64,000 nucleotides of DNA from Amphiura filiformis (lineage: Eukaryota; Echinodermata; Ophiuroidea; Amphilepidida; Amphiuridae): positions 14,794,305-14,858,304 of the forward strand of contig NC_092631.1 in the NCBI RefSeq assembly GCF_039555335.1. The letters run 5' to 3'. The position numbers and the translations under genes are program-made. Below, in pieces: positions 1 through 64,000 of the stretch. Within the stretch, counting starts at the first letter, position 1. Each line of letters begins with the position of its first letter. Below the pieces are notes generated by a model. It saw nothing but the letters and a program-made list of their open reading frames with translations. It had not been told where the DNA came from and ran no database searches.

Positions 1-205
1 CAAAGCAGCTAGGTAATGTGCATTAGGTACATTGTAGATGATGCAAGATTTTGAAAACATGTTACAACCATTTCTAAGTTTTCAATTTGCTTTAATTTGT
101 GTGGAAAAAGTTTAAAAATCCAACAAATTATTTTTTTTACAATGTCATTGTAGAACATGAATAAAATAAATCCTATTTTCACTCTTTTTACCATTTTTTT
201 CACAG

Positions 206-295
206 GAATGGGTGGAATATGATGAACACAAGAACGTCTCTGTAGGCATCTTTGATTTGGAGAGTCAGTTCATCATCGTACCACATAAAAAGTGA
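206..295 (+). CDS. Terminal coding exon of an unidentified gene
   Basis: A pyrimidine-rich tract ending in CACAG at 201-205 is followed by 29 open codons and a TGA at 293-295. The peptide begins EWVEYDE and ends IIVPHKK. It is acidic then hydrophobic and looks like the C-terminus of a globular protein. The rest of the gene lies left of the window on the plus strand, so it is convergent with RAD17. I do not recognise the family. The main alternative is a chance open frame after a strong acceptor. Confidence 0.5.
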   Translation, partial: EWVEYDEHKNVSVGIFDLESQFIIVPHKK

Positions 296-1213
296 TAACA
301 TTTTCAAACCATTAGGTTACAAGTCTCAGTTTTTTGAAATTTTTCTTATCAGCTTTAGCTTCATAAGCAATAATGTCCTTGTCACTGAAATGAACAGTTT
401 ATCAGTTTTGTATACAGACAAATACTATATATGACACAGATAGGGAATTATGTAGCTACATCAGATGACCTTGTCATGCAGTCCAGCTTTCCAGTTAGTG
501 ACCTTTTGTTGCAAACTCTTGACACAACAGTTTGTAACAGGTGTTATGCTGGTCATAGTGATTAAGTAAGTTATTTCCACCTGACCTTGTTCAGCTACAA
601 CATTGGTGAAATAGGACTAATCTGTCTAGGGAGGTTGTAGCTTAATAATGTCATGAATGCAAGGGCTTTTCACAAAATCTATGTGAGCGTATCGGGACCA
701 TTATATTGCTATATAGGTGGGTGACCTACCTGATTGAACCTCCAGATATTCACTCTACCCATTGAGATTTTGATATCACAGGAAAACCTCCAAAACTCTG
801 GTAAATATTTAGGCGAGCGTGTTCTCTTTACATCTAAAATTATGTTCATAGTTTTTATCAAGTTAAAAGGAGCTGTTGGGAACTGCTTATCTACAAAATT
901 AGTTTGTGTAGTTGAATTCAAATTTGGTTAATGGCCTGAGCTTTTGATCCTAGCAGGATCCAATTATCAAAGGCAGATAATTCTCATTTTATCTTTGCTT
1001 CAAATTTACATTTGAATAAATACATGTATAATATTATTTTAAGGGTACACTTGCAAATGGAAAACTATTTGCCAAACAGTTTTAGAAATAGCATGGTTGG
1101 ATTTAAGGTACATCTTTGTGATGTATTAATCCATTTGATTATCTAGTGTGGGGTGGCATTTTCTTAGGAGGGAGGGTCCTAAATACGTTGGGGTCATAAT
1201 GTATTTACACAGG
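296..1213. other. Noncoding gap, nothing recognised
   Basis: AT-rich sequence after the terminal exon, probably its 3' UTR and then intergenic DNA. Short open frames here show no protein-like composition or splice context. Confidence 0.4.
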
Positions 1214-1853
1214 GAAGGTCATAATAAACACAGCCAAAATAAAAAGTCTCCATTAGTTACATCCCCATTTAATCAGAGTCTGATGAGTTTATGACAAAAT
1301 AATTCATATAATAATTTTCTATACACTTTCCTTCGAAAGTTGATACCAAATTTGATATCAAAAGTTTAATCACTGTGAGCATAGGAACAGTTGTTTGGAA
1401 ATTCGTGCAATTTTAAAAATGACATAGGGAATTGTATCACGTAGCGAAGCTAGCGTGAGTGCCAAGAATTACGTCGCCTGAATAGGCCGGCAGGTTAAAG
1501 GTTTACCCATGCATGTCAAAATGCAAATCAAATACCCCCCTCTTTCAATTGTGCGCATGCAAGTGTACAATGATTCCTGTACGGGTTGCTTCAGGCCACA
1601 TAATAAGCTGATACCATGCATTGACTTTTGCATGGTCCATTCGTAATTTGTAATTTTTAAATTGCACGATTTCCAAACAACGCTCCTATGCTCACGATGA
1701 TTAAACTTTTGATATCAAATTTGGTATCAACTTTCGAAGGAAAGTGTATAGAAAATTATTATTTGAATTGTTTTGCCATAAACTCATCAGACTCTGATTA
1801 AATGGGGATGAAACTAATGGAGACTTTTTATTTTGGCTGTGTTTATTATTACA
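1214..1853. repeat. Foldback element with ~200-bp arms
   Basis: Sequence at about 1214-1425 returns as its imperfect reverse complement at about 1640-1853, around a ~215-bp centre. Shared blocks include the ACACAGCCAAAATAAAAAG end, the AAATTTGATATCAAAAGTTT block and the GAGCATAGGA inner edge. No open frame is retained. It is a non-autonomous foldback or long-TIR element. Confidence 0.75.
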
Positions 1854-2080
1854 GGGCATGTGACTATAATAAGTGACATATATATTGGCAAAAATTGCAG
1901 TTGTATTTAAAATGAGCAAGCATTCGGTCGGCCTGCATGACGTCACATCACTTGATAGAACAAATATTAAGTTCTTTTTTGAATAATTTGTTTTGGGCTG
2001 CACATGCCAAATGGGGGGTCATAAACATGTTCAACCCAAGATAGAGGGGTCATAAATAAGTGACTCTGGTCTCTGACATA

Positions 2081-2520
2081 TGTGACGTGTCATGTTAAAA
2101 GCAGACACTTTTGGGCAGGATCGTGAATGGAGAAATAGCCAAAAATCTGCCAGGGGGCGATTTTTTTCACAATTTGGGTTTGTTGCGAATTTGTGATATT
2201 ATTAATGTTAAAAATATTGTCTGATAGTTTCAGACCGAATATAACTGGCATCTTATATTTTTTTGGACATTTTTTCAAGGTACATGTAATTCCTACCCTC
2301 AACATTGTAATTTGTTAATAATATTTTTAAAGGCAGATATCTCAATTTCCAACTTTAATACTATAACTTATGAACTCAATACCTTCGCTTAGGAATGTCC
2401 GATTTCATTGGAGAAAACAGCGTTGTGGAGCAAAATATATCTATATATATTTAAGATATGTAAAAACCTCAAAATTGATAACCTGCCTAAAAGTGTCTGC
2501 TTTTGACATGACACGTCACA
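2081..2520. mobile_element. 440-bp MITE, TA target site (Tc1/mariner-like)
   Basis: Terminal inverted repeats of 39 bp (2081-2119 and 2482-2520) beginning TGTGACGTGTCATG match at 37 of 39 positions. TA dinucleotides flank both ends (2079-2080 and 2521-2522), as expected for a Tc1/mariner-type insertion. No transposase frame lies inside. Confidence 0.85.
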
Positions 2521-2557
2521 TATTGGGTTCCCCCTCCCCCACTTCCGAAGAAAATGC

Positions 2558-2684
2558 GCTACTCCATTTGAAATTCCTACACCCCTATGGAAGACATGAC
2601 CTTAATTTTTCACATGGGGAGTGTGAATTTCAAATGGGATTACCTAATAGGAGGTGTATGGATTTCAATTGGAATAGTCCAGGA
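2558..2684. repeat. Palindromic MITE family, copy 1
   Basis: A member of a family repeated at least eight times in this window. Diagnostic blocks are TCCATTTGAAAT, CTATGGAAGACATGACCTTA, GGGAGTGTGAATTTCAAATG and GGTGTATGGATTTCAA..GGAATAG. The full form is close to one long palindrome. Confidence 0.75.
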
Positions 2685-3121
2685 TGGTAACACATTGCAC
2701 TTGAGTCCCCCTAGACTCGCTGTGCAATGTGCTAAAAGGCTGGTGAAAGACTCGCTGTAGAGGAGGTGTAGCGTTATAGCAACATTACATGGAGGAGTCT
2801 GGCCCAATCGCCAATGAAAGAGATGGGCACTCCGATTACTGTTTATGCAGGATCATCTCCTTTACCTTACCCCTGGATATATTTACGAACATTGCAAATG
2901 GGAGCGAGGTTAAGTGATATCATGTGTTTAAAAGACAATAAAATGTACTCATTTGTAACTTGTAAAGATTATTTACTCTTCTTCTTTATAAATAAACTTG
3001 CCTACTTCACATGACAGTTTGAGCCACCACTGGTATTATTTGAGGCGTCCATAAATAAATTGCAAACCATACACGTATGTGACGGGGATTGTGACCTGCT
3101 ACAATGAAATGAGCGTAAAGT

Positions 3122-3346
3122 CACAAGTTGGTCGTTTCAAGACGTCTTGGCTAATGTGTTGCTTTTCTTTGTTTCACACACACACACGTGTTAAAGCCAA
3201 TATTATGTCTGTATGTCCTTTGTGAATGGGGCACATGGGCAAGACCAGTCATGAAAGACATACTACTGGCTTGTACAGGTGTGCGGCACACAAAGAAATA
3301 CCAACTCATTAACAGCCAGGATGTCTTGAAACAACCAACTTTAATA
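3122..3346. repeat. Short foldback element
   Basis: About 50 bp at 3122-3172 (containing GTTGGTCGTTTCAAGACGTC) returns as an imperfect inverted copy at 3290-3346 (GATGTCTTGAAACAACCAAC). The loop includes a short CA run. Noncoding. Confidence 0.65.
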
Positions 3347-3659
3347 CGACTTAACTCTCATTTCAGTCAGAGAATTTTTCAAATAAGGGTGTCAAGGTCA
3401 CTCAATTTCACATGTTGAACTGGTTTTCTATATAAGCAATTACATCGTTCCCTCCCCAACCCCAACCAGCCTTGGTCGTATAGCTATATAGAGACAAGAT
3501 AATTTCTTACAAAATGACTAGTCATAAAAAGCAAGATGCTGTAATAGTGCAGTAGATGAACACTTTATTATAGCAATACCATACATAAGTGAGTATCAGA
3601 TACAGTACAAACGCTCAACGCTCAACATCTGTAATATGAGGGCCAGTTTGTTCCATGTA

Positions 3660-4129
3660 AAGTCTGCACAAAAAGTAACGCAGCTGTTATAAATATGCCT
3701 TTAGCTTCAGAACTAATAATTCTTTTCACATTATTTTAACATAGAAGGATGATATATTTAAGCGGATTTTGATACCCCATTTGTCAAATGCCGTTCAATA
3801 TTAACAACACAGTAGTGCTTTTAAAGAAAAATACCCGAATTAAAAAGTTGCCATTTACAGCGATCAGTGGTTACTATGCAGCAAGCAAAGCCCATCATTA
3901 TCTTCGGGCTGACTTCAAATCAATACAAATAGCTGTAACCTTTAAATTCTGGTATTTTTCTTTCAAAACACAGCTGTATTGTTAATAATGAACAAAATTG
4001 GATAAATTGAGTATCAAAATATGCATAAATAAATCATGCTTCTTTTTATGTTGAAATATTGTGAAAACAATTATTATTATGAAGCTATAGGCGTATTTAT
4101 AACAGCTGCGTTACTTTTTGTGCAGACTT
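3660..4129. mobile_element. 470-bp MITE with ~48-bp inverted termini
   Basis: The termini AAGTCTGCACAAAAAGTAAC (3660 onward) and their reverse complement (ending 4129) continue as inverted matches for about 48 bp through AGCTGTTATAAATA. The interior is AT-rich with no transposase. I could not fix a target-site duplication. Confidence 0.8.
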
Positions 4130-5051
4130 GAGATGCTATGTCTACTATGCATCTGTTACAAGAATGTTTTTAAAAGAGCCGTAATAATATTTTCAGCATA
4201 AATGCAAAGCATGTAACACAGTGCGATTTGTTACACATTGGTGATACAAAATGTAAAACATTTGGCCCTCTTGAGCAGCGTTTGAACTAAGAACTTATCC
4301 TCTTGTCCAAAAATCATTGAGGACAATCATAACGAGCCATACATTTGTCTGACGGATAACCACTATATTTTACCTCCAAAATCATGATTAATAAACAAAG
4401 CTTGACATGCATCAGCAAGAAATAGCTGCCGATCACCACTTGCACACAGTTTTCTGTGATGATTGATTGTTCAGCATGTTCATTTCTCAATATTTTTTAA
4501 TTAACCATTTCACTGAGTTAAATGGCACCAGTGATCAATGATCAGATGGCAAATGGATCAGAGACAACTGAAATATTTTTAGGACAAGCAGAATCTATGC
4601 TTAGGTTGTCCTCAGGAGAACCTTCATTTTTACCTTATTTCGAACACTGCTCATGAATATATGCTAGAAACCTCATTCCATACAAAGCAAAGGGACTTGA
4701 CCCATTTGCGTCTTTGTTCACCTTAGACATGGGCAACTGTATTTTAATAGTTCTGTGCGAGTATATCCAACTTCCCAAGGTATTCCCCATAATCTTTCAG
4801 TATTTTTCAGTTTTTCAGGCAAACAAAAACACTCAAATACAGTGCAGAATGTTGATCAGGCTGTGACCTTTTTCCATAATATACACATGTCTGCCTGGTG
4901 GGCAACAGATCTAAATTGACAGATATGCTTAAAATTATGAATTTTACAATTTATACAATTTCCAAAATGCCGTTGCAGTTTCATTCATACATGCAAAAGT
5001 ATTTTAAAGTTAGCATACCAAAAATTCTAATTATAGCAAATCTTTCTATCC
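4130..5051. other. Noncoding gap, nothing recognised
   Basis: Unique-looking AT-rich sequence. A short block at 4842-4878 (CAGTGCAGAATGTTGAT, then a pyrimidine run) resembles 15706-15742 in a RAD17 intron, which suggests a shared but undefined repeat. Confidence 0.35.
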
Positions 5052-5481
5052 CAGGGGTGGAATTTCGTAAAGTGCCACAGGAGTCCAAGTGGATTCTCGC
5101 AAGAGAGTTTTGCGAGAGTCCATGGATTCCCGTAAATGGATTCTCGTACAACAATCTTGCGGGAGTCCAAAAGGTATTATATGTAGGCCTATGTAAAATG
5201 CATTCAAACAAACAAACTAACAAATAAACTAACAAAGTTAAGTTTTTAATATATGTGTCATCAAATACTCATCATACTCTCACTTCCATATATGTCATTG
5301 CATCTTTGGTGACTTTTCCTTTATATTTTGAAGGCTATGAGTTTTAAGGCGTGTTGAACTTGAACGTAAGTTCACTGAGCCGATCATTTCCAGCGAGAGT
5401 CCACATGGACTCTCGCAATAGGACTTTTTACGGGAGTCTCTGCAGAGTCGACTCTCGGACTCCCCGCCAAATTCCACCCTG
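5052..5481. mobile_element. 430-bp MITE, 5-bp target duplication TATCC
   Basis: The ends are CAGGGGTGGAATTT (5052 on) and AAATTCCACCCTG (to 5481), an inverted pair differing by one G. TATCC occurs directly outside both ends (5047-5051 and 5482-5486). The interior carries GAGAGTCCA/TGGACTCTC inverted blocks that would fold on themselves. No coding capacity; superfamily not assigned. Confidence 0.8.
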
Positions 5482-5821
5482 TATCCTACATGCAAGGTGC
5501 CCCTCACAGGATATACTGTACTCTGTGCTGCATGCTATGCCTTGTCAGGTGACTACCATTCGGTATTATAACTTCACATGGTTTAAGATGAATAATTGTG
5601 TGCATTGTGTGCAAAGAGTAGAGCGCGTAAAATATCAAGATGGGCAAGTGGATTTCTAAGTGGACATGCCCCAGGCAACTGGAAATGTTAAAATATTGCA
5701 AGGCCTGTAAATCGCCAACAAGAGTTCATAGGCATTAAACTGCAGGTTAGAAACTTCATGATTCTGATGAATGCTGGTTTCATTGTGTCATGCCACTTGC
5801 CCCTTTAGGGTGATATTTGTG

Positions 5822-5945
5822 TCACTGCGGAATAATTCTGGTATACCCTGCGCATAAGTATAACCTTAACCCTAAAACAGGGTAAAACAGAATCGTATAA
5901 TATAGGAATACAGGGGCGCCAGGGTAAACCAGAATTATACCGTCC
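5822..5945. repeat. Small inverted repeat
   Basis: AATTCTGGTATACCCTG on the left pairs with CAGGGTAAACCAGAATTATA on the right around a ~75-bp loop. Probably a MITE remnant. Confidence 0.55.
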
Positions 5946-5948
5946 ACT

Positions 5949-7985
5949 GCGCAGAAGTCACACCAGAGATGCTAGCAGTGACCAAGCGTCATGCAAGCAG
6001 TGTCTTGCCGATAAATCAATCTGCTACATAATAAGTAGTGTCTAGTCCTCTACTGTATCAATATTTGTTCTGAGTTGCCTCATTCATTTTGCTTTATCTA
6101 TACTTAGGTTCACCACAACTTTTGTAGTGACATAGGTTAGCCCAACGTAGATGTTTATTTCGCTGATTGCAGTCTCAATTCGAGTGTGCAAAGTTAATTA
6201 CACGGAGCAAGTGTACAAGGGTGCTTTGTCAGCACGCTTGCAGCGCAATTAACCACAAAATATAAAGCATTAATGTCACTACTGACTTGAGGTGAACCAA
6301 GTTTAGAAGAAGAAAAACCAAAATGTCTTTGTGAGTTTTTAGTTACCAAAGATTTCATAACTACTACTTCATGAATTAAAAATATTGTTGTTGGACCGGA
6401 AAAACTGTATTTTTGAACATGTCTAAAACAAAACTGCCAAGAGGTTACATATATAGGTGGCCATTGACGCATATGGAGGTTTTTCCTGCCCAACGACTAT
6501 GTTTCAAAATAACGAGCTGTTCCTCACACAGCAGAATCAGGTTTCTTCAGAGCTGCTTCATTATATTCTGAGCAAACAACTGTTTTTAGTTAGTCAGGCA
6601 AAAAAAAAAAAAAGCAGGTTTTTGTCTTTTTAGCCCCATTTCTTTTAGGCCACATTTCCTTCCTCCTCCAACAAAATGGGTCATTCATGATATAGCGCCA
6701 CACTGTACATCTGATTTCATATCTCTTCCTGGTGTTTTTAATTCTTGCCTTAGTCCACCACAAATGGCCTGCAATATTGGCCTTTTTATTGTTTGAGATA
6801 TTGAACAGGCAAATACTCCTCAAAATAAGCATTACATGTCCCATGCTTTGGAAAATTCTTTGTTTTCTATTGTTTTAAGATGTTCAATGGCCCATATCTC
6901 AAAACTTGCTCTGCCGACATTACGGCCCCTTTGTGGTGGATGGTCACATTTGTGATACGACCTGATCCAATCGAGCCAAAGGAGCCAATCATGAAATTGG
7001 AATTATCATCATCATCATCAAAGTGTGATCCCTTAAATCCTTACATCCCTTGGATGGGCGCCAAGGGGGACTGGGACAGGGCACCTTTCGCAAAATAACC
7101 CATGTTTTGTTCTTTTTTCAGCCACTTTTTGACAAATCAGGCTGATTGTCTCCCCCATTCAAGCGCTAATATGATCCCTTGGATACAAAGTTATATTTCT
7201 TTTCAGTGCAATTTTTTTAATGCTTTTTGCTCCCATCCAAATGTCAAAAATGCCACCTTTGGCCTGCTTGGATCATATCTAGTCACATTTCTCCCCAAGT
7301 TTTCAATGTATATGCTGAACGTACAACTTTTTTTTAAACTTGCATGGCCATTTTGCAATGATTTTTGTTTCTGTGCAGCGATTTTCAATTTCTGCTGCGA
7401 CCTTATGTTCTTTCTGCTCAAATGTTTCACTTTGCTCCCTTTACTACAGTGAAGATGCTACTGGAAACTGCAGAAAATTACTGCTGCGTCTGTCGCTACA
7501 GCAAAAATCACCACTGCCTGTTGCTACAACAAAATGCCCGCCAGAGAAGAGTACCGTATTGTTTGTAATAAACGCCCCAGGGGAAGGTGCATTTTTCCAT
7601 AAGGGGGCATTTATAAGAAGTGAATTTTCAGTGAAAAAAGCTTCAAAATGGGCAGTAAACTTTGGACGAATCATTCACTTCCGGGTTCAAAATCAAGATA
7701 GCAGCGCACATGGAAATGCATGGAACATGTAATTTTTGCGGTAAATACAACAAAATTACATCTGTTAAGTGCATCATCAAACAAGAATCTGATCAAATTA
7801 GTGAAATTCTACCATAATATTTAGGCAATAAACTAAATGGAAGTTTGAGTCATAATAGGTTTTGTCCATGCAATTTAACTGACATATGATGCAAGTTTAA
7901 GTTTAAGGACATGGACATGGACATTTTTGGACAAAAATGGGAGAGGTATTTAATAGAGGGGGAGCGTTAAATACAAATACAGTAT
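5949..7985. other. Repeat-derived noncoding region
   Basis: No coding exon recognised. A block at 6957-6990 (CGACCTGATCCAAT then GCCAAAGGAG) recurs at 20211-20240 and, inverted, near 7257-7282. This indicates an interspersed repeat family. Confidence 0.35.
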
Positions 7986-7989
7986 ATGA

Positions 7990-8042
7990 TTCTTTAGTTA
8001 TTGTTTACTTTTCAGTTTGCTAGTCATCAAAATCTTCAATGA
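7990..8042 (-). pseudogene. Detached partial copy of the RAD17 last exon
   Basis: About 50 bp ending TCATCAAAATCTTCAAT matches 8447-8493, which spans the RAD17 stop codon and adjacent 3' UTR, about 456 bp away on the downstream side. Only the final codons and stop are present, so this is a relic and not an alternative exon. Confidence 0.75.
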
Positions 8043-8364
8043 TCTGTGACCCAAGCGGCAAGCAGCACCGATAGCTGGGATTTGACAAGTGCCAGTTTCA
8101 CCAAAACTGCTTGTCCAATATATGACCCTGAAAACATAAACCAGACCACTGCCCCTTCTGGGGGTTCAGTCACTTCAAATAGCTATTGCTACAGCTTTGA
8201 TATTAAGTCATGTCTTGTTTTTAGTTAACAGAACTTTATATATAAGCATATTTTTTTTGGCGTATATCACAGGCAATAATTTTGCCTCTCCCAGGAGTAA
8301 ATTGCCCGTCCACCTGTCATTTTGGATGTTTCTTTTGCATACTGCTTGGTGACTGCCTCTTGCA

Positions 8365-8370
8365 TTTATT
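8365..8370 (-). terminator. Candidate polyadenylation signal for RAD17
   Basis: AATAAA on the minus strand, about 105 bases past the RAD17 stop codon, at a normal 3' UTR distance. No other evidence of cleavage is visible. Confidence 0.5.
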
Positions 8371-8474
8371 TGCAAGCCACAATCACGAATCGTTTGCTAC
8401 AAATCAGCAACCAGCATTACATTGTGGACCGTTTTAGTTTTAGTCTCTTTAGTCATTGTTTACTTTTCAGTTTG

Positions 8475-8673
8475 CTAGTCATCAAAATCTTCAATAACTA
8501 TGTTCTCATCTTCATCTTCTGTGTCTGCTCCATCATATGGATCTGTTCCCTCAGCAACTATCTCTGGTTTTTTCAGGGCCGATTCATTGGTGGCGCTTTT
8601 CTGTGAGCTTGGGATATCGTCGTCATCAATGGTGGTATCAACTTCCTTCTCATCTAATTTCTGTGGCCATGAT
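8475..8673 (-). CDS. RAD17: RAD17 exon 16 (C-terminus and stop)
   Basis: Acceptor CCTTAG at 8674, then SWPQKLDEKEV, two acidic stretches, an SQ dipeptide and the terminal ENIVIEDFDD before TAG. The acidic isoleucine/valine-rich tail matches the conserved C-terminal RAD17 motif linked to 9-1-1 interaction. Confidence 0.92.
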
Positions 8674-11600
8674 CTAAGGAAAATCACACAAGAATAAAGA
8701 GATTAAAAAAATTTATTATAAATTGTGTTGACATGCATAAGTTGCAGGAAACACTGGCTTGTTTTAAATCTTTTGTATTAACCCTAACACTGAACCCTGC
8801 TTTTTGATATCGGAAGTCAAAGAAGATACGAAAAAGTCAAGAAGAAGAATTTTTGACTTGGCACCCCCAGGATTCGAACCTTTGACCCCCGCATGCCAAC
8901 CACACGATCACGGACCGGTAGCTGCACGGGTTATTGCTGCCAGGCCAGCAATTCCGTGAGCATGTAACACTTAGGGTGCTTGCGTCATCGCAGACCCTGG
9001 GATTCATGCATGCGCAGAATTTTTCATCATGGTATTAACAGGTGTTAATAACAATAGTTTTAACAGGGTATTTCAATAGGCTATTCCGCTTGAAATCCAT
9101 ACACCCCCTATGGCAGACATGACCTTAATCTCCCACACGGGGAGTGTGAAATTTCAAATGGGGTTAGTTACCGAAATGAGTGATGACCTTAATCTTCCAC
9201 ACTAAGAGTGTGAACTTCAGATGGGTTACCGAAATGGACAACTCTATTTGAAATTCACACTCCCTGTGTGGAAGATTAAGGCCATGACTTCCATAGGGGG
9301 TGTATGTATTTCAACTGGAATAGCTCAATAAAATGCAACCCAATTTTAATGCCTGGTGTCTGAAATTATTTTGTACTCAATGCTCATAAATGATTACACA
9401 GTCATAAACTGTATTGCCTCGATAATTCATACTGAAATAATTGGTGAAATTGGCATATGTGTATTACACGTGCGTAGAATGGCAAATTGTCCTTATACTG
9501 GGAACACAGCCGCCGTAAACGCATTGATTCGAATCCAACATAGCATTATTCTCAATTTGAGATGATACACACTATAGTTTTTGGCACAGAAGAAGGGCAC
9601 TTGTTACACTTTGAGAGCGTGCAGAGCGTAAACACGGAAGTGGGGTTCTGATTGGCTGAATCAATCATCTGACAATCACAGCAACAAACCGATAATCTGA
9701 TTGGGCGATTATGCATCGAAACGTTGGTCGGCGCAGATCGGCACCCTTGAAGTACACGCAAATCTTCACGTATGACGCTCATTAATCAATCTGAGCAAGG
9801 GACTGCCATTCTTCTCTGAAACCGAGTGTATAAGCACCCAGTCAATAAGGTCGAAGCTGCTGCTAAGTACGCAGTCACTATAAACACACCATGGAAAAGT
9901 AAAGTCCATTCGCTCTAAGAGTGAAGGTTTTGACTGGATGTGTTTACTAGCTATTGGGTTACCTCACTGATATCACTAACCACAAGTTCCAAAGGGGTAC
10001 TCAAGAAGTCATAACAATGATAAGAGACTGTATACAATTTTAACTATTTTAGTAGTGATAGGCTGTATAAGGGTGTAGTTGCAAACAGCTTAGGGTACCA
10101 GCTTATTTGATGCAGCTTGGTGTTCTGAGTAATTTGACACCAATTTCATTGAAATCGCCAAAAATTGAGACAGTGCCGCCAAATAACGATACACAAGGGG
10201 GGGGGGCAGATTTGACCTTTATTTTCTAGTTTTAAGGGAATTTTATCACATTAAGGATTATGTAATGCATTTTTGGTATATACTTACATAGTTTTAGGTC
10301 CAGGAAGGTCATTTATGCACTTTGTGTCAAATGAAACTTTTAGTGTCCTTAAAATTAACGCTTTTGGGTAAAATTAGGCCGTGAGGGCGCTTTTACCTTT
10401 TAGCGACCCATTTCAAACTATTTTTGATTTTTAGTTAATCATACTAGAGATAATCATCAATCATCCATATTCTGAAATTTTCAGCCATTTATCACATTTG
10501 GTGTGGCCGTGGCACTAATTTTTAATACAGGGGTAACCTGCCCAAAGCAATATACAGGGGTCAACGAACTTTGTATCACATGTAAGTCAATGGAAGCGTC
10601 CCTGCACATTTTCAAATGGGTACCACGCACAAGTGAAATAAGGTTGAGAGTTCAAATTTGGACAGAAGATGTTATTTATCAGTAACTTTGATTTGATAAT
10701 AAGAAATGATAAAATTTTAGTAGGGGGGATACGTAACAGCTATTAGGCTGAACAGCGCCCTCACATCCTAAATTGGCTCTTAAACTTGCATCGAAACATA
10801 CTATTTATGTAAAAACTGCATAAATATATCCAGGGGACCTAAAATCATGTAAATAATCATTAGAATCCAACAAACAGCAAAGAAAATGCCCATAATTGTC
10901 AAAATATTGAAAAATAGGGGGTCCCAAGAAATCCCCCCTTATGCGTCGCTTTTTGGCCAGCACTGTCTCATTTTTCAACCGATTTTTTTTTAAAAGGTGT
11001 CAAAATGCTCAGGAGGATTAGCAGCTTCAATTCAGCTGGTACCCTAAGCTTTTTGAAACATCACCCTTTTTTTTTTTGAGCTGTACAGCCTATCACTAAT
11101 TTTAGTCTAAAATACTATGCCAATTTATCAGTTGTTGACAGAAAACCTCTCCAGTGTGCAGTAGTGTGGTTTGATTTTTATCAACATTGGGAATTGTCAA
11201 CTCCCAAAAACCTTCACAGTTAGAGCAAATGGACTTTATGTATAAATGATCCCGAAAATTATACCAAGAGGAAGTGATTAATAAAATACAATACCTACCC
11301 TCTGGCCATCAGCTGCTTGGAAGAGTATCTCGTCAGTTCCTGCAGATAGGCTATTTGACCTGAAAGGTGAAAGTTCAAAGGTTATAATCATTAAAACTTG
11401 GTGTAAATATTCTAAGGCAGAAGTACAGAGACCTGTTCATGTCTGACATAACCTGTCAATCAAACTCACAACGACCTGTGATTGGTTAGGATAGTATTAC
11501 TACTAGAGCATTTTGCACCCTGATGTGGCAGTGACGTCAGTGCACATTTCATTGGGCGCAACTACAAATCGCTAGTGTTTGCTCAAAGTGCTGGCTTACA

Positions 11601-14600
11601 CACGCACATGCTCAAAGATGCCGCAAAGATGCGAGCGCGAAACAGCTGCCTCAACGCTTTGACGTCACTGCCACATCAGGGTGGAAAATGCTTTGAAGAA
11701 GTGCTTAGCATTACTAAGGAAGTTATGGTAATCAATCACAGACCATGGGGAGTTTGATTGAAAGGGCCATCAGACCCAAACCATTTTTTTGCCATTATTT
11801 AATTGAATTTACAGGGCAAATTTAGAGGATATACACAGATATCTTGCCTCGCTCCAAGAGATAATTTACTTATTTTTCATTGCTTAACAATGTGCAAAAA
11901 TCAATACTTAACAAAGTACATAAATACAAATAACATGCTGTGATGGTCTGGAAAACCAACTCATATGGTCATATTTTTACAATTTTTTGCTTAGAATAAT
12001 CTGCACACTTTCAGCATTCCAATCTTTTACATTTCAAAAAACTGTACATATCTTACATATACATACCTGGGTTTTTAAGTGGTATATTTATGATAGCTAG
12101 ATATGGTAACAACTGGGTCTGTAAGTCTACTGGTGTCCAACAGTGACCCACAAATAAACCTTTAGCACCAGCACAGCTCTCCCGATACTGAAAATAACAA
12201 ACAGACAACATGATAATCCTCTCCACATGGGTGTCGCCTGCAGGCGACAAGTTTCAAATTTCTTTAAAAAATTCAAATTGTACATTTTCATGACCATATG
12301 AAAAATGCATTAAAATGAGTACAAACAAGCCCAATATTAGTTTAGTGGATTTGAGCGAGCTCTTGATATTTTGAGAAAGTATCGCAAAACGGGACTCTTT
12401 ATGGTGAAGTCTGTAGCCAGCACGTAGAGTATTAATTTACTGCATGTGATATAGCATACAAGGAAAAGGACCAGGATTTGTAATATGCTTGAATTACCTA
12501 GGGTGGGATGGGGCTGAGAGGCTAAAGGTAAAGTAAAGTTAACAGTCTTGATGAAGCAATGCTCAGGTCACAAAATGCACATTGTTTTTCTTGGGTGTTT
12601 GGGCCATCAGAGATGATCAGACCCCTTAAATTAACTTGTTTTTGTCCGTGTGGGGTGTCCCTCGCACAATGATTTTGTTTACCTTCCCAGCACTGTATAT
12701 GCCGGTACCCATTTATACACCTAGTGAGTTGTGAGACAATAGAGGTAAAAGTGCCTTTTCTAATTATAATGACAGCACTGGGATTTGAATCCACAACCTT
12801 CCGATGACTCTGACCCATTATGGGTTATTCCAAAAGAAATCCATACACCTCATATGTACATAGTGTGAATTTCAAATAGGGTTACCTGAATGTGTGACTC
12901 CATATGAAATCTACACCCCTGTGTAGGAGATTAAGGTCATGTCTTTTAACTGTAATATCCCATTGGCTCTAGGATGGCTGATCAGAGATTTGTGTCAACC
13001 ATATCACAGCTTGTCAACACCTCTCCTATCAGGGTTACTTTTTATTTAGAAAAAATCTGAGCATGCTTTTTACACATATACGAAAGAACCAAGCCTTGAA
13101 ATAAGCGGACTGGAAACGGGAGAAATTTGTTTTTGAACAATGCTCCTGCTTTAATGGGATTTTACAAGAACCAGGAGCAATTTTTGAAGAAACAGGATTA
13201 ATTTTCAAATAGTAAATCCTTTTCTGCATATACAATACAGCATACCAGCACTACTACATGAAGTGTAAAACTACAAGGACCAGTAGCAATTGGTGGCTTT
13301 ACGAGGGCAAATTTGCTCCTTGCGCCCTCGTATTTCAGGGCTTAAACTATTGCAAGCAACATTCCCCTAGTTTCTTACATGGGATAAACCAGGAGGTAAA
13401 AGAATGCTCTCTGTCTTAGTGTATCCATACGGATCATAGAGATTGGAGTCAGAGACAACCAACTCATAATTGCCCAATGCGTAATCCTACAGCAAATCCG
13501 CCCCCGCTTTTTATTTGTCAAACATGGAGACAAAACAAGTGCACCTCCTACATTTATCTGCAAAATCAAACAATATTTTGCGTCTTTGAACTTTAACATT
13601 GAAAATGTTAGTGCACGTAGCACTAAGCGTGTGTTATCGCCACACAGCATGACACAATAATCCAGAGGTACACATTTTACCCTCCATTAGCAACACGTAA
13701 ACAATGGTCAAGCCGGTACTCTTTGTGTCAAATCTCTTGATACAGATGGATAAATGACACATTTTAATAGCTTACTTTTCTGAAGACTTCAAACCACTCA
13801 GGCTTATGTAGTGGTCGCCACTTTCCTGTGCTTGTAGCATTATGTCTACTCCTACCACTGTTGAAATGAATGAGACTCCTAGCTGCTACTGATGCCCCAT
13901 ACTCACGTAATGCCGTCCTATGCTATAATGACAATGAACACAATAATAACAAATTAACTGTGCTTGTAACATTATCTACTTCAACTACTCTTGAAATGAA
14001 TGAGACTCCTAGCTGCTACTGATTGCATACTCAAGTAATGCCGACCTATGCTATAATGACAATCAGCACAATATATCGCACTATGATCAACATACTGAAT
14101 AGTACAAGACCCCATGGGGTATTCATATACTACAGTGAGAGTTTCAAATGAATTATTTCCCCCACTCTTACATGTACCATGGCATGTAATGTTTAATATT
14201 TATATCAGATTCTGTAACACCATAGGGCTACTGCATTTGAAATCCCTACACCCCTATGGCAAACATGACCTTAATCTCCCAATGAAATGGAATCACCCAT
14301 TCAGGTATATCCCATTTGAAATTCACACTCCCTGTGTGGAACATTAAGGTTGTGTTTTCCATAGGGTGTATGGATAGCCCATTAATTGACTCACCGTCCA
14401 ATCAGAAGCCAGGAAGTCAGCGTCGCTGAAATATCTGCTAGCTTCTACAACATCATCTAAAGGTTCATAAAACTCGAGGTAATTCTGATGAAGGTAGAGG
14501 TTGAAATTTTCACTGCTCATGTGTGTGTTTGTCAAAACATGCTGAGGACAAATAAATAAATACATGAATAAATATCTGTTAGCTTCCACAAAATCATCTC

Positions 14601-17600
14601 ATAAAACTCTACAAAATTGTGATGAAGCTAAAGGTTGAAATTCTCACTGCTCATGTGTGTGTTAGCCAAAACATACTGTGGCACCGACCGATTAACAGCC
14701 CTCTTGGCATACAAGGCAAGTGATCACTGATCAGTCATGTTGTATACACATAATATAAAGATCTGCAAAACATGGCGGGGGTTAAGTGATATTTGATTTA
14801 CACTGGCATGTGCCAGGGATTATACCCAGCTGTGAACCTGGTTGGGAGGGTGTTCTTCTTAAAATCATTTAGTGAGCAATCTGTGGTTTAGAGTGGCAAG
14901 AGTAAAAAAGTATGTTTAAACAGATAGCAAATTCACCATGAACTCTCATCCTTATTTGCCGTTGTTTACTAACTCAAAACCATACAGGTGACCAAACAGT
15001 CATCCAAATGGGCTATTCCAGTTGAAATTTATACACCTCTGTGAAAGACATGACCTTAATCTTCCACACAGGGGGTGTCAATTACAAATCGGGTTACCTG
15101 ACTGCGCGACTCCATTTGAAATCTACACCCCGTGTGGGAGATTAAGGCCATGTCTTTCATGGGGGTGTGGATTTCATCTAGAATAGCCCAATGATAATAA
15201 GGTCCACACAGCACATATACATACCTCAGGGTTAATCTTGAGTGGATCCCTATCATGATGTGATAAATGATCTGGTAACACTGGGTCATCATCAGACTTG
15301 GGGTTTCCTGAAACAAAGGAATGAAATTCATGTCAGATTACATGGTCTGCATAATATACAAGCCAAACTAGAGACGAGCAGAGCCTAGCAAGTGTTCTCA
15401 CTCCACAACAAACTCCTTGAACAGACCCTTGCAGACAGACTTGTAGCCGTCCTATACTCAAATTTGGTAGTGACATCAGTACGTACTTTTAAGGTATTGC
15501 GACGCAAGCAATAATCCAGTACTGTAGCCTGTTTTACCCACTGATACATTTTGTAAGTAATTTGATTGTTCGATGGCAACACCAAAATAATTGTTTATTA
15601 GTGGGTGGAAGCAACTGGGTGGCACCGAGCATAACCACCCACTAGCTTTAACCCTGCTTACAATATAGCATTTGTCAATTGGATAATTTTGACATACACT
15701 TGTAACAGTGCAGAATGTTGATGGGGATCAGACCCTTTTTCAAGATGTTCTTGTTTAAGAAATTCAGATTCCAAAATACGATCATTACTGAATTTACGAT
15801 CGATTCCGATCCTTTTCATAAACGGCCATAGCCAAGTGAGGCCGATCCATTCAGATCTGGACATAACCAGTTGGGAACTATGAGAATGCAAAAAGATGTG
15901 ATGTCGACCAATCAGATCACGAGATTGCATGGGCTGTTATGCTCGGGGCGTTCAACAAAAAGACAAGGTGTGGGAGAAGAAAATTCACTCGCTCACTCTC
16001 CGACTCTCTCACACACTCTCTTGGCTGGCGAACATACACACAGGGATTCACTCAGTTTATATCTGTTATATGGAGAAGAAGAAATGAATAAATATATTGC
16101 TACCAGTCCAAAAGTGAAGTCTGAACTTGTATTATTATTTACCAGTGCCTCAACCATACTCGGCACGCTTTACACACTGACTGTTGAAAGTTCAACCAGC
16201 ACCTACCTACTGATCTAGGTTGTCAGGTGCCATAGGCATCACTTACGTTTGCAGTATAGTATTTTCCCTAAGGCACGGAACAGAAACAGTGATGTATCCT
16301 TGCCTCCGATTGCAGACAAGGCCCTATCACTGTCATCTTCTGATTTCTCTTTCTTCCCTCTCCTAGAAGATGTCTGTTTACCACTCTTTGTTGCTTTACC
16401 ATGTGATGATGAGGATGACTGCTTCATATCTAATAGAGCACTAAGATCTCTTGTGTCTGTATGGGAAGAAACAAAAGAGAGAACAATTCTAATTATGGAG
16501 TAATTAAGGTAAAGGAGTTGAACCTGCATTTTTATACAGGATGGAGTGCCCACCAATCTTTCATTAGCGATTAGATTCCACCATGAAATGTTGCTGTGGG
16601 TGGATCGCCACACCTCTTCAACAGCGAGTCTGTTACCTTCCCAGTATTTAAGAATGCCGGTGCTCATTTACCCAATTCTAAATGAACCATGGGAAGAGCG
16701 GAAGTCTGAATTTAATCTGCAGAGGTTGCCAATTAATTTCAGCCATTTTTCCCCAAGTCAATATCCCAGCAAATCTCAACTGCTGGGAATTGAACCCGGG
16801 ACCTCATGCACTAAAGGCAAGTACCCTAACCTTAAGGCCACGCTCTCCACTTACAGGTATGGATTCTATAAAGGAGATACCCAGGCTTGATATAACATAT
16901 CATGTGTCATTTCTGCCCCATGTACATGTACATGCTTGGGATGGGGAATGTAGAAAACTCCTTATTTTGAGATATTGTTGGTCTTAATTCAAGACCTATA
17001 TCTTGTCATGATGGATGGGCTGGCCAATATTTTGAGTAACTACAATAAAAAATATTAGCCAGCTTATCCATTATAACAGGATATTGGACTGGCAAAAGAT
17101 TAAATCTATCTTTTATTCACATTCTTGTTCAGTTTCTATAAGTAAAACCACTTTTTCAGAAAAAATAAAGTTACTTTTGTGAGGACATCCCTTTTGTTTT
17201 AAACAAACGAAACTGTCACAAACATCTAAGCCGCTAAACCCCGTTCTTAGTTGGCGCATGTGTATTACGCAAACGCATTATCGCGCAATCATTGAGGATC
17301 AACATCTAATATCACTTTTCACTATCATGTTATAGTATACACCTGAAATCAATCAAATTATGTGAATTCTTTACAAACCACACCCACTAATAAGAATATA
17401 GGATAAGCCACTCAAAAGAAAAGGAAGGTGTCGATCTCATAAACAGACCCACAAAGGTCAGGTAACTTTTCCATGGGCATGAGACAATCACCATAGCTTG
17501 CACTGTAGACTGCTGCCCTCATTCGTCAACCTTCTGGATTAACTACTGAGAAAACTATACGGAAAAAAGTCACAGATTTTGCAACAGGATTCCTGTGGCA

Positions 17601-20600
17601 TAGAGCATGCACAATTGTGTCCAAATTGACCTTTTGACCGAGTTTGTTGTTTTTAGAACTTCAGAGCGTGATCTTGTCACAACGGCGCGGTACAACGACA
17701 CAGTACATGGGCGCCGTTAGTCAGTCACACCATGGCGCACAACCAAACTCGCTTTTATTTTTTTTCAGAATATGGACTGTTTAGTTTAATAGTTTAATAC
17801 CTTTATTGCACAAAATATCAAAATGCGGTGTGTGGTGCAAAAGGGCAACCCCGAACAGGCACGCAGGCCCACTGGATGGGGCCCTTATACACACACCAAA
17901 ATAAAAGAACTAAAATTACACAGTACATAATTATAAACATATTTAAAAAACACTATAAAATACATTAAAAATACAATATAATACTAAAATTGAGTTGCCA
18001 AATATAGGGTAAAGACATCGCATAATTCAAAAGGCATTAGTGAAATTGCACAAGGTAGGTAGACTGATAAGTTCACAATCTGCAAATGTTCCCCCGCACA
18101 AATCCAAGAACACCTCGGCACAAAAATCCCCTACACACCCCAATGACGCTCCGCACCACACCGCGGCACCATATCAAATTGACTGATCAACTCTCACACT
18201 CCTCATCTGATTCCTGCTGGAACTTGACGTTGGTGGCATCAATTTGAGAAAGCACCGCAGTGCAGTACGAAACGCCACTGAGGCATGCCTAAGACCTCCA
18301 TACCGAAGCACTTCTGGACATGTACAGAAGAAACATTTGCAAATTGTGAATTACGAACAATAATCCTGATGAAATTATTTATGGATACTGACAGGTGAAT
18401 TTGAAATGTAGTAATTAAGGAGCTCGGATTTGAAATATTTGAAAATTTGAACGTTCCTAACGTCAGCAGGGAGGTTGTTCCAGGAGTTGTACACACGGTT
18501 AAAAAATGTCTGCTTGAAAATATTGGTATTGCACTTATTTGGGATAATTGTAGGTGAGTCAAAAGATCTTAAAGAAATGGATTCAGTGCCACGGAAATTC
18601 ACTCTATCTTGCAATGAGATAAAAGACATGCCATGGAAACCCTTGAAGAGCAGGATGTTATCTTTAAACTTGCGACGGTCCTCAAGACTAGAAAGGTTGA
18701 GTTTTGTAAGACGCTCTTCATAGGGGGCAGAACTTTGAAGGATGAATCTGGTAGCACGCCTTTGAACTCTTTCAATGGCAGTAATGAGACCCTTAGTAGA
18801 TGGATTCCAAATTTCTGACCCGTATTCCAAAATAGGTCTGACATGAGCCAAATAAAGAATTTTACGAGTAAGGGGGTCTTTTATTTCATTGCAAGTGTGA
18901 TGGATCAAGCCCAAAATATGGTTAGCTTTGCAAATCATATGATTAATATGCATTTTCCAATTCAAATTATTAGTGACCATGATACCAAGATCGTTTTGAC
19001 TAGTAACAGAAAGTAAATTGTGGTTACCAAATTTATAATCAACAGGATCAACATGGTGACGTTTACGAGTTTTGACCTGAAGCACCACACATTTTTTGCA
19101 TTAAAATCAATATCCCATGTTTTACTCCAGTTATTCAGAGCATTGAGGTCATTTTGCAGAGCCACTTGATCATCAATGGAAGAAATTGAAAAATACACAA
19201 GTTAATGTAGGTACTTTTCCATGTGTATGAGACACTCACCTTTAAGACAAGCAAACTGTAATGAGTTGATTGCACTTCTAATATCGCCGCAACTTGCACT
19301 GGCTAAGGCTTCTATTGTAGACTTGGAAGGAACATAGCACTTGTGTTTACCCTGTTCAAAACAAAATAAAGGTTACTTGAATACAAAATAAAGGTTACTT
19401 GAATACAAAGTAAAGGTTCCTTGAATAAGTTCATCAGGACTGTTAGGTATCATACTATTGGTAAATTATGTTTTACAAGTCCAATAATTTACTAATGTTT
19501 TAGACATTTCATCTTCTGATCGGATAGGAAGACTTTGTCAGTAATGCGATCCCACTCTCATCTCCAGAGTGTTCAGCTCTTGAGTTGTACGACAGGAGTC
19601 AGTCGACGAAATAATCAAGTCCGTCATCACAGACCATGTGTCACAGCAAAATCATGTTATTGATTGGCAGAGGCGGCACCAGGATTTTTTTTTTTTTTCT
19701 GGGGGCATGGGGGAAGTGAATTTCAGGGGGCAAAATCAACAAATTTCTTCAAAGTCTTTCAATCGGAAGATGAAACGTCTAAAACATGAGTAAATTATTG
19801 GACTTTTAAAACATCAATTTACCAATAGCAAAATAAAGGCTACTGGCCGAAAGAGATAATTTGAAAATTTAGTTATATCTTTACTCCCCCCTCCCCCCAG
19901 GACTGTCTTGCTCTTCTGGAGCCTTCAAGGACAGCTGTTTAGGACATTTACAATAGAATGTAAGGAGAGAATGGTCAACTAAGGAGAGCTGAAAATCACT
20001 CTCCTTTATCAGATTTAAGGAGAGCAGTAGAGAAAGATTGCTCTTGATCTCCTCAAAAGACAATCCCTGCCCCCCCCCTTTAACTTGTCATTACCCAAAT
20101 TCTTACTCTAAATCTAATACTACAGTTACTACCAGGAATGTTCAGGACTGAACGCTGCACACACCCTAGTTTATTGTGTAAAAATAACGGGGTCATACCG
20201 CATTATGTGAAACGACCTGATCCAAACAGGCCAAAGGAGGCATTTGGGCGTATTCTTAATACCTTTGGGTGTATTTATGTGACATTTGGGTGTATTCCTA
20301 ATACCTTTGGGTGTATTTATGAGCCATTTGTGTGTATTCTTAATACCGTACTTTTGGGTGTATTTATGAGACAATTGGGTGAATTCCTAGTACCTTTGGG
20401 TGTATTTGTCATTAACTTGTCCAAAACCAGGCTATTCCATTTGAGATCTGCCATATCACTGTGGAAGATTTAAGAAAAGTCTTTCACCCAGGGAGTTTGT
20501 TTTTTAAAATGGAATTGGTCAGGGTTAATTAATTATCTTGTAACCAATACTCCCCCATTAAGGGCTTTAAAAGTACCTCAATATCTGCCACAACTGGATT

Positions 20601-23600
20601 TCAAATGGAGGTTACCCAATTGTATATTTGATACCCATACTCCCTCTGTGGGACTTTCGCTAAATCTTCCACAGCGGGGGTGTGGATTTCAAACAGAATG
20701 TTTGTTTACCTGTAATGCCTCTTTGTTCGCTATTCTTAACATGACTTTAGCCATACTTGTAGGAGCCACCGGGTTAAAGCTGAAAGAAACAAAAACAATA
20801 CAAATTAAAGTATTAATCACAATCTCAACTACAGCATGAGACATTTAGGAGTATTACCTTTGGGTGTATTTGTGAGACATTTAGGTGTATTCCTAACACC
20901 TTTGGGTGTATTTGAGACATTTTGGTGTATTCTTAAAACATTTGTGTGTATTTATGAGCCATTTGGGTGTATTCTTAAGATATACAATTTTGGTGCAGCA
21001 GTTTTGTCTTTCGCACTTCATGGAACAATCGGCCCTCATTATCAGGGGATGCTGATCTGTGGTTCATCTGTATTGCTTTAGTCCATGGTATTCCTAATAC
21101 CTTTGGGTGTATTTATGAGACATGTTGGTGTATTCCTAATACCTTGGGTGTATTTTGGAGATATTTGGGTGTATTCTTAATACCTTTGGGTGTATTTATG
21201 AGACATTTGGGTGTATTCTTAATACCTTTGGGTGTAACTCACCTAATATTATGTACACCTAGAGATGCTTGCACATCTTTCGGAAACAGTTTGAGAGCAT
21301 TTGACTCGCCACCATGACTATCCGAGACTATGAATACCAGTGGACTTCTACCTGTGATGCTGAATTTCTTTAATATGGTATGGAAGAACTGAGGACTCCT
21401 ATAGAACGTGTTGGGAAAATCCTACAAGATAAAAGAAAAGAAACGAAATCAATCAATAAGATTAAACTGCTGATAAACTTGGCCTCTCTGGCATTTTTAT
21501 GCAAAACATAACTGATTTCTTTGAGGTTATCTACCACATTGACCTAAAAGTAATTATCAGGGCTAGAGATTTTCCATTATAAGTCAGAATTTCATAAAAC
21601 AACATAAATACACCTTTGGATTCATAACCATTAAGGTATGGTCATTTTCATGGTAAAGGGTGTAACTTTGGATTTTTAACATTTTAAACCGTAGTGTTCT
21701 AATAAAGCCACAGAATTCCATGATTTTTGGCCACATAAGTCATCTAGTTAGCAGCTACCTTGGGTAGCATAATCAGCTTTGGGAGTTACTGCGTTCAGTT
21801 TTAGCAGGCTTAAATGTACTTAATATTGCCATTTTGAAAAACTATAAAAACAGTAACATTTTTGTAAAACCCTGTGTTTTCTTCAGTTAGTTCATGGATA
21901 ATTTTTCTTATCCTGAAAGTACAGTCATATGTTCAGTAAACACTGCCACATTAGATTTAATTGTGAACGGCCCTGTATTTTTGAGAACCGGACTTCAATA
22001 TTTGTTGTTTCGAGGCTTCATTTTCCGTTAACAATTGTTAACAAACTTTGTGGGTGTAGCTTTGGTTCATAATTCTTGGTTATTTCTTCACTTCTTCTTG
22101 ATTCATAACAGTTGTTATCTTAACTTGAAATGGGTAACAAAAATTAGCCGATTTGCAAGCTTTTAAAATTTTTATAAAATCTTGACTTCAAATAGCCATT
22201 TTTCCGTTAACTTTTTTGAAGCCTACGAAACAAACTGTTCAGCAAGCTTGTGCAAATATAAATAAAAGAGCTCATCCAATCTATTTATCAAAATGTAGCA
22301 AAGTAGATCCTCAAGTCACATGTTTTTAAATCGTGGAGATATATATCACCGTTTGAAAATGGGACCCAATACAAACTTTCCGTTAACAATTGAAGCCTCC
22401 GAAACAAATGAAGCCTCCGAAACAACAATAAACTTAATTATCATCTATGCATATCTAAATTGGTGTGTTTCATACTGATATCTGCATTGTAATTATTACT
22501 TGATATGTGCAGAATGTCATAAATTTAAAAAAAATTGACATTATGGTTAATGTTTGAAAAATATACTGATACCTTAAAAAGCCTGTTTCGGAGGCTTCAC
22601 ATGCAAAAAACACCATACTTAACAAATGGGTGAAAAAATTAATGTGTGATAAATCTACAATATCTGCCGCATAGAATCATTGATTCAATACACACAAGAA
22701 AATAACAGCTAAGATGATCCCAACACTGTTGTTTTCAAAAAAACTACTTCTGCAATGTTTAACAATTGTTAACATGAAGCCTCCAAACAAAAAAAATGAC
22801 TTGCTGTGATAATTTAATTTTTGTCACAACTGAAATTCAATACTTAGAAGCAAAGCATAAAAATTGATAATTGTGATATTTTTTACCTATTTTTTTATGT
22901 CAACTTGTAGTAGTTAGCTAAATATTTTACTTTTATGATCACCTGTGTTGTTAACTGAAGCCTCCGAAACACAAATCGCTTGAATTGCCAATTCTAAAAT
23001 ATAACTCCAATTTCTGTGAAACTTGGCTGGGAGGTTCCTTTCATCAAGTAGTATTTGTACATGAAGTTAGACATTCAAATTATTTTAGGAACCCAATTAA
23101 AACTTAAAAAATATGTTTAAGGTTTGGAAATTTCCATTGTAAATGACACTTGATGTTAAAAATTTTCAAAACTGCAATTACAAACATAGCAAAACATGGT
23201 ATAAAAGTTAACTTATATCTGTTGACTTACTTTGGAATGGAATTTCACATGTATTCCAGCTTTCATGTCAAAATTTTCTGAGGTTATGTAAAATACATTT
23301 TTTCTTAGATTTTAACCAAAATGTTATGCAAATGTCAAATTTTTATTAGAAATCAAAAGGTTTAAGCCTTGAAACATTATTTTACTGGAATTTAAGTTGT
23401 TTCTATGCATGATTTCAGTAAACAGAAACATATTTAAGTGGTTTGAAATTTTGACCCTAAAAATCAAAAGTTACACCCTTTACCGTGAAAATGACCGTAT
23501 AGGAATTTTTTTTGTTTTGGCTCAGAAATATAATTATAGGTTAATAAATGCGTATCAGTTGTTGGGAGTGAAATTGTATAAAACAATGCACACCTACTGA

Positions 23601-26600
23601 GGTGTTAATGCATCTTATGCACGAGCCCTGAAGGGGTGAGTGCATTAGATGCATCAACATCTCAGTACTAGTGTATTATTTCATACAATTTCTCAAGCAA
23701 AAAGTGATACGCATTTATTAACCCATTTCATACATGACTGAAACTCCCGTGAATTTTGCTATTTTTATAAAAAATTGTCACAAAAAATGTTGGAAAATGC
23801 AAGCAAATATAAATGCATCCACCCGCAAGAAAAATGAACGGAGTGCACACCTGTGCAATTATACAATATTTATGCACTGCTAATAATTTAATTACTAACG
23901 TTTGCTCTGATTGGTTCTCACTATCTAGGAGTGTATCATCTTGTGTATGAATAGTATTTAATTATATTCGTACTTGCTCAAGTAGCATTTGATACAAATT
24001 TGGTTACACAATTATGGGGTTCTTTTTTAATGAACCTTGAAGTGCCTAAAATAAGGCTATAGCACCCTTTCCAGCCATCACTAATCTTCCTCTCCATAGA
24101 CTTTGTAGATTGGAAATGTCCATCATTTGAGTTTATAACAAAATTTGCTCCAAATAATAAATGAGTTCTGTAGCGACATGTGCAAATTAAAGTGTACAGC
24201 ATGATATTTAAATGGTTGTTGTACAGTTGTCATAAAAACATGTTCAATGCATGTTCAAGTTGTTCATTATTATGAGTTCCCTCTACTAAATGAATGTTAC
24301 GCTGATAAAGGAATAGGCCTATTGCAAATTTCCTAAGGGATCGGATAGCGATGTTTCCATAGTATTTTCTGCGGGACATGAAAGCACATCAGACACGCCA
24401 AATTGCATTCTGAATGAGTTAGTTTCAGTTTTTTTATTCGCAATATAATACAAATACAAATATTATGTAGATGGGAGGAAAAGCAAACGATCATTTGAAA
24501 ATTTGGACCTTTTGTATTGAAGACATAAATTTTTTTTCTCAAAATATTTTAGGTCTTTTGGGGAAAATATCTGATGATGTGCTCTCATGTCTCACAAAAA
24601 ATACTGTGCAAATGTCGCTATCCGATCCCCAAAACAAAAACCTAGGACTTGCATGTTTTCCATACAAACAAACAAACAAACAAACAAATCTAACACTTAC
24701 CTCAACTAAGACTAATTTCTTTAAAGATGTGTCTTCACCAAAGATTTGTAACGTTTGGTATTTGTTAGATCTTGTCAGAAAATCTTGGAAGATACTCTGC
24801 TGAGATTCGGACATGTGACCTCCAACAGGGATGAAATCTATATAATATAAATAATAATAAAGTGGTGAAGTTTGGTATTTATTAGATTTTGGCACAAAAT
24901 CTTGGAAGGTGGTCTGCCATATGGAAAAGTTCCAGACATTCCAGAGCAAATCAGCTTTTTGTGTACCTTCATTCTGTGCTTGTGTTAACAAAATATACAG
25001 TTCCACACCCGTAATTAAAAGCTTCTTTTTCTGTTTTATTAAGCCTTTTTTGCGCGCTTGAAGCATGCGAGAAATTTAAATTTCAAACAATTTTAGCCCC
25101 AAATGAAGGTGTATTATCCTATTTGATGGGCCAGTGCTTGAGAGCGCAAATTTGTTTCCAATTTTACTCTATTTGGGCCCAAAATATAGTGTTTTTTGTG
25201 CTAAAAAGGAAGATGCACAGGGCAATTATTGCTTATTTTTTTCTTCTATTATTATTTTTAGGGGGGCCATCCACCTTGCCAAAATTTAGGAGGGGCATGT
25301 CCCCCACCCGGCTTCCACTGACTATGTGTGTTAATGTTTGTGCCAGTCTTTGCCACTTCAGAAAACATTACCTTTCAAAATGTCCCTCACAGGAGGCATA
25401 AATTTCATGTGGAATCAAACCACCCATTCAGGTAACCCAATTTAAAATGCACACTCACTGTGTAGAAGCAGAGAAGATGTAATGTACATCTTCTCTGGTA
25501 GAAGATAAAAGTCATATTTTCTATATAGGGGGTGTATGGATTTTGATTAGAATAGCCTATAATTACCTCTCCAGCTGGTCCCTCGGTCATCTGGATTATA
25601 CACTGATGTGACAGGGTTCACCCATTCTTGTACTTCTATTCTCATTTCTTTGGCTAGGGTTTGCACAGTGGCAGTCTTGCCGGCACCTGTCGGCCCAGTC
25701 AGTAACAACACTGGTGCTTGAGTCTACAAATATAAACACAAAGGTGGAGAAGCTATCACAACATGAATCCATAACACAGGCATGAGAATACATATTACAT
25801 TTCAAAGAAAAGAAAAAAGAAAATTCTGCCAAAAAAAATGGAAAAGTCCCTAAAATATGGTAAAAATGCTCAAACCGGGCTAAAAAGAAAAACGTGCAGA
25901 AATTGAGGGAGGAAAAGAAATTCCTTTCAAAAAAAGGAAAATTCTCAGGCCTGATAACAAGTAACAAGGTTTTAACGATTGTGCCGTCAGATTAAAAATG
26001 TTGTTGTGCTCTCATCAGGTGTCAGATTTCTTCAGAACGATGTCTGAGTCAGGATGGAGTCCTTGAGAAGTCAGCATCACACCTGACAAAAGCTCAAAAT
26101 CTGACTGCACCTGTTCAACCCTTTTTGCTTGTAATAAAAACTTCATTTTTTACTTGCAGATTGGGTTATTCCAGATGAAATCCATACACCATCTATGGAA
26201 GAGATGATGATAATCTTCTACACAGGGAGTGTGACATTTCAAATCAGGTTATAAACCTGACTGGGTGACTCCACATGAAATCTACACCGTTGTGTGGAAG
26301 ATAAAGGTCATTGGAGTGTTGGAATTTCAATTGAAATAGCTCAATTTGTTACATAAATGGTGGTTGTTTTGAGGGTATATGACAATTAAGAAAAAGAGTA
26401 AATGGTGTATTGTAAATATCATGTAATATCACATAATGACCTGCGAACTGGGCCAGTACCGAAAATGGAAAACACAGAAATTGGGGATGTCAAACATAAT
26501 TGCAAAATAAAGCTTATTTTGACCTAAAATATTGGCTACCCTAAACCCTCGTCTACAAGCATATAGAGTGCTTCTGATTAAAGCTAACTTAATCCAAGCG

Positions 26601-29600
26601 CCATTATGGAATTTGGGCAAATTAATTACAGATCCAAGCATATACAAGCAAGTATTATTGTAAGACCAATCTATTATATTGGCATATTAACACATGTATT
26701 GCATTAATTTAGCTTTCACCAAAAACACTATATACTTTGTAGACGAGGTTTTACGGTATTCTGAATGTTCACACGCTCAGCAAAAGCGACTCAAGGAAAC
26801 CCCAACTTTCACTGATAAATTTATTTAATAGGGCAAATAGTAGTAGTCATAATTTTGCCATTTTCGCTCTTTTCTTTGAACCATTATCTCAGGATAGTAA
26901 TGATAATCGACTAATTGGATGTTTGTGTACATAGTGTTTCTAGAACCTGAATAAATTTAATGGTCAGATTTTCTAAAATCTTCCAAGTTTCAAGAAATGA
27001 AAACGAACATGGAATTTGACTTTTAGAAAATGGAAAAAGTGCCACTCTGATATAGAGCTGACTGAGGTGTTTTCGTACCTGTTTGGAGGGTTTCCTTCTT
27101 TGGATATGATTCCTGAGCCACTCTTCAACCTCTGCTATCTTTTTCTTATGGACAGCGAGATCAGCCTATGATAAACAAAAAAGATGATAATTAACAATAA
27201 ATTATATCTCTTAATATGAGGCATACAAAAATATTGTTTCCTTAAAAAATCTGACTAATCGACCGTGTCTTGTAGAGTTTTTTGATTTGATTAGTTTGAG
27301 TTTGACAACCATGAAAACACAAGAAAATCTCTTATGATCCAAGCTTATTTCTAATTCTTAGTTAGTGGGAGCGGTCTAGTTCGTAGACACATAATCTGAT
27401 TGGACGTATATCAGGCTATAGACGACCCCACGTCATCATGCGTATTGATAACGCGTAACACGCTTATAGAGGTGCGCGTATGTTGTATGAGTAGACTAGT
27501 GCGGAATACTCGCACGCGCTAGCAGTACGTGCATCAGAATTCCTGAATTTGTAAACAAGTTTCGTTCATTTTATAATAAGGGGAGTTTTTTATGACAGTA
27601 ATTGAGTTTACAGTTCATTTTATAATAAGGGGAGTTTTTTATGACAGTAATTGAGTTTACAGTTATTAAAATAATATTTAACTGATTAAGAATGAGAATA
27701 AGCGACAGGAATTTTTTAGTATTTACTATCCTCTATTTATGATAGATTTACAGGCAGGTCTAATATTTTCATCGTAGTGGTGCGCCTGCATCCACTACTC
27801 AAAATATTGGACCTGCCTGTCGTCTATCACACGGTAGAGGATAGTAAAAAAAATTCCTGTTGTTTATTCTCTAAATACATGCCCACAAACACACTCATCT
27901 GGAGTATGTTTTTCTTGGTTTTCGCTCTATCCAGGATAGAGGATTGACTACTAATTGCATGCATGTACACCCCACCCCACTGGGAGTGTGTTTCTCTGAC
28001 AAAAGGGCATTTTCTGTCTTGGTTTGTGTTTTATCCACCCCTCCACATCGCACCCCTCTTGTAGATGCTGCCAAGTGTGGGGGTGCGTTTGTAAATGGTT
28101 CTAACTGTGGAGGTGTGTGTGTTTTGTCACATTCACACTGTGGAGTCTGCTTACAACCGTGGAGCTCCACAGTTGGAGATAACATCAAAAATGGGGTTTT
28201 TCAGCCATAGAGGGGTATACCACCTGTCATTTTCTGATTAGAGCAACCTCCACAGTATGGCGGTTGCTGTGAGATTTGTGTAAAAAAATCTCCCCAGTTT
28301 GAATGTGGGTGTGTGAATCAGCCCAGTTGGAAAACACACACACCCCCACTCACCTGACATTGAGTGTGTGGGGCATATACCATAGGCCTAGTTTTGTTCT
28401 ATCCAGGCTACTGATGTCATGCATATACATATCACCCACACGCACACCCCACTTACCTATACCGAGGAATATGTTTTCTGGTAAAGGAGCATTCTCTATC
28501 TTGGTTTTCACTCTATCCAAGGTAGACGATTGGCTACTGATGCCATGCATTGTACACCCCCCACACACCCCCCCCCCACACTGGGGAGTAGGGACTGTTT
28601 CTCTGTCCAAGGAACATTATCTATCTTAGTTTGCTAGAATATTGGCTACTGATTTCATGCATATGTATACATGTACATCCCAACCCCCACCCCCTCTTAT
28701 TTATACCACGTGTCCATTGCAAACACTTACCTACAACTGCTAAAAGAGGACACACAATTCTAGCCTAAACTCACCAATTGGGGATATCCGCATGTCAATT
28801 GGGGACATTTGTTGCACGTGTCAATTGGGGACACTTGTCTACAACCTACAATCGGGTACATGTCCTACACCCCTGACAATCGGGGACGTCTTTTAAAATA
28901 AATGCCATTTGGGCACTTTTAGACATACGGGGTGCAGGGAAAGAAGTCCCCACTCATGGGTGTTTACAAGCCCCCACTCACCTGGCATTGAGGAGTGTGT
29001 TTTTCTGCCCACGGCACATTCTCTATTTTAGTTTTCCTTCTATCTAGGCTAGAAGAAGATTGTCTATTGATGTCCTCATCCCTGATTCTCTTTCTCCTGG
29101 TACTACTGGATGCTGCACTGGATGCATTATCACACCAGGACCCTAAAGATGAGGCTATGTACAAAGGGATAATGACAGATATATTTCATAACAGTTGGAC
29201 GGTATAATTTCATGACAGTGTGGTACACATTTAATAACACACTCACATGAAATGCCCTGTGCCTGTGCCCTTTGAGTGTACTAGAATTCGCTCATTCAAA
29301 CCTACAGAGTGTCCCAGAATGATCTTTACTGAGAAAGTTGAAATTTGTTAGGTTCAAATAGAAGTTACAGGATATTGCGTAAAAATGGTGAATTGTAAGT
29401 TTTGGCAAAACAACTTTATTTGAAAATATGTAAAATTAGTATTCGTTCAGCATAAAATTATTTGGCAAAGTTATGAAGGTATTTTTGTTGTGTCCTGTTC
29501 TTATTTCCTCTGCATAGTTGATATCTAATGATTATTTATGATGTTACAAATGATTTTTTAAGCTTCAGTGACCTGAAGTTTTGAAGATGATTATTGCGGT

Positions 29601-30934
29601 GTGTGAGTTTCATCATTTAAAATGCCGGCAGATTGATGTCAATTTGTCTTTAGTGCCGCAGCATGTATTCATTCAAGTTGTACTCTTTAAGCAATGTAAT
29701 AATGAAATTTTTGGGAAAAAAGTAATATAAAGAATTATTCAGCATCTTGCATCGTACGGCTAACTGGACTTGGTTTTCCGTACTTTCTTGATCGTGATTT
29801 GAAATGGTCTATGATCTTACCTTGTGATTTCTGACTAGAAATTGTCTTCTTAGAGTGACTTGATGTCGGCTGTGAGGCGACGGTAAAGTCTTCAAAATCA
29901 TCAAATGACGGTGTCACCCAGTCATGACTCTGTGTATTCAGACAACCATCAAAATGATTTAATTATTAATTTATAAAAGTAAGTAATTATTGAACATCTC
30001 TTATCACCATGTGCATCACCACATCACCATTGTTGAGGGTTTCAAAACAAAACAATATCGAAGAAATCAGTCCCAACATAATTATACCTACATGTAGAGC
30101 ATAAATGTCTACTCTGGAGTTTTATAAGCCGCCATATGCATTGTTCAGAAGAAAATAACAGCACGCATACTCTGGTTGCTCTACGAAAAAGGAAATAACT
30201 ATAATAATCCCTCCAATTATCCCATGCTGAATTTGCTGATGCCCTATTATATCTATCAACATGGTGTGAAAAGTGTGCCAACAGATTCTATAATACCATT
30301 ATTACATAACAATTTTCAATCTTTTGGCTTGTCTACTGTGATGTATCATTGGGGTGGGCTTGTCCAGCTGGGAGTGAAATTGGCCAAAGGGGGTAATTAC
30401 TAGTAATTGGTCCTGGATAAACAACCTTTTCATAGAGCAAGAGGACTATACAATGATTTTGACTACACTTTCTGCATTGTTCGATGCCTATTGCCAATCT
30501 CATCAAATGACACTTTTGACCAACTCGAGATCTCCATCATTTCGTTGTCAAATTACACAATGAAGATGTAATGAAGACATCTTCCATTTTAACACAATGT
30601 ATTTTGTATTTTTGAAATAACTTCCAAACAATGACAGCTTAAAACTGGGTACAACTCAAGCATGGACAGCGGCATACATATTTTTATATTATTTTCCATT
30701 TTCTAAATAGTCATTTTGCCGACGACCTCCTCGGTTGTTGTGTCCATGTATGTTTGTTCTGTATGCTTCCTGTGGGTCATTTGGATGGCCTCACAATGCA
30801 CCCGTCCCCCCCCCCTCACACACACGCACACACCCCCACTTACAAATTCTGTCTATAGATCTCCTGTATGTATTTTCCCTTTAATGCCTTACCTTTGATG
30901 CCTTCAGTTTGATCTTCTTGTCTTGAGAACTCAT
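8475..30934 (-). CDS. RAD17: RAD17 checkpoint clamp loader, 16 coding exons
   Basis: The AAA+ subunit that, with RFC2-5, loads the 9-1-1 clamp at DNA damage and starts ATR checkpoint signalling in the nucleus. Spliced exons total 2034 nt (677 aa plus stop), close to the vertebrate protein. Exon phases agree at every junction. Landmarks: N-terminal DWVTPSFDDF; ENVPWAEKHTP before the ATPase; Walker A GPTGAGKT near residues 147-154; VQEWVNPV; a KYQTL motif in the KYxxL 9-1-1-binding position; Walker B-like LVLVED at the exon 6/7 junction; SFNPVAPT; CGDIRSAINSLQF; GGKDTSLFLFRALGKILYCKR; FNLYLHQNY; LQTQLLPYLA; and an acidic C-terminus with ENIVIEDFDD. One SQ site lies in the C-terminal exon, where vertebrates carry ATM/ATR sites. 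Identity is firm; exact ends of exons 2 and 3 are less so. Confidence 0.95.
8850..8945 (-). repeat. tRNA-derived SINE head
   Basis: On the minus strand a pol III A-box-like segment (TGATCGTGTGGTTGGC) and a B box GGTTCGAATCC are spaced as in tRNA genes, but the acceptor stem does not pair. A SINE head or tRNA pseudogene fits better than a functional tRNA. Confidence 0.7.
9078..9327. repeat. Palindromic MITE family, copy 2 (longest)
   Basis: Near-complete member. It begins GGCTATTCC..TTGAAATCCATACACC and ends with the reverse complement GGTGTATG..TTTCAACTGGAATAG. Internal TTCCACAC.. GAGTGTGAA blocks occur in both orientations. Confidence 0.85.
9897..11245. repeat. ~1.35-kb foldback element
   Basis: The outer block AAAGTCCATTCGCTCTAA (9901) returns inverted near 11245. 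The next inner blocks AGTGATAGGCTGTA (10053) and GCTTAGGGTACCAGCT (10089) return inverted near 11097 and 11048, and TTGAGACAGTGC (10165) near 10962. No coding frame; the centre contains a G run. Confidence 0.75.
11299..11359 (-). CDS. RAD17: RAD17 exon 15
   Basis: 61-nt exon encoding QIAYLQELTRYSSKQLMARG. Acceptor TTTCAG, donor GAGG|GTAGGT, ending in phase 2 and matching exon 16. Confidence 0.88.
11455..11765. repeat. ~310-bp foldback element
   Basis: Left arm: TCAATCAAACTC, CTGTGATTGGTTA and CACCCTGATGTGGCAGTGAC. The right arm has the same blocks in reverse complement. It lies in intron 14 beside exon 15. Confidence 0.75.
12067..12187 (-). CDS. RAD17: RAD17 exon 14
   Basis: Encodes YRESCAGAKGL and DLQTQLLPYLAIINIPLKNP, conserved in the C-terminal helical region. 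Acceptor TTTCAG, donor CCAG|GTATGT. Confidence 0.94.
12660..12826 (-). repeat. tRNA-derived SINE (family shared with 16570-16860)
   Basis: A B-box-like GGATTCAAATCC near 12778-12790 (minus) lies beside a body with CCTTCCCAGCACTGTATATG and CCGGTACCCATTTA. Similar body blocks recur near 16634-16670, defining a family. Confidence 0.6.
12824..12950. repeat. Palindromic MITE family, copy 3
   Basis: Internally deleted copy: GGGTTATTCC, GAAATCCATACACC, GTGTGAATTTCAAATAGGG, GGAGATTAAGGTCATGTCTT. Confidence 0.75.
13776..13922 (-). CDS. RAD17: RAD17 exon 13
   Basis: 49 codons from HRTALREYG to WRPLHKPEWFEVFRK. Acceptor TTATAG, donor AAAA|GTAAGC. A broken copy lies just upstream at 13962-14072. Confidence 0.94.
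13962..14072 (-). pseudogene. Decayed tandem copy of RAD17 exon 13
   Basis: About 110 bp aligned to 13840-13932, including the acceptor region CTATAATGACA and the ATGAATGAGACTCCTAGCTG block. Small indels put a stop in the exon 13 frame, so inclusion would truncate RAD17. Confidence 0.85.
14222..14380. repeat. Palindromic MITE family, copy 4 (beside exon 12 donor)
   Basis: Contains CATTTGAAATCCCTACACCC, ACATGACCTTAATCTCCC, GAAATTCACACTCCCTGTGT and GTGTATGGATAGCCC. It ends at 14380, leaving 14 intron bases before the exon 12 donor. Confidence 0.8.
14395..14541 (-). CDS. RAD17: RAD17 exon 12
   Basis: 49 codons with FNLYLHQNYLEFYEPLDDVV and ASDW. Acceptor CCTCAG, donor GACG|GTGAGT, phase 0 at both ends. 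A decayed copy sits just upstream at 14579-14672. Confidence 0.95.
14579..14672 (-). pseudogene. Decayed tandem copy of RAD17 exon 12
   Basis: Aligns to exon 12 from GTTAGCTTCCACAAAATCATC through GGTTGAAATTCTCACTGCTC and the acceptor side (ATACTGTGG versus ATGCTGAGG). Deletions disturb the frame. Confidence 0.85.
15009..15190. repeat. Palindromic MITE family, copy 5
   Basis: Full-length style copy from GGGCTATTCCAGTTGAAAT to GAATAGCCC, the two ends being reverse complements. It lies 34 bases inside intron 11 from the exon 11 donor. Confidence 0.85.
15225..15307 (-). CDS. RAD17: RAD17 exon 11
   Basis: Encodes NPKSDDDPVLPDHLSHHDRD then INPE. Acceptor TTTCAG, donor TGAG|GTATGT. A palindromic MITE copy begins 34 bases into the next intron. 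Confidence 0.92.
15310..16246 (-). other. RAD17 intron 10, largely featureless
   Basis: Contains a CT-rich run near 15985-16022 (repeated CTCTC) and otherwise unique AT-rich sequence. No exon seen. Confidence 0.5.
16247..16456 (-). CDS. RAD17: RAD17 exon 10
   Basis: A Ser/Lys-rich linker (about residues 356-405), then the strongly conserved IGGKDTSLFLFRALGKILY. Acceptor ATACAG, donor AAAC|GTAAGT. Confidence 0.95.
16570..16860 (-). repeat. tRNA-derived SINE
   Basis: Minus-strand head with an A-box-like TGGCCTTAAGGTTAGGG and B box GGTTCAATTCC (about 16789-16850). The body toward 16634 shares CCTTCCCAG and GCCGGTGCTCATTTACC blocks with the copy at 12660-12826. Confidence 0.7.
17458..17520 (-). 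pseudogene. Partial copy of the RAD17 exon 9 donor region
   Basis: CTTTTCCATGGGCATGAGAC, AATCACC and then CTTGCACTG match the exon 9 donor flank and exon edge at 19212-19300, with the middle of the exon missing. A truncated LINE separates it from exon 9. Confidence 0.6.
17783..19200 (-). pseudogene. 5'-truncated CR1/Jockey-type LINE fragment
   Basis: Minus-strand frames encode the end of a reverse transcriptase and the conserved C-terminal region: DLGIMVTNNLNWKMHINH, AHVRPILEYGSEIWNP, IERVQRRATRF, then YNSWNNLPADV. One frameshift near 19095 separates the first ~40 residues from the 237-codon remainder. The RT core and endonuclease are missing, so this is a dead 5'-truncated copy in the same orientation as RAD17. 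Confidence 0.88.
19240..19351 (-). CDS. RAD17: RAD17 exon 9
   Basis: Encodes the sensor-region segment CGDIRSAINSLQF. Acceptor GAACAG, donor AAAG|GTGAGT. A truncated LINE begins about 40 bases downstream of the donor. Confidence 0.95.
19359..19427. repeat. 23-bp tandem repeat, three copies
   Basis: AATAAAGGTTACTTGAATAC is repeated about three times with small changes, starting just upstream of the exon 9 acceptor. Confidence 0.85.
20247..20410. repeat. 42-bp minisatellite, array 1
   Basis: The unit consists of two related 21-bp halves, ACCTTTGGGTGTATTTATGAG and the ACATTTGGGTGTATTCCTAA type. About four degenerate units lie in intron 8. The 42-bp length is 14 codons, so the array stays open on the minus strand, repeating NTPK residues. 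Confidence 0.85.
20429..20700. repeat. Palindromic MITE family, copies 6a/6b
   Basis: 6a (20429-20521) has GGCTATTCCATTTGAGAT and GTGGAAGATTTAAG. 6b (20590-20700) has GATTTCAAATGGAGGTTACC, CTTCCACAGCGGGGGTGTGG and ATTTCAAACAGAAT. 6b ends nine bases before the exon 8 donor junction. Confidence 0.7.
20710..20779 (-). CDS. RAD17: RAD17 exon 8
   Basis: A 70-nt exon encoding SFNPVAPTSMAKVMLRIANK. Acceptor TTTCAG, donor ACAG|GTAAAC. Minisatellite arrays lie on both sides. Confidence 0.95.
20838..21237. repeat. 42-bp minisatellite, array 2
   Basis: Same two-part unit as array 1, in intron 7, interrupted at about 20985-21085 by unrelated sequence. The last unit ends CCTTTGGGTGTA, about five bases from the exon 7 donor GTGAG. 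Confidence 0.88.
21243..21421 (-). CDS. RAD17: RAD17 exon 7
   Basis: Starts DFPNTFYR and includes GRSPLVFIVSDSHGG and LFPKDVQ. Acceptor CTTGTAG, donor TTAG|GTGAGT, ending in phase 2. A 42-bp minisatellite array begins about five bases inside the following intron. Confidence 0.95.
21637..23499. mobile_element. 1.86-kb element with ~50-bp inverted ends and internal motif
   Basis: The left end TATGGTCATTTTCATGGTAA (then AGGGTGTAACTTT) and right end TTACACCCTTTACCGTGAAA (then ATGACCGTA) are inverted copies. Inside, GAAGCCTCCGAAAC or a close variant occurs seven times (near 22008, 22218, 22392, 22410, 22584 inverted, 22775, 22957), often beside GTTAACAATTG. No transposase or long frame. Probably a non-autonomous DNA element, superfamily unassigned. 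Confidence 0.7.
23537..23731. repeat. ~195-bp palindromic MITE
   Basis: GGTTAATAAATGCGTATCA at the left is matched by TGATACGCATTTATTAACC at the right. The centre GATGCATCAACATC/GTTAATGCATC is also inverted. A related copy lies nested at about 56008-56130. Confidence 0.8.
24336..24628. repeat. ~290-bp foldback next to exon 6
   Basis: GGATCGGATAGCGATGTTTC, AGTATTTTCTG and GACATGAAAGCACATCA return in reverse complement at 24570-24628 (ATGTCGCTATCCGATCC). Confidence 0.75.
24701..24837 (-). CDS. RAD17: RAD17 exon 6
   Basis: Encodes the segment with RSNKYQTLQIFGED, ending LVLVE before the donor GAG|GTAAGT. The KYxxL-type motif matches the position reported to contact the 9-1-1 clamp. Acceptor TATATAG; phase 1 in, phase 0 out. 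Confidence 0.93.
24862..24917 (-). pseudogene. Partial copy of RAD17 exon 6
   Basis: GTTTGGTATTTATTAGATTT, then AAAATCTTGGAAGG and TCTGC, align to exon 6 at 24750-24802. The minus-strand translation still reads FQDFVPKSNKYQT, parallel to FQDFLTRSNKYQT in the exon. It lies just upstream of the real exon. Confidence 0.85.
25388..25558. repeat. Palindromic MITE family, copy 7 (beside exon 5 donor)
   Basis: CACCCATTCAGGTAACCCAA, ATGCACACTCACTGTGTAGAA and GGGGGTGTATGGATTTTGAT. Inside, a perfect 11-bp hairpin (AGAGAAGATGT..ACATCTTCTCT) is flanked by direct GTAGAAG repeats. It ends eight bases from the exon 5 donor. Confidence 0.8.
25567..25723 (-). CDS. RAD17: RAD17 exon 5 (Walker A)
   Basis: Encodes the P-loop TGPTGAGKT and VQEWVNPV. 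Acceptor TTTGTAG, donor AGAG|GTAATT, ending in phase 1. A palindromic MITE starts eight bases into the following intron. Confidence 0.95.
26163..26346. repeat. Palindromic MITE family, copy 8
   Basis: GGGTTATTCCAGATGAAATC, CTTCTACACAGGGAGTGTGA, CCACATGAAATCTACACC, ending in an inverted GAAATAGCTC terminus. Located in intron 4. Confidence 0.85.
26350..27078 (-). other. Remainder of RAD17 intron 4
   Basis: AT-rich with no recognisable exon or element. Confidence 0.5.
27079..27165 (-). CDS. RAD17: RAD17 exon 4
   Basis: 29 codons starting ADLAVHKKKIAEVEEWL, a hallmark just before the ATPase core. Acceptor ATCATAG, donor CAG|GTACGA, phase 0 at both ends. Confidence 0.92.
27564..27661. repeat. 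Perfect 49-bp tandem duplication
   Basis: Two identical 49-bp units starting GTTCATTTTATAATAAGGGG, at 27564 and 27613. The identity indicates a recent event or an assembly artefact. Confidence 0.9.
27709..27861. repeat. ~150-bp inverted repeat
   Basis: ACAGGAATTTTTTAGTATTT..ACTATCCTCT and GGCAGGTCTAATATTTT on the left, with their reverse complements on the right. A compact palindromic MITE in intron 3. Confidence 0.8.
27897..28660 (-). pseudogene. Array of decayed RAD17 exon 3 fragments
   Basis: About five degenerate copies (near 27897, 27980, 28341, 28453 and 28580) of the 3' half of exon 3 and its donor flank. Minus-strand translations still show pieces parallel to LDRRKTKIENVPWAEKHTP, such as LDRVKTKIENAPLPEN and KTQTKTENALLSEKHTP. 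Copies are embedded in C-rich/ACACCCC spacers. None gives a clean in-frame exon. Confidence 0.82.
28770..28890. repeat. Short degenerate tandem repeat
   Basis: TCAATTGGGGACA-type units recur four to five times between 28775 and 28888 in intron 3. Confidence 0.7.
28982..29154 (-). CDS. RAD17: RAD17 exon 3
   Basis: A Ser-rich segment with RRKR, ending ENVPWAEKHTPQCQ at the donor CAG|GTGAGT. Two acceptors are in frame (exon start 29154 or 29142) and would differ by four residues. This is the exon whose 3' half is repeated in the next intron. Confidence 0.85.
29160..29820 (-). other. RAD17 intron 2
   Basis: No element recognised. The first ~80 bases after the exon 2 donor remain open in the exon 2 frame. 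Confidence 0.5.
29821..29929 (-). CDS. RAD17: RAD17 exon 2
   Basis: The acceptor ACACAG at 29930 precedes SHDWVTPSFDDF, a conserved N-terminal RAD17 motif. The donor CAAG|GTAAGA gives phase 1. The frame stays open past the donor for another 28 codons (to about 29737), so a longer form is possible (see findings). Confidence 0.85.
30893..30934 (-). CDS. RAD17: RAD17 exon 1 (start codon)
   Basis: ATG at 30934 opens MSSQDKKIKLKASK and runs into the donor AAAG|GTAAGG. Its 14 codons join exon 2 in phase 0. The ATG is inferred from splice phase and position; no promoter motif supports it. Confidence 0.7.
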
Positions 30935-31400
30935 CTGATATCTTTGGCCAGCCAGGGTTATGTAGAAATGTTACTATGATGACATATTGGGGTTATTCTG
31001 TGAACAGAAGACACAACCAGGGTTATGTAGTTACTGGCCATGTGTCTTAACCTCACTGACTTTTCCTCACACACTGTTTGACATAATTTGCAACACTCTT
31101 TCACCTTCAAATGCCCATACTTTTCAAACCATACCCACCAGCACAATAAATGTATACATTTTCTGAAAGGAAATTGAACAAGGAATTCAACAAGAGACTC
31201 CGAAACAGATGTACGGTAAGGTTCTAATGCTATATTTATGAGAATAAGGCAAAACATCAACTGACAGCTAGTGGTACAGGGGTATAATGTCACCAACATT
31301 TCTGTGTAACACCTGCATCTTATTTATGTCATTTTCTTGTAGATCAGAGTTACATACATCAAATGTATGGAGCCGGTATATAGGATTCTGTAGCCGTAAC
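30935..31400. other. Region upstream of the RAD17 start codon
   Basis: Expected to hold the 5' UTR and promoter. I see no TATA box or CpG-rich stretch that would fix the start site. Confidence 0.3.
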
Positions 31401-31940
31401 CAGAGTTCGAAATCAGTGGTTGTCCGGCACAACCACGGCAGTTGTCCGAGGGACAACCATAAAAATGTGTACCAATGTTACAGAGTAAGCTTAACATAAA
31501 ATGCACTGCATGTATCTTGAAATGTTCAGAAGAAATCATGACAAAAAATGTTGTTTTCCCATAAATTTGTAGCAAGTATTTTACTATTTTATAAACATCA
31601 TGATTGATAACCTTGGCCTTAGCAGGTGTGCAGTATCAATTGGTGCACGGTACACAACCTAGCCTAGCTAGCACATCATGGCCGGCCACCCCTGGTAAAA
31701 CCTCATGACCTGACCAGAGTGACCTGACCTCTGACACCAGTCTCTGACATCACGGCTTTTAAGCAGCTTCAAGACCCCCTAAAGCTATGCCCGGACATGC
31801 ATAGAAAATAATTAGTTTCAAAATATCCATTTTGTCATGCGGGAAAAACCCAATGAGCTCATGAATAATTAATGAGATACTTTATCAATGGAGAGGTTGT
31901 CCGACGGACAACTTCAAAAAATTTCTTAATTCGAACGCTG
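31401..31940. mobile_element. 540-bp hAT-like MITE with 8-bp target duplication
   Basis: Termini CAGAGTTCGAA and TTCGAACGCTG are inverted. The 8-bp sequence GCCGTAAC flanks both sides exactly (31393-31400 and 31941-31948). Subterminal inverted TTGTCCG/CGGACAA blocks lie inside. An 8-bp duplication with CA..TG ends is typical of hAT elements. No transposase. Confidence 0.88.
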
Positions 31941-31948
31941 GCCGTAAC

Positions 31949-34771
31949 TCACACATATGATGGGTGTAGATCAGAGTAAGGGCTTTCATTACTGCGCTCG
32001 GGCACTGTTTATGCTGGTTGATCTTGCTAGCTTGTGGTTATTTGGTATGCATGTGATTGGTCAATTCTGTGCATGTGATGAGTGCATGCATTCAGTGGCA
32101 AACTAATTTGCATGCCTTTTGTGTTATACTACCGCGACTACCGTGATGTTACCATGATTCGGAGAGCACGCGTACGGCGCACCGTTCATTCATAAATTTC
32201 CACTCGGCAAAAGCAGATCGCCTCAGCAGCCAATCAGAGACAAGTGCATCCAACGCAGTAAATATGTGATGTATGCTTAAAATATGTGCTCGTCAAAGAT
32301 TTACTGCAATTGAGGGTACATAATGCAAAATAGTTTTCCATAGACTTTACGTGCAAAATAGGGGTCACATTTTAGGCGAGTTACGTCTTACTTTGAAATA
32401 TTAATATTTGATATCATCTTTAAAATCAGAACAAAATTCTGCATATCTGAAAATGCAGGCCTGAGAGTGTTAAAAAAATATCTGTTTTTAGCAAACAGAG
32501 GGTCTGGAACAGAAATTATTTAAACCATGTACCGTATCCATACTGGCGACTTTTTGATGAAAGTCAATTCTTTGACAAGATGTAACTTTGCTACGGAAAG
32601 TGCTATGACAAAAAGGTTTTCAGTTTTGGCTTTCTTTACTCAAGGGCTTTAATTTGATATATAAAATGATGCAGTTTGATGGCAAATTTGAATTCACCTA
32701 TCATACCTACTGCTCTATCAAGGCGTCCGTACATGTTTGTTAAATTGTGTTGGGCAACAGGGAATACAATTTTACAAAGCCACCGATTGCCGGTATTGCA
32801 TCACATTTATCGCAGTTTGATGCAAATATTTGACTATTTCCTTTCAGATTCCTGATGAGATTTTAAAGATTTATGTAAATATTACTGTCAATAACAAATT
32901 ATGTGAATGCAAACTTGCTGACAATGTACGATACATGTAGTTTAGAAAGTTCTATTTTTACTCTTGTGTTTAAAAGCAAAAGCTTATCACGTCTCACTGA
33001 ATTTCCATTGACTAGTGACCCGGAAGTATTGCTAAATGGGAGTGGTTAAATGTGAAAGGTCAATAACTCATACTGATTGGTCCATTGGTTATGAATTAAG
33101 CTTTATTAGGAGAATTAGAAGTGATCATAGTACGAGGAACCCATACCGTAGTAGCTCTGCACAACGGTATGGGATGAAGTGTATACAAAAAGCTAGTGCA
33201 ATGTTGCACTAAAAAATACAAGGCTCCTGTAGCTTAAATAGTTGCATGTTTGTCATAATATTAATTACACAGCTTCTTGTACTTCTTGTCTAAACTCTTA
33301 TGCTTGTAATTGTAATTAATACCCCATTATTTATCCAGAATAAATAAAAATTCATTAACACATGATCCACATCGGCGCACCAAAACTGAGATGGCACTTC
33401 AGTGCAAACTTAGATAGGGCAGCACCAATACGAAAATGTCATACCGATATAAATGATGTGTCTGTTTTGCCCGTTATTTGAGTTTGTGTTGCGAACTAAA
33501 GTGATCAGTCAACGTAATTTGCGCGATTTTTATGATGATGAAGTTCAGTGGTAAGCTTATAATCACTCTTTTTTGGGCTGAATCAACTTTGGACGCAATA
33601 ATGGGTTGATGAAATTTGTTGAACATTGCGTGCAGCAATACAAAAATGCGTCTGGACGCAAGAATTCGCGTCCAGCGGGAGCCTTGTGCTCTATTCATCG
33701 ACATCATGTATTCACCATTCACAACTTGTAACTTGTTCGAAAATTTCTAACTTTCGTATGAACAACCGATAGCTTGTGATACGAAAGTTAGAACGTGGAA
33801 GTATACGTGCTCATGTAACGTACCTTGTTTGGCACATGTACACGGTTGCCATCCAGGGCCCAATATCATGCATACATGTATGAATAAAAATTTCTTCCTC
33901 AAGTTAATTATTGTCTCAAAAATATGAGGATATTGTTATTGAAATATTAGTGACACATGTGCTATATTCCTTCATCAATTCACCTTGACGTTACTCACGA
34001 AAAACGTCATTTTGTGTCAATTTTTCTCGAGTGATCGCCAGACATCACACAGTCCCCATTGTAAATAGGTGATCAACACATGTAGTGCTGGGCTCACATG
34101 TTCAAGAACCGGAAGGGTACCGGGGAAGGGTATCACCATCAGTTTGCAATGACAAGTTAACCTAAGTTGCAAATCGGGAGATGGATTGATTTGCCCAGCA
34201 CTGGATTTTCTCAAATCTTTAATCACCGACGCAGTTGGCAGTTGTCAAAACAACTATGATCAAGCAAGGACGTTGCCGAATTAAACGGCCTCATTATATG
34301 GTCTGACTTTATACTTCAGCGCCTGTGTTTCCGGTTAAAAGTAAGCATACACTTCAGCTAAGATACATAAATGTTAGCCAAGCTAAATTGAAGCCAAATT
34401 GGACAATCTAAAAAATTGTTTTGATGCGTTTTAAAACTGGAGACGCTACGCCGACTGGCCGTGGTATACCAGCAATCTCTATCTTCTATCCACACATTAA
34501 CCATCGTGTCATCGTGGATAGTAGATAGATTTCTCGATCAACTTGTAACAAGTTTTAGCAAAACACGATTTTCAACACTAAAAGTGTTAATATTGACTGT
34601 ACCGATTTTGCTTAATTTTTAAGCAAACTTGGGACTATAGGCGTGATAAACTTTTGCCGGAAACCGCTTCACAGGCGGATTTAGTGGTATGAACCATTGA
34701 TTTGATGATACATTCACATTCTACTAAGCCTTTAAAGATTGCGTAACTTTGGTGATTGATCCATTCCAACC
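31949..34771. other. Gene-poor stretch upstream of LINE-A
   Basis: No convincing exon. A 13-bp-arm hairpin lies at 33747-33793 (TCTAACTTTCGTAT..ATACGAAAGTTAGA). The last few hundred bases may be the LINE-A 5' UTR, but its start is not visible. Confidence 0.4.
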
Positions 34772-37700
34772 ATGGATATGGTTTTACGGTTGTGCGTGTT
34801 GCTCACTCTTGGCTACTATATTATGAACATTGTCATGTGTAACCCGGTGTACTCAAAATTTAGTAGTTGCACACTGACATCGGAGCAAGATCTAAGTTGT
34901 GTTCAACCATTTGACTCATACCAACAATGTCAGTGGTCATTAGCTATTGCCACCAAGACAAGGGTTAATAGTAAATATCTCAGTAAAGGTATCATACAGC
35001 CCAATAATTCTACTGCTAGCAATAGACAATTAATTCTCATGATATTGCTCTTAAGTGGTGTCGAGTCAAACCCAGGACCAAGTTATGAAAATCCAGCATC
35101 TAGTAACATCGAAATTGACTCTGTACAGTATCCTTGTGGTATTTGTAATGGCGAAGTCGAGTATGGTCATGAAGCCATTCAGTGTGACCAATGTGATGTT
35201 TGGATTCACAAAAATTGTGCCGTCGTTTCGGACCATATTTACCAAATTTATCAAGATCACTCAAATCTGTCGTGGGTGTGTATAAAGTGTGGTCTTCCCA
35301 ATGTTGGCCCATCCCTTTTTGATACCTACCATTTCTGTAGTGAAAACTCATTTAGTGTGTTATCTGATGAAACTGAAGAAAGCTTGATTGACCAGGAGAG
35401 TTTTAAACCTATGGACTCGTCAACGCCAAACAAACCACCTAGTGATAAAACAAATTCATCTGCACCAATTAAACCACCTGGAGATAAAACAAAGCCAAGT
35501 ACATCTGGCGAAAGAAACAGGTTACCAAAATTAAAAACAATGGTCATTAATTGTGATGGTCTGAAAGGAGAGAAAGGAAGGCTATCGTTTCAAGCAGCTC
35601 TTGTTGATCACTCACCTGACCTTATTCTAGGTTGTGAATCTAAGTTGGACTCTACCATCCCAACATTTTCTGTCTTTCTGGAAGGGTATAATGTTATCAG
35701 AAAAGACAGAACTAAGAATGGAGGTGGAGTTTTCATAGCTGTCAGAGACACCTTGATATCCATAGACAAACCCCAGTTTGATGCACCATGTGAACTAATT
35801 TGGTCATGTTTAGAGTTTACAAATGCTGGGAAAGTCTACATCGGCAGTTTTTATCGCCCCCCAAAGCATACTAGTGCTGGGTTTGAGCCTGTCAAACATC
35901 TATTTGATAGCATATCCAAAGTTATGCAAGAGATCAAGAACAACAGATCTAACATTCTGGTTTGCGGAGATTTTAATTTCCCAGATATAGATTGGGATGC
36001 TAATCAAACGAAGGAGGCAAGCAGGTACAAAAAGATCCATAATGACTTTCTTGAATTTCTTCATGAAACAGGACTCACACAAATGAACAAACTGATCACC
36101 AGACCCAGATCACAAAATGTCCTCGATCTAATATGCACTTCAAATCCCAACATCGTTAACAACATCAGAATTCAACCAGGGATAAGTGATCATGATATCG
36201 TATTGTTTGATCTCAATTTGAAACCAAAAAGGCAAAACAAGCCTGTGCGCAAGATCTACAGTTTTCATAAAGCGGACTCAGACAAATTGAAATCCATGTT
36301 GAAGGAAGAAAATAATAAATTCTTCCAAAGCAGTCCTGACTTGAGATCAGTGGATGAAAACTGGATTTGGTTTAAAGAGTGTATAGATAGAGGGATCGAG
36401 GAATTTGTTCCACACCGCATGTATAATGGGAAACAAAGCCATCCCTGGATTGATAGGGACCTAGTCAGACAAATGCGCAAGAGAGATAAATTGTATGGAA
36501 AAGCAAAGAAGACAAAATCTCAAAGGTTATGGGACTGCTACAAAAAACAAAGAAACTTTGTCACCAACCAAATCCGTCAGGCGTATCATAATTACATGGA
36601 GGAGGTTTTGGGACCCAGTTTAGACACCCATCCAAAGAAGTTTTGGTCGTTCATCAGATCTCAACGACGTGAAGCTATTGGTATTCCTACACTCTCAACA
36701 AATGACACCAACCATGTGACTGACTCAGCAAAAGCAGAGGCCCTAAACACTCAGTTTTCTTCTGTTTTTACTCACGAAAACTTGTCAAACATTCCAAGTA
36801 AACCAGAATCACCTTATGGCAGGATTAATGACTTAGATATAGAGCTTCCAGGAGTAATCAAACAGCTTCAGAAAATTAATGTAACCAAAGCAGGAGGTCC
36901 AGATAACATCACGGCAAGAGTTCTCCATGATTACGCTGAAGAACTTGCTCCTATGTTACACTTCATATTCTGTCAATCATATTCAACTGGAACACTACCT
37001 CAAGACTGGAGAAAAGCCTTAGTTACAGCAATATACAAAAAAGGATCCAAATCATCACCCGAAAACTACAGACCCGTCAGCTTAACGTGCATTTCCTGTA
37101 AGATCCTGGAACATATTGTGTTATCTCATGTATCAAAGCATCTCGCTGCAAAGAACATCATCATTGACAACCAACACGGTTTTCGAGAGAAAAGGTCTTG
37201 TGAAACTCAACTTATCGATGCGATACAAGATTGGGCTGAGTGTCTCAACCGTAGTGGCCAGACTGACGTGTTACTTTTAGACTTCAGTAAAGCATTTGAT
37301 AAAGTGCCCCATCAGAGACTTGCTGTCAAACTTCGTCATTATGGCATTAATGGAAAAACCTTGAACTGGATCCAAGGGTTTTTAAGCAATAGAGAACAGT
37401 GTGTAGTCATAAATGGGACCCACTCATCATGGAAACCAGTGAGATCAGGTGTTCCGCAGGGGTCTGTTTTGGGACCAACCTTGTTCCTGCTTTACATAAA
37501 CGACATAGCTGACGAAGTTAAATCAACCATGAGGCTTTTTGCTGATGACAGCATCTTATACCGGGAAATCAAATGTGATGAAGACCAAAACCAGCTTCAA
37601 GAAGATCTAAACACCGTCTTTGCTTGGGCGATAAATGGCAGATGAGCTTCAATGCTTCAAAGTGTCAACTACTCACCATCACCCGTAAGACCAAGCCAAA

Positions 37701-38376
37701 ACTGCATCTCTACACTGTTTCTGACCAAGCCATTGAAAGAACATCACATCACAAGTACCTGGGAGTTACCATCTCCAGCGATTTAACTTGGAAAAAGCAC
37801 ATTGCAAGTATAACAGCTAAAGCATCCAGCACCCTTGGTGTCATCCGCCGGAACCTTGGACCCTGCTCTAGAAACGTCAAACTACGTGCATACCAGGCTC
37901 TAGTGCGTCCGCAACTTGAGTACGGCACAGCAGCATGGAGTCCGTATGCTGAAGGAGACATCAAACTGTTGGAAGCCATCCAGAGACAAGCAGTGCGATT
38001 CATCTGTGGAGAGTATGGTAGATACACAAGCATTACACCTCTGCTCAGCCAGCTTGACTTGGATCTACTAGCCACCAGACGCTTGATGTCCCAATGTACC
38101 ATGTTCTTTAAAATACATTACCAGCAGATCAACTTACAGTTCCCGCCATGTGTCCAGTTGCATCCTACCTCCGGAAGAAAAAGTCACCATCTCAGATATC
38201 ATCCTGTTCCAGCTGCCAGAGATACTTACAAGTACTCATTTTATGTAAGAACTATACCAATCTGGAATAGGCTACCCCAGGAAGCAGTTGACTCGCCATC
38301 TGTCGCTGTCTTCCAAGCTGTGGCTCTTCCGGTAGTGCGGGATCTCCAACCCACTACCACCCATCATCGCCTCTAA
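34772..38376 (+). mobile_element. LINE-A: CR1/L2-type non-LTR retrotransposon, one frameshift
   Basis: A 957-codon frame (34772-37645) continues after a one-base loss near 37630 in a second frame to 38376. Order by residue: hydrophobic signal-like N-terminus (1-25); 2A-like SGVESNPGP (95-103); PHD-type zinc finger (122-173); AP-type endonuclease (about 250-490, with GDFNFPDIDWD and ISDHDIV); reverse transcriptase (about 690-945, with SGVPQGSVLGP and the catalytic LFADDS); then the C-terminal region with HHKYLGVTIS and ALVRPQLEYGTAAWSP. The ATG has a strong context (AACCATGG). The element is nearly full length and recently dead. Clade assignment within the Jockey/CR1 group is by inspection only. 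Confidence 0.92.
35051..35080 (+). other. 2A-like ribosome-skipping motif in LINE-A
   Basis: Encodes SGVESNPGP after a Leu-rich run. The NPGP core is intact, but the usual Asp of D(V/I)ExNPGP is Gly, so activity is uncertain. Skipping would free a ~102-residue leader from the PHD-EN-RT protein. Confidence 0.75.
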
Positions 38377-39203
38377 AAGAGATGAAGAGGATTTTTACTC
38401 GCACTTTGTATATTTGCACCTACACAACTGCACTTTGTGAAGTCTCCATGGACAAGTTTCAAACTTTCTTGGAGTGAACTGACTGAAGACTGAAGACTGA
38501 AGATTGTAGTACTACCACTACCAGATCACCTGCATGGTTGTCGAATTCGGCATGCATCGTCAACTTGAACTTCACATTTTCAGTGTTTTCACAATCATGC
38601 AATGCTTGCATGAATTTAGCTTACCAGCATTTGAGACAATTTTTTTTGTATATTTCCTGTCGTATGTAATGTACTTCCACACAATTTACATAACTTACAC
38701 AGAAGAATTATTGTCATTCAACTTCTCTTCAAATCTTACGCGATACCGCCTGCCATCAAATATCATGGGTTTATTAACAATTCCTTCTTCAGTAGGTGCA
38801 CTGCAAAATCGGCTGGCAGGCAGGTGTTGCCAGATTATTCTCTTATCTGGTAGTTCCACAGAATTAAAATGTGATCTGGTAGGGTGGTGATGTGCGCATG
38901 TGTAGGGGTAGGACGTACTTCCATCTTCGTCTGGGAGTTTGTGATTTAAATCATCAAAATCCTCCCAAATCCTTTTGATTTGTGAAATCTAAATCAAATT
39001 GTTGTTTTGCATTACTGTTCCGATACCACCTAGAGTGATTTGTATTGTTATAATCATCGAACTTTGTGAGTATTGACATTGTTTTGATAAGCTTATTATA
39101 TATGGTACAGCCAAGATGGCGACTTCAAGAATGACCGGCTAAGGTAAGGCAAGTTGACCGGTTAATGTATTAATTAGTACTGCTGGTGTGGCTAGTCTGA
39201 CCA
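38377..39203. other. LINE-A 3' UTR and LINE-B 5' UTR
   Basis: The boundary between the two elements is not visible. A short GACTGAA tandem lies at 38479-38502. No poly(A) tail is seen, consistent with CR1-type 3' ends. Confidence 0.5.
39112..39124 (+). promoter_or_regulatory. YY1-like site upstream of LINE-B frame
   Basis: GCCAAGATGGCGA matches the AAGATGGCG YY1 consensus, about 160 bases before the probable start ATG. A YY1 site near the 5' end is known for mammalian L1; its role here is inferred. Confidence 0.4.
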
Positions 39204-42200
39204 TTGCCGTTACCAGACCAATCCTACCAAGCTCTCAGCTACCAAGCTCTCAGCTACCAACCTAGTTCCACCATGCAGCCATCGTACTTGTTATTCTCAA
39301 TTGTCATTATCATCAAGGTTAGCTTTTTGGGACATTGTGCTCTACCGATAGGTTTATCCCCTGGTACTTCCTATGACCCCGAATTGTGCCTAAGCCTGGG
39401 TACTGAAGCCCCACACTTGAGATTTTACAAAGGTACACTACAGTTGTTTGGTGTATCATTAGGTACATATGCTGACAACTACAATGAGTATGCAAATCCT
39501 ACAAGCCAAACATGGCACTCAATATCATACATAGAAAGTTCTGTATCAATAATGTTGTACAGAGAAAACATTCTCACCAGAAAGAGTATAATAAGTATCA
39601 GCTTATACAAGCTATCTGTTAACCCAACCAATGAAAGTAAGACTAAGATCACCGTGTCTTACCTGTGTGTTCTTTTGATCGTTAACGCTCATGATATTGA
39701 GCTAAACCCAGGGCCTTACAAGCCCAAGTACCCCTGCCAGCTATGTGATAAAGCTGTGAAATGGGGGCAGCGTGGTATACGATGTGATAACTGCCATGGT
39801 TGGTATCACGTAGATTGTATGAGCATGAATACTTGCAGTTACGAAAGACATGTACTTGACACCTCTGACTCTGTTCAATGGATATGTCATACCTGTGGTC
39901 TACCGAACCACTCATCAGGTCACTTATTTTCTGATAGCTCAACATCATTTGAACTTTCAAATAGCTTTCAGAGTCTAGCTTCTGTAAATGAGGAGAACGA
40001 GCAGCTTGGATCGCCCAAAGCTTCCTCATCCCCACTTAAACCTAAATCAAAGCCAAAAAATAACAAAACAACAAACAGTTCCCTGAGATTCCTTGTCATA
40101 AACTGTCAAAGTGCATATGCAAAAAGGAATCCCTTGCTACATGCATTTATACCCACCAGCCACATGTAGTGATTGGAACAGAGTCATGGCTCGACGATAG
40201 CATTTCCAGCAGTGAAATCTTTCCTAGCAATTTTACCGCCTTTCGTAAGGACAGAGACCCTGGTAAAAGACATGGAGGAGTGTTTGTTGCACTGCGTAAC
40301 GACCTGGTCGGTACTGAACAGATTGAACTTGACACAGAATGCGAAATCATCTGGATCAAACTGGAACTTACTGGGTGCAAGTCGCTCCTGATAGGTTCTT
40401 TCTACCGTCCCCAGATCGTACCGGATAGGAATGATAAGAGTTACCTTGAATGTCTAAGAGAATCACTAGCCAAGATAGATGTGAAAAAAGGAACAACCAT
40501 CTGCCTGGGAGGAGATTTTAACTTGGGCGACATCCTCTGGGACTCTCATACCACCAAGCAAAAATGCAGCAAACCTGGATTGTCACGTCAACTTCTTGAC
40601 ATTGCTGATGAATTCTGCCTACAACAACTTGTGACAGAACCTACGAGAGGGGATAACATCCTCGATCTATTTTTCACATCAAATCAGACATTAGTTGATC
40701 AATCCATGGTGGTCCCCGGCATCAGTGATCACGACGGTATACCGTTGATAGACTTCTCCACTAAACCAAAGATCAACAAAAAGAAACCTAGGAAAGTTTA
40801 CAAGTGGAATAAAATGGATAGTGATGGAATGAAAGCAGACATGAAAAAGATGAGTGATAAATTAACTTCACCAAGTTACTCATCTAAGACTGCGAATGAA
40901 TTGTGGACAGAATTTAAATGTGACATTACAAAAGCAATGGATGACAATATTCCAACTAGAATGAGCACAGGCAAACAACATACGCCATGGATAAATCACT
41001 CAGTCAAGCGCAGACTTAGACAGAAACAAAGAGCCTTCAACCGTGCTAAATCAACTGGTAGAAAAGAGGACTGGCAAAAATTCAGAGAGTTGAGGAAAAT
41101 AGGGCAGAGAGAAACAAGGATATCCTATTGGAACTATGTGAGATCAACATGCTTATCTTCTTCTAAGGAGTTTTGGAGCTTTATCAAGAGGATGAAGAAA
41201 GATTCAACTGGGATACCGGCCCTAAAGAGTGAAGGGCTACTCTACGCTGACAGTAGTAAAAAGGCTGAAATATTAAACAACCAATTTCAGTCGGTGTTCA
41301 CCAACGAGAAGCCACTTAACACTCCAATGAAACAAGACTTCCATCTATGCCACCAATTGACATTAATGTGGATGGAGTCCAAAAGCTTTTGAAAGAGCTA
41401 AATGAGCACAAGGCTTCAGGACCCGATGGAATTCCTTCTAAAATATTGAAGCTCACTGCCGAGGAGATTGCACCTGCACTCTGCTTGATTTTCTCCAAAT
41501 CACTTGAATCGGGTGAATTACCGGACGACTGGCGAACCGCCAACATCTCCCCCGTTTACAAAAAGGGTGACAGGTCTGTTGCGAGTAATTACCGTCCAGT
41601 ATCTCTCACGTCAATATGCTGTAAAACTCTTGAACATATCGTGCACAGTAATATCATGACACACTTGGAACGATATAACATCTTAACGGACAAACAGCAC
41701 GGTTTTCGACAACACCACTCCTGCGAAACGCAGTTGATCCAGACAGTTGACGATCTTGCAGAATCCTTAGATAAGCGATCTCAAGTCGACCTAGTGATTA
41801 TGGACTTTTCTAAGGCATTCGACTGTGTACCCCACCAGCGCCTTTTGTATAAGATCAATAATTATGGCATCACAGGCAATACCTTTAACTGGATCTCTAA
41901 TTTTCTGACAAAGCGGAATCAGAGAGTTGTTGTTGATGGAGATACATCCTCTTGGGTACCGGTTAAGTCAGGAGTGCCCCAGGGCACTGTCTTAGGTCCG
42001 CTGCTATTTCTCTTGTATCTGAACGATTTGCCGAACAACATCAAATCCAACGTGAGACTGTTCGCGGATGATTGTGTGATGTACAACACCATAAAGAATC
42101 AATCGGATGCACAACAACTGCAAGACGATTTGAACACATTGTCCATGTGGCAGGATCTGTGGCAAATGAGCTTCAATGCCGACAAGTGTTTTGTTCTTAG

Positions 42201-42882
42201 GCTCACACATGCAAAAACTCCCAAACAACATCAATACACATTAGGAAACAAAATCTTACAAAACACATCATCTCACTCATATCTTGGTGTCGAAATAACA
42301 TCTGATCTCAAGTGGGGGAATCACATCCAATCTAAAGTGGCTAAGGCCAATAGGGCCCTGGGATTTATTAGGCGTAATCTATATTCATGTCCAAAGGACC
42401 TGAAAGCTACTGCTTACCAGACTTTAGTACGACCCCACTTAGAATATTCATCTACCATCTGGGACCCACACACCCAAGATTTGAAAGACCAGCTAGAAAA
42501 GATCCAAAGAAGAGCGGTAAGATTTGTCTGCAATGATTTCCGCCGCACAAGCAGCGTTACAGCAATGTTGAATGCCCTTCAATGGGATACACTGGAAACC
42601 AGACGGAAAGCAGCCCGACTGTCCATGTTCCATAAAATCCATCACGGTCAGACTGCCATACCGGCAGGAAAATTCTTACAACCGGTCACACGCCTCTCCA
42701 GACACAATCACAGCGAATCCTACAAGCTGAAGACATCCAACAAGGACTGTCACAAGTTTTCATTCTTTCCGCAAACAATAAAAGACTGGAACAACCTACC
42801 ACAAAGCATAGTAACCATCCACGATAATAAGCAATTCAAATCAGCAACCACAGCACATCTAAGCAAGCAGCAAAAGGACTAA
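39204..42882 (+). mobile_element. LINE-B: CR1/L2-type non-LTR retrotransposon, two frameshifts
   Basis: Three successive frames (39204-40169, 40169-41392, 41347-42882) make one broken polyprotein, with frame changes near 40145 and 41338. Order: probable start Met at 39273 followed by a hydrophobic signal-like segment; 2A-like HDIELNPGP; PHD finger with CxxC/HxxxC ligands; AP endonuclease (ESWLDDSI, GGDFNLGDI, GISDHDG); reverse transcriptase (SGVPQGTVLGP, LFADDCVMY); C-terminal region (YLGVEITSDLKW, LEYSSTIWDP). Same architecture as LINE-A but clearly a different lineage. It lies head-to-tail with LINE-A. Confidence 0.92.
39690..39716 (+). other. 2A-like ribosome-skipping motif in LINE-B
   Basis: Encodes DIELNPGP preceded by a hydrophobic stretch, a canonical D(V/I)ExNPGP. 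The cleavage point would fall between Gly and Pro just before the PHD finger. Confidence 0.85.
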
Positions 42883-43066
42883 AAAATACCCCAGCGCACA
42901 TCACATTTCTTCTCGCCTGGCTCTTTAAGAGCGTTGGGAATATTTAACCAGAACCAGAAGCTTCTGGTGTTGTGCGTGACCTTGGGGGTATTGAAATATC
43001 ACCTGGTTCCCTGTAAAACCCCGTGAACCAGGGGCTCAATTTCTTACAAAGTAACTCCTGTTTGAG
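42883..43066. other. LINE-B 3' UTR and short gap
   Basis: No gene. The sequence passes into the left target duplication of the next element. Confidence 0.5.
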
Positions 43067-43488
43067 CAGGGGCGTAGCCAGCTTTCTTGGTCGGGGGGGG
43101 GGGGCAAAACTATGATAAAATTTTGGGGGCACAGACGAAAAAATTGCAGTTGCATCATACAATACATAGAGACTGTATGTCTTCGAGCTTCCCGAAAAGG
43201 GCCTTATGATGTGCGCGCGCAAATGTAGCTCGAAAAAAATGGTATTTTACACCGTATTTTCGCCCATTATCCGGCTAAAAAGGGCTTTATTGTTACAATG
43301 TGCGCGCGTAGCGCGGAAACATTTTGTATTTTACTCTATTTGGGCCCTGAATTTTGCTACAAAAGGGGCTCCGTGCCCTTTTTCTTTTCCTATGCCCTCC
43401 TGATTTTCTCTTTCATTTTTTTTGTCAGAGGGCACTTTTCTTTCATTTTTTATCAGGACTCTGCCCCCCCCTGCTGGCTACGCTACTG
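43067..43488. mobile_element. 422-bp hAT-like MITE
   Basis: Ends CAGGGGCGTAGCCAGC and GCTGGCTACGCTACTG are inverted. Flanks TGTTTGAG (43059-43066) and GGTTTGAG (43489-43496) form an 8-bp target duplication with one mismatch. The interior has a G run on the left and a C run near the right end. Confidence 0.85.
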
Positions 43489-43496
43489 GGTTTGAG

Positions 43497-44037
43497 TCAT
43501 ATGATCACATATGATTGGCACCAGGGGACCGGGGCCCCCAAAATGCTTGAAATCTGAAATTTAGAGTCGGATTCTGAAAATATGACATAAGGTTAAGCTA
43601 GAATGCAGCTTTATATCTGTTCAGAACAGGAAGTTATGATATGAGCTACCAAAAAAGCCAAAAATCACCAATGACACTTGTAAGTGACAAAAAGGGGGGT
43701 CTGGGCCAAACTTCAAGGGGCCATTTCTTGAAAACGACATGGACTAAGTATGAGACCAAATTTTTGTGTGTGTTCATTGTGCACACTAAAGATTATTCTG
43801 ATGGACTTTCACTTTCAAAATTAATTTCGCTTCGAACGGGGGAAGGACACGTATGAGCCCGAACTTTACTAACACAATTTCTCTTTTTTCAGGAGAAATA
43901 CGCATAAAAAATGGCAAAGAGTGTCAACTTGTAATGTAATAATTATTCTCTTCGAATGGAGATAAACTTGTTTTTGCAATAGATATGCCCTTTAAAGCTT
44001 GTTTGAAGGACACTACAAACAATTGGTTCCTTTTGCA
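43497..44037. other. Noncoding gap, nothing recognised
   Basis: No splice-flanked frame or terminal repeat found. Confidence 0.4.
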
Positions 44038-44480
44038 TTTGGCTACTGCATATTTCTCTAGAGTTTCTGACTGTCGAGTTATATAAGCTTTATGGGCATG
44101 GTGTGATAGACATAGAATGTGCCAATCTAAATCTGGACCTGTAGCACTTGGCCTACACCATAATAAATTAAAGTGCTGAAAAATGCCAAATTTGTTCCCT
44201 GTATTGGTGCGCTGAAAACCCTAAATGCAAAAATTATTTCCAGAGTCAGGATGTACGGTACTTAAAGGTATCATTATGCCTCAAATCATCAATCTACTTT
44301 ATTTGTCTGTGTACTGACTCTATTTTTTCTTATATTTTCATGAATAGTCAAAATGCCATGCAATGACATGAAGATATTACGTATATTTATATACGCTACC
44401 TTATTTACCTGCATGTAGCTCTACTGGTTCTTATTATTTTCACGAATGAGTCAAAATGACATGCAATTATACATCAAGAT
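44038..44480. repeat. Degenerate third copy of the duplicated-unit flank
   Basis: 44038-44297 matches 46197-46440 (TTGGCTACTGCATATTTCTC and onward). 44290-44480 matches the left edge of units A and B (47507-48165, 55120-55300; TACTTTATTTGTCTGTGTA, AGCTCTACTGGTTCTTAT). It indicates an older round of duplication here. Confidence 0.75.
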
Positions 44481-44663
44481 ATTTAATATATCACTATTAT
44501 TGCTAAAATCATTTCAGCGAAAAATAAATAGGTAAATTACATGGACAAGTTTTCAAGCAGTTATTTTTTGTTGTTTCACCCAGTATATATTTTGGGCAAC
44601 CCTGCATATCAACTTGAAACTCAAAAAGTTATTATCCCTGTATTATACGCTATCCGAAAATAT

Positions 44664-45948
44664 CAGTGGCGGCTGGTGGGTGTTTTTTCTTGGTGGGGCT
44701 AATCGGCGCGAAGCGCCGAGCCTCGGACTTGTGCGAGCAGGGGGTTGTCTGAGGGGGGATGTGCCCCCCTCAGAATTTGGAAAATTTTTAAAATTACACA
44801 CCAAAATGAAGCGATTTGGTGCAAAATTTTACCTAATTTGATCCATATGTGACAAGTATAAAAAAGTATAAAAACATGAATAGTGATCTAGTGAAACATG
44901 ATGAATGACATGAAAATAAAATTATAACTTTCCTTGACAATAGTTTTGATGTTTTGAATCTCATTTTCAAAACATTTGCTGAACATATTTTGGAAAAAGA
45001 CAAGAAAACTCATCATCATTTTCTCAGAATCCTCTGTATACTATAGGCCCCTATTGTGCTGAAAATAAAATAGGTTAGGATGAATCAAGGGGAATTTGAA
45101 TTTCTACAAAAATCTTACCTTAAAGTTAAACTACTATACTCATCATCAGCAAGATGACACAACCGCATACATAAACTAGATGAAACTAAACTGAATATCC
45201 GATAGGCCTATACAGCAAGTCAAATCACTATGTTTCTCAGAAACTGAAACCTTGACCTGTTTTGGTCCATTATACCAAATGGCCTACAGGGTGTAAATTT
45301 CTGATGAATACAAATTGAGCCTATATAATTCCTCACTAAAACTCTTCATAATTTACTTGTTCAATGTAGGCCACCCTGAATCATGCACCTATAAACAAGG
45401 ACAAAGTTGATACCCTGCACCCTATTGACCTTAACCACAAATGCCATAACTTTGAGTACCTGTAGATGATAAAGTATCTAGTCTCTTGAGAAAACTCACT
45501 TGGCAATTGGAAATTATTGTTTGAATGGTATATGACACTTCAGGCTTTGTTAGAGGCTATGGAGGCTAGGTTAGGAGCTATTACAGGTTAGACCCACTGA
45601 TAAACTTTGGGGTCATATGGTTTCTTATGGAAGGGTGTACAGATATATGACAATGCCCTTTTTCAATGAAGATAATAAGGTCTGTTGGAGCTATCTCAGA
45701 TAAGCTCCACATTGGAGTTGCCAGTTTATTATTTGGTACACACTTGATATAAATATAAAAATCCCCAGCAGAAATGAAAGCATATGAATTACACTGATAA
45801 ACATAGAATATCCACTACAATAATAAGGGATATTTTGAGATTTATGCAATTTAAATAAGAAGTATTTAAGATTAATAAAAATCACATAATACTTTGAAAA
45901 TCTGGGTGGGGCTCTGCCCCATTAGTCCCAATGGAAGAGCCGCCCCTG
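44664..45948. mobile_element. 1285-bp non-autonomous hAT element
   Basis: Ends CAGTGGCGGCT and AGCCGCCCCTG are inverted, and the exact 8-bp duplication GAAAATAT flanks both (44656-44663, 45949-45956). The interior is AT-rich with no transposase domain. A short GGCGCGAAGCGCC palindrome lies at 44704-44716. Confidence 0.9.
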
Positions 45949-46196
45949 GAAAATATATACTTTTACTATTGTCAGATTTATGGACAAAATGTTACTGCAC
46001 TTTATGCCACACCACCTTTGGTTTTCAACAATTTGTGACATGTAACACAAAGGTACTCCGGTTTATGACACAGGACCATCTATACTTTTGCTTATTTGCC
46101 TTTGTAACCAGTAGCGCGTACAGCCCTATTTAAACGGTTCCGGGGGGGCACTTGTATTTCAAGGTGGACACCATGCTCGGGTACAAAGTAGCCATA

Positions 46197-46440
46197 CTTT
46201 GGCTACTGCATATTTCTCTAGAGTTTCTGACTGCCGAGTTTAAGCTTTTATGGGCATCATGAGTGTGGTAGACATAGAATTCTAAATCTGGACCTGTAGC
46301 ACTACACCATAATAAATTAAACTGCTAAAAATGCCAAAATTGTTCCCTGTAGGTGCGCTTAAAAACCTAAATGCAAAAATTATTTCTAGAGTCAGGATGT
46401 ACTTAAGGTATATAATATCATTATGCCTCAAATCATTTGT
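46197..46440. repeat. Direct copy of 44038-44297
   Basis: Shared blocks TTGGCTACTGCATATTTCTC, AATCTGGACCTGTAGCAC and AGAGTCAGGATGTAC, with indels. The two copies lie about 2.15 kb apart and flank the hAT element. Confidence 0.85.
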
Positions 46441-46596
46441 CATTGTCAAATCAGTGCAGAGTAGGTTATGATATGAAAATTGAAAGTTGAACAAATAATA
46501 CACCTGATCCGTGAACTTTGTCTTTTTTAATGACAATTCTTATTAGGAGTAAGTAGGCCTACACTGCATGTCCTCCTGAGTAGTTTCGTGGATTAA

Positions 46597-46844
46597 GGAC
46601 CGTTCACAAACACTTGTTAGGGGTGGGGGGGGGCTTTACAGCCATCGCGAACATTTTCGCCCCCCCCTTTTAGGGACCTACCTTTTTGACATGAAAGTTA
46701 TGGGTCAACCCCATAGAAAAGCATATCACTCGATTTTCCCAGGAAAATGTGTGGTCATTTTTCAGGCCCCCCCCCTTAGGAGGGTCAAAAATTTTAGCCC
46801 CCCCCTTTGCATCAGCCCCCTAACAAGTGTTTGTGAACGGTCCC
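46597..46844. mobile_element. 248-bp piggyBac-type MITE at TTAA
   Basis: Inverted ends GGACCGTTCACAAACACTTG and CAAGTGTTTGTGAACGGTCC (plus one extra C) are each bordered by TTAA (46593-46596, 46845-46848), the piggyBac target. The interior holds opposed G and C runs. Confidence 0.85.
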
Positions 46845-46859
46845 TTAAATATAGTAAAA

Positions 46860-47349
46860 ATGACAGGCAATGACATCAAGATGCATGATGCAGTCATGTC
46901 TACAGTAGAATTCACCACGACCTTTGCAGGACTTAAACCCCATTAAAAGCTATTAAACCAAGATAACACTCATTGAAAACAGCTCAACTATGTTAAATCA
47001 GATCTTCTCTGGTTAAATCCACACTACACATGTTTCTGTTTTACCTGTGCAATGAGCAATGAGCTGGTATTATCATTTCAGTTGGGTGAACGATTATAAA
47101 GCAAACGCAAGGTAACAATATACTGTGTGGGCCTTTGTTTACGAAATGATACAATAGTCTGCTTATTGTTAACCAGCATTCTTGACACGGTTTGGAAATA
47201 ATTTCTTCATATTTTTTGGTGTTATCTGTCGTTTACATATCCTTCCTAAAACACCAAAGTGCGAATATTTCCAAACACCTAAATTGGCTAAAAAATTAGG
47301 ACATGTTACAAAACTATATTTTCTAGAATTTCAGATAGTACTTTATATA
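46860..47349. other. Noncoding gap, nothing recognised
   Basis: AT-rich; no exon or element found. Confidence 0.4.
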
Positions 47350-47607
47350 TTGGCCCGTTATTTTTCACACAGTGACGTTAACTAGGCAATGCCCTATACC
47401 TATAACATGCACTGTTTGTAGAGGTCACGCGTCAATGGTGAGATTACTGTGTATTATGTATAGGAAAATGGACAGTAACTGCAGTATGAAACGTAAATTT
47501 ATTAATACTCTACTTTATTTGTCTGTGTAACCATGGTAACTCTATTTTTTTCTTATATTTTCATGAATAGTCAAAATGACATGCAACATCAGGATATTAC
47601 GTATATT

Positions 47608-48068
47608 CAGTGGCGTAACTCCTATGGGCTCAGGGTGTGTGAACCCGCGGGCACCCGAGCTGAGGGGCACCCGAAGGTGCCCCTCAGCTTGGGTGCCCAT
47701 TGGTTCAACTAAGATTTCCTTCCATTCCAACGGCAAAAATGTTATGTATATGTATTATCATTGATTAAAAAAATCATTAAATTGTCTTATTTTCGTTTGC
47801 AATAACATCAAAATCTACCAAACTTGCGTATTAATTTGCAGTTGAAAATGCTGTTTCTGTATTGAAAAACACAAGAGCTTCAGGGGGCTTCGCCCCCTGG
47901 ACCCCCACCAGGGGCCCTTAAGCGGGCCCCTGGACCTCACGCCATAAGGCTCGTACGCTTCGCGTGCTTCAAAAATTGCGCTTCGCGCATGTGCTTCATT
48001 TTTTTAAAATCAGTGGGGCACCCAGCTATTAATGCCCTCGGGCACCCAAAACCAAAGTTACGCTACTG
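47608..48068. mobile_element. 461-bp hAT-like element, private to unit A
   Basis: Ends CAGTGGCGTAACT and AGTTACGCTACTG are inverted and flanked by an exact 8-bp duplication CGTATATT (47600-47607, 48069-48076). The homologous site in unit B (55199-55215) has a single CGTATATT and no insertion, so this jumped in after the duplication or was lost precisely from B. Confidence 0.93.
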
Positions 48069-48149
48069 CGTATATTTATATACTGCATGTAGCTCTACCG
48101 GTTCTTATATTTTCACGAATGATTCAAAATGACATGCAATAATTATACA

Positions 48150-48815
48150 TCAAGATATTGTCTACTGCAACTGATGTCGGAATGGTAGATGCAGCGGTTG
48201 TGTCCACGAGCAAGCTTCCGTCCATACACAAATGCTGAGTTTTTGTTTTGAGTAGATCACCAAAAACACCGTTCTTGTAAAACAACAGTGGAGATGGTTG
48301 CTGCATTGATTGAGGGATAGAATACAACTGCAGCTGATGTTTTAGGATAGGTAGATGTAGCTGTTATTCCTTTATGTTGTGTCAACATATATATGAAGGC
48401 TCCGTTCAGACCTTAAAAGCTGAGTTGCGTGTTTTGAGCAGGTCAACAACCAAACTATTCTTGTTTAACAACATTGGAGTTGGTTGATTGCAGCGAAGAA
48501 GAAAATTCTACATGCAGCTATTGTTGCATGAATGGTATATATGCAGTTGTTCTCCAGATGTTGCGTCAACAAACTAGGCAATGGGCTCCGTTCAGAGGGA
48601 AAAAACTGAGCTCAATGTTTTAAGCAGGTGACCAAGGGGCGAGATTTGTTTGTAAAACAACAGGTGGAGTTGGTTGCCCGTGGTTGGCTGCAGTGAGGAA
48701 GAGAATTCCACTGCAGCTGATGTTCTAGGTATGGTAGATGCAGATGTTGCGTCAGCAAGCTGAGTAGGGGCCAACGTCCAGACACAAAAAGCTGAGTTTT
48801 TATTTGAGCAGATTT
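48150..48815 (-). repeat. ~188-bp tandem repeat, four copies, unit A
   Basis: Anchor blocks (TTCCGTCCATAC, CTCCGTTCAGAC, CTCCGTTCAGAG, CAACGTCCAGAC) lie at 48211, 48399, 48587 and 48771, giving periods of 188, 188 and 184 bp. It lies immediately 3' of the SNTX/GTPase tail. Minus-strand translations of single units look protein-like (ASTIPRTSAAVEF, NQLHLLFYK) but frames are interrupted. Confidence 0.85.
48799..48804 (-). terminator. Candidate poly(A) signal, unit A gene
   Basis: Minus-strand AATAAA about 12 bases past the stop codon at 48816. Confidence 0.45.
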
Positions 48816-49410
48816 TCACAGCGGCTGGAATGTTCTTTTATGGTCATCGTGCTTGTTGTGACAATGATTGACTTGTTCATTCTTCTGATGTGAATTATGG
48901 CACATTTTGTCGAATGGGAGCGGTCTTCTTTTGAATGCAATGTTGTTTGCTGATATTGAGATAGAACATCCATGAAAAAGATCCTTCAATGTTTTGCCCA
49001 TATGTTTAAGACGAAAGAGCTCTTCTTGAAGCTTCATAACCTCTGGGGTATGTATGTTTTCACCAGTGTTTTCCGCAATTGCGTTATCCAAGATCCTCCT
49101 TTCTTGTTCGTACTGGCTCTTCATACGTTGCATTTTGTCCAGAAGTGGCTCATTTCTGATTTCTTTTGCTTTGTTTCTCTCATGTTGAATGGACAAGTCT
49201 AGGCAGTCTGCAACTGCGTCATTGTAGGGTATGGTAGCATTTGCTTTGAGGAAAGAGACATATTTGGCGCTGGTTTTCATGATGATTCGTTGCTCTTCCG
49301 CCAATTCTCTACTTTTGTTATCAATTGCTTCTTTGAAAGCCTCCTTTGCTTCTTTGGCGCTTATCTTTTGATCGATTTGTGCTTGAACTTCATCAGATAG
49401 GAATTGTGTT
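48816..49410 (-). pseudogene. Unit A: frameshifted C-terminal coiled-coil tail
   Basis: Continues the large exon in another frame after a 28-nt gap relative to unit B (at about 49415). Encodes a Lys/Glu-rich coiled coil beginning ATQFLSDEVQAQ, a second helical segment with MKLQEELFRLKHMGKTL, and a His-rich end. The tail itself is intact and about 95 residues longer than the one in unit B, whose tail is frameshifted. Confidence 0.85.
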
Positions 49411-52318
49411 GCAAGTGAGTGGTGTAATGGTGTCCGCAATGTACACAATAATTATTCCTACCTATGCACGCACAACGTTGCAATCTAGAGTCGTTTGTTG
49501 TTTCTGTTGGAATTCCACTCACACAATGGCAATAGTGGTGACATATTTGGTCGTATAACGCGTTCTGAACGCGACTTTTACCAACTTGAACATATCTGAT
49601 ACAGTTGGAATGTGCACAGATCGTTCTGGGATATGGTAACGGAACGTTCCTAATGCCAAATCCATTGACCTTTAGATTGGCTTTTAAACTATCCATATCC
49701 TTGTCGTACAGATCAATTTGCATTTTGGCTTCGATGCCACTTTGAACATTCTGTTGGATTGTTTTGGCTATTTTTGCTAAGATTTTGCTCAAAGCCACGA
49801 TGATTCTTCGGACCTCGTTGATATTCAAAGTATTCCTTACTCTGTGCGGTCTCAATGCGCTGATATGCTCGATGAAGCGTTTTGTCTCTTCAACAGACTT
49901 GTTCCAGCTTTCAGCATAAGTATTTATGTCTTCTTGACTGAATATAACTCCATTCTTTAAACAAGCCAAAAAGCGAAAAGCCTCGTTGTCAAAGCAGAAG
50001 TAGTTGTGTGGGGTAGCTTTAATCCCGACCTTTCTTTTGTCAAGCTCTTTATTGAGGACACGCAAAGTGTCACCAGGTTGGTAGAATGTTGCTCGAGTAT
50101 TTGTGAAGCAGAATACAATGTTGTCTTTGGCCGATGAATGCAGATGAGCCAAGAGCTCTTGGATACAGAAGCGGAACATTGCTGTAAGACGGGAGTTATT
50201 CGGCTTGAGAAGTATGCACACAGCATGGATCTCTTGGTAGTAAGTCAGGTATGACAGTATGTTGTCAAAGTTTTTCTTGTCTTGTTCTATACCTTCACTG
50301 TCCCCAACTCCTGGCGTATCAATCAAACGAATTATCTGATCACCGACATGAAAGACGTAGGAACGAGGCTTTTTGGTAGCAGATTTTCCAACTTCCATGT
50401 TCTCATTGGTGTCAGCTTCGCCAATCAATATCTCCTTTTCCTCTCCTTGTTGTGTGAATGTAAAACGTGATGGTATCAGAACACGGAACTCCCTAGAATT
50501 GATAGCTTCTTCAATATCAGCGAAGTAATTGTAGTTGATAAAACCATTGATCCATGTAGATTTGCCAACTCCTGTCTCGCCGAGGATCAATATGTTTTTC
50601 TCCTGCATTGCTCTTTGCCGAGACAACTCATCAGCTAGAATATCATCTGGATACTTGACATAATCCATGCCGTGATCCTTCTCATTGCAGCGAAAGTGTG
50701 ATTTTTTCGGATTCGATTTTCCACATTTGCAGTAAAACAGTTTGGTTTCTATGCCATATTCAACCACATGTTTGCATTTGGAACACATCCAGATGACTGG
50801 GCTACCTGTACATTCACCATTTCCGGACAAAGCATTTGGGCATCTTAGCTTGACACGTGCTCGGTTGCTTGGGCGTATTTGTTCGAAAACCGGCCTATCA
50901 AATTTGATCAGACACATTTCTGAGTCCTGGCCTTCTTTGGCATACAGGTCCATTGATGTTAATCTGCCGTCTATAAACGTGTGAACGCTTGCCTTCTCTT
51001 TGCCAGCTGGCCAAATATCCATTCTTATTTCTTGGTCTACAATAATGAATTTATAGTTTCTCTTCTCTGCATACGTTTTCTGTAGTCGCAAAAAGAACTC
51101 TTGATTTTTATCATGATTATCCTTGTCATCTTCGTTGGCAGTCTTGTAGAACACATAGACGTTTCTTCTATCATCCAAAACCGGACTGTCTTTTCTTCCG
51201 ACGTAGATGATTCCTTTGCTCTTCCATGATTTGATAGATTTTACTTTGTTGAAATCTGTTTGAAATCCCCGAATTTGATCGTTGTACTTTGAGATGAAAG
51301 ATGTGTCAGACATTTCGTTAGTAAGGAATGCTTCAAGAGAAGAAACGTCTTCAGCCCACGATCTTACTTTCTTTACCAACTTTTGAAGCCTAGTTTTGAA
51401 ACCAGATTCTTCCACAACAAACTTCCCCAAAATATCATCAATTCTAACGAGAGATCCTTCTGCGACATAGTCTGCACATACATGCAGATCTCTATGAATA
51501 GCATAGAGTGTTTGCCTCTTCTTCGTGATTCCTTCCACGACCTGTGCACACTTCTTGATGATATGGTCATCGATTGCTCTATATTGTGTTTGAATCTGCA
51601 CTTGAAGCCTACACATCTTGACGATAGCATCCAGTGGCATCAACATGTAGGTCAACGGAACCACCTTCCCGTTGTTTGTGCCCATAACGAGACTTGGGAG
51701 ATTTCTTGCTAGCTCCACCGCACCTTCGAATGTAACCGGGAGGTCTTTGTCAGGAGCTGTAACATCTGCTTTGCATTTGTAGGTGAACTTTTTGTGACTT
51801 TCCTTGTTTTTATCATCATACGCTGCTTTATCAGATCCTTTGTCATCAATTAGCGCTTTCAGCTTTTCAAGCTCAGCACTCAGAGCTCCTTTGACTTCGG
51901 TGACATCTTCATCTTCTTCGTTTTCGTATTCACAGGTAACCGAGCAAGATGCTCCCCAATCAATGGCAACAACAACATGAGTTGCATTGACGAGCTGTCC
52001 ATTCGAAGGTGACAGAATGTTCATGTCGATCTTATCCTTATTCTGGCGAATCATTACCTCTTCATTGACTGTTCTCAAGTTGTAAAGTAGACTCATTCTT
52101 TGGGCCCTATCGCTTTTTCTTTCCTCTTCAAAATATGACCCTGATCCGTTCAACTTGACGAGGCCTGCCAACAAACTCGCCTGAAGCTCTGTTTCTACTT
52201 CAAGTTTGTTGAACTTCTCTTGTAAGGTGTCTGTCAATACAAGTTCCATTGAAGTATTCCTAATTTCCACGGTGTCGACAGCTTCGTCACCCAGCTTTGA
52301 GCCAAATAGAGTATCGCC
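49361..52318 (-). pseudogene. Unit A: SNTX-like/GTPase large exon, frame-broken
   Basis: Acceptor TTTTCAG at 52319, then the same domain order as the unit B exon: SNTX/MACPF-like start, FAT-like helices, thioredoxin-like region, Cys-rich knuckle, GTPase (GETGVGKST, DTPGVGDSEG, FTNTR), Cys/His module. A 28-nt deletion near 49415 shifts frame and gives a stop at 49361 with a short unrelated end. The preceding exon donor is also out of phase with this acceptor. With no 5' exon in the unit, I call it a pseudogene, although fragments could still be spliced into transcripts. Confidence 0.8.
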
Positions 52319-52785
52319 CTGAAAATGAATCAACATCAATTCTTTTAGAAAGAAAGAAAAAGAAAAAAAAAAAAGAGTGGAGCATTTGGGAATTTATATT
52401 ATTTAACACAGTAAATCATGATCCATTGATAAATTGCTGAAACACAGACAGTGATACAATACGTACCAAAATACGAGTTATTCAAAGACGCTATTCATTT
52501 AGATATCAGCCTAATAGAGAAAACAACAAAAACATGCCTTCCTTTCATACCTTTCTAAAAATGATATTTCAGCCTACGACAACCATGACAACAGTGTATA
52601 TGTTACTATCACCTGTTGGGCTTAAAGGCACACTTCATCAAATGTTATATAAGGATAATCAGATTTTGCTAAATAATGTGCCCTCCCTATAAGCATCCAC
52701 TAATAAGCAGCTCTAACTAGCGCATCTCTATACAGCGATACTTCCGAGGCCCTCAGCTATGATGCAAGAACTACCAAGAACTTAC

Positions 52786-53350
52786 CAAAAACTGTCTGTT
52801 CTGATGTCATAGAGAGTTCCAATCTTGACCACTCTCCCCAGCGCTGCCCTCTGTTTGCGGCTCCCGGCTTGGTTCCGTGCTGCAGTAGCCGCTGCTGCCG
52901 CAACCGCTGGCGGGATCTCAGGATCGTAGATGAGACGTATGTCGATGTCGACTTGTTTGCTGAATCTCCTTTCATACCGGCAATAGTTGACAAAATGCTC
53001 ACAATTATTTGAATAGACGTTGTAACGGGGCCAATTATCCTTATATGTCTGAATGCGCCTTTTTACGTCAAGGCTGGTTGGCATGGTGTCTGGCGTGAAG
53101 TAGATATTGTCGTCGAAGTTGTTGATTCTTGCTTCTGAAGTTCCAATCGTTTCGTAAAGGTCGCTCTCTTGAATTTTGACATTTATTGATAGGCCTACAT
53201 GGGCGATGGCGAAATGGATAACTTTATTGTTGCCGATGTACAACGCCCAATGCTGATAATAGCCCCGAAAGCGGTCTATCTCAATTCGATCCCCGTAAGT
53301 TGGGTCAAGCTTTCCGTCTTTGCTTGGTTTTACCCAGTCTGTTACCAAAC
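52786..53350 (-). pseudogene. Unit A: LRAT exon 2 plus SNTX start, donor out of phase
   Basis: Acceptor AATTAG at 53351, donor TTTTTG|GTAAGT at 52785. Encodes an LRAT/NlpC-P60-type domain with HWALYIG, VIHFA and NNCEHFV (His, His, Cys catalytic set kept), an Ala-rich linker, then the LGR..LYDIR start of the SNTX-like domain. The T run before the donor is one base shorter than in unit B, so the exon is 565 nt and ends in phase 2 while the next exon needs phase 0. Confidence 0.85.
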
Positions 53351-53934
53351 CTAATTGAAGGAAAAAAGAAGAAGTGAACAGTTGATGAAAGGAGCTTGAA
53401 ATCCGGGCTTGAAATATGTCAGGTATCCACATTTAGTGCTTTGCGTACTAGCCAATAGGCTTCAACATAATAAGTCCAAGTAATGAGATATATTTTCTCA
53501 AAATATCAATTTAACGCATTTTTCATGCTGGTTCCAAATCATACAAGTGCACAATTCTGACATTTTTGAATGTTCAACACCCAGCCCTGATAGCGGTTTA
53601 TCTCAATCAAAATATTGGCAATCACTTCCAAATAATAATGGGCGTTGACATTTGGTTACTGGGCATATAGCGAAAATAGGTAAACTTAGCTCCGTTTGGT
53701 ATAATGGTATGATAACTTAAAAGTGCAATATCTTCAGATTAAAACCAATCACTTATTTTCTAAATTAAAAATGTCTACTTACACCGGACATTTATCACTG
53801 CTTTCTTGGATATTTTATTTGCTGATGTACAATCTCCGCAAAGATATGAAAACATTTGGCGAATTTGGGGTACAGTCCTTTATTTTTTTAATCACCCCAT
53901 ACGGTCCGATAGTACTAGTCCTAAGGACCGCTAG

Positions 53935-54075
53935 TCTAAAGTTCGCTGAATTTATACTCGATCGCCGAGCGATTGCGATGTACCGCTTTTGGTAAGCGAT
54001 GGCCAATCGCCGAATTTTGCGATGCATCGCTCGTCGCTTTTGCAATTATACTTATCACATCGATCATGGCGAGCA
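53935..54075. repeat. GCGAT-rich palindromic cluster, unit A intron
   Basis: Repeated GCGAT/ATCGC words in opposite orientations (TCGCCGAGCGATTGCGATG, AAGCGATGGCCAATCGC, GCGATGCATCGC) between the two LRAT exons. Also at 61945-62095 in unit B. Confidence 0.65.
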
Positions 54076-54601
54076 GACGACAATTAAAATGCTCTAAACG
54101 CCACAAAATACATTTCAGAACATCCATTGCTCTCAATAATTATTGTTTTGAATTAACTCATCCTCGAAAGTTAAAAATCGAGAAAGAGAAATTAATTAGC
54201 AAAATAATAGATCCAGTTGGTTGGAAATGATTGGTTGATGCATTCACGTCAGTGTTAATTGTCAAGCGACACCACTGATCACTGGGAAGTTGAGATTTCT
54301 TCAACTCACAAAAGCAAATTGCCTCAGCGAATTGAATCGACTGATCGGCTCGACCCTCTGGAAATGTAGCTATACCATAATACTCTGAACATGCGTGAGA
54401 ATCGATTTTCTGCACAAGCGAAAACCATTTTTGGACCAGTGGACCCTTTTCTACTAAATGGGAGTACTGTTGAAATGGCACCATAAGCATGATAAGCATA
54501 GATTAAAAACATTATTCGCGTATTACTCTGCCAAATACATTATGACAACTTTAGTCCGTAGTCCGAGTGAACTGAAATCTCCAACACTAATAGAAACTTA
54601 C

Positions 54602-55009
54602 CGTAGTGTCCCAGTTTGCAGAATCTCTTTTCATACCGGCAATAGTTGACCAAATGCTCACAATTATTTAAATCGACGTTGTAACGGGGCCAATTATCCT
54701 TATATGTCTGAATACGCCTTTTTACGTCAAGGCTGATTGGCATGGAGTTTGGCGTAAAAAATTTCTTGTCGTCGGAGTTGTTGATTCTTGCTTCTGAAGT
54801 TCCAATCGTTTCGTAAAGGTCGCTTTCTCTAATTTCCACTTCTGTTGATTTGGTGTTGGGGGTAGTGGCGAAATGAAGGACTTTGTTGTTGCCGATGTAC
54901 AACGCCCAGTGCTGATCTTTGCCCTGATAGCGGTTCATCTCAATTCGATCACCGTAAGTCGGGTTAAGCTTTTTGCCTTTCCATGCTTCTACCCAGTCCG
55001 TTACCAAAC
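54602..55009 (-). pseudogene. Unit A: LRAT cassette exon 1
   Basis: 408 nt, acceptor TTAATTAG at 55010, donor CTACG|GTAAGT at 54601. Encodes one complete LRAT-type domain (about 136 residues) with HWALYIG (His33), LHFA (His45) and NNCEHLV (Cys116). The frame is intact. It is labelled pseudogene only because unit A lacks an upstream exon and has lesions further 3'. Confidence 0.75.
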
Positions 55010-55299
55010 CTAATTAAAAACAAAAATAAGTCAACAATTATTTTTCACACAGTGACGTTAACTAGGCAATGCCCATATACCTATAACATGGACAGTAACT
55101 GCAGTATGAAACGTAAATTTACTCTACTTTATTTGTCTGTGTAACTCTATTTTTTTCTTATAATTTCATGAATAGTCAAAATGACATGCAACATCAGGAT
55201 ATTACGTATATTTATATACTGCATGTAGCTCTACCGGTTCATATATTTTCACGAATGATTCAAAATGACATGCAATTATACATCAAGATATTGTCTACT

Positions 55300-55520
55300 G
55301 CAACTGATGTCGGAATGGTAGATGCAGCGGTTGTGTCCACGAGCAAAGGCTTCCGTCCATACACAAATGCTGAGTTTTTGTTTTGAGTAGATCACCAAAA
55401 ACACTGTTCTTGTAAAAAGTGGAGATGGTTGCTGCATTGATTGAGGGATAGAATACAACTGCAGCTGATGTTTTAGGATAGGTAGATGTAGCTGTTATTC
55501 CCTTATGTTCTGTCAACATA
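55300..55520 (-). repeat. 188-bp repeat, first copy in unit B
   Basis: Matches 48160-48380. The array is split here from its other copies by the inserted element at 55521. Confidence 0.8.
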
Positions 55521-56369
55521 CAGCCTGTCTCAAAAAAAATTGTGCATGTGAAAAGCGCCCTCTCTGGCAATTAGAAAATACCGTTGTGACATAATGCTTA
55601 CATCAACGTCAATGGCGTAGTCTTAGCTCGCCAATGCCGTTAGTTCTGTTCAATTTGCTTGTTTTAATCTCGAGATATGTTTAGTTAAAGCCGAAAGAGT
55701 GCAATCACAATTGTGCCACTTTTACTAGGGAAGAGTGCTTTACATGTAACATTGATAGCATCAAGTTTATCAAGAGTTCCTTCGTGAAATCAAAAGAATG
55801 CATCAATTACATGATACAAATTTGTTTGACTGTTTTTACTGTTTTATCATGATGCAGGAATGATGATTCTCTTTTGCCACTTAAAAGAGATTAAAAGATA
55901 AATAAATATTTCACATTCTGCTGTAAAACTTAAATACATGTGCATGTCAATGATTTTATCATGGTAAATACTGTTCTCTTAGTCGCTTAAGACATGTTAA
56001 AAGATAGGTTAATGAACGCGTATTACTTGTTGGGAGAGATATTAGACAAAATAGTGCACGCGTGCTGATGTTGATGCGTCTAATGCATGCGCCCCGAAAG
56101 GGGAGTGCATTAGACGCATCAACATCAGCTATCATTGATTTACATGTACAGCTCTCTTCCCTAGTAAAAGTGGCACAATTGTGATTTTACCCTTTCGTTG
56201 TTAAATAAACATATCTCGAAATTGGAACAAGCTAATTGAACAGAACAAACGGCATTTGAGAGCTAATACTACGCCCGTGACGTTGATGTAAGCATTATTT
56301 CACAACGGTATTTTCTAATTGCCAAAGAGGGCGCTTTTCACTTGCACAATTTTTTTTTGAGACAGGCTG
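55521..56369. mobile_element. 849-bp mariner-type foldback, private to unit B
   Basis: Ends CAGCCTGTCTCAAAAAAAAT and ATTTTTTTTTGAGACAGGCTG are inverted, with arms of about 230 bp. TA flanks both ends (55519-55520, 56370-56371). The empty site in unit A reads CAACATATATATGAAG at 48374-48389. A related copy of the 23537-23731 palindrome is nested in the centre (about 56008-56130). Confidence 0.92.
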
Positions 56370-56790
56370 TATATATGAAGGCTCCGTTCAGACCTTTAAA
56401 AGCTGAGTTCCGTGTTTTGAGCAGGTCAACAACCAAACTATTCTTGTTTAACAACATTGGAGTTGGTTGCAGCGAAGAAGAAAATTCTACATGCATCTAT
56501 TGTTGCAGGAATTGTATATGCAGTTGTTCTCCAGATGTTGCGTCAACAAACTAGGCAGTGGGCTCCGTTCAGAGGGAAAAAACTGAGCTCAATGTTTTAA
56601 GCAGGTGACCAAGGGGCGAGATTTGTTTGTAAAACAACAGGTGGAGTTGGTTGCCCGTGGTTGGCTGCAGTGAGGAAGAGAATTCCACTGCAGCTGATGT
56701 TCTAGGTATGGTAGATGCAGATGTTGCGTCAGCAAGCTGAGTAGGGGCCAACGTCCAGACACAAAAAGCTGAGTTTTTTATTTGAGCAGA
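56370..56790 (-). repeat. 188-bp repeat, remaining copies in unit B
   Basis: Anchors CTCCGTTCAGAC (56382), CTCCGTTCAGAG (56564) and CAACGTCCAGAC (56748) continue the array after the insertion. Confidence 0.82.
56777..56782 (-). terminator. Candidate poly(A) signal, unit B gene
   Basis: Minus-strand AATAAA at the position equivalent to that in unit A. Confidence 0.45.
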
Positions 56791-56872
56791 TTTTCACAGC
56801 GGCTGGAATGTTCTTTTATGGTCATCGTGCTTGTCGTGACAATGATTGACTTGTTCATTCTTCTGATGTGAA

Positions 56873-57177
56873 TTATGGCACATTTTGTCGAATGGGAGCG
56901 GTCTTCTCTTTGAATGCAATGTTGTTTGCTGATATTGAGATAGAACATCCATGAAAAAGATCCTTCAATGTTTTGCCCATATGTTTAAGACGAAAGAGCT
57001 CTTCTTGAAGCTTCATAACCTCTGGGGTATGTATGTTTTCACCAGTGTTTTCCGCAATTGCGTTATCCAAGATCCTCCTTTCTTGTTCGTACTGGCTCTT
57101 CATACGTTGCATTTTGTCCAGAAGTGGCTCATTTCTGATTTCTTTTGCTTTGTTTCTCTCATGTTGAATGGACAAGT
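56873..57177 (-). pseudogene. Unit B: stranded C-terminal tail after frameshift
   Basis: A two-base gain near 57205 relative to unit A ends the main frame at 57178. The next ~100 codons (SIQHERNKAKEIRNEPLLDK and the MKLQEELFRLKHMG helix) are still open in another frame, and a further one-base gain near 56909 alters the end. These codons are probably untranslated. Confidence 0.8.
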
Positions 57178-60100
57178 CTAGGCAGTCTGCAACTGCGTCA
57201 TTGTTGTAGGTATGGTAGCATTTGCTTTGAGGAAAGAGACATATTTGGCGCTGGTTTTCATGATGATTCGTTGCTCTTCCGCCAATTCTCTACTTTTGTT
57301 ATCAATTGCTTCTTTGAAAGCCTCCTTTGCTTCTTTGGCGCTTATCTTTTGATCGATTTGTGCTTGAACTTCATCAGATAGGAATTGTGTTGCAAATACC
57401 TCTGTGCTACATGTGATGTGCATGTGAGTGGTGTAATGGTGTCCGCAATGTACACAATAATTATTCCTACCTATGCACGCACAACGTTGCAATCTAGAGT
57501 CGTTTGTTGTTTCTGTTGGAATTCCACTCACACAATGGCAATAGTGGTGACATATTTGGTCGTATAACGCGTTCTGAACGCGACTTTTACCAACTTGAAC
57601 ATATCTGATACAGTTGGAATGTGCACAGATCGTTCTGGGATATGGTAACGGAACGTTCCTAATGCCAAATCCATTGACCTTTAGATTGGCTTTTAAACTA
57701 TCCATATCCTTGTCGTACAGATCAATTTGCATTTTGGCTTCGATGCCACTTTGAACATTCTGTTGGATTGTTTTGGCTATTTTTGCTAAGATTTTGCTCA
57801 AAGCCACGATGATTCTTCGGACCTCGTTGATATTCAAAGTATTCCTTACTCTGTGCGGTCTCAATGCGCTGATATGCTCGATGAAGCGTTTCGTCTCTTC
57901 AACAGACTTGTTCCAGCTTTCAGCATAAGTATTTATGTCTTCTTGACTGAATATAACTCCATTCTTTAAACAAGCCAAAAAGCGAAAAGCCTCGTTGTCA
58001 AAGCAGAAGTAGTTGTGTGGGGTAGCTTTAATCCCGACCTTTCTTTTGTCAAGCTCTTTATTGAGGACACGCAAAGTGTCACCAGGTTGGTAGAATGTTG
58101 CTCGAGTATTTGTGAAGCAGAATACAATGTTGTCTTTGGCCGATGAATGCAGATGAGCCAAAAGCTCTTGGATACAGAAGCGGAACATTGCTGTAAGACG
58201 GGAGTTATTCGGCTTGAGAAGTATGCACACAGCATGGATCTCTTGGTAGTAAGTCAGGTATGACAGTATGTTGTCAAAGTTTTTCTTGTCTTGTTCTATA
58301 CCTTCACTGTCCCCAACTCCTGGCGTATCAATCAAACGAATTATCTGATCACCGACATGAAAGACGTAGGAACGAGGCTTTTTGGTAGCAGATTTTCCAA
58401 CTTCCATGTTCTCATTGGTGTCAGCTTCGCCAATCAATATCTCCTTTTCCTCTCCTTGTTGTGTGAATGTAAAACGTGATGGTATCAGAACACGGAACTC
58501 CCTAGAATTGATAGCTTCTTCAATATCAGCGAAGTAATTGTAGTTGATAAAACCATTGATCCATGTAGATTTGCCAACTCCTGTCTCACCGAGGATCAAT
58601 ATGTTTTTTTTTGCATTTTCCCTAAGCCGAGACAACTCATCAGCTAGAATATCATCTGGATACTTGACATAATCCATGCCGTGATCCTTCTCATTGCAGC
58701 GAAAGAGTGATTTTTTAGGATCCGATTCTCCGCATTTGCAGTAAAGGAGTTTGGTTTCTATGCCACATTCAACCACCTGTTTGCATTTGGAACACATCCA
58801 GATGACTGGGTTACCTGTACATTCACCATTTCCGGACAAAGCATTTGGACATCTTAGCTTGACACGTGCTCGGTTGCTTGGGCGTATTTGTCGGTAGACC
58901 GGCCTATCAAATTTGATCAAACACATTTCTGAGTCTTGGCCTTCTTTGGCATACAGGTCCATTGATGTTAATCTGCCGTCTATAAACGTATGAACGCTTG
59001 CCTTCACTTTGCCAGCTGGCCAAAGATCCTTTCTTATTTCTTGGTCTACAATAATAAATTTATAGTTTCTATCATCATGTGCATGCGTTTTCTGTAGTCG
59101 CAAAAACAACTCTTGATTTTTGTCATGGTTATTCTTGTCACCTTCATCGGCAGTCTTGTAGAACACATAGACGTTTCTCCTGTCATCCAAAGCTGGATTA
59201 TCCTTTCTACCAACGTAGATGATTCCTTTGCCCTTCCATGATTTGATTGATTTTAGTTTTATGAAATCCTTTTGAAATCCCCGAATTTCATCGTTGTACT
59301 TTGAGACAACACATCTTTCAGACATGTCGTTAGTAAGGAATGCTTCAAGAGAAGACACGTCTTCAGCCCACGATCTTACTTTCTTTACCAACTTTTGAAG
59401 CCTTGCCTTGAAACCAGATTCTTCCACAACAAACTTCTCCAATATATCATCAATTCTAACGAGAGATCCTTCTGCGACATAGTCTGCACAGACATGTAGA
59501 TCTCTATGAATATCATAGAGCGTTTGCCTCTTCTTCGTGATTCCTTCCACGACCTGTGCACACTTCTTGATGATGTCCTCATCGATTGCTCTATATTGTG
59601 ATTGAATCTGTACTTGATGAAGCCTACACATCTTGACGATGGCATCCAGTGGCATCAACATGTAGGTCAACGGAACCCCCTTCCCGTTGTTTGTGCCCTT
59701 AACGAGACTTGGGAGATTTCTTGCTAGCTCCACCGCACCTTCGAATGTAACCGGGAGGTCTTTGTCAGGAGCTGTAACATCTGCTTTGCATTTGTAGGTG
59801 AACTTTTTGTGACTTTCCTTGTTTTTATCATCATACGCTGCTTTATCAGATCCTTTGACATCAATTAGCGCTTTCAGCTTTTCAAGGTCAGCACTCAGAG
59901 CTCCTTTGACTTCGGTGACATCTTCATCTTCTTCGTTTTCGTATTCACAGGTAACCGAGCAAACTGCTCCCCAATCAATGGCAACAACAACATGAGTTGC
60001 ATTGACGAGCTGTCCATTCGAAGGTGACAGAATGTTCATGTCGATCTTATCCTTATTCTGGCGAATCATTACCTCTTCATTGACTGTTCTCAAGTTGTAA

Positions 60101-60333
60101 AGTAGACTCATTCTTTGGGCCCTAGCGCTTTTTCTTTCCTCTTCAAAATATGACCCTGGTCCGTTCAACTTGACGAGGCCTGCCAACAAACTCGCCTGAA
60201 GCTCTGTTTCTACTTCAAGTTTGTTGAACTTCTCTTGTAAGGTGTCTGTCAATACAAGTTCTATTGAAGTATTCCTAATTTCCACGGTGTCGACAGCTTC
60301 GTCACCCAGCTTTGAGCCAAATAGAGTATCGCC
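57178..60333 (-). CDS. Unit B: SNTX-like/thioredoxin-like/GTPase large exon
   Basis: Acceptor TTTTCAG at 60334; 1051 codons plus stop. By residue from the exon start: remainder of a stonustoxin-like, MACPF-related domain (1-235, GDTLFGSKLG to LMPLDAIVK); helical FAT-like region (240-365); thioredoxin-like region without a CxxC pair (370-475); Cys knuckle (495-546); TRAFAC-type GTPase closest to AIG1/septin-like folds (577-790) with P-loop GETGVGKST, switch II DTPGVGD and TNTR in the G4 position; helical stalk (800-890); Cys/His module (903-966); coiled coil (985-1030). In-frame splicing from the LRAT exon completes the SNTX N-terminus. Likely cytosolic and membrane-acting; the function is inferred. 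The C-terminus is shortened by a frameshift relative to unit A. Confidence 0.85.
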   Translation of the reverse strand, partial: GDTLFGSKLGDEAVDTVEIRNTSIELVLTDTLQEKFNKLEVETELQASLLAGLVKLNGPGSYFEEERKSARAQRMSLLYNLRTVNEEVMIRQNKDKIDMNILSPSNGQLVNATHVVVAIDWGAVCSVTCEYENEEDEDVTEVKGALSADLEKLKALIDVKGSDKAAYDDKNKESHKKFTYKCKADVTAPDKDLPVTFEGAVELARNLPSLVKGTNNGKGVPLTYMLMPLDAIVKMCRLHQVQIQSQYRAIDEDIIKKCAQVVEGITKKRQTLYDIHRDLHVCADYVAEGSLVRIDDILEKFVVEESGFKARLQKLVKKVRSWAEDVSSLEAFLTNDMSERCVVSKYNDEIRGFQKDFIKLKSIKSWKGKGIIYVGRKDNPALDDRRNVYVFYKTADEGDKNNHDKNQELFLRLQKTHAHDDRNYKFIIVDQEIRKDLWPAGKVKASVHTFIDGRLTSMDLYAKEGQDSEMCLIKFDRPVYRQIRPSNRARVKLRCPNALSGNGECTGNPVIWMCSKCKQVVECGIETKLLYCKCGESDPKKSLFRCNEKDHGMDYVKYPDDILADELSRLRENAKKNILILGETGVGKSTWINGFINYNYFADIEEAINSREFRVLIPSRFTFTQQGEEKEILIGEADTNENMEVGKSATKKPRSYVFHVGDQIIRLIDTPGVGDSEGIEQDKKNFDNILSYLTYYQEIHAVCILLKPNNSRLTAMFRFCIQELLAHLHSSAKDNIVFCFTNTRATFYQPGDTLRVLNKELDKRKVGIKATPHNYFCFDNEAFRFLACLKNGVIFSQEDINTYAESWNKSVEETKRFIEHISALRPHRVRNTLNINEVRRIIVALSKILAKIAKTIQQNVQSGIEAKMQIDLYDKDMDSLKANLKVNGFGIRNVPLPYPRTICAHSNCIRYVQVGKSRVQNALYDQICHHYCHCVSGIPTETTNDSRLQRCACIGRNNYCVHCGHHYTTHMHITCSTEVFATQFLSDEVQAQIDQKISAKEAKEAFKEAIDNKSRELAEEQRIIMKTSAKYVSFLKANATIPTTMTQLQTA

Positions 60334-60804
60334 CTGAAAATGAATCAACATCAATTCTTTTAGAAAGAAAGAAAAAGAAAAGAAAAAAAAGAGTGGAGCA
60401 TTTGGGAATTTATATTATTTAACACAGTAAATCATGATCCATTGATAAATTGCTGAAACACAGACAGTGATACAATACGTACCAAAATACGAGTTATTCA
60501 AAGACGCTATTCATTTAGATATCAGCCTAATAGAGAAAACAACAAAAACATGCCTTCCTTTCATACTTTTCTAAAAATGATATTTCAGCCTACGACAACC
60601 ATGACAACAGTGATGTTACTATCACCTGTTGGGCTTAAAGGCACACTTCATCAAATGTTATATAAGGATAATCAGATTTTGCTAAATAATGTGCCCTCCC
60701 TATAAGTATAAGCATCCACTAATAAGCAGCTCTAACTAGCGCATCTCTATACAGCGATACTTCCGAGGCCCTCAGCTATGATGCAAGAACTACAAAGAAC
60801 TTAC

Positions 60805-61370
60805 CAAAAAACTGTCTGTTCTGATGTCATATAGAGCTCCAATCTTGGCCACTCTCCCCAGCGCTGCCCTCTGTTTGCGGCTCCCGGCTTTGTTCCGTGC
60901 TGCAGTAGCCGCTGCTGCCGCAACCGCTGGCGGGATCTCAGGATCGTAGATGAGACGTATGTCGATGTCGACTTGTTTGCTGAATCGCTTTTCATACCGG
61001 CAATAGTTGACAAAATGCTCACAATTATTTGAATAGACGTTGTAACTGGGCCAATTATCCTTATATGTCTGAATACGTCGTTTTACGTCAAGGCTGGTTG
61101 GCATGGTGTCATGCGTAAAGAATTCCATATCGTCGAAGTTGTTGATTCTTGCTTCTGAAGTTCCAATCGTTTCGTAAAGGTCGCTCTCTTTAATTTTGAC
61201 AGCTATTGACAGGCCTACATTGGCGATGGCGAAATGGACGACTTTATTGTTGCCGATGTACACCGCCCAATGCTGATAATAGCCCAGAAAGCGGTCTATC
61301 TCAATTCGGTCACCGTAAGTTAGGTCAAGCTTTTCGCCTTTGCTAGGTTTTACCCAGTCTGTTACCAAAC
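60805..61370 (-). CDS. Unit B: LRAT exon 2 plus SNTX start
   Basis: 566 nt, acceptor AATTAG at 61371, donor TTTTTTG|GTAAGT at 60804; enters in phase 1 and leaves in phase 0, matching the large exon. Residues 1-130 form an LRAT/PLAAT-type papain-like domain with His33 (HWAVYIG), His45 (VHFA) and Cys116 (NNCEHFV). LRAT-family enzymes transfer or hydrolyse acyl groups of phospholipids or retinol at membranes. Residues 148-166 are an Ala/Arg-rich linker, and 168-188 (ALGRVAKIGALYDIR) are the recognisable start of the SNTX-like domain, which shows this exon is spliced to the large exon. Confidence 0.88.
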
Positions 61371-61944
61371 CTAATTGAAAAAAAGAAGAAGAAGTTAACA
61401 GTTGATGAAAGGAGCTTGAAATATGCCAGGTACCCACATTTAATGCTTTACGTGCTATAGGCTTCAACATAATAAGTCCAAGTTTTGAAATATATTTTCT
61501 CAAAATATCAATTTAACGCATTTTTCATGTTGGTTCCAAATCGCATATGCAAGTGCACAATTCTGACATTTTTGAATGTTCAACGCCCCTGATAGCGGTT
61601 TATCTCAATCAAAATATTGGCAATCACTTCCAAATAATAATGGGCGTTGACATTTGGTTACTGGGCATATAGCGAAAATAGGTAAACTTAGCTCCGTTTG
61701 GTATAATGGTATGATAACTTAAAAGTGCAATATCTTCAGATTAAAACCAATCACTTATTTTCTAAATTAAAATGTCTACTTACACCGGACATTTATCACT
61801 GCTTTCTTGGATATTTTATTTGCTGATGTACAATCTCCGCAAAGATATGAAAACATTTGACGAATTTGGGGGTACAGTCCTTTATTTTTTTTAATCACCC
61901 CATACGGTCCGATAGTACTAGTCCTAAGGACCGCTAGTCTAAAG

Positions 61945-62095
61945 TTCGCTGAATTTATACTCGATCGCCGAGCGATTGCGATGTACCGCTTTTGGTAAGC
62001 GATGGCCAATCGCCGAATTTTGCGATGCATCGCTCGTCGCTTTTGCAATTATACTTATCACATCGATCATGGCGATAGCGATTGCAGACGACAAT
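61945..62095. repeat. GCGAT-rich palindromic cluster, unit B intron
   Basis: Same cluster as 53935-54075, with a few extra bases (GGCGATAGCGATTGC) at the right edge. Confidence 0.65.
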
Positions 62096-62709
62096 TAAAA
62101 TGCTCTAAACGCCACAAAATACATTTCAGAACATCCATTGCTCTCAATAATAATTGTTTTGAATTAACTCATCCTCGAAAGTTAAAAATCGAGAAAGAGA
62201 AATAATTAGCAAAATAATAGATCCAGTTGGTTGGAAATGATTGGTTGATGCATTCACGTCAGTGTCAATTGTCAAGCGACACCACTGATCACTGGGAAGT
62301 TGAGATTTCTTCCCGGGATTTCTTCAACTCGCAAAAGCAAATTGCCTCAGCGAATTGAATCGACTGATCGGCTCGACCCTCTGGAAATGTAGCTATACTC
62401 TGAACATGCGTGACAATCGATTTTCTGCACAAGTGATCAAGTATAAATTCGGCTTAACTCTGATTTCTAAACCTAACCCCAATTTTCGGAGTAGATATTG
62501 TGAACCCTTTCTATTTTTCAGACTAGCGAAAACCATTTTTGGACCAGTGGACCCTTTTCTACTAAATGGGAGTACCGTACTGTTGAAATGGCACCATAAG
62601 CATGATAAGCATAGATTAAAAACATTATTCGTGTATTACTTTGCCAAATACATACACTTTAGCCCGTAGTCCGAGTGAACTGAAATCTCCAACACTAATA
62701 GAAACTTAC

Positions 62710-63117
62710 CATAGTGTCCCAGGTGGCAGAATCTCTTTTCATAACGGCAATAGTTGACCAAATGCTCACAATTATTTAAATCGACGTTGTAATCGGGCCA
62801 ATTATCCTTATATGTCTGAATACGCCTTTTTACGTCAAGGCTGATTGGCATGGAGTTTGGCGTAAAGAATTTCTTGTCGTCGGAGTTGTTGATTCTTGCT
62901 TCTGAAGTTCCAATCGTTTCATAAAGGTCGCTTTCTCTAATGTCCACTTCTGTTGATTTGGTGTTGGGGGTAGTGGCGAAATGGAGGACTTTGTTGTTGC
63001 CGATGTACAACGCCCAGTGCTGATCTTTGCCCTGATAGCGGTTCATCTCAATTCGATCACCGTAAGTCGGGTTAAGCTTTTTGCCTTTCCATGCTTCTAC
63101 CCAGTCCGTTACCAAAC
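62710..63117 (-). CDS. Unit B: LRAT cassette exon 1
   Basis: 408 nt, acceptor TTAATTAG at 63118, donor CTATG|GTAAGT at 62709, phase 1 at both ends. It can therefore be included or skipped without changing frame, and splices in frame to LRAT exon 2. One complete LRAT-type domain with His33, His45 and Cys116 retained. It differs from LRAT exon 2 at many positions (for example QGKDQHWALY against LGYYQHWAVY), so the two domains are old paralogues. No start codon; the 5' exon lies beyond 63135 or outside the window. Confidence 0.85.
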
Positions 63118-63135
63118 CTAATTAAAAACAAAAGT

Positions 63136-63424
63136 AAGTTAATTATGCAAGGTATCCATTGCTCATTGACTACGGGGCGGACGGAATTTCAGTCATACGA
63201 CGATAGTCATTAGACTCTGTAAGCATGGCAGGGCAAGCGTTAACACAAGGTTTAGAACTTTGTCACCGTGGTAAGAAAGGTCTGGAACAAAATTCGGCAG
63301 CCAATGAGATGATAACGTTTAGGGAATATAATTTAGAATTACGGTTTTGATTTAGGCAGAGTGTTACAAAATAGTACGGTTATGATTTTGGATTAGGGTT
63401 ACGTTTCGGATTAGAAAGTAAAAA
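63136..63424. other. Intron or flank upstream of unit B
   Basis: No exon recognised. The missing first exon, which must end in phase 1, is not identifiable here. Confidence 0.4.
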
Positions 63425-64000
63425 ATATGTTATGTTTTATATTATCGTGCTGTGTTTTAGTGGCGATTCCCTGCTGTGTTTGGAAACACAGCACTCAAAC
63501 ACAGAACTATAACATAAAACACAAGAATGAAAACATTACGTGCTTTGTTTGCAAACACAGCACTCAAACACAGCACTGTAACATGAAACATAAGAATTTA
63601 GAGATTTATGTTTTATATTATAGTACCGTGTTTGATTGCTGTGTTTGCAAACACAGCATGGATTTTTTCATTCTATGTTTAATATTATAGTGCTGTGTTT
63701 GAGTGCTGTTTCCAAACACAGCAGGTTTTTTTTATTCTTATGTTTTATATTATAGTGCTGTGTTTGACTGTTGTTTTTCCAAACACAGCAGGGAATCAGC
63801 ACTCAAACACAGCACTCTAATATAAAACATAAAAATTAAAAAAATTCCGTGCTGTGTTTGCAAACACAGCACTCAAACACAACACTATAATATAAAACAT
63901 AAGAATGAAAAAAAAAACCTGCTGTGTTTGGAAACACAGCAATCAAACACAACACTATAATATAAAACATAAGAATGACAAATTCCATGCTGTGTTTGCA
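63425..64000. repeat. Palindromic satellite-like array
   Basis: The 20-bp perfect palindrome GCTGTGTTTGCAAACACAGC or a close variant recurs about seven times, joined by ACTCAAACACAGCACTATAA and TATAAAACATAAGAATGAAA spacers (or their reverse complements). Units alternate orientation, so long stretches are self-complementary. The array continues past the window. Confidence 0.92.

Follow-up and report, generated by a model that had tools for sequence, protein, structure and literature searches.

Human PLAATs are described as small proteins with a putative C-terminal transmembrane part, and targeting a piece of PLAAT3 artificially to the surface of an organelle is reported to cause deformation and rupture (PMC9338259). 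Stonustoxin is described as a venom protein that has PRYSPRY as its C-terminal domain (PMC10566576). AIG-type GTPases have been considered, in fusion with other domains, as components of systems that respond to invaders (PMC8195603, PMC7159879). The conserved box of the GIMAPs is placed between G3 and G4, and in a coral three GiMAP genes are reported to be upregulated more than 50-fold after exposure to a bacterial cell-wall fragment (PMC3723955).

Here, a window of 64,000 nucleotides of Amphiura filiformis DNA (the whole stretch analysed) was found to combine parts related to each of these systems in one gene, unit B (Table 1). Our preferred reading, which we hold to be rather probable, is a real LRAT-SNTX-GTPase fusion, so far from one species, that is switched by its GTPase and acts on membranes. 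The coding strand of unit B is the reverse one; its exon phases, as proposed in the initial annotation, and its splice sites were read from the genomic sequence, with AG acceptors and GTAAG donors at the exon borders. Exon 2 by itself holds an LRAT domain and the first ~25 positions of SNTX in the same frame, and since both lie in one exon and one frame the link between them is independent of any guessed splice. The SNTX domain had been suggested to be split across the last intron, and the MACPF_SNTX profile is covered at positions 2-26 by the end of exon 2 (14.6 bits, E 0.019, below the cut-off of 27) and at positions 23-275 by the large exon alone (5.6e-18, 65.6 bits). With the exons joined, as in the annotated, uncharacterized A. 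filiformis protein P0001 (1159 aa), the match rises to 94.2 bits (1.1e-26, profile 2-275, same cut-off). P0001 is 100% identical to the large exon from residue 107 on and joins it to exon 2 between DSFL and GDTLF, exactly where the junction had been predicted. The profile searches bore out the proposed composition, LRAT, MACPF_SNTX and AIG1 all being detected above their Pfam cut-offs.

Table 1. Features of the two tandem units, in positions of the window.
Feature	Position	Strand	Remarks
Unit B LRAT exon 1	62710-63117	-	phase 1/1; whole LRAT domain, His-His-Cys triad present
Unit B LRAT exon 2	60805-61370	-	phase 1/0; LRAT, linker and first part of SNTX
Unit B large exon	57178-60333	-	1051 codons and stop
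SNTX-type MACPF/CDC-like domain, rest of it	59629-60333	-	Pfam 5.6e-18; 4wvm_A 1.5e-17
Helical FAT-like region	59230-59580	-	P0001 residues 360-476
Thioredoxin-like region	58927-59220	-	P0001 480-577; aligns structurally with 4wvm_B as far as chain residue 506
Cys-rich zinc-ribbon-like segment	58663-58860	-	precedes GTPase
GTPase, Toc34/GIMAP/septin group	57814-58629	-	P-loop GETGVGKS, DTPG
Cys/His-rich C-terminal segment	57415-57633	-	probably PF26633
Helical tail of relatives	56882-57202	-	tblastn of five relatives; frame differs from copy B large exon
Unit A LRAT exon 1	54602-55009	-	Pfam profile and triad alignment
Unit A LRAT exon 2	52786-53350	-	junction to large exon out of phase
Unit A large exon region	49199-52318	-	frame break near 49.41 kb

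The LRAT fold was assigned from Pfam and PDB sequence matches together with model confidence. Exon 1 matches Pfam LRAT at 2.1e-14 (54.3 bits against a cut-off of 24.3, profile 3-118 of 120) and exon 2 at 1.6e-19 (70.8 bits, same cut-off); exon 2 also matches the PLAAT2 structure 4dpz (4.4e-12), and its AF2 model reaches a pLDDT of 73-96 over residues 1-130. In the alignment H33, H45 and C116 are invariant in all four LRAT exons of the two tandem copies and occupy the same columns as in PLAATs, and we take this His, His and Cys to be the catalytic residues. The likeness to PLAAT2 and PLAAT3 includes the GDxIE, HWA and NCEH motifs and the second His, whereas the C-terminal end of the Amphiura LRAT continues into SNTX. 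The nearest LRAT match is a stand-alone PLAAT2-like protein of Amphiura (56% identity); P0121, a stand-alone protein of the same animal, has Asn at the position of the second His. Gene anatomy, domain homology and an intact LRAT triad are demonstrated by these data.

A hydropathy scan of the LRAT exons and the large exon found no C-terminal hydrophobic anchor like that of human PLAATs. The highest 19-residue value in exon 2 is 1.22, within the LRAT core, compared to 2.65 and 1.93 at the C-termini of P0122 and the fish PLAAT P0126, and since such a segment is missing, SNTX could replace the PLAAT anchor. Loss of an anchor from the fused LRAT does not have to be assumed, because the stand-alone P0121 is also without a C-terminal hydrophobic segment (0.65).

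Unit A, the second copy, spans 48388-55034 and is 95.5% identical to 56370-62436 and 95.6% identical to 62515-63142. Between the units dN/dS is 0.23 for exon 1, 0.45 for exon 2 and 0.37 for the large exon (one-sided Fisher p 0.028, 0.023 and 6e-06, respectively), while the SNTX part alone gives 1.39 on 12 changes and the comparison of exon 1 with exon 2 gives 0.59-0.66, which is not significant (p 0.07 and 0.11). As far as sequence comparison goes, this shows selective constraint on the fused gene, an argument weakened by the patchy divergence between the copies, which suggests gene conversion. The same patchiness and the frame problems, two in copy A and one in copy B, both copies breaking near the C-terminus, would also fit two decaying members of a multigene family that encode no important protein. 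We regard such decay as improbable in view of the constraint on the large exon and of copy B, which is open over 1051 codons and keeps P-loop and DTPG. The tail of five relatives (106-108 aligned residues at 57202-56882 by tblastn) sits in another frame than the large exon, and copy B therefore stops early. Neither this frame break nor the Cys/His-rich segments flanking the GTPase had been recorded in the initial annotation.

P0001 begins with MEFFTHD, within exon 2, and therefore lacks both LRAT histidines; exon 1 and the first half of the second LRAT are absent. The last part of the domain, which is what it retains, scores 23.6 bits, under the Pfam cut-off of 24.3, and residues 1-66 are modelled at pLDDT < 50. 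On these grounds the working protein might have the form of P0001, with LRAT as a non-catalytic stub before an ordinary SNTX-GTPase. A strict search upstream of either copy (55030-56370 and 63138-64000; ATG, phase 1, GTRAG donor) also found no start exon, and when the first 25 residues of P0121 were used in tblastn, no match was better than E 1.2. Such a stub nevertheless appears unlikely, since none of the four LRAT exons is interrupted or lacks a triad residue, dN/dS between the units is below 1, and a pyrimidine-rich AG acceptor stands directly ahead of LRAT exon 2 in units A and B.

More plausible, although we incline against it, is a narrower form of the preferred reading that overlaps with it, in which exon 1, a duplicate, goes unused or serves as an alternative and the product is an LRAT-SNTX-GTPase with one LRAT. 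The annotated product is without exon 1, and the duplicated unit starts only ~25 bases upstream of it, but its phase allows exon 1 to join ahead of exon 2 with the reading frame unchanged and its dN/dS is low. Exon 1 may be part of the mature message.

For the N-terminal part, stonustoxin is the only solved structure with strong sequence similarity. The FAT and thioredoxin-like regions named in the initial annotation are recognised by structure only, model residues 83-572 aligning to stonustoxin 4wvm_B; Pfam Stonustoxin_helical has no match in the large exon or P0001, no CxxC is present in the thioredoxin-like region, and relatives carry DUF7656 (the name of PF24676) at that region. Foldseek lists perforin-like chains for the model, and stonustoxin is the only MACPF protein in the VIA list because GTPase matches fill that list. 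This resemblance might suggest a secreted pore-forming toxin of the stonefish-venom type. We consider that very improbable, since Cys-rich segments and a GTPase take the place of the PRYSPRY of stonustoxin, with no PRY or SPRY family among Pfam matches at E≤1, and since soil fungi and nematodes have relatives with the same two domains.

The AIG1-like GTPase was confirmed by an AIG1 match above the Pfam cut-off (6.3e-07, 29.4 bits against 27) and by Toc34 and GIMAP as nearest folds in the structure match, with the P-loop at residue 690 and DTPG at 777 of P0001. In contrast to GIMAP/IAN proteins, it scores slightly higher with MMR_HSR1 (2.7e-07, above the Pfam cut-off) than with AIG1, and unlike these and Toc34 it forms part of a large protein and is flanked on either side by Cys/His segments. 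In the segment preceding it C603, C622, C625, C640, C642, C654 and H659 of P0001 are invariant in 48 sequences, suggestive of putative zinc binding. PF26633 has a precomputed assignment, though no coordinates, in P0001 and relatives, and probably sits on the C-terminal segment.

One may propose that a PLAAT-type LRAT gene came to stand ahead of an old SNTX-FAT-Trx-GTPase gene and was fused with it, by which LRAT and the SNTX start came to lie in one exon, and that the LRAT exon was duplicated first and the whole unit later. The protein would be intracellular and membrane-docking, delivering a phospholipase/acyltransferase, probably in defence. Its SNTX-FAT-Trx part would dock on or insert into membranes, the Toc34/GIMAP-like GTPase would set the timing of self-assembly, and LRAT, carried to the membrane, could cut or transfer phospholipid acyl chains and so destabilise it, the likely targets being damaged or invaded internal membranes. 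A bolder proposal, which we put forward as a rather unlikely speculation, is that two tandem PLAATs on a perforin-like docking module form a self-contained, GTP-gated membrane-destroying machine. The module would take over from the customary PLAAT anchor, and once the GTPase assembles on a membrane that is damaged or encloses microbes, local phospholipid breakdown would be set off. If true, nature would here have its own version of the recruitable PLAATs engineered to rupture organelles. The fusion places a predicted lipid-cutting enzyme on a perforin-related GTPase family spanning animals and soil fungi, and the fused enzyme is a clue to the substrate of that family, namely membranes, probably damaged or invaded ones. 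Amphiura is described as a regenerating echinoderm with existing transcriptomes (PMC11310086), and the function of the family should be directly testable in it.

The search for relatives scored 8000 candidates within length limits and gave 295 matches, the best 120 of which were inspected. SNTX-MACPF and GTPase Pfam families occur together in 92 of these 120 listed matches, from echinoderms, an octocoral, nematodes and soil fungi. The domain order had initially been regarded as unusual; this stood for the LRAT front end, present among the 120 listed matches in P0001 itself only, and fell for SNTX with GTPase. Among the 119 other listed relatives, none was matched by exon 1 in phmmer and none contains the motif NC[EA][HK]F; exon 2 matched 33 of the 120, with the LRAT part significant in P0001 alone, and residues 1-110 of P0001 returned only P0001 among 266 candidates within length limits. 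The N-terminal family motif ALGR..LGxLYD is found in 56 of the 120 listed relatives. P0001 is the only one of these carriers with LRAT ahead of the motif, which in 54 of the other 55 starts at residue 5-48 (at 255 in P0086). Judged from these sequences, SNTX with GTPase is an old and widespread combination and the LRAT front end is the only unusual part.

In the literature searches neither a published name nor a described function was found for the SNTX-MACPF/DUF7656/AIG1-like GTPase/PF26633 proteins, nor any paper under the names DUF7656, DUF8206 or MACPF_SNTX or coupling an LRAT domain with MACPF; titles and abstract starts of the matches listed contained no report of an LRAT-SNTX-GTPase fusion. 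Such proteins (P0002, P0003, P0013 and others) have the same order as the Amphiura protein from SNTX onward but, among the matches listed, are without the LRAT front end. Among the matches listed, sea-star and Amphiura relatives that cover 84% or more of the large exon share 66-74% identity with it, and a tree of 48 relatives groups P0001 and its Amphiura paralogs P0003 and P0009 together.

The fusion of the second LRAT exon to the stonustoxin-like (SNTX) domain in copy B is real, and three facts carry it. Exon 2 alone encodes a full LRAT domain (Pfam, 1.6e-19) and holds in the LRAT frame the start of an SNTX domain (profile 2-26, E 0.019, by itself below cut-off). The SNTX match of the large exon starts at profile position 23 (Pfam). 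The public protein model P0001 (NCBI/UniRef; uncharacterized, Amphiura filiformis), to which the large exon product is 100% identical, joins exon 2 to the large exon at the very junction proposed in the initial annotation, and across this join the SNTX score climbs to 94.2 bits over profile 2-275. The proposal of an SNTX domain split across the last intron is thereby confirmed, and reading of the sequence also returned the proposed exon phases. Because P0001 starts inside exon 2, its support covers the join and does not extend to a complete LRAT domain; on exon 1 the model is silent. Splice donors in copy B are GTAAG and acceptors are AG after a T-rich tract.

Features located in the window
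Feature	Position	Strand	Remarks
Copy B LRAT exon 1	62710-63117	-	phase 1/1, sequence reading
Copy B LRAT exon 2	60805-61370	-	phase 1/0, sequence reading
Copy B large exon	57178-60333	-	phase 0, sequence reading
LINE-type retrotransposon 1	34760-38376	+	PHD finger, endonuclease, reverse transcriptase
LINE-type retrotransposon 2	39201-42882	+	PHD finger (match below Pfam cut-off), endonuclease, reverse transcriptase; split over three frames
Weak tRNA match	16782-16841	-	Rfam 30.3 vs cut-off 29 bits, E 0.026

The relatives search returned 295 proteins at E<=1e-3, and the counts that follow are from the 120 listed. The third fact in favour of the fusion is that the end piece of exon 2, RAALGRVAKIGALYDIRTDSF, resembles the usual N-terminus of the family, a motif present in 56 of the 120 and starting at residue 5-48 in 54 of the 55 other than P0001 (255 in P0086); LRAT sequence precedes it in P0001 only. 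As phmmer queries, exon 1 matched P0001 alone (1/120) and exon 2 matched 33/120, with the LRAT part significantly aligned only in P0001, which was also the sole match to its own residues 1-110 among 266 candidates. By precomputed family accessions PF24674 (SNTX-MACPF) occurs in 109/120, together with a GTPase (PF01926 or PF04548) in 92/120 by our own count from the table of relatives, and LRAT (PF04970) in none. PF24676 is DUF7656; PF26633 is known as DUF8206. Carriers of SNTX plus GTPase include sea stars, sea urchins, an octocoral and nematodes, and the fungi Rhizophagus, Glomus, Ambispora and Entomortierella; the GTPase accession is absent from the listings of P0013 (sea cucumber) and P0108 (tardigrade). 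Because such proteins abound in public databases, the initial annotation overstated the novelty of the fusion; its LRAT front end appears new within these 120 relatives, the 266 candidates and the literature searches made.

In a tree of 48 sequences P0001 groups with two paralogs from Amphiura, P0003 and P0009 (0.995 support), in which phmmer with the LRAT exons and a motif search found no LRAT. The gain of LRAT therefore looks recent, or LRAT was lost in these paralogs, in a comparison with Amphiura as the only brittle star. P0024 and P0026 of the octocoral Dendronephthya cluster with echinoderm proteins (0.959), apart from the P0072/P0074 group of eukaryotic source, by transfer, contamination or as old paralogs. 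Nematodes and fungi, both with SNTX plus GTPase, group with a support of just 0.23. One paper proposes that nematode AIG1-like genes, not necessarily of the SNTX-GTPase family, derive from a root-associated fungus (PMC6872716).

The second copy, copy A (48388-55034), is ~95.5% identical to copy B. Between the copies dN/dS is 0.23 in exon 1 (p 0.028), 0.45 in exon 2 (p 0.023) and 0.37 in the large exon (p 6e-06; one-sided Fisher tests for <1 on rounded counts), and 1.39 on 12 changes in the SNTX part alone; comparing exon 1 with exon 2 yields values of 0.59 and 0.66 that do not reach significance (p 0.07 and 0.11). Simple dN/dS reasoning is weakened by the uneven spread of the differences, which amount to 0.43% in intron 2, 6.2% in exon 2 and up to 17/150 in the FAT/Trx part but are near zero across the bulk of the GTPase and C-terminal region. 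One explanation suggested by this pattern is gene conversion with a further, unseen paralog. Across 48388-55034 and 56370-63142 exons are more divergent than introns, in blocks.

Frame problems in both copies count against function. In copy A the exon 2 junction is out of phase and the frame breaks near 49.41 kb; in copy B it breaks near 57.20 kb, leaving the helical tail of the relatives out of frame. These breaks may be sequence errors or real.

Anatomy, homology, the His-His-Cys triad and constraint are established for the fusion gene, in which docking might be supplied by the SNTX-FAT-Trx module and the switch by the GTPase. Hydropathy revealed no C-terminal hydrophobic segment in the fused LRAT, whose end continues into SNTX, and likewise none in P0121, the stand-alone Amphiura PLAAT2-like protein. 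P0121 has Asn at the second-His position, where the fused copies retain His. The 'LD' control in the quoted passage is, in our own reading, catalytically dead. AIG-type GTPases are discussed within invader-response systems in two papers (PMC8195603, PMC7159879). Three coral GiMAPs, which are small and described as having no C-terminal extensions, rise upon bacterial cell-wall challenge (PMC3723955).

Only ~25 bases separate the start of the duplicated unit from exon 1, which places the start-codon exon outside the unit. A strict search of the stretches above both copies found no such exon, and its position may be past base 64000. At 63430-64000, immediately upstream of copy B, 65-70-base repeats, both inverted and tandem, form a block containing palindrome-like TGCTGTGTTTG..CAAACACAGCA pieces.
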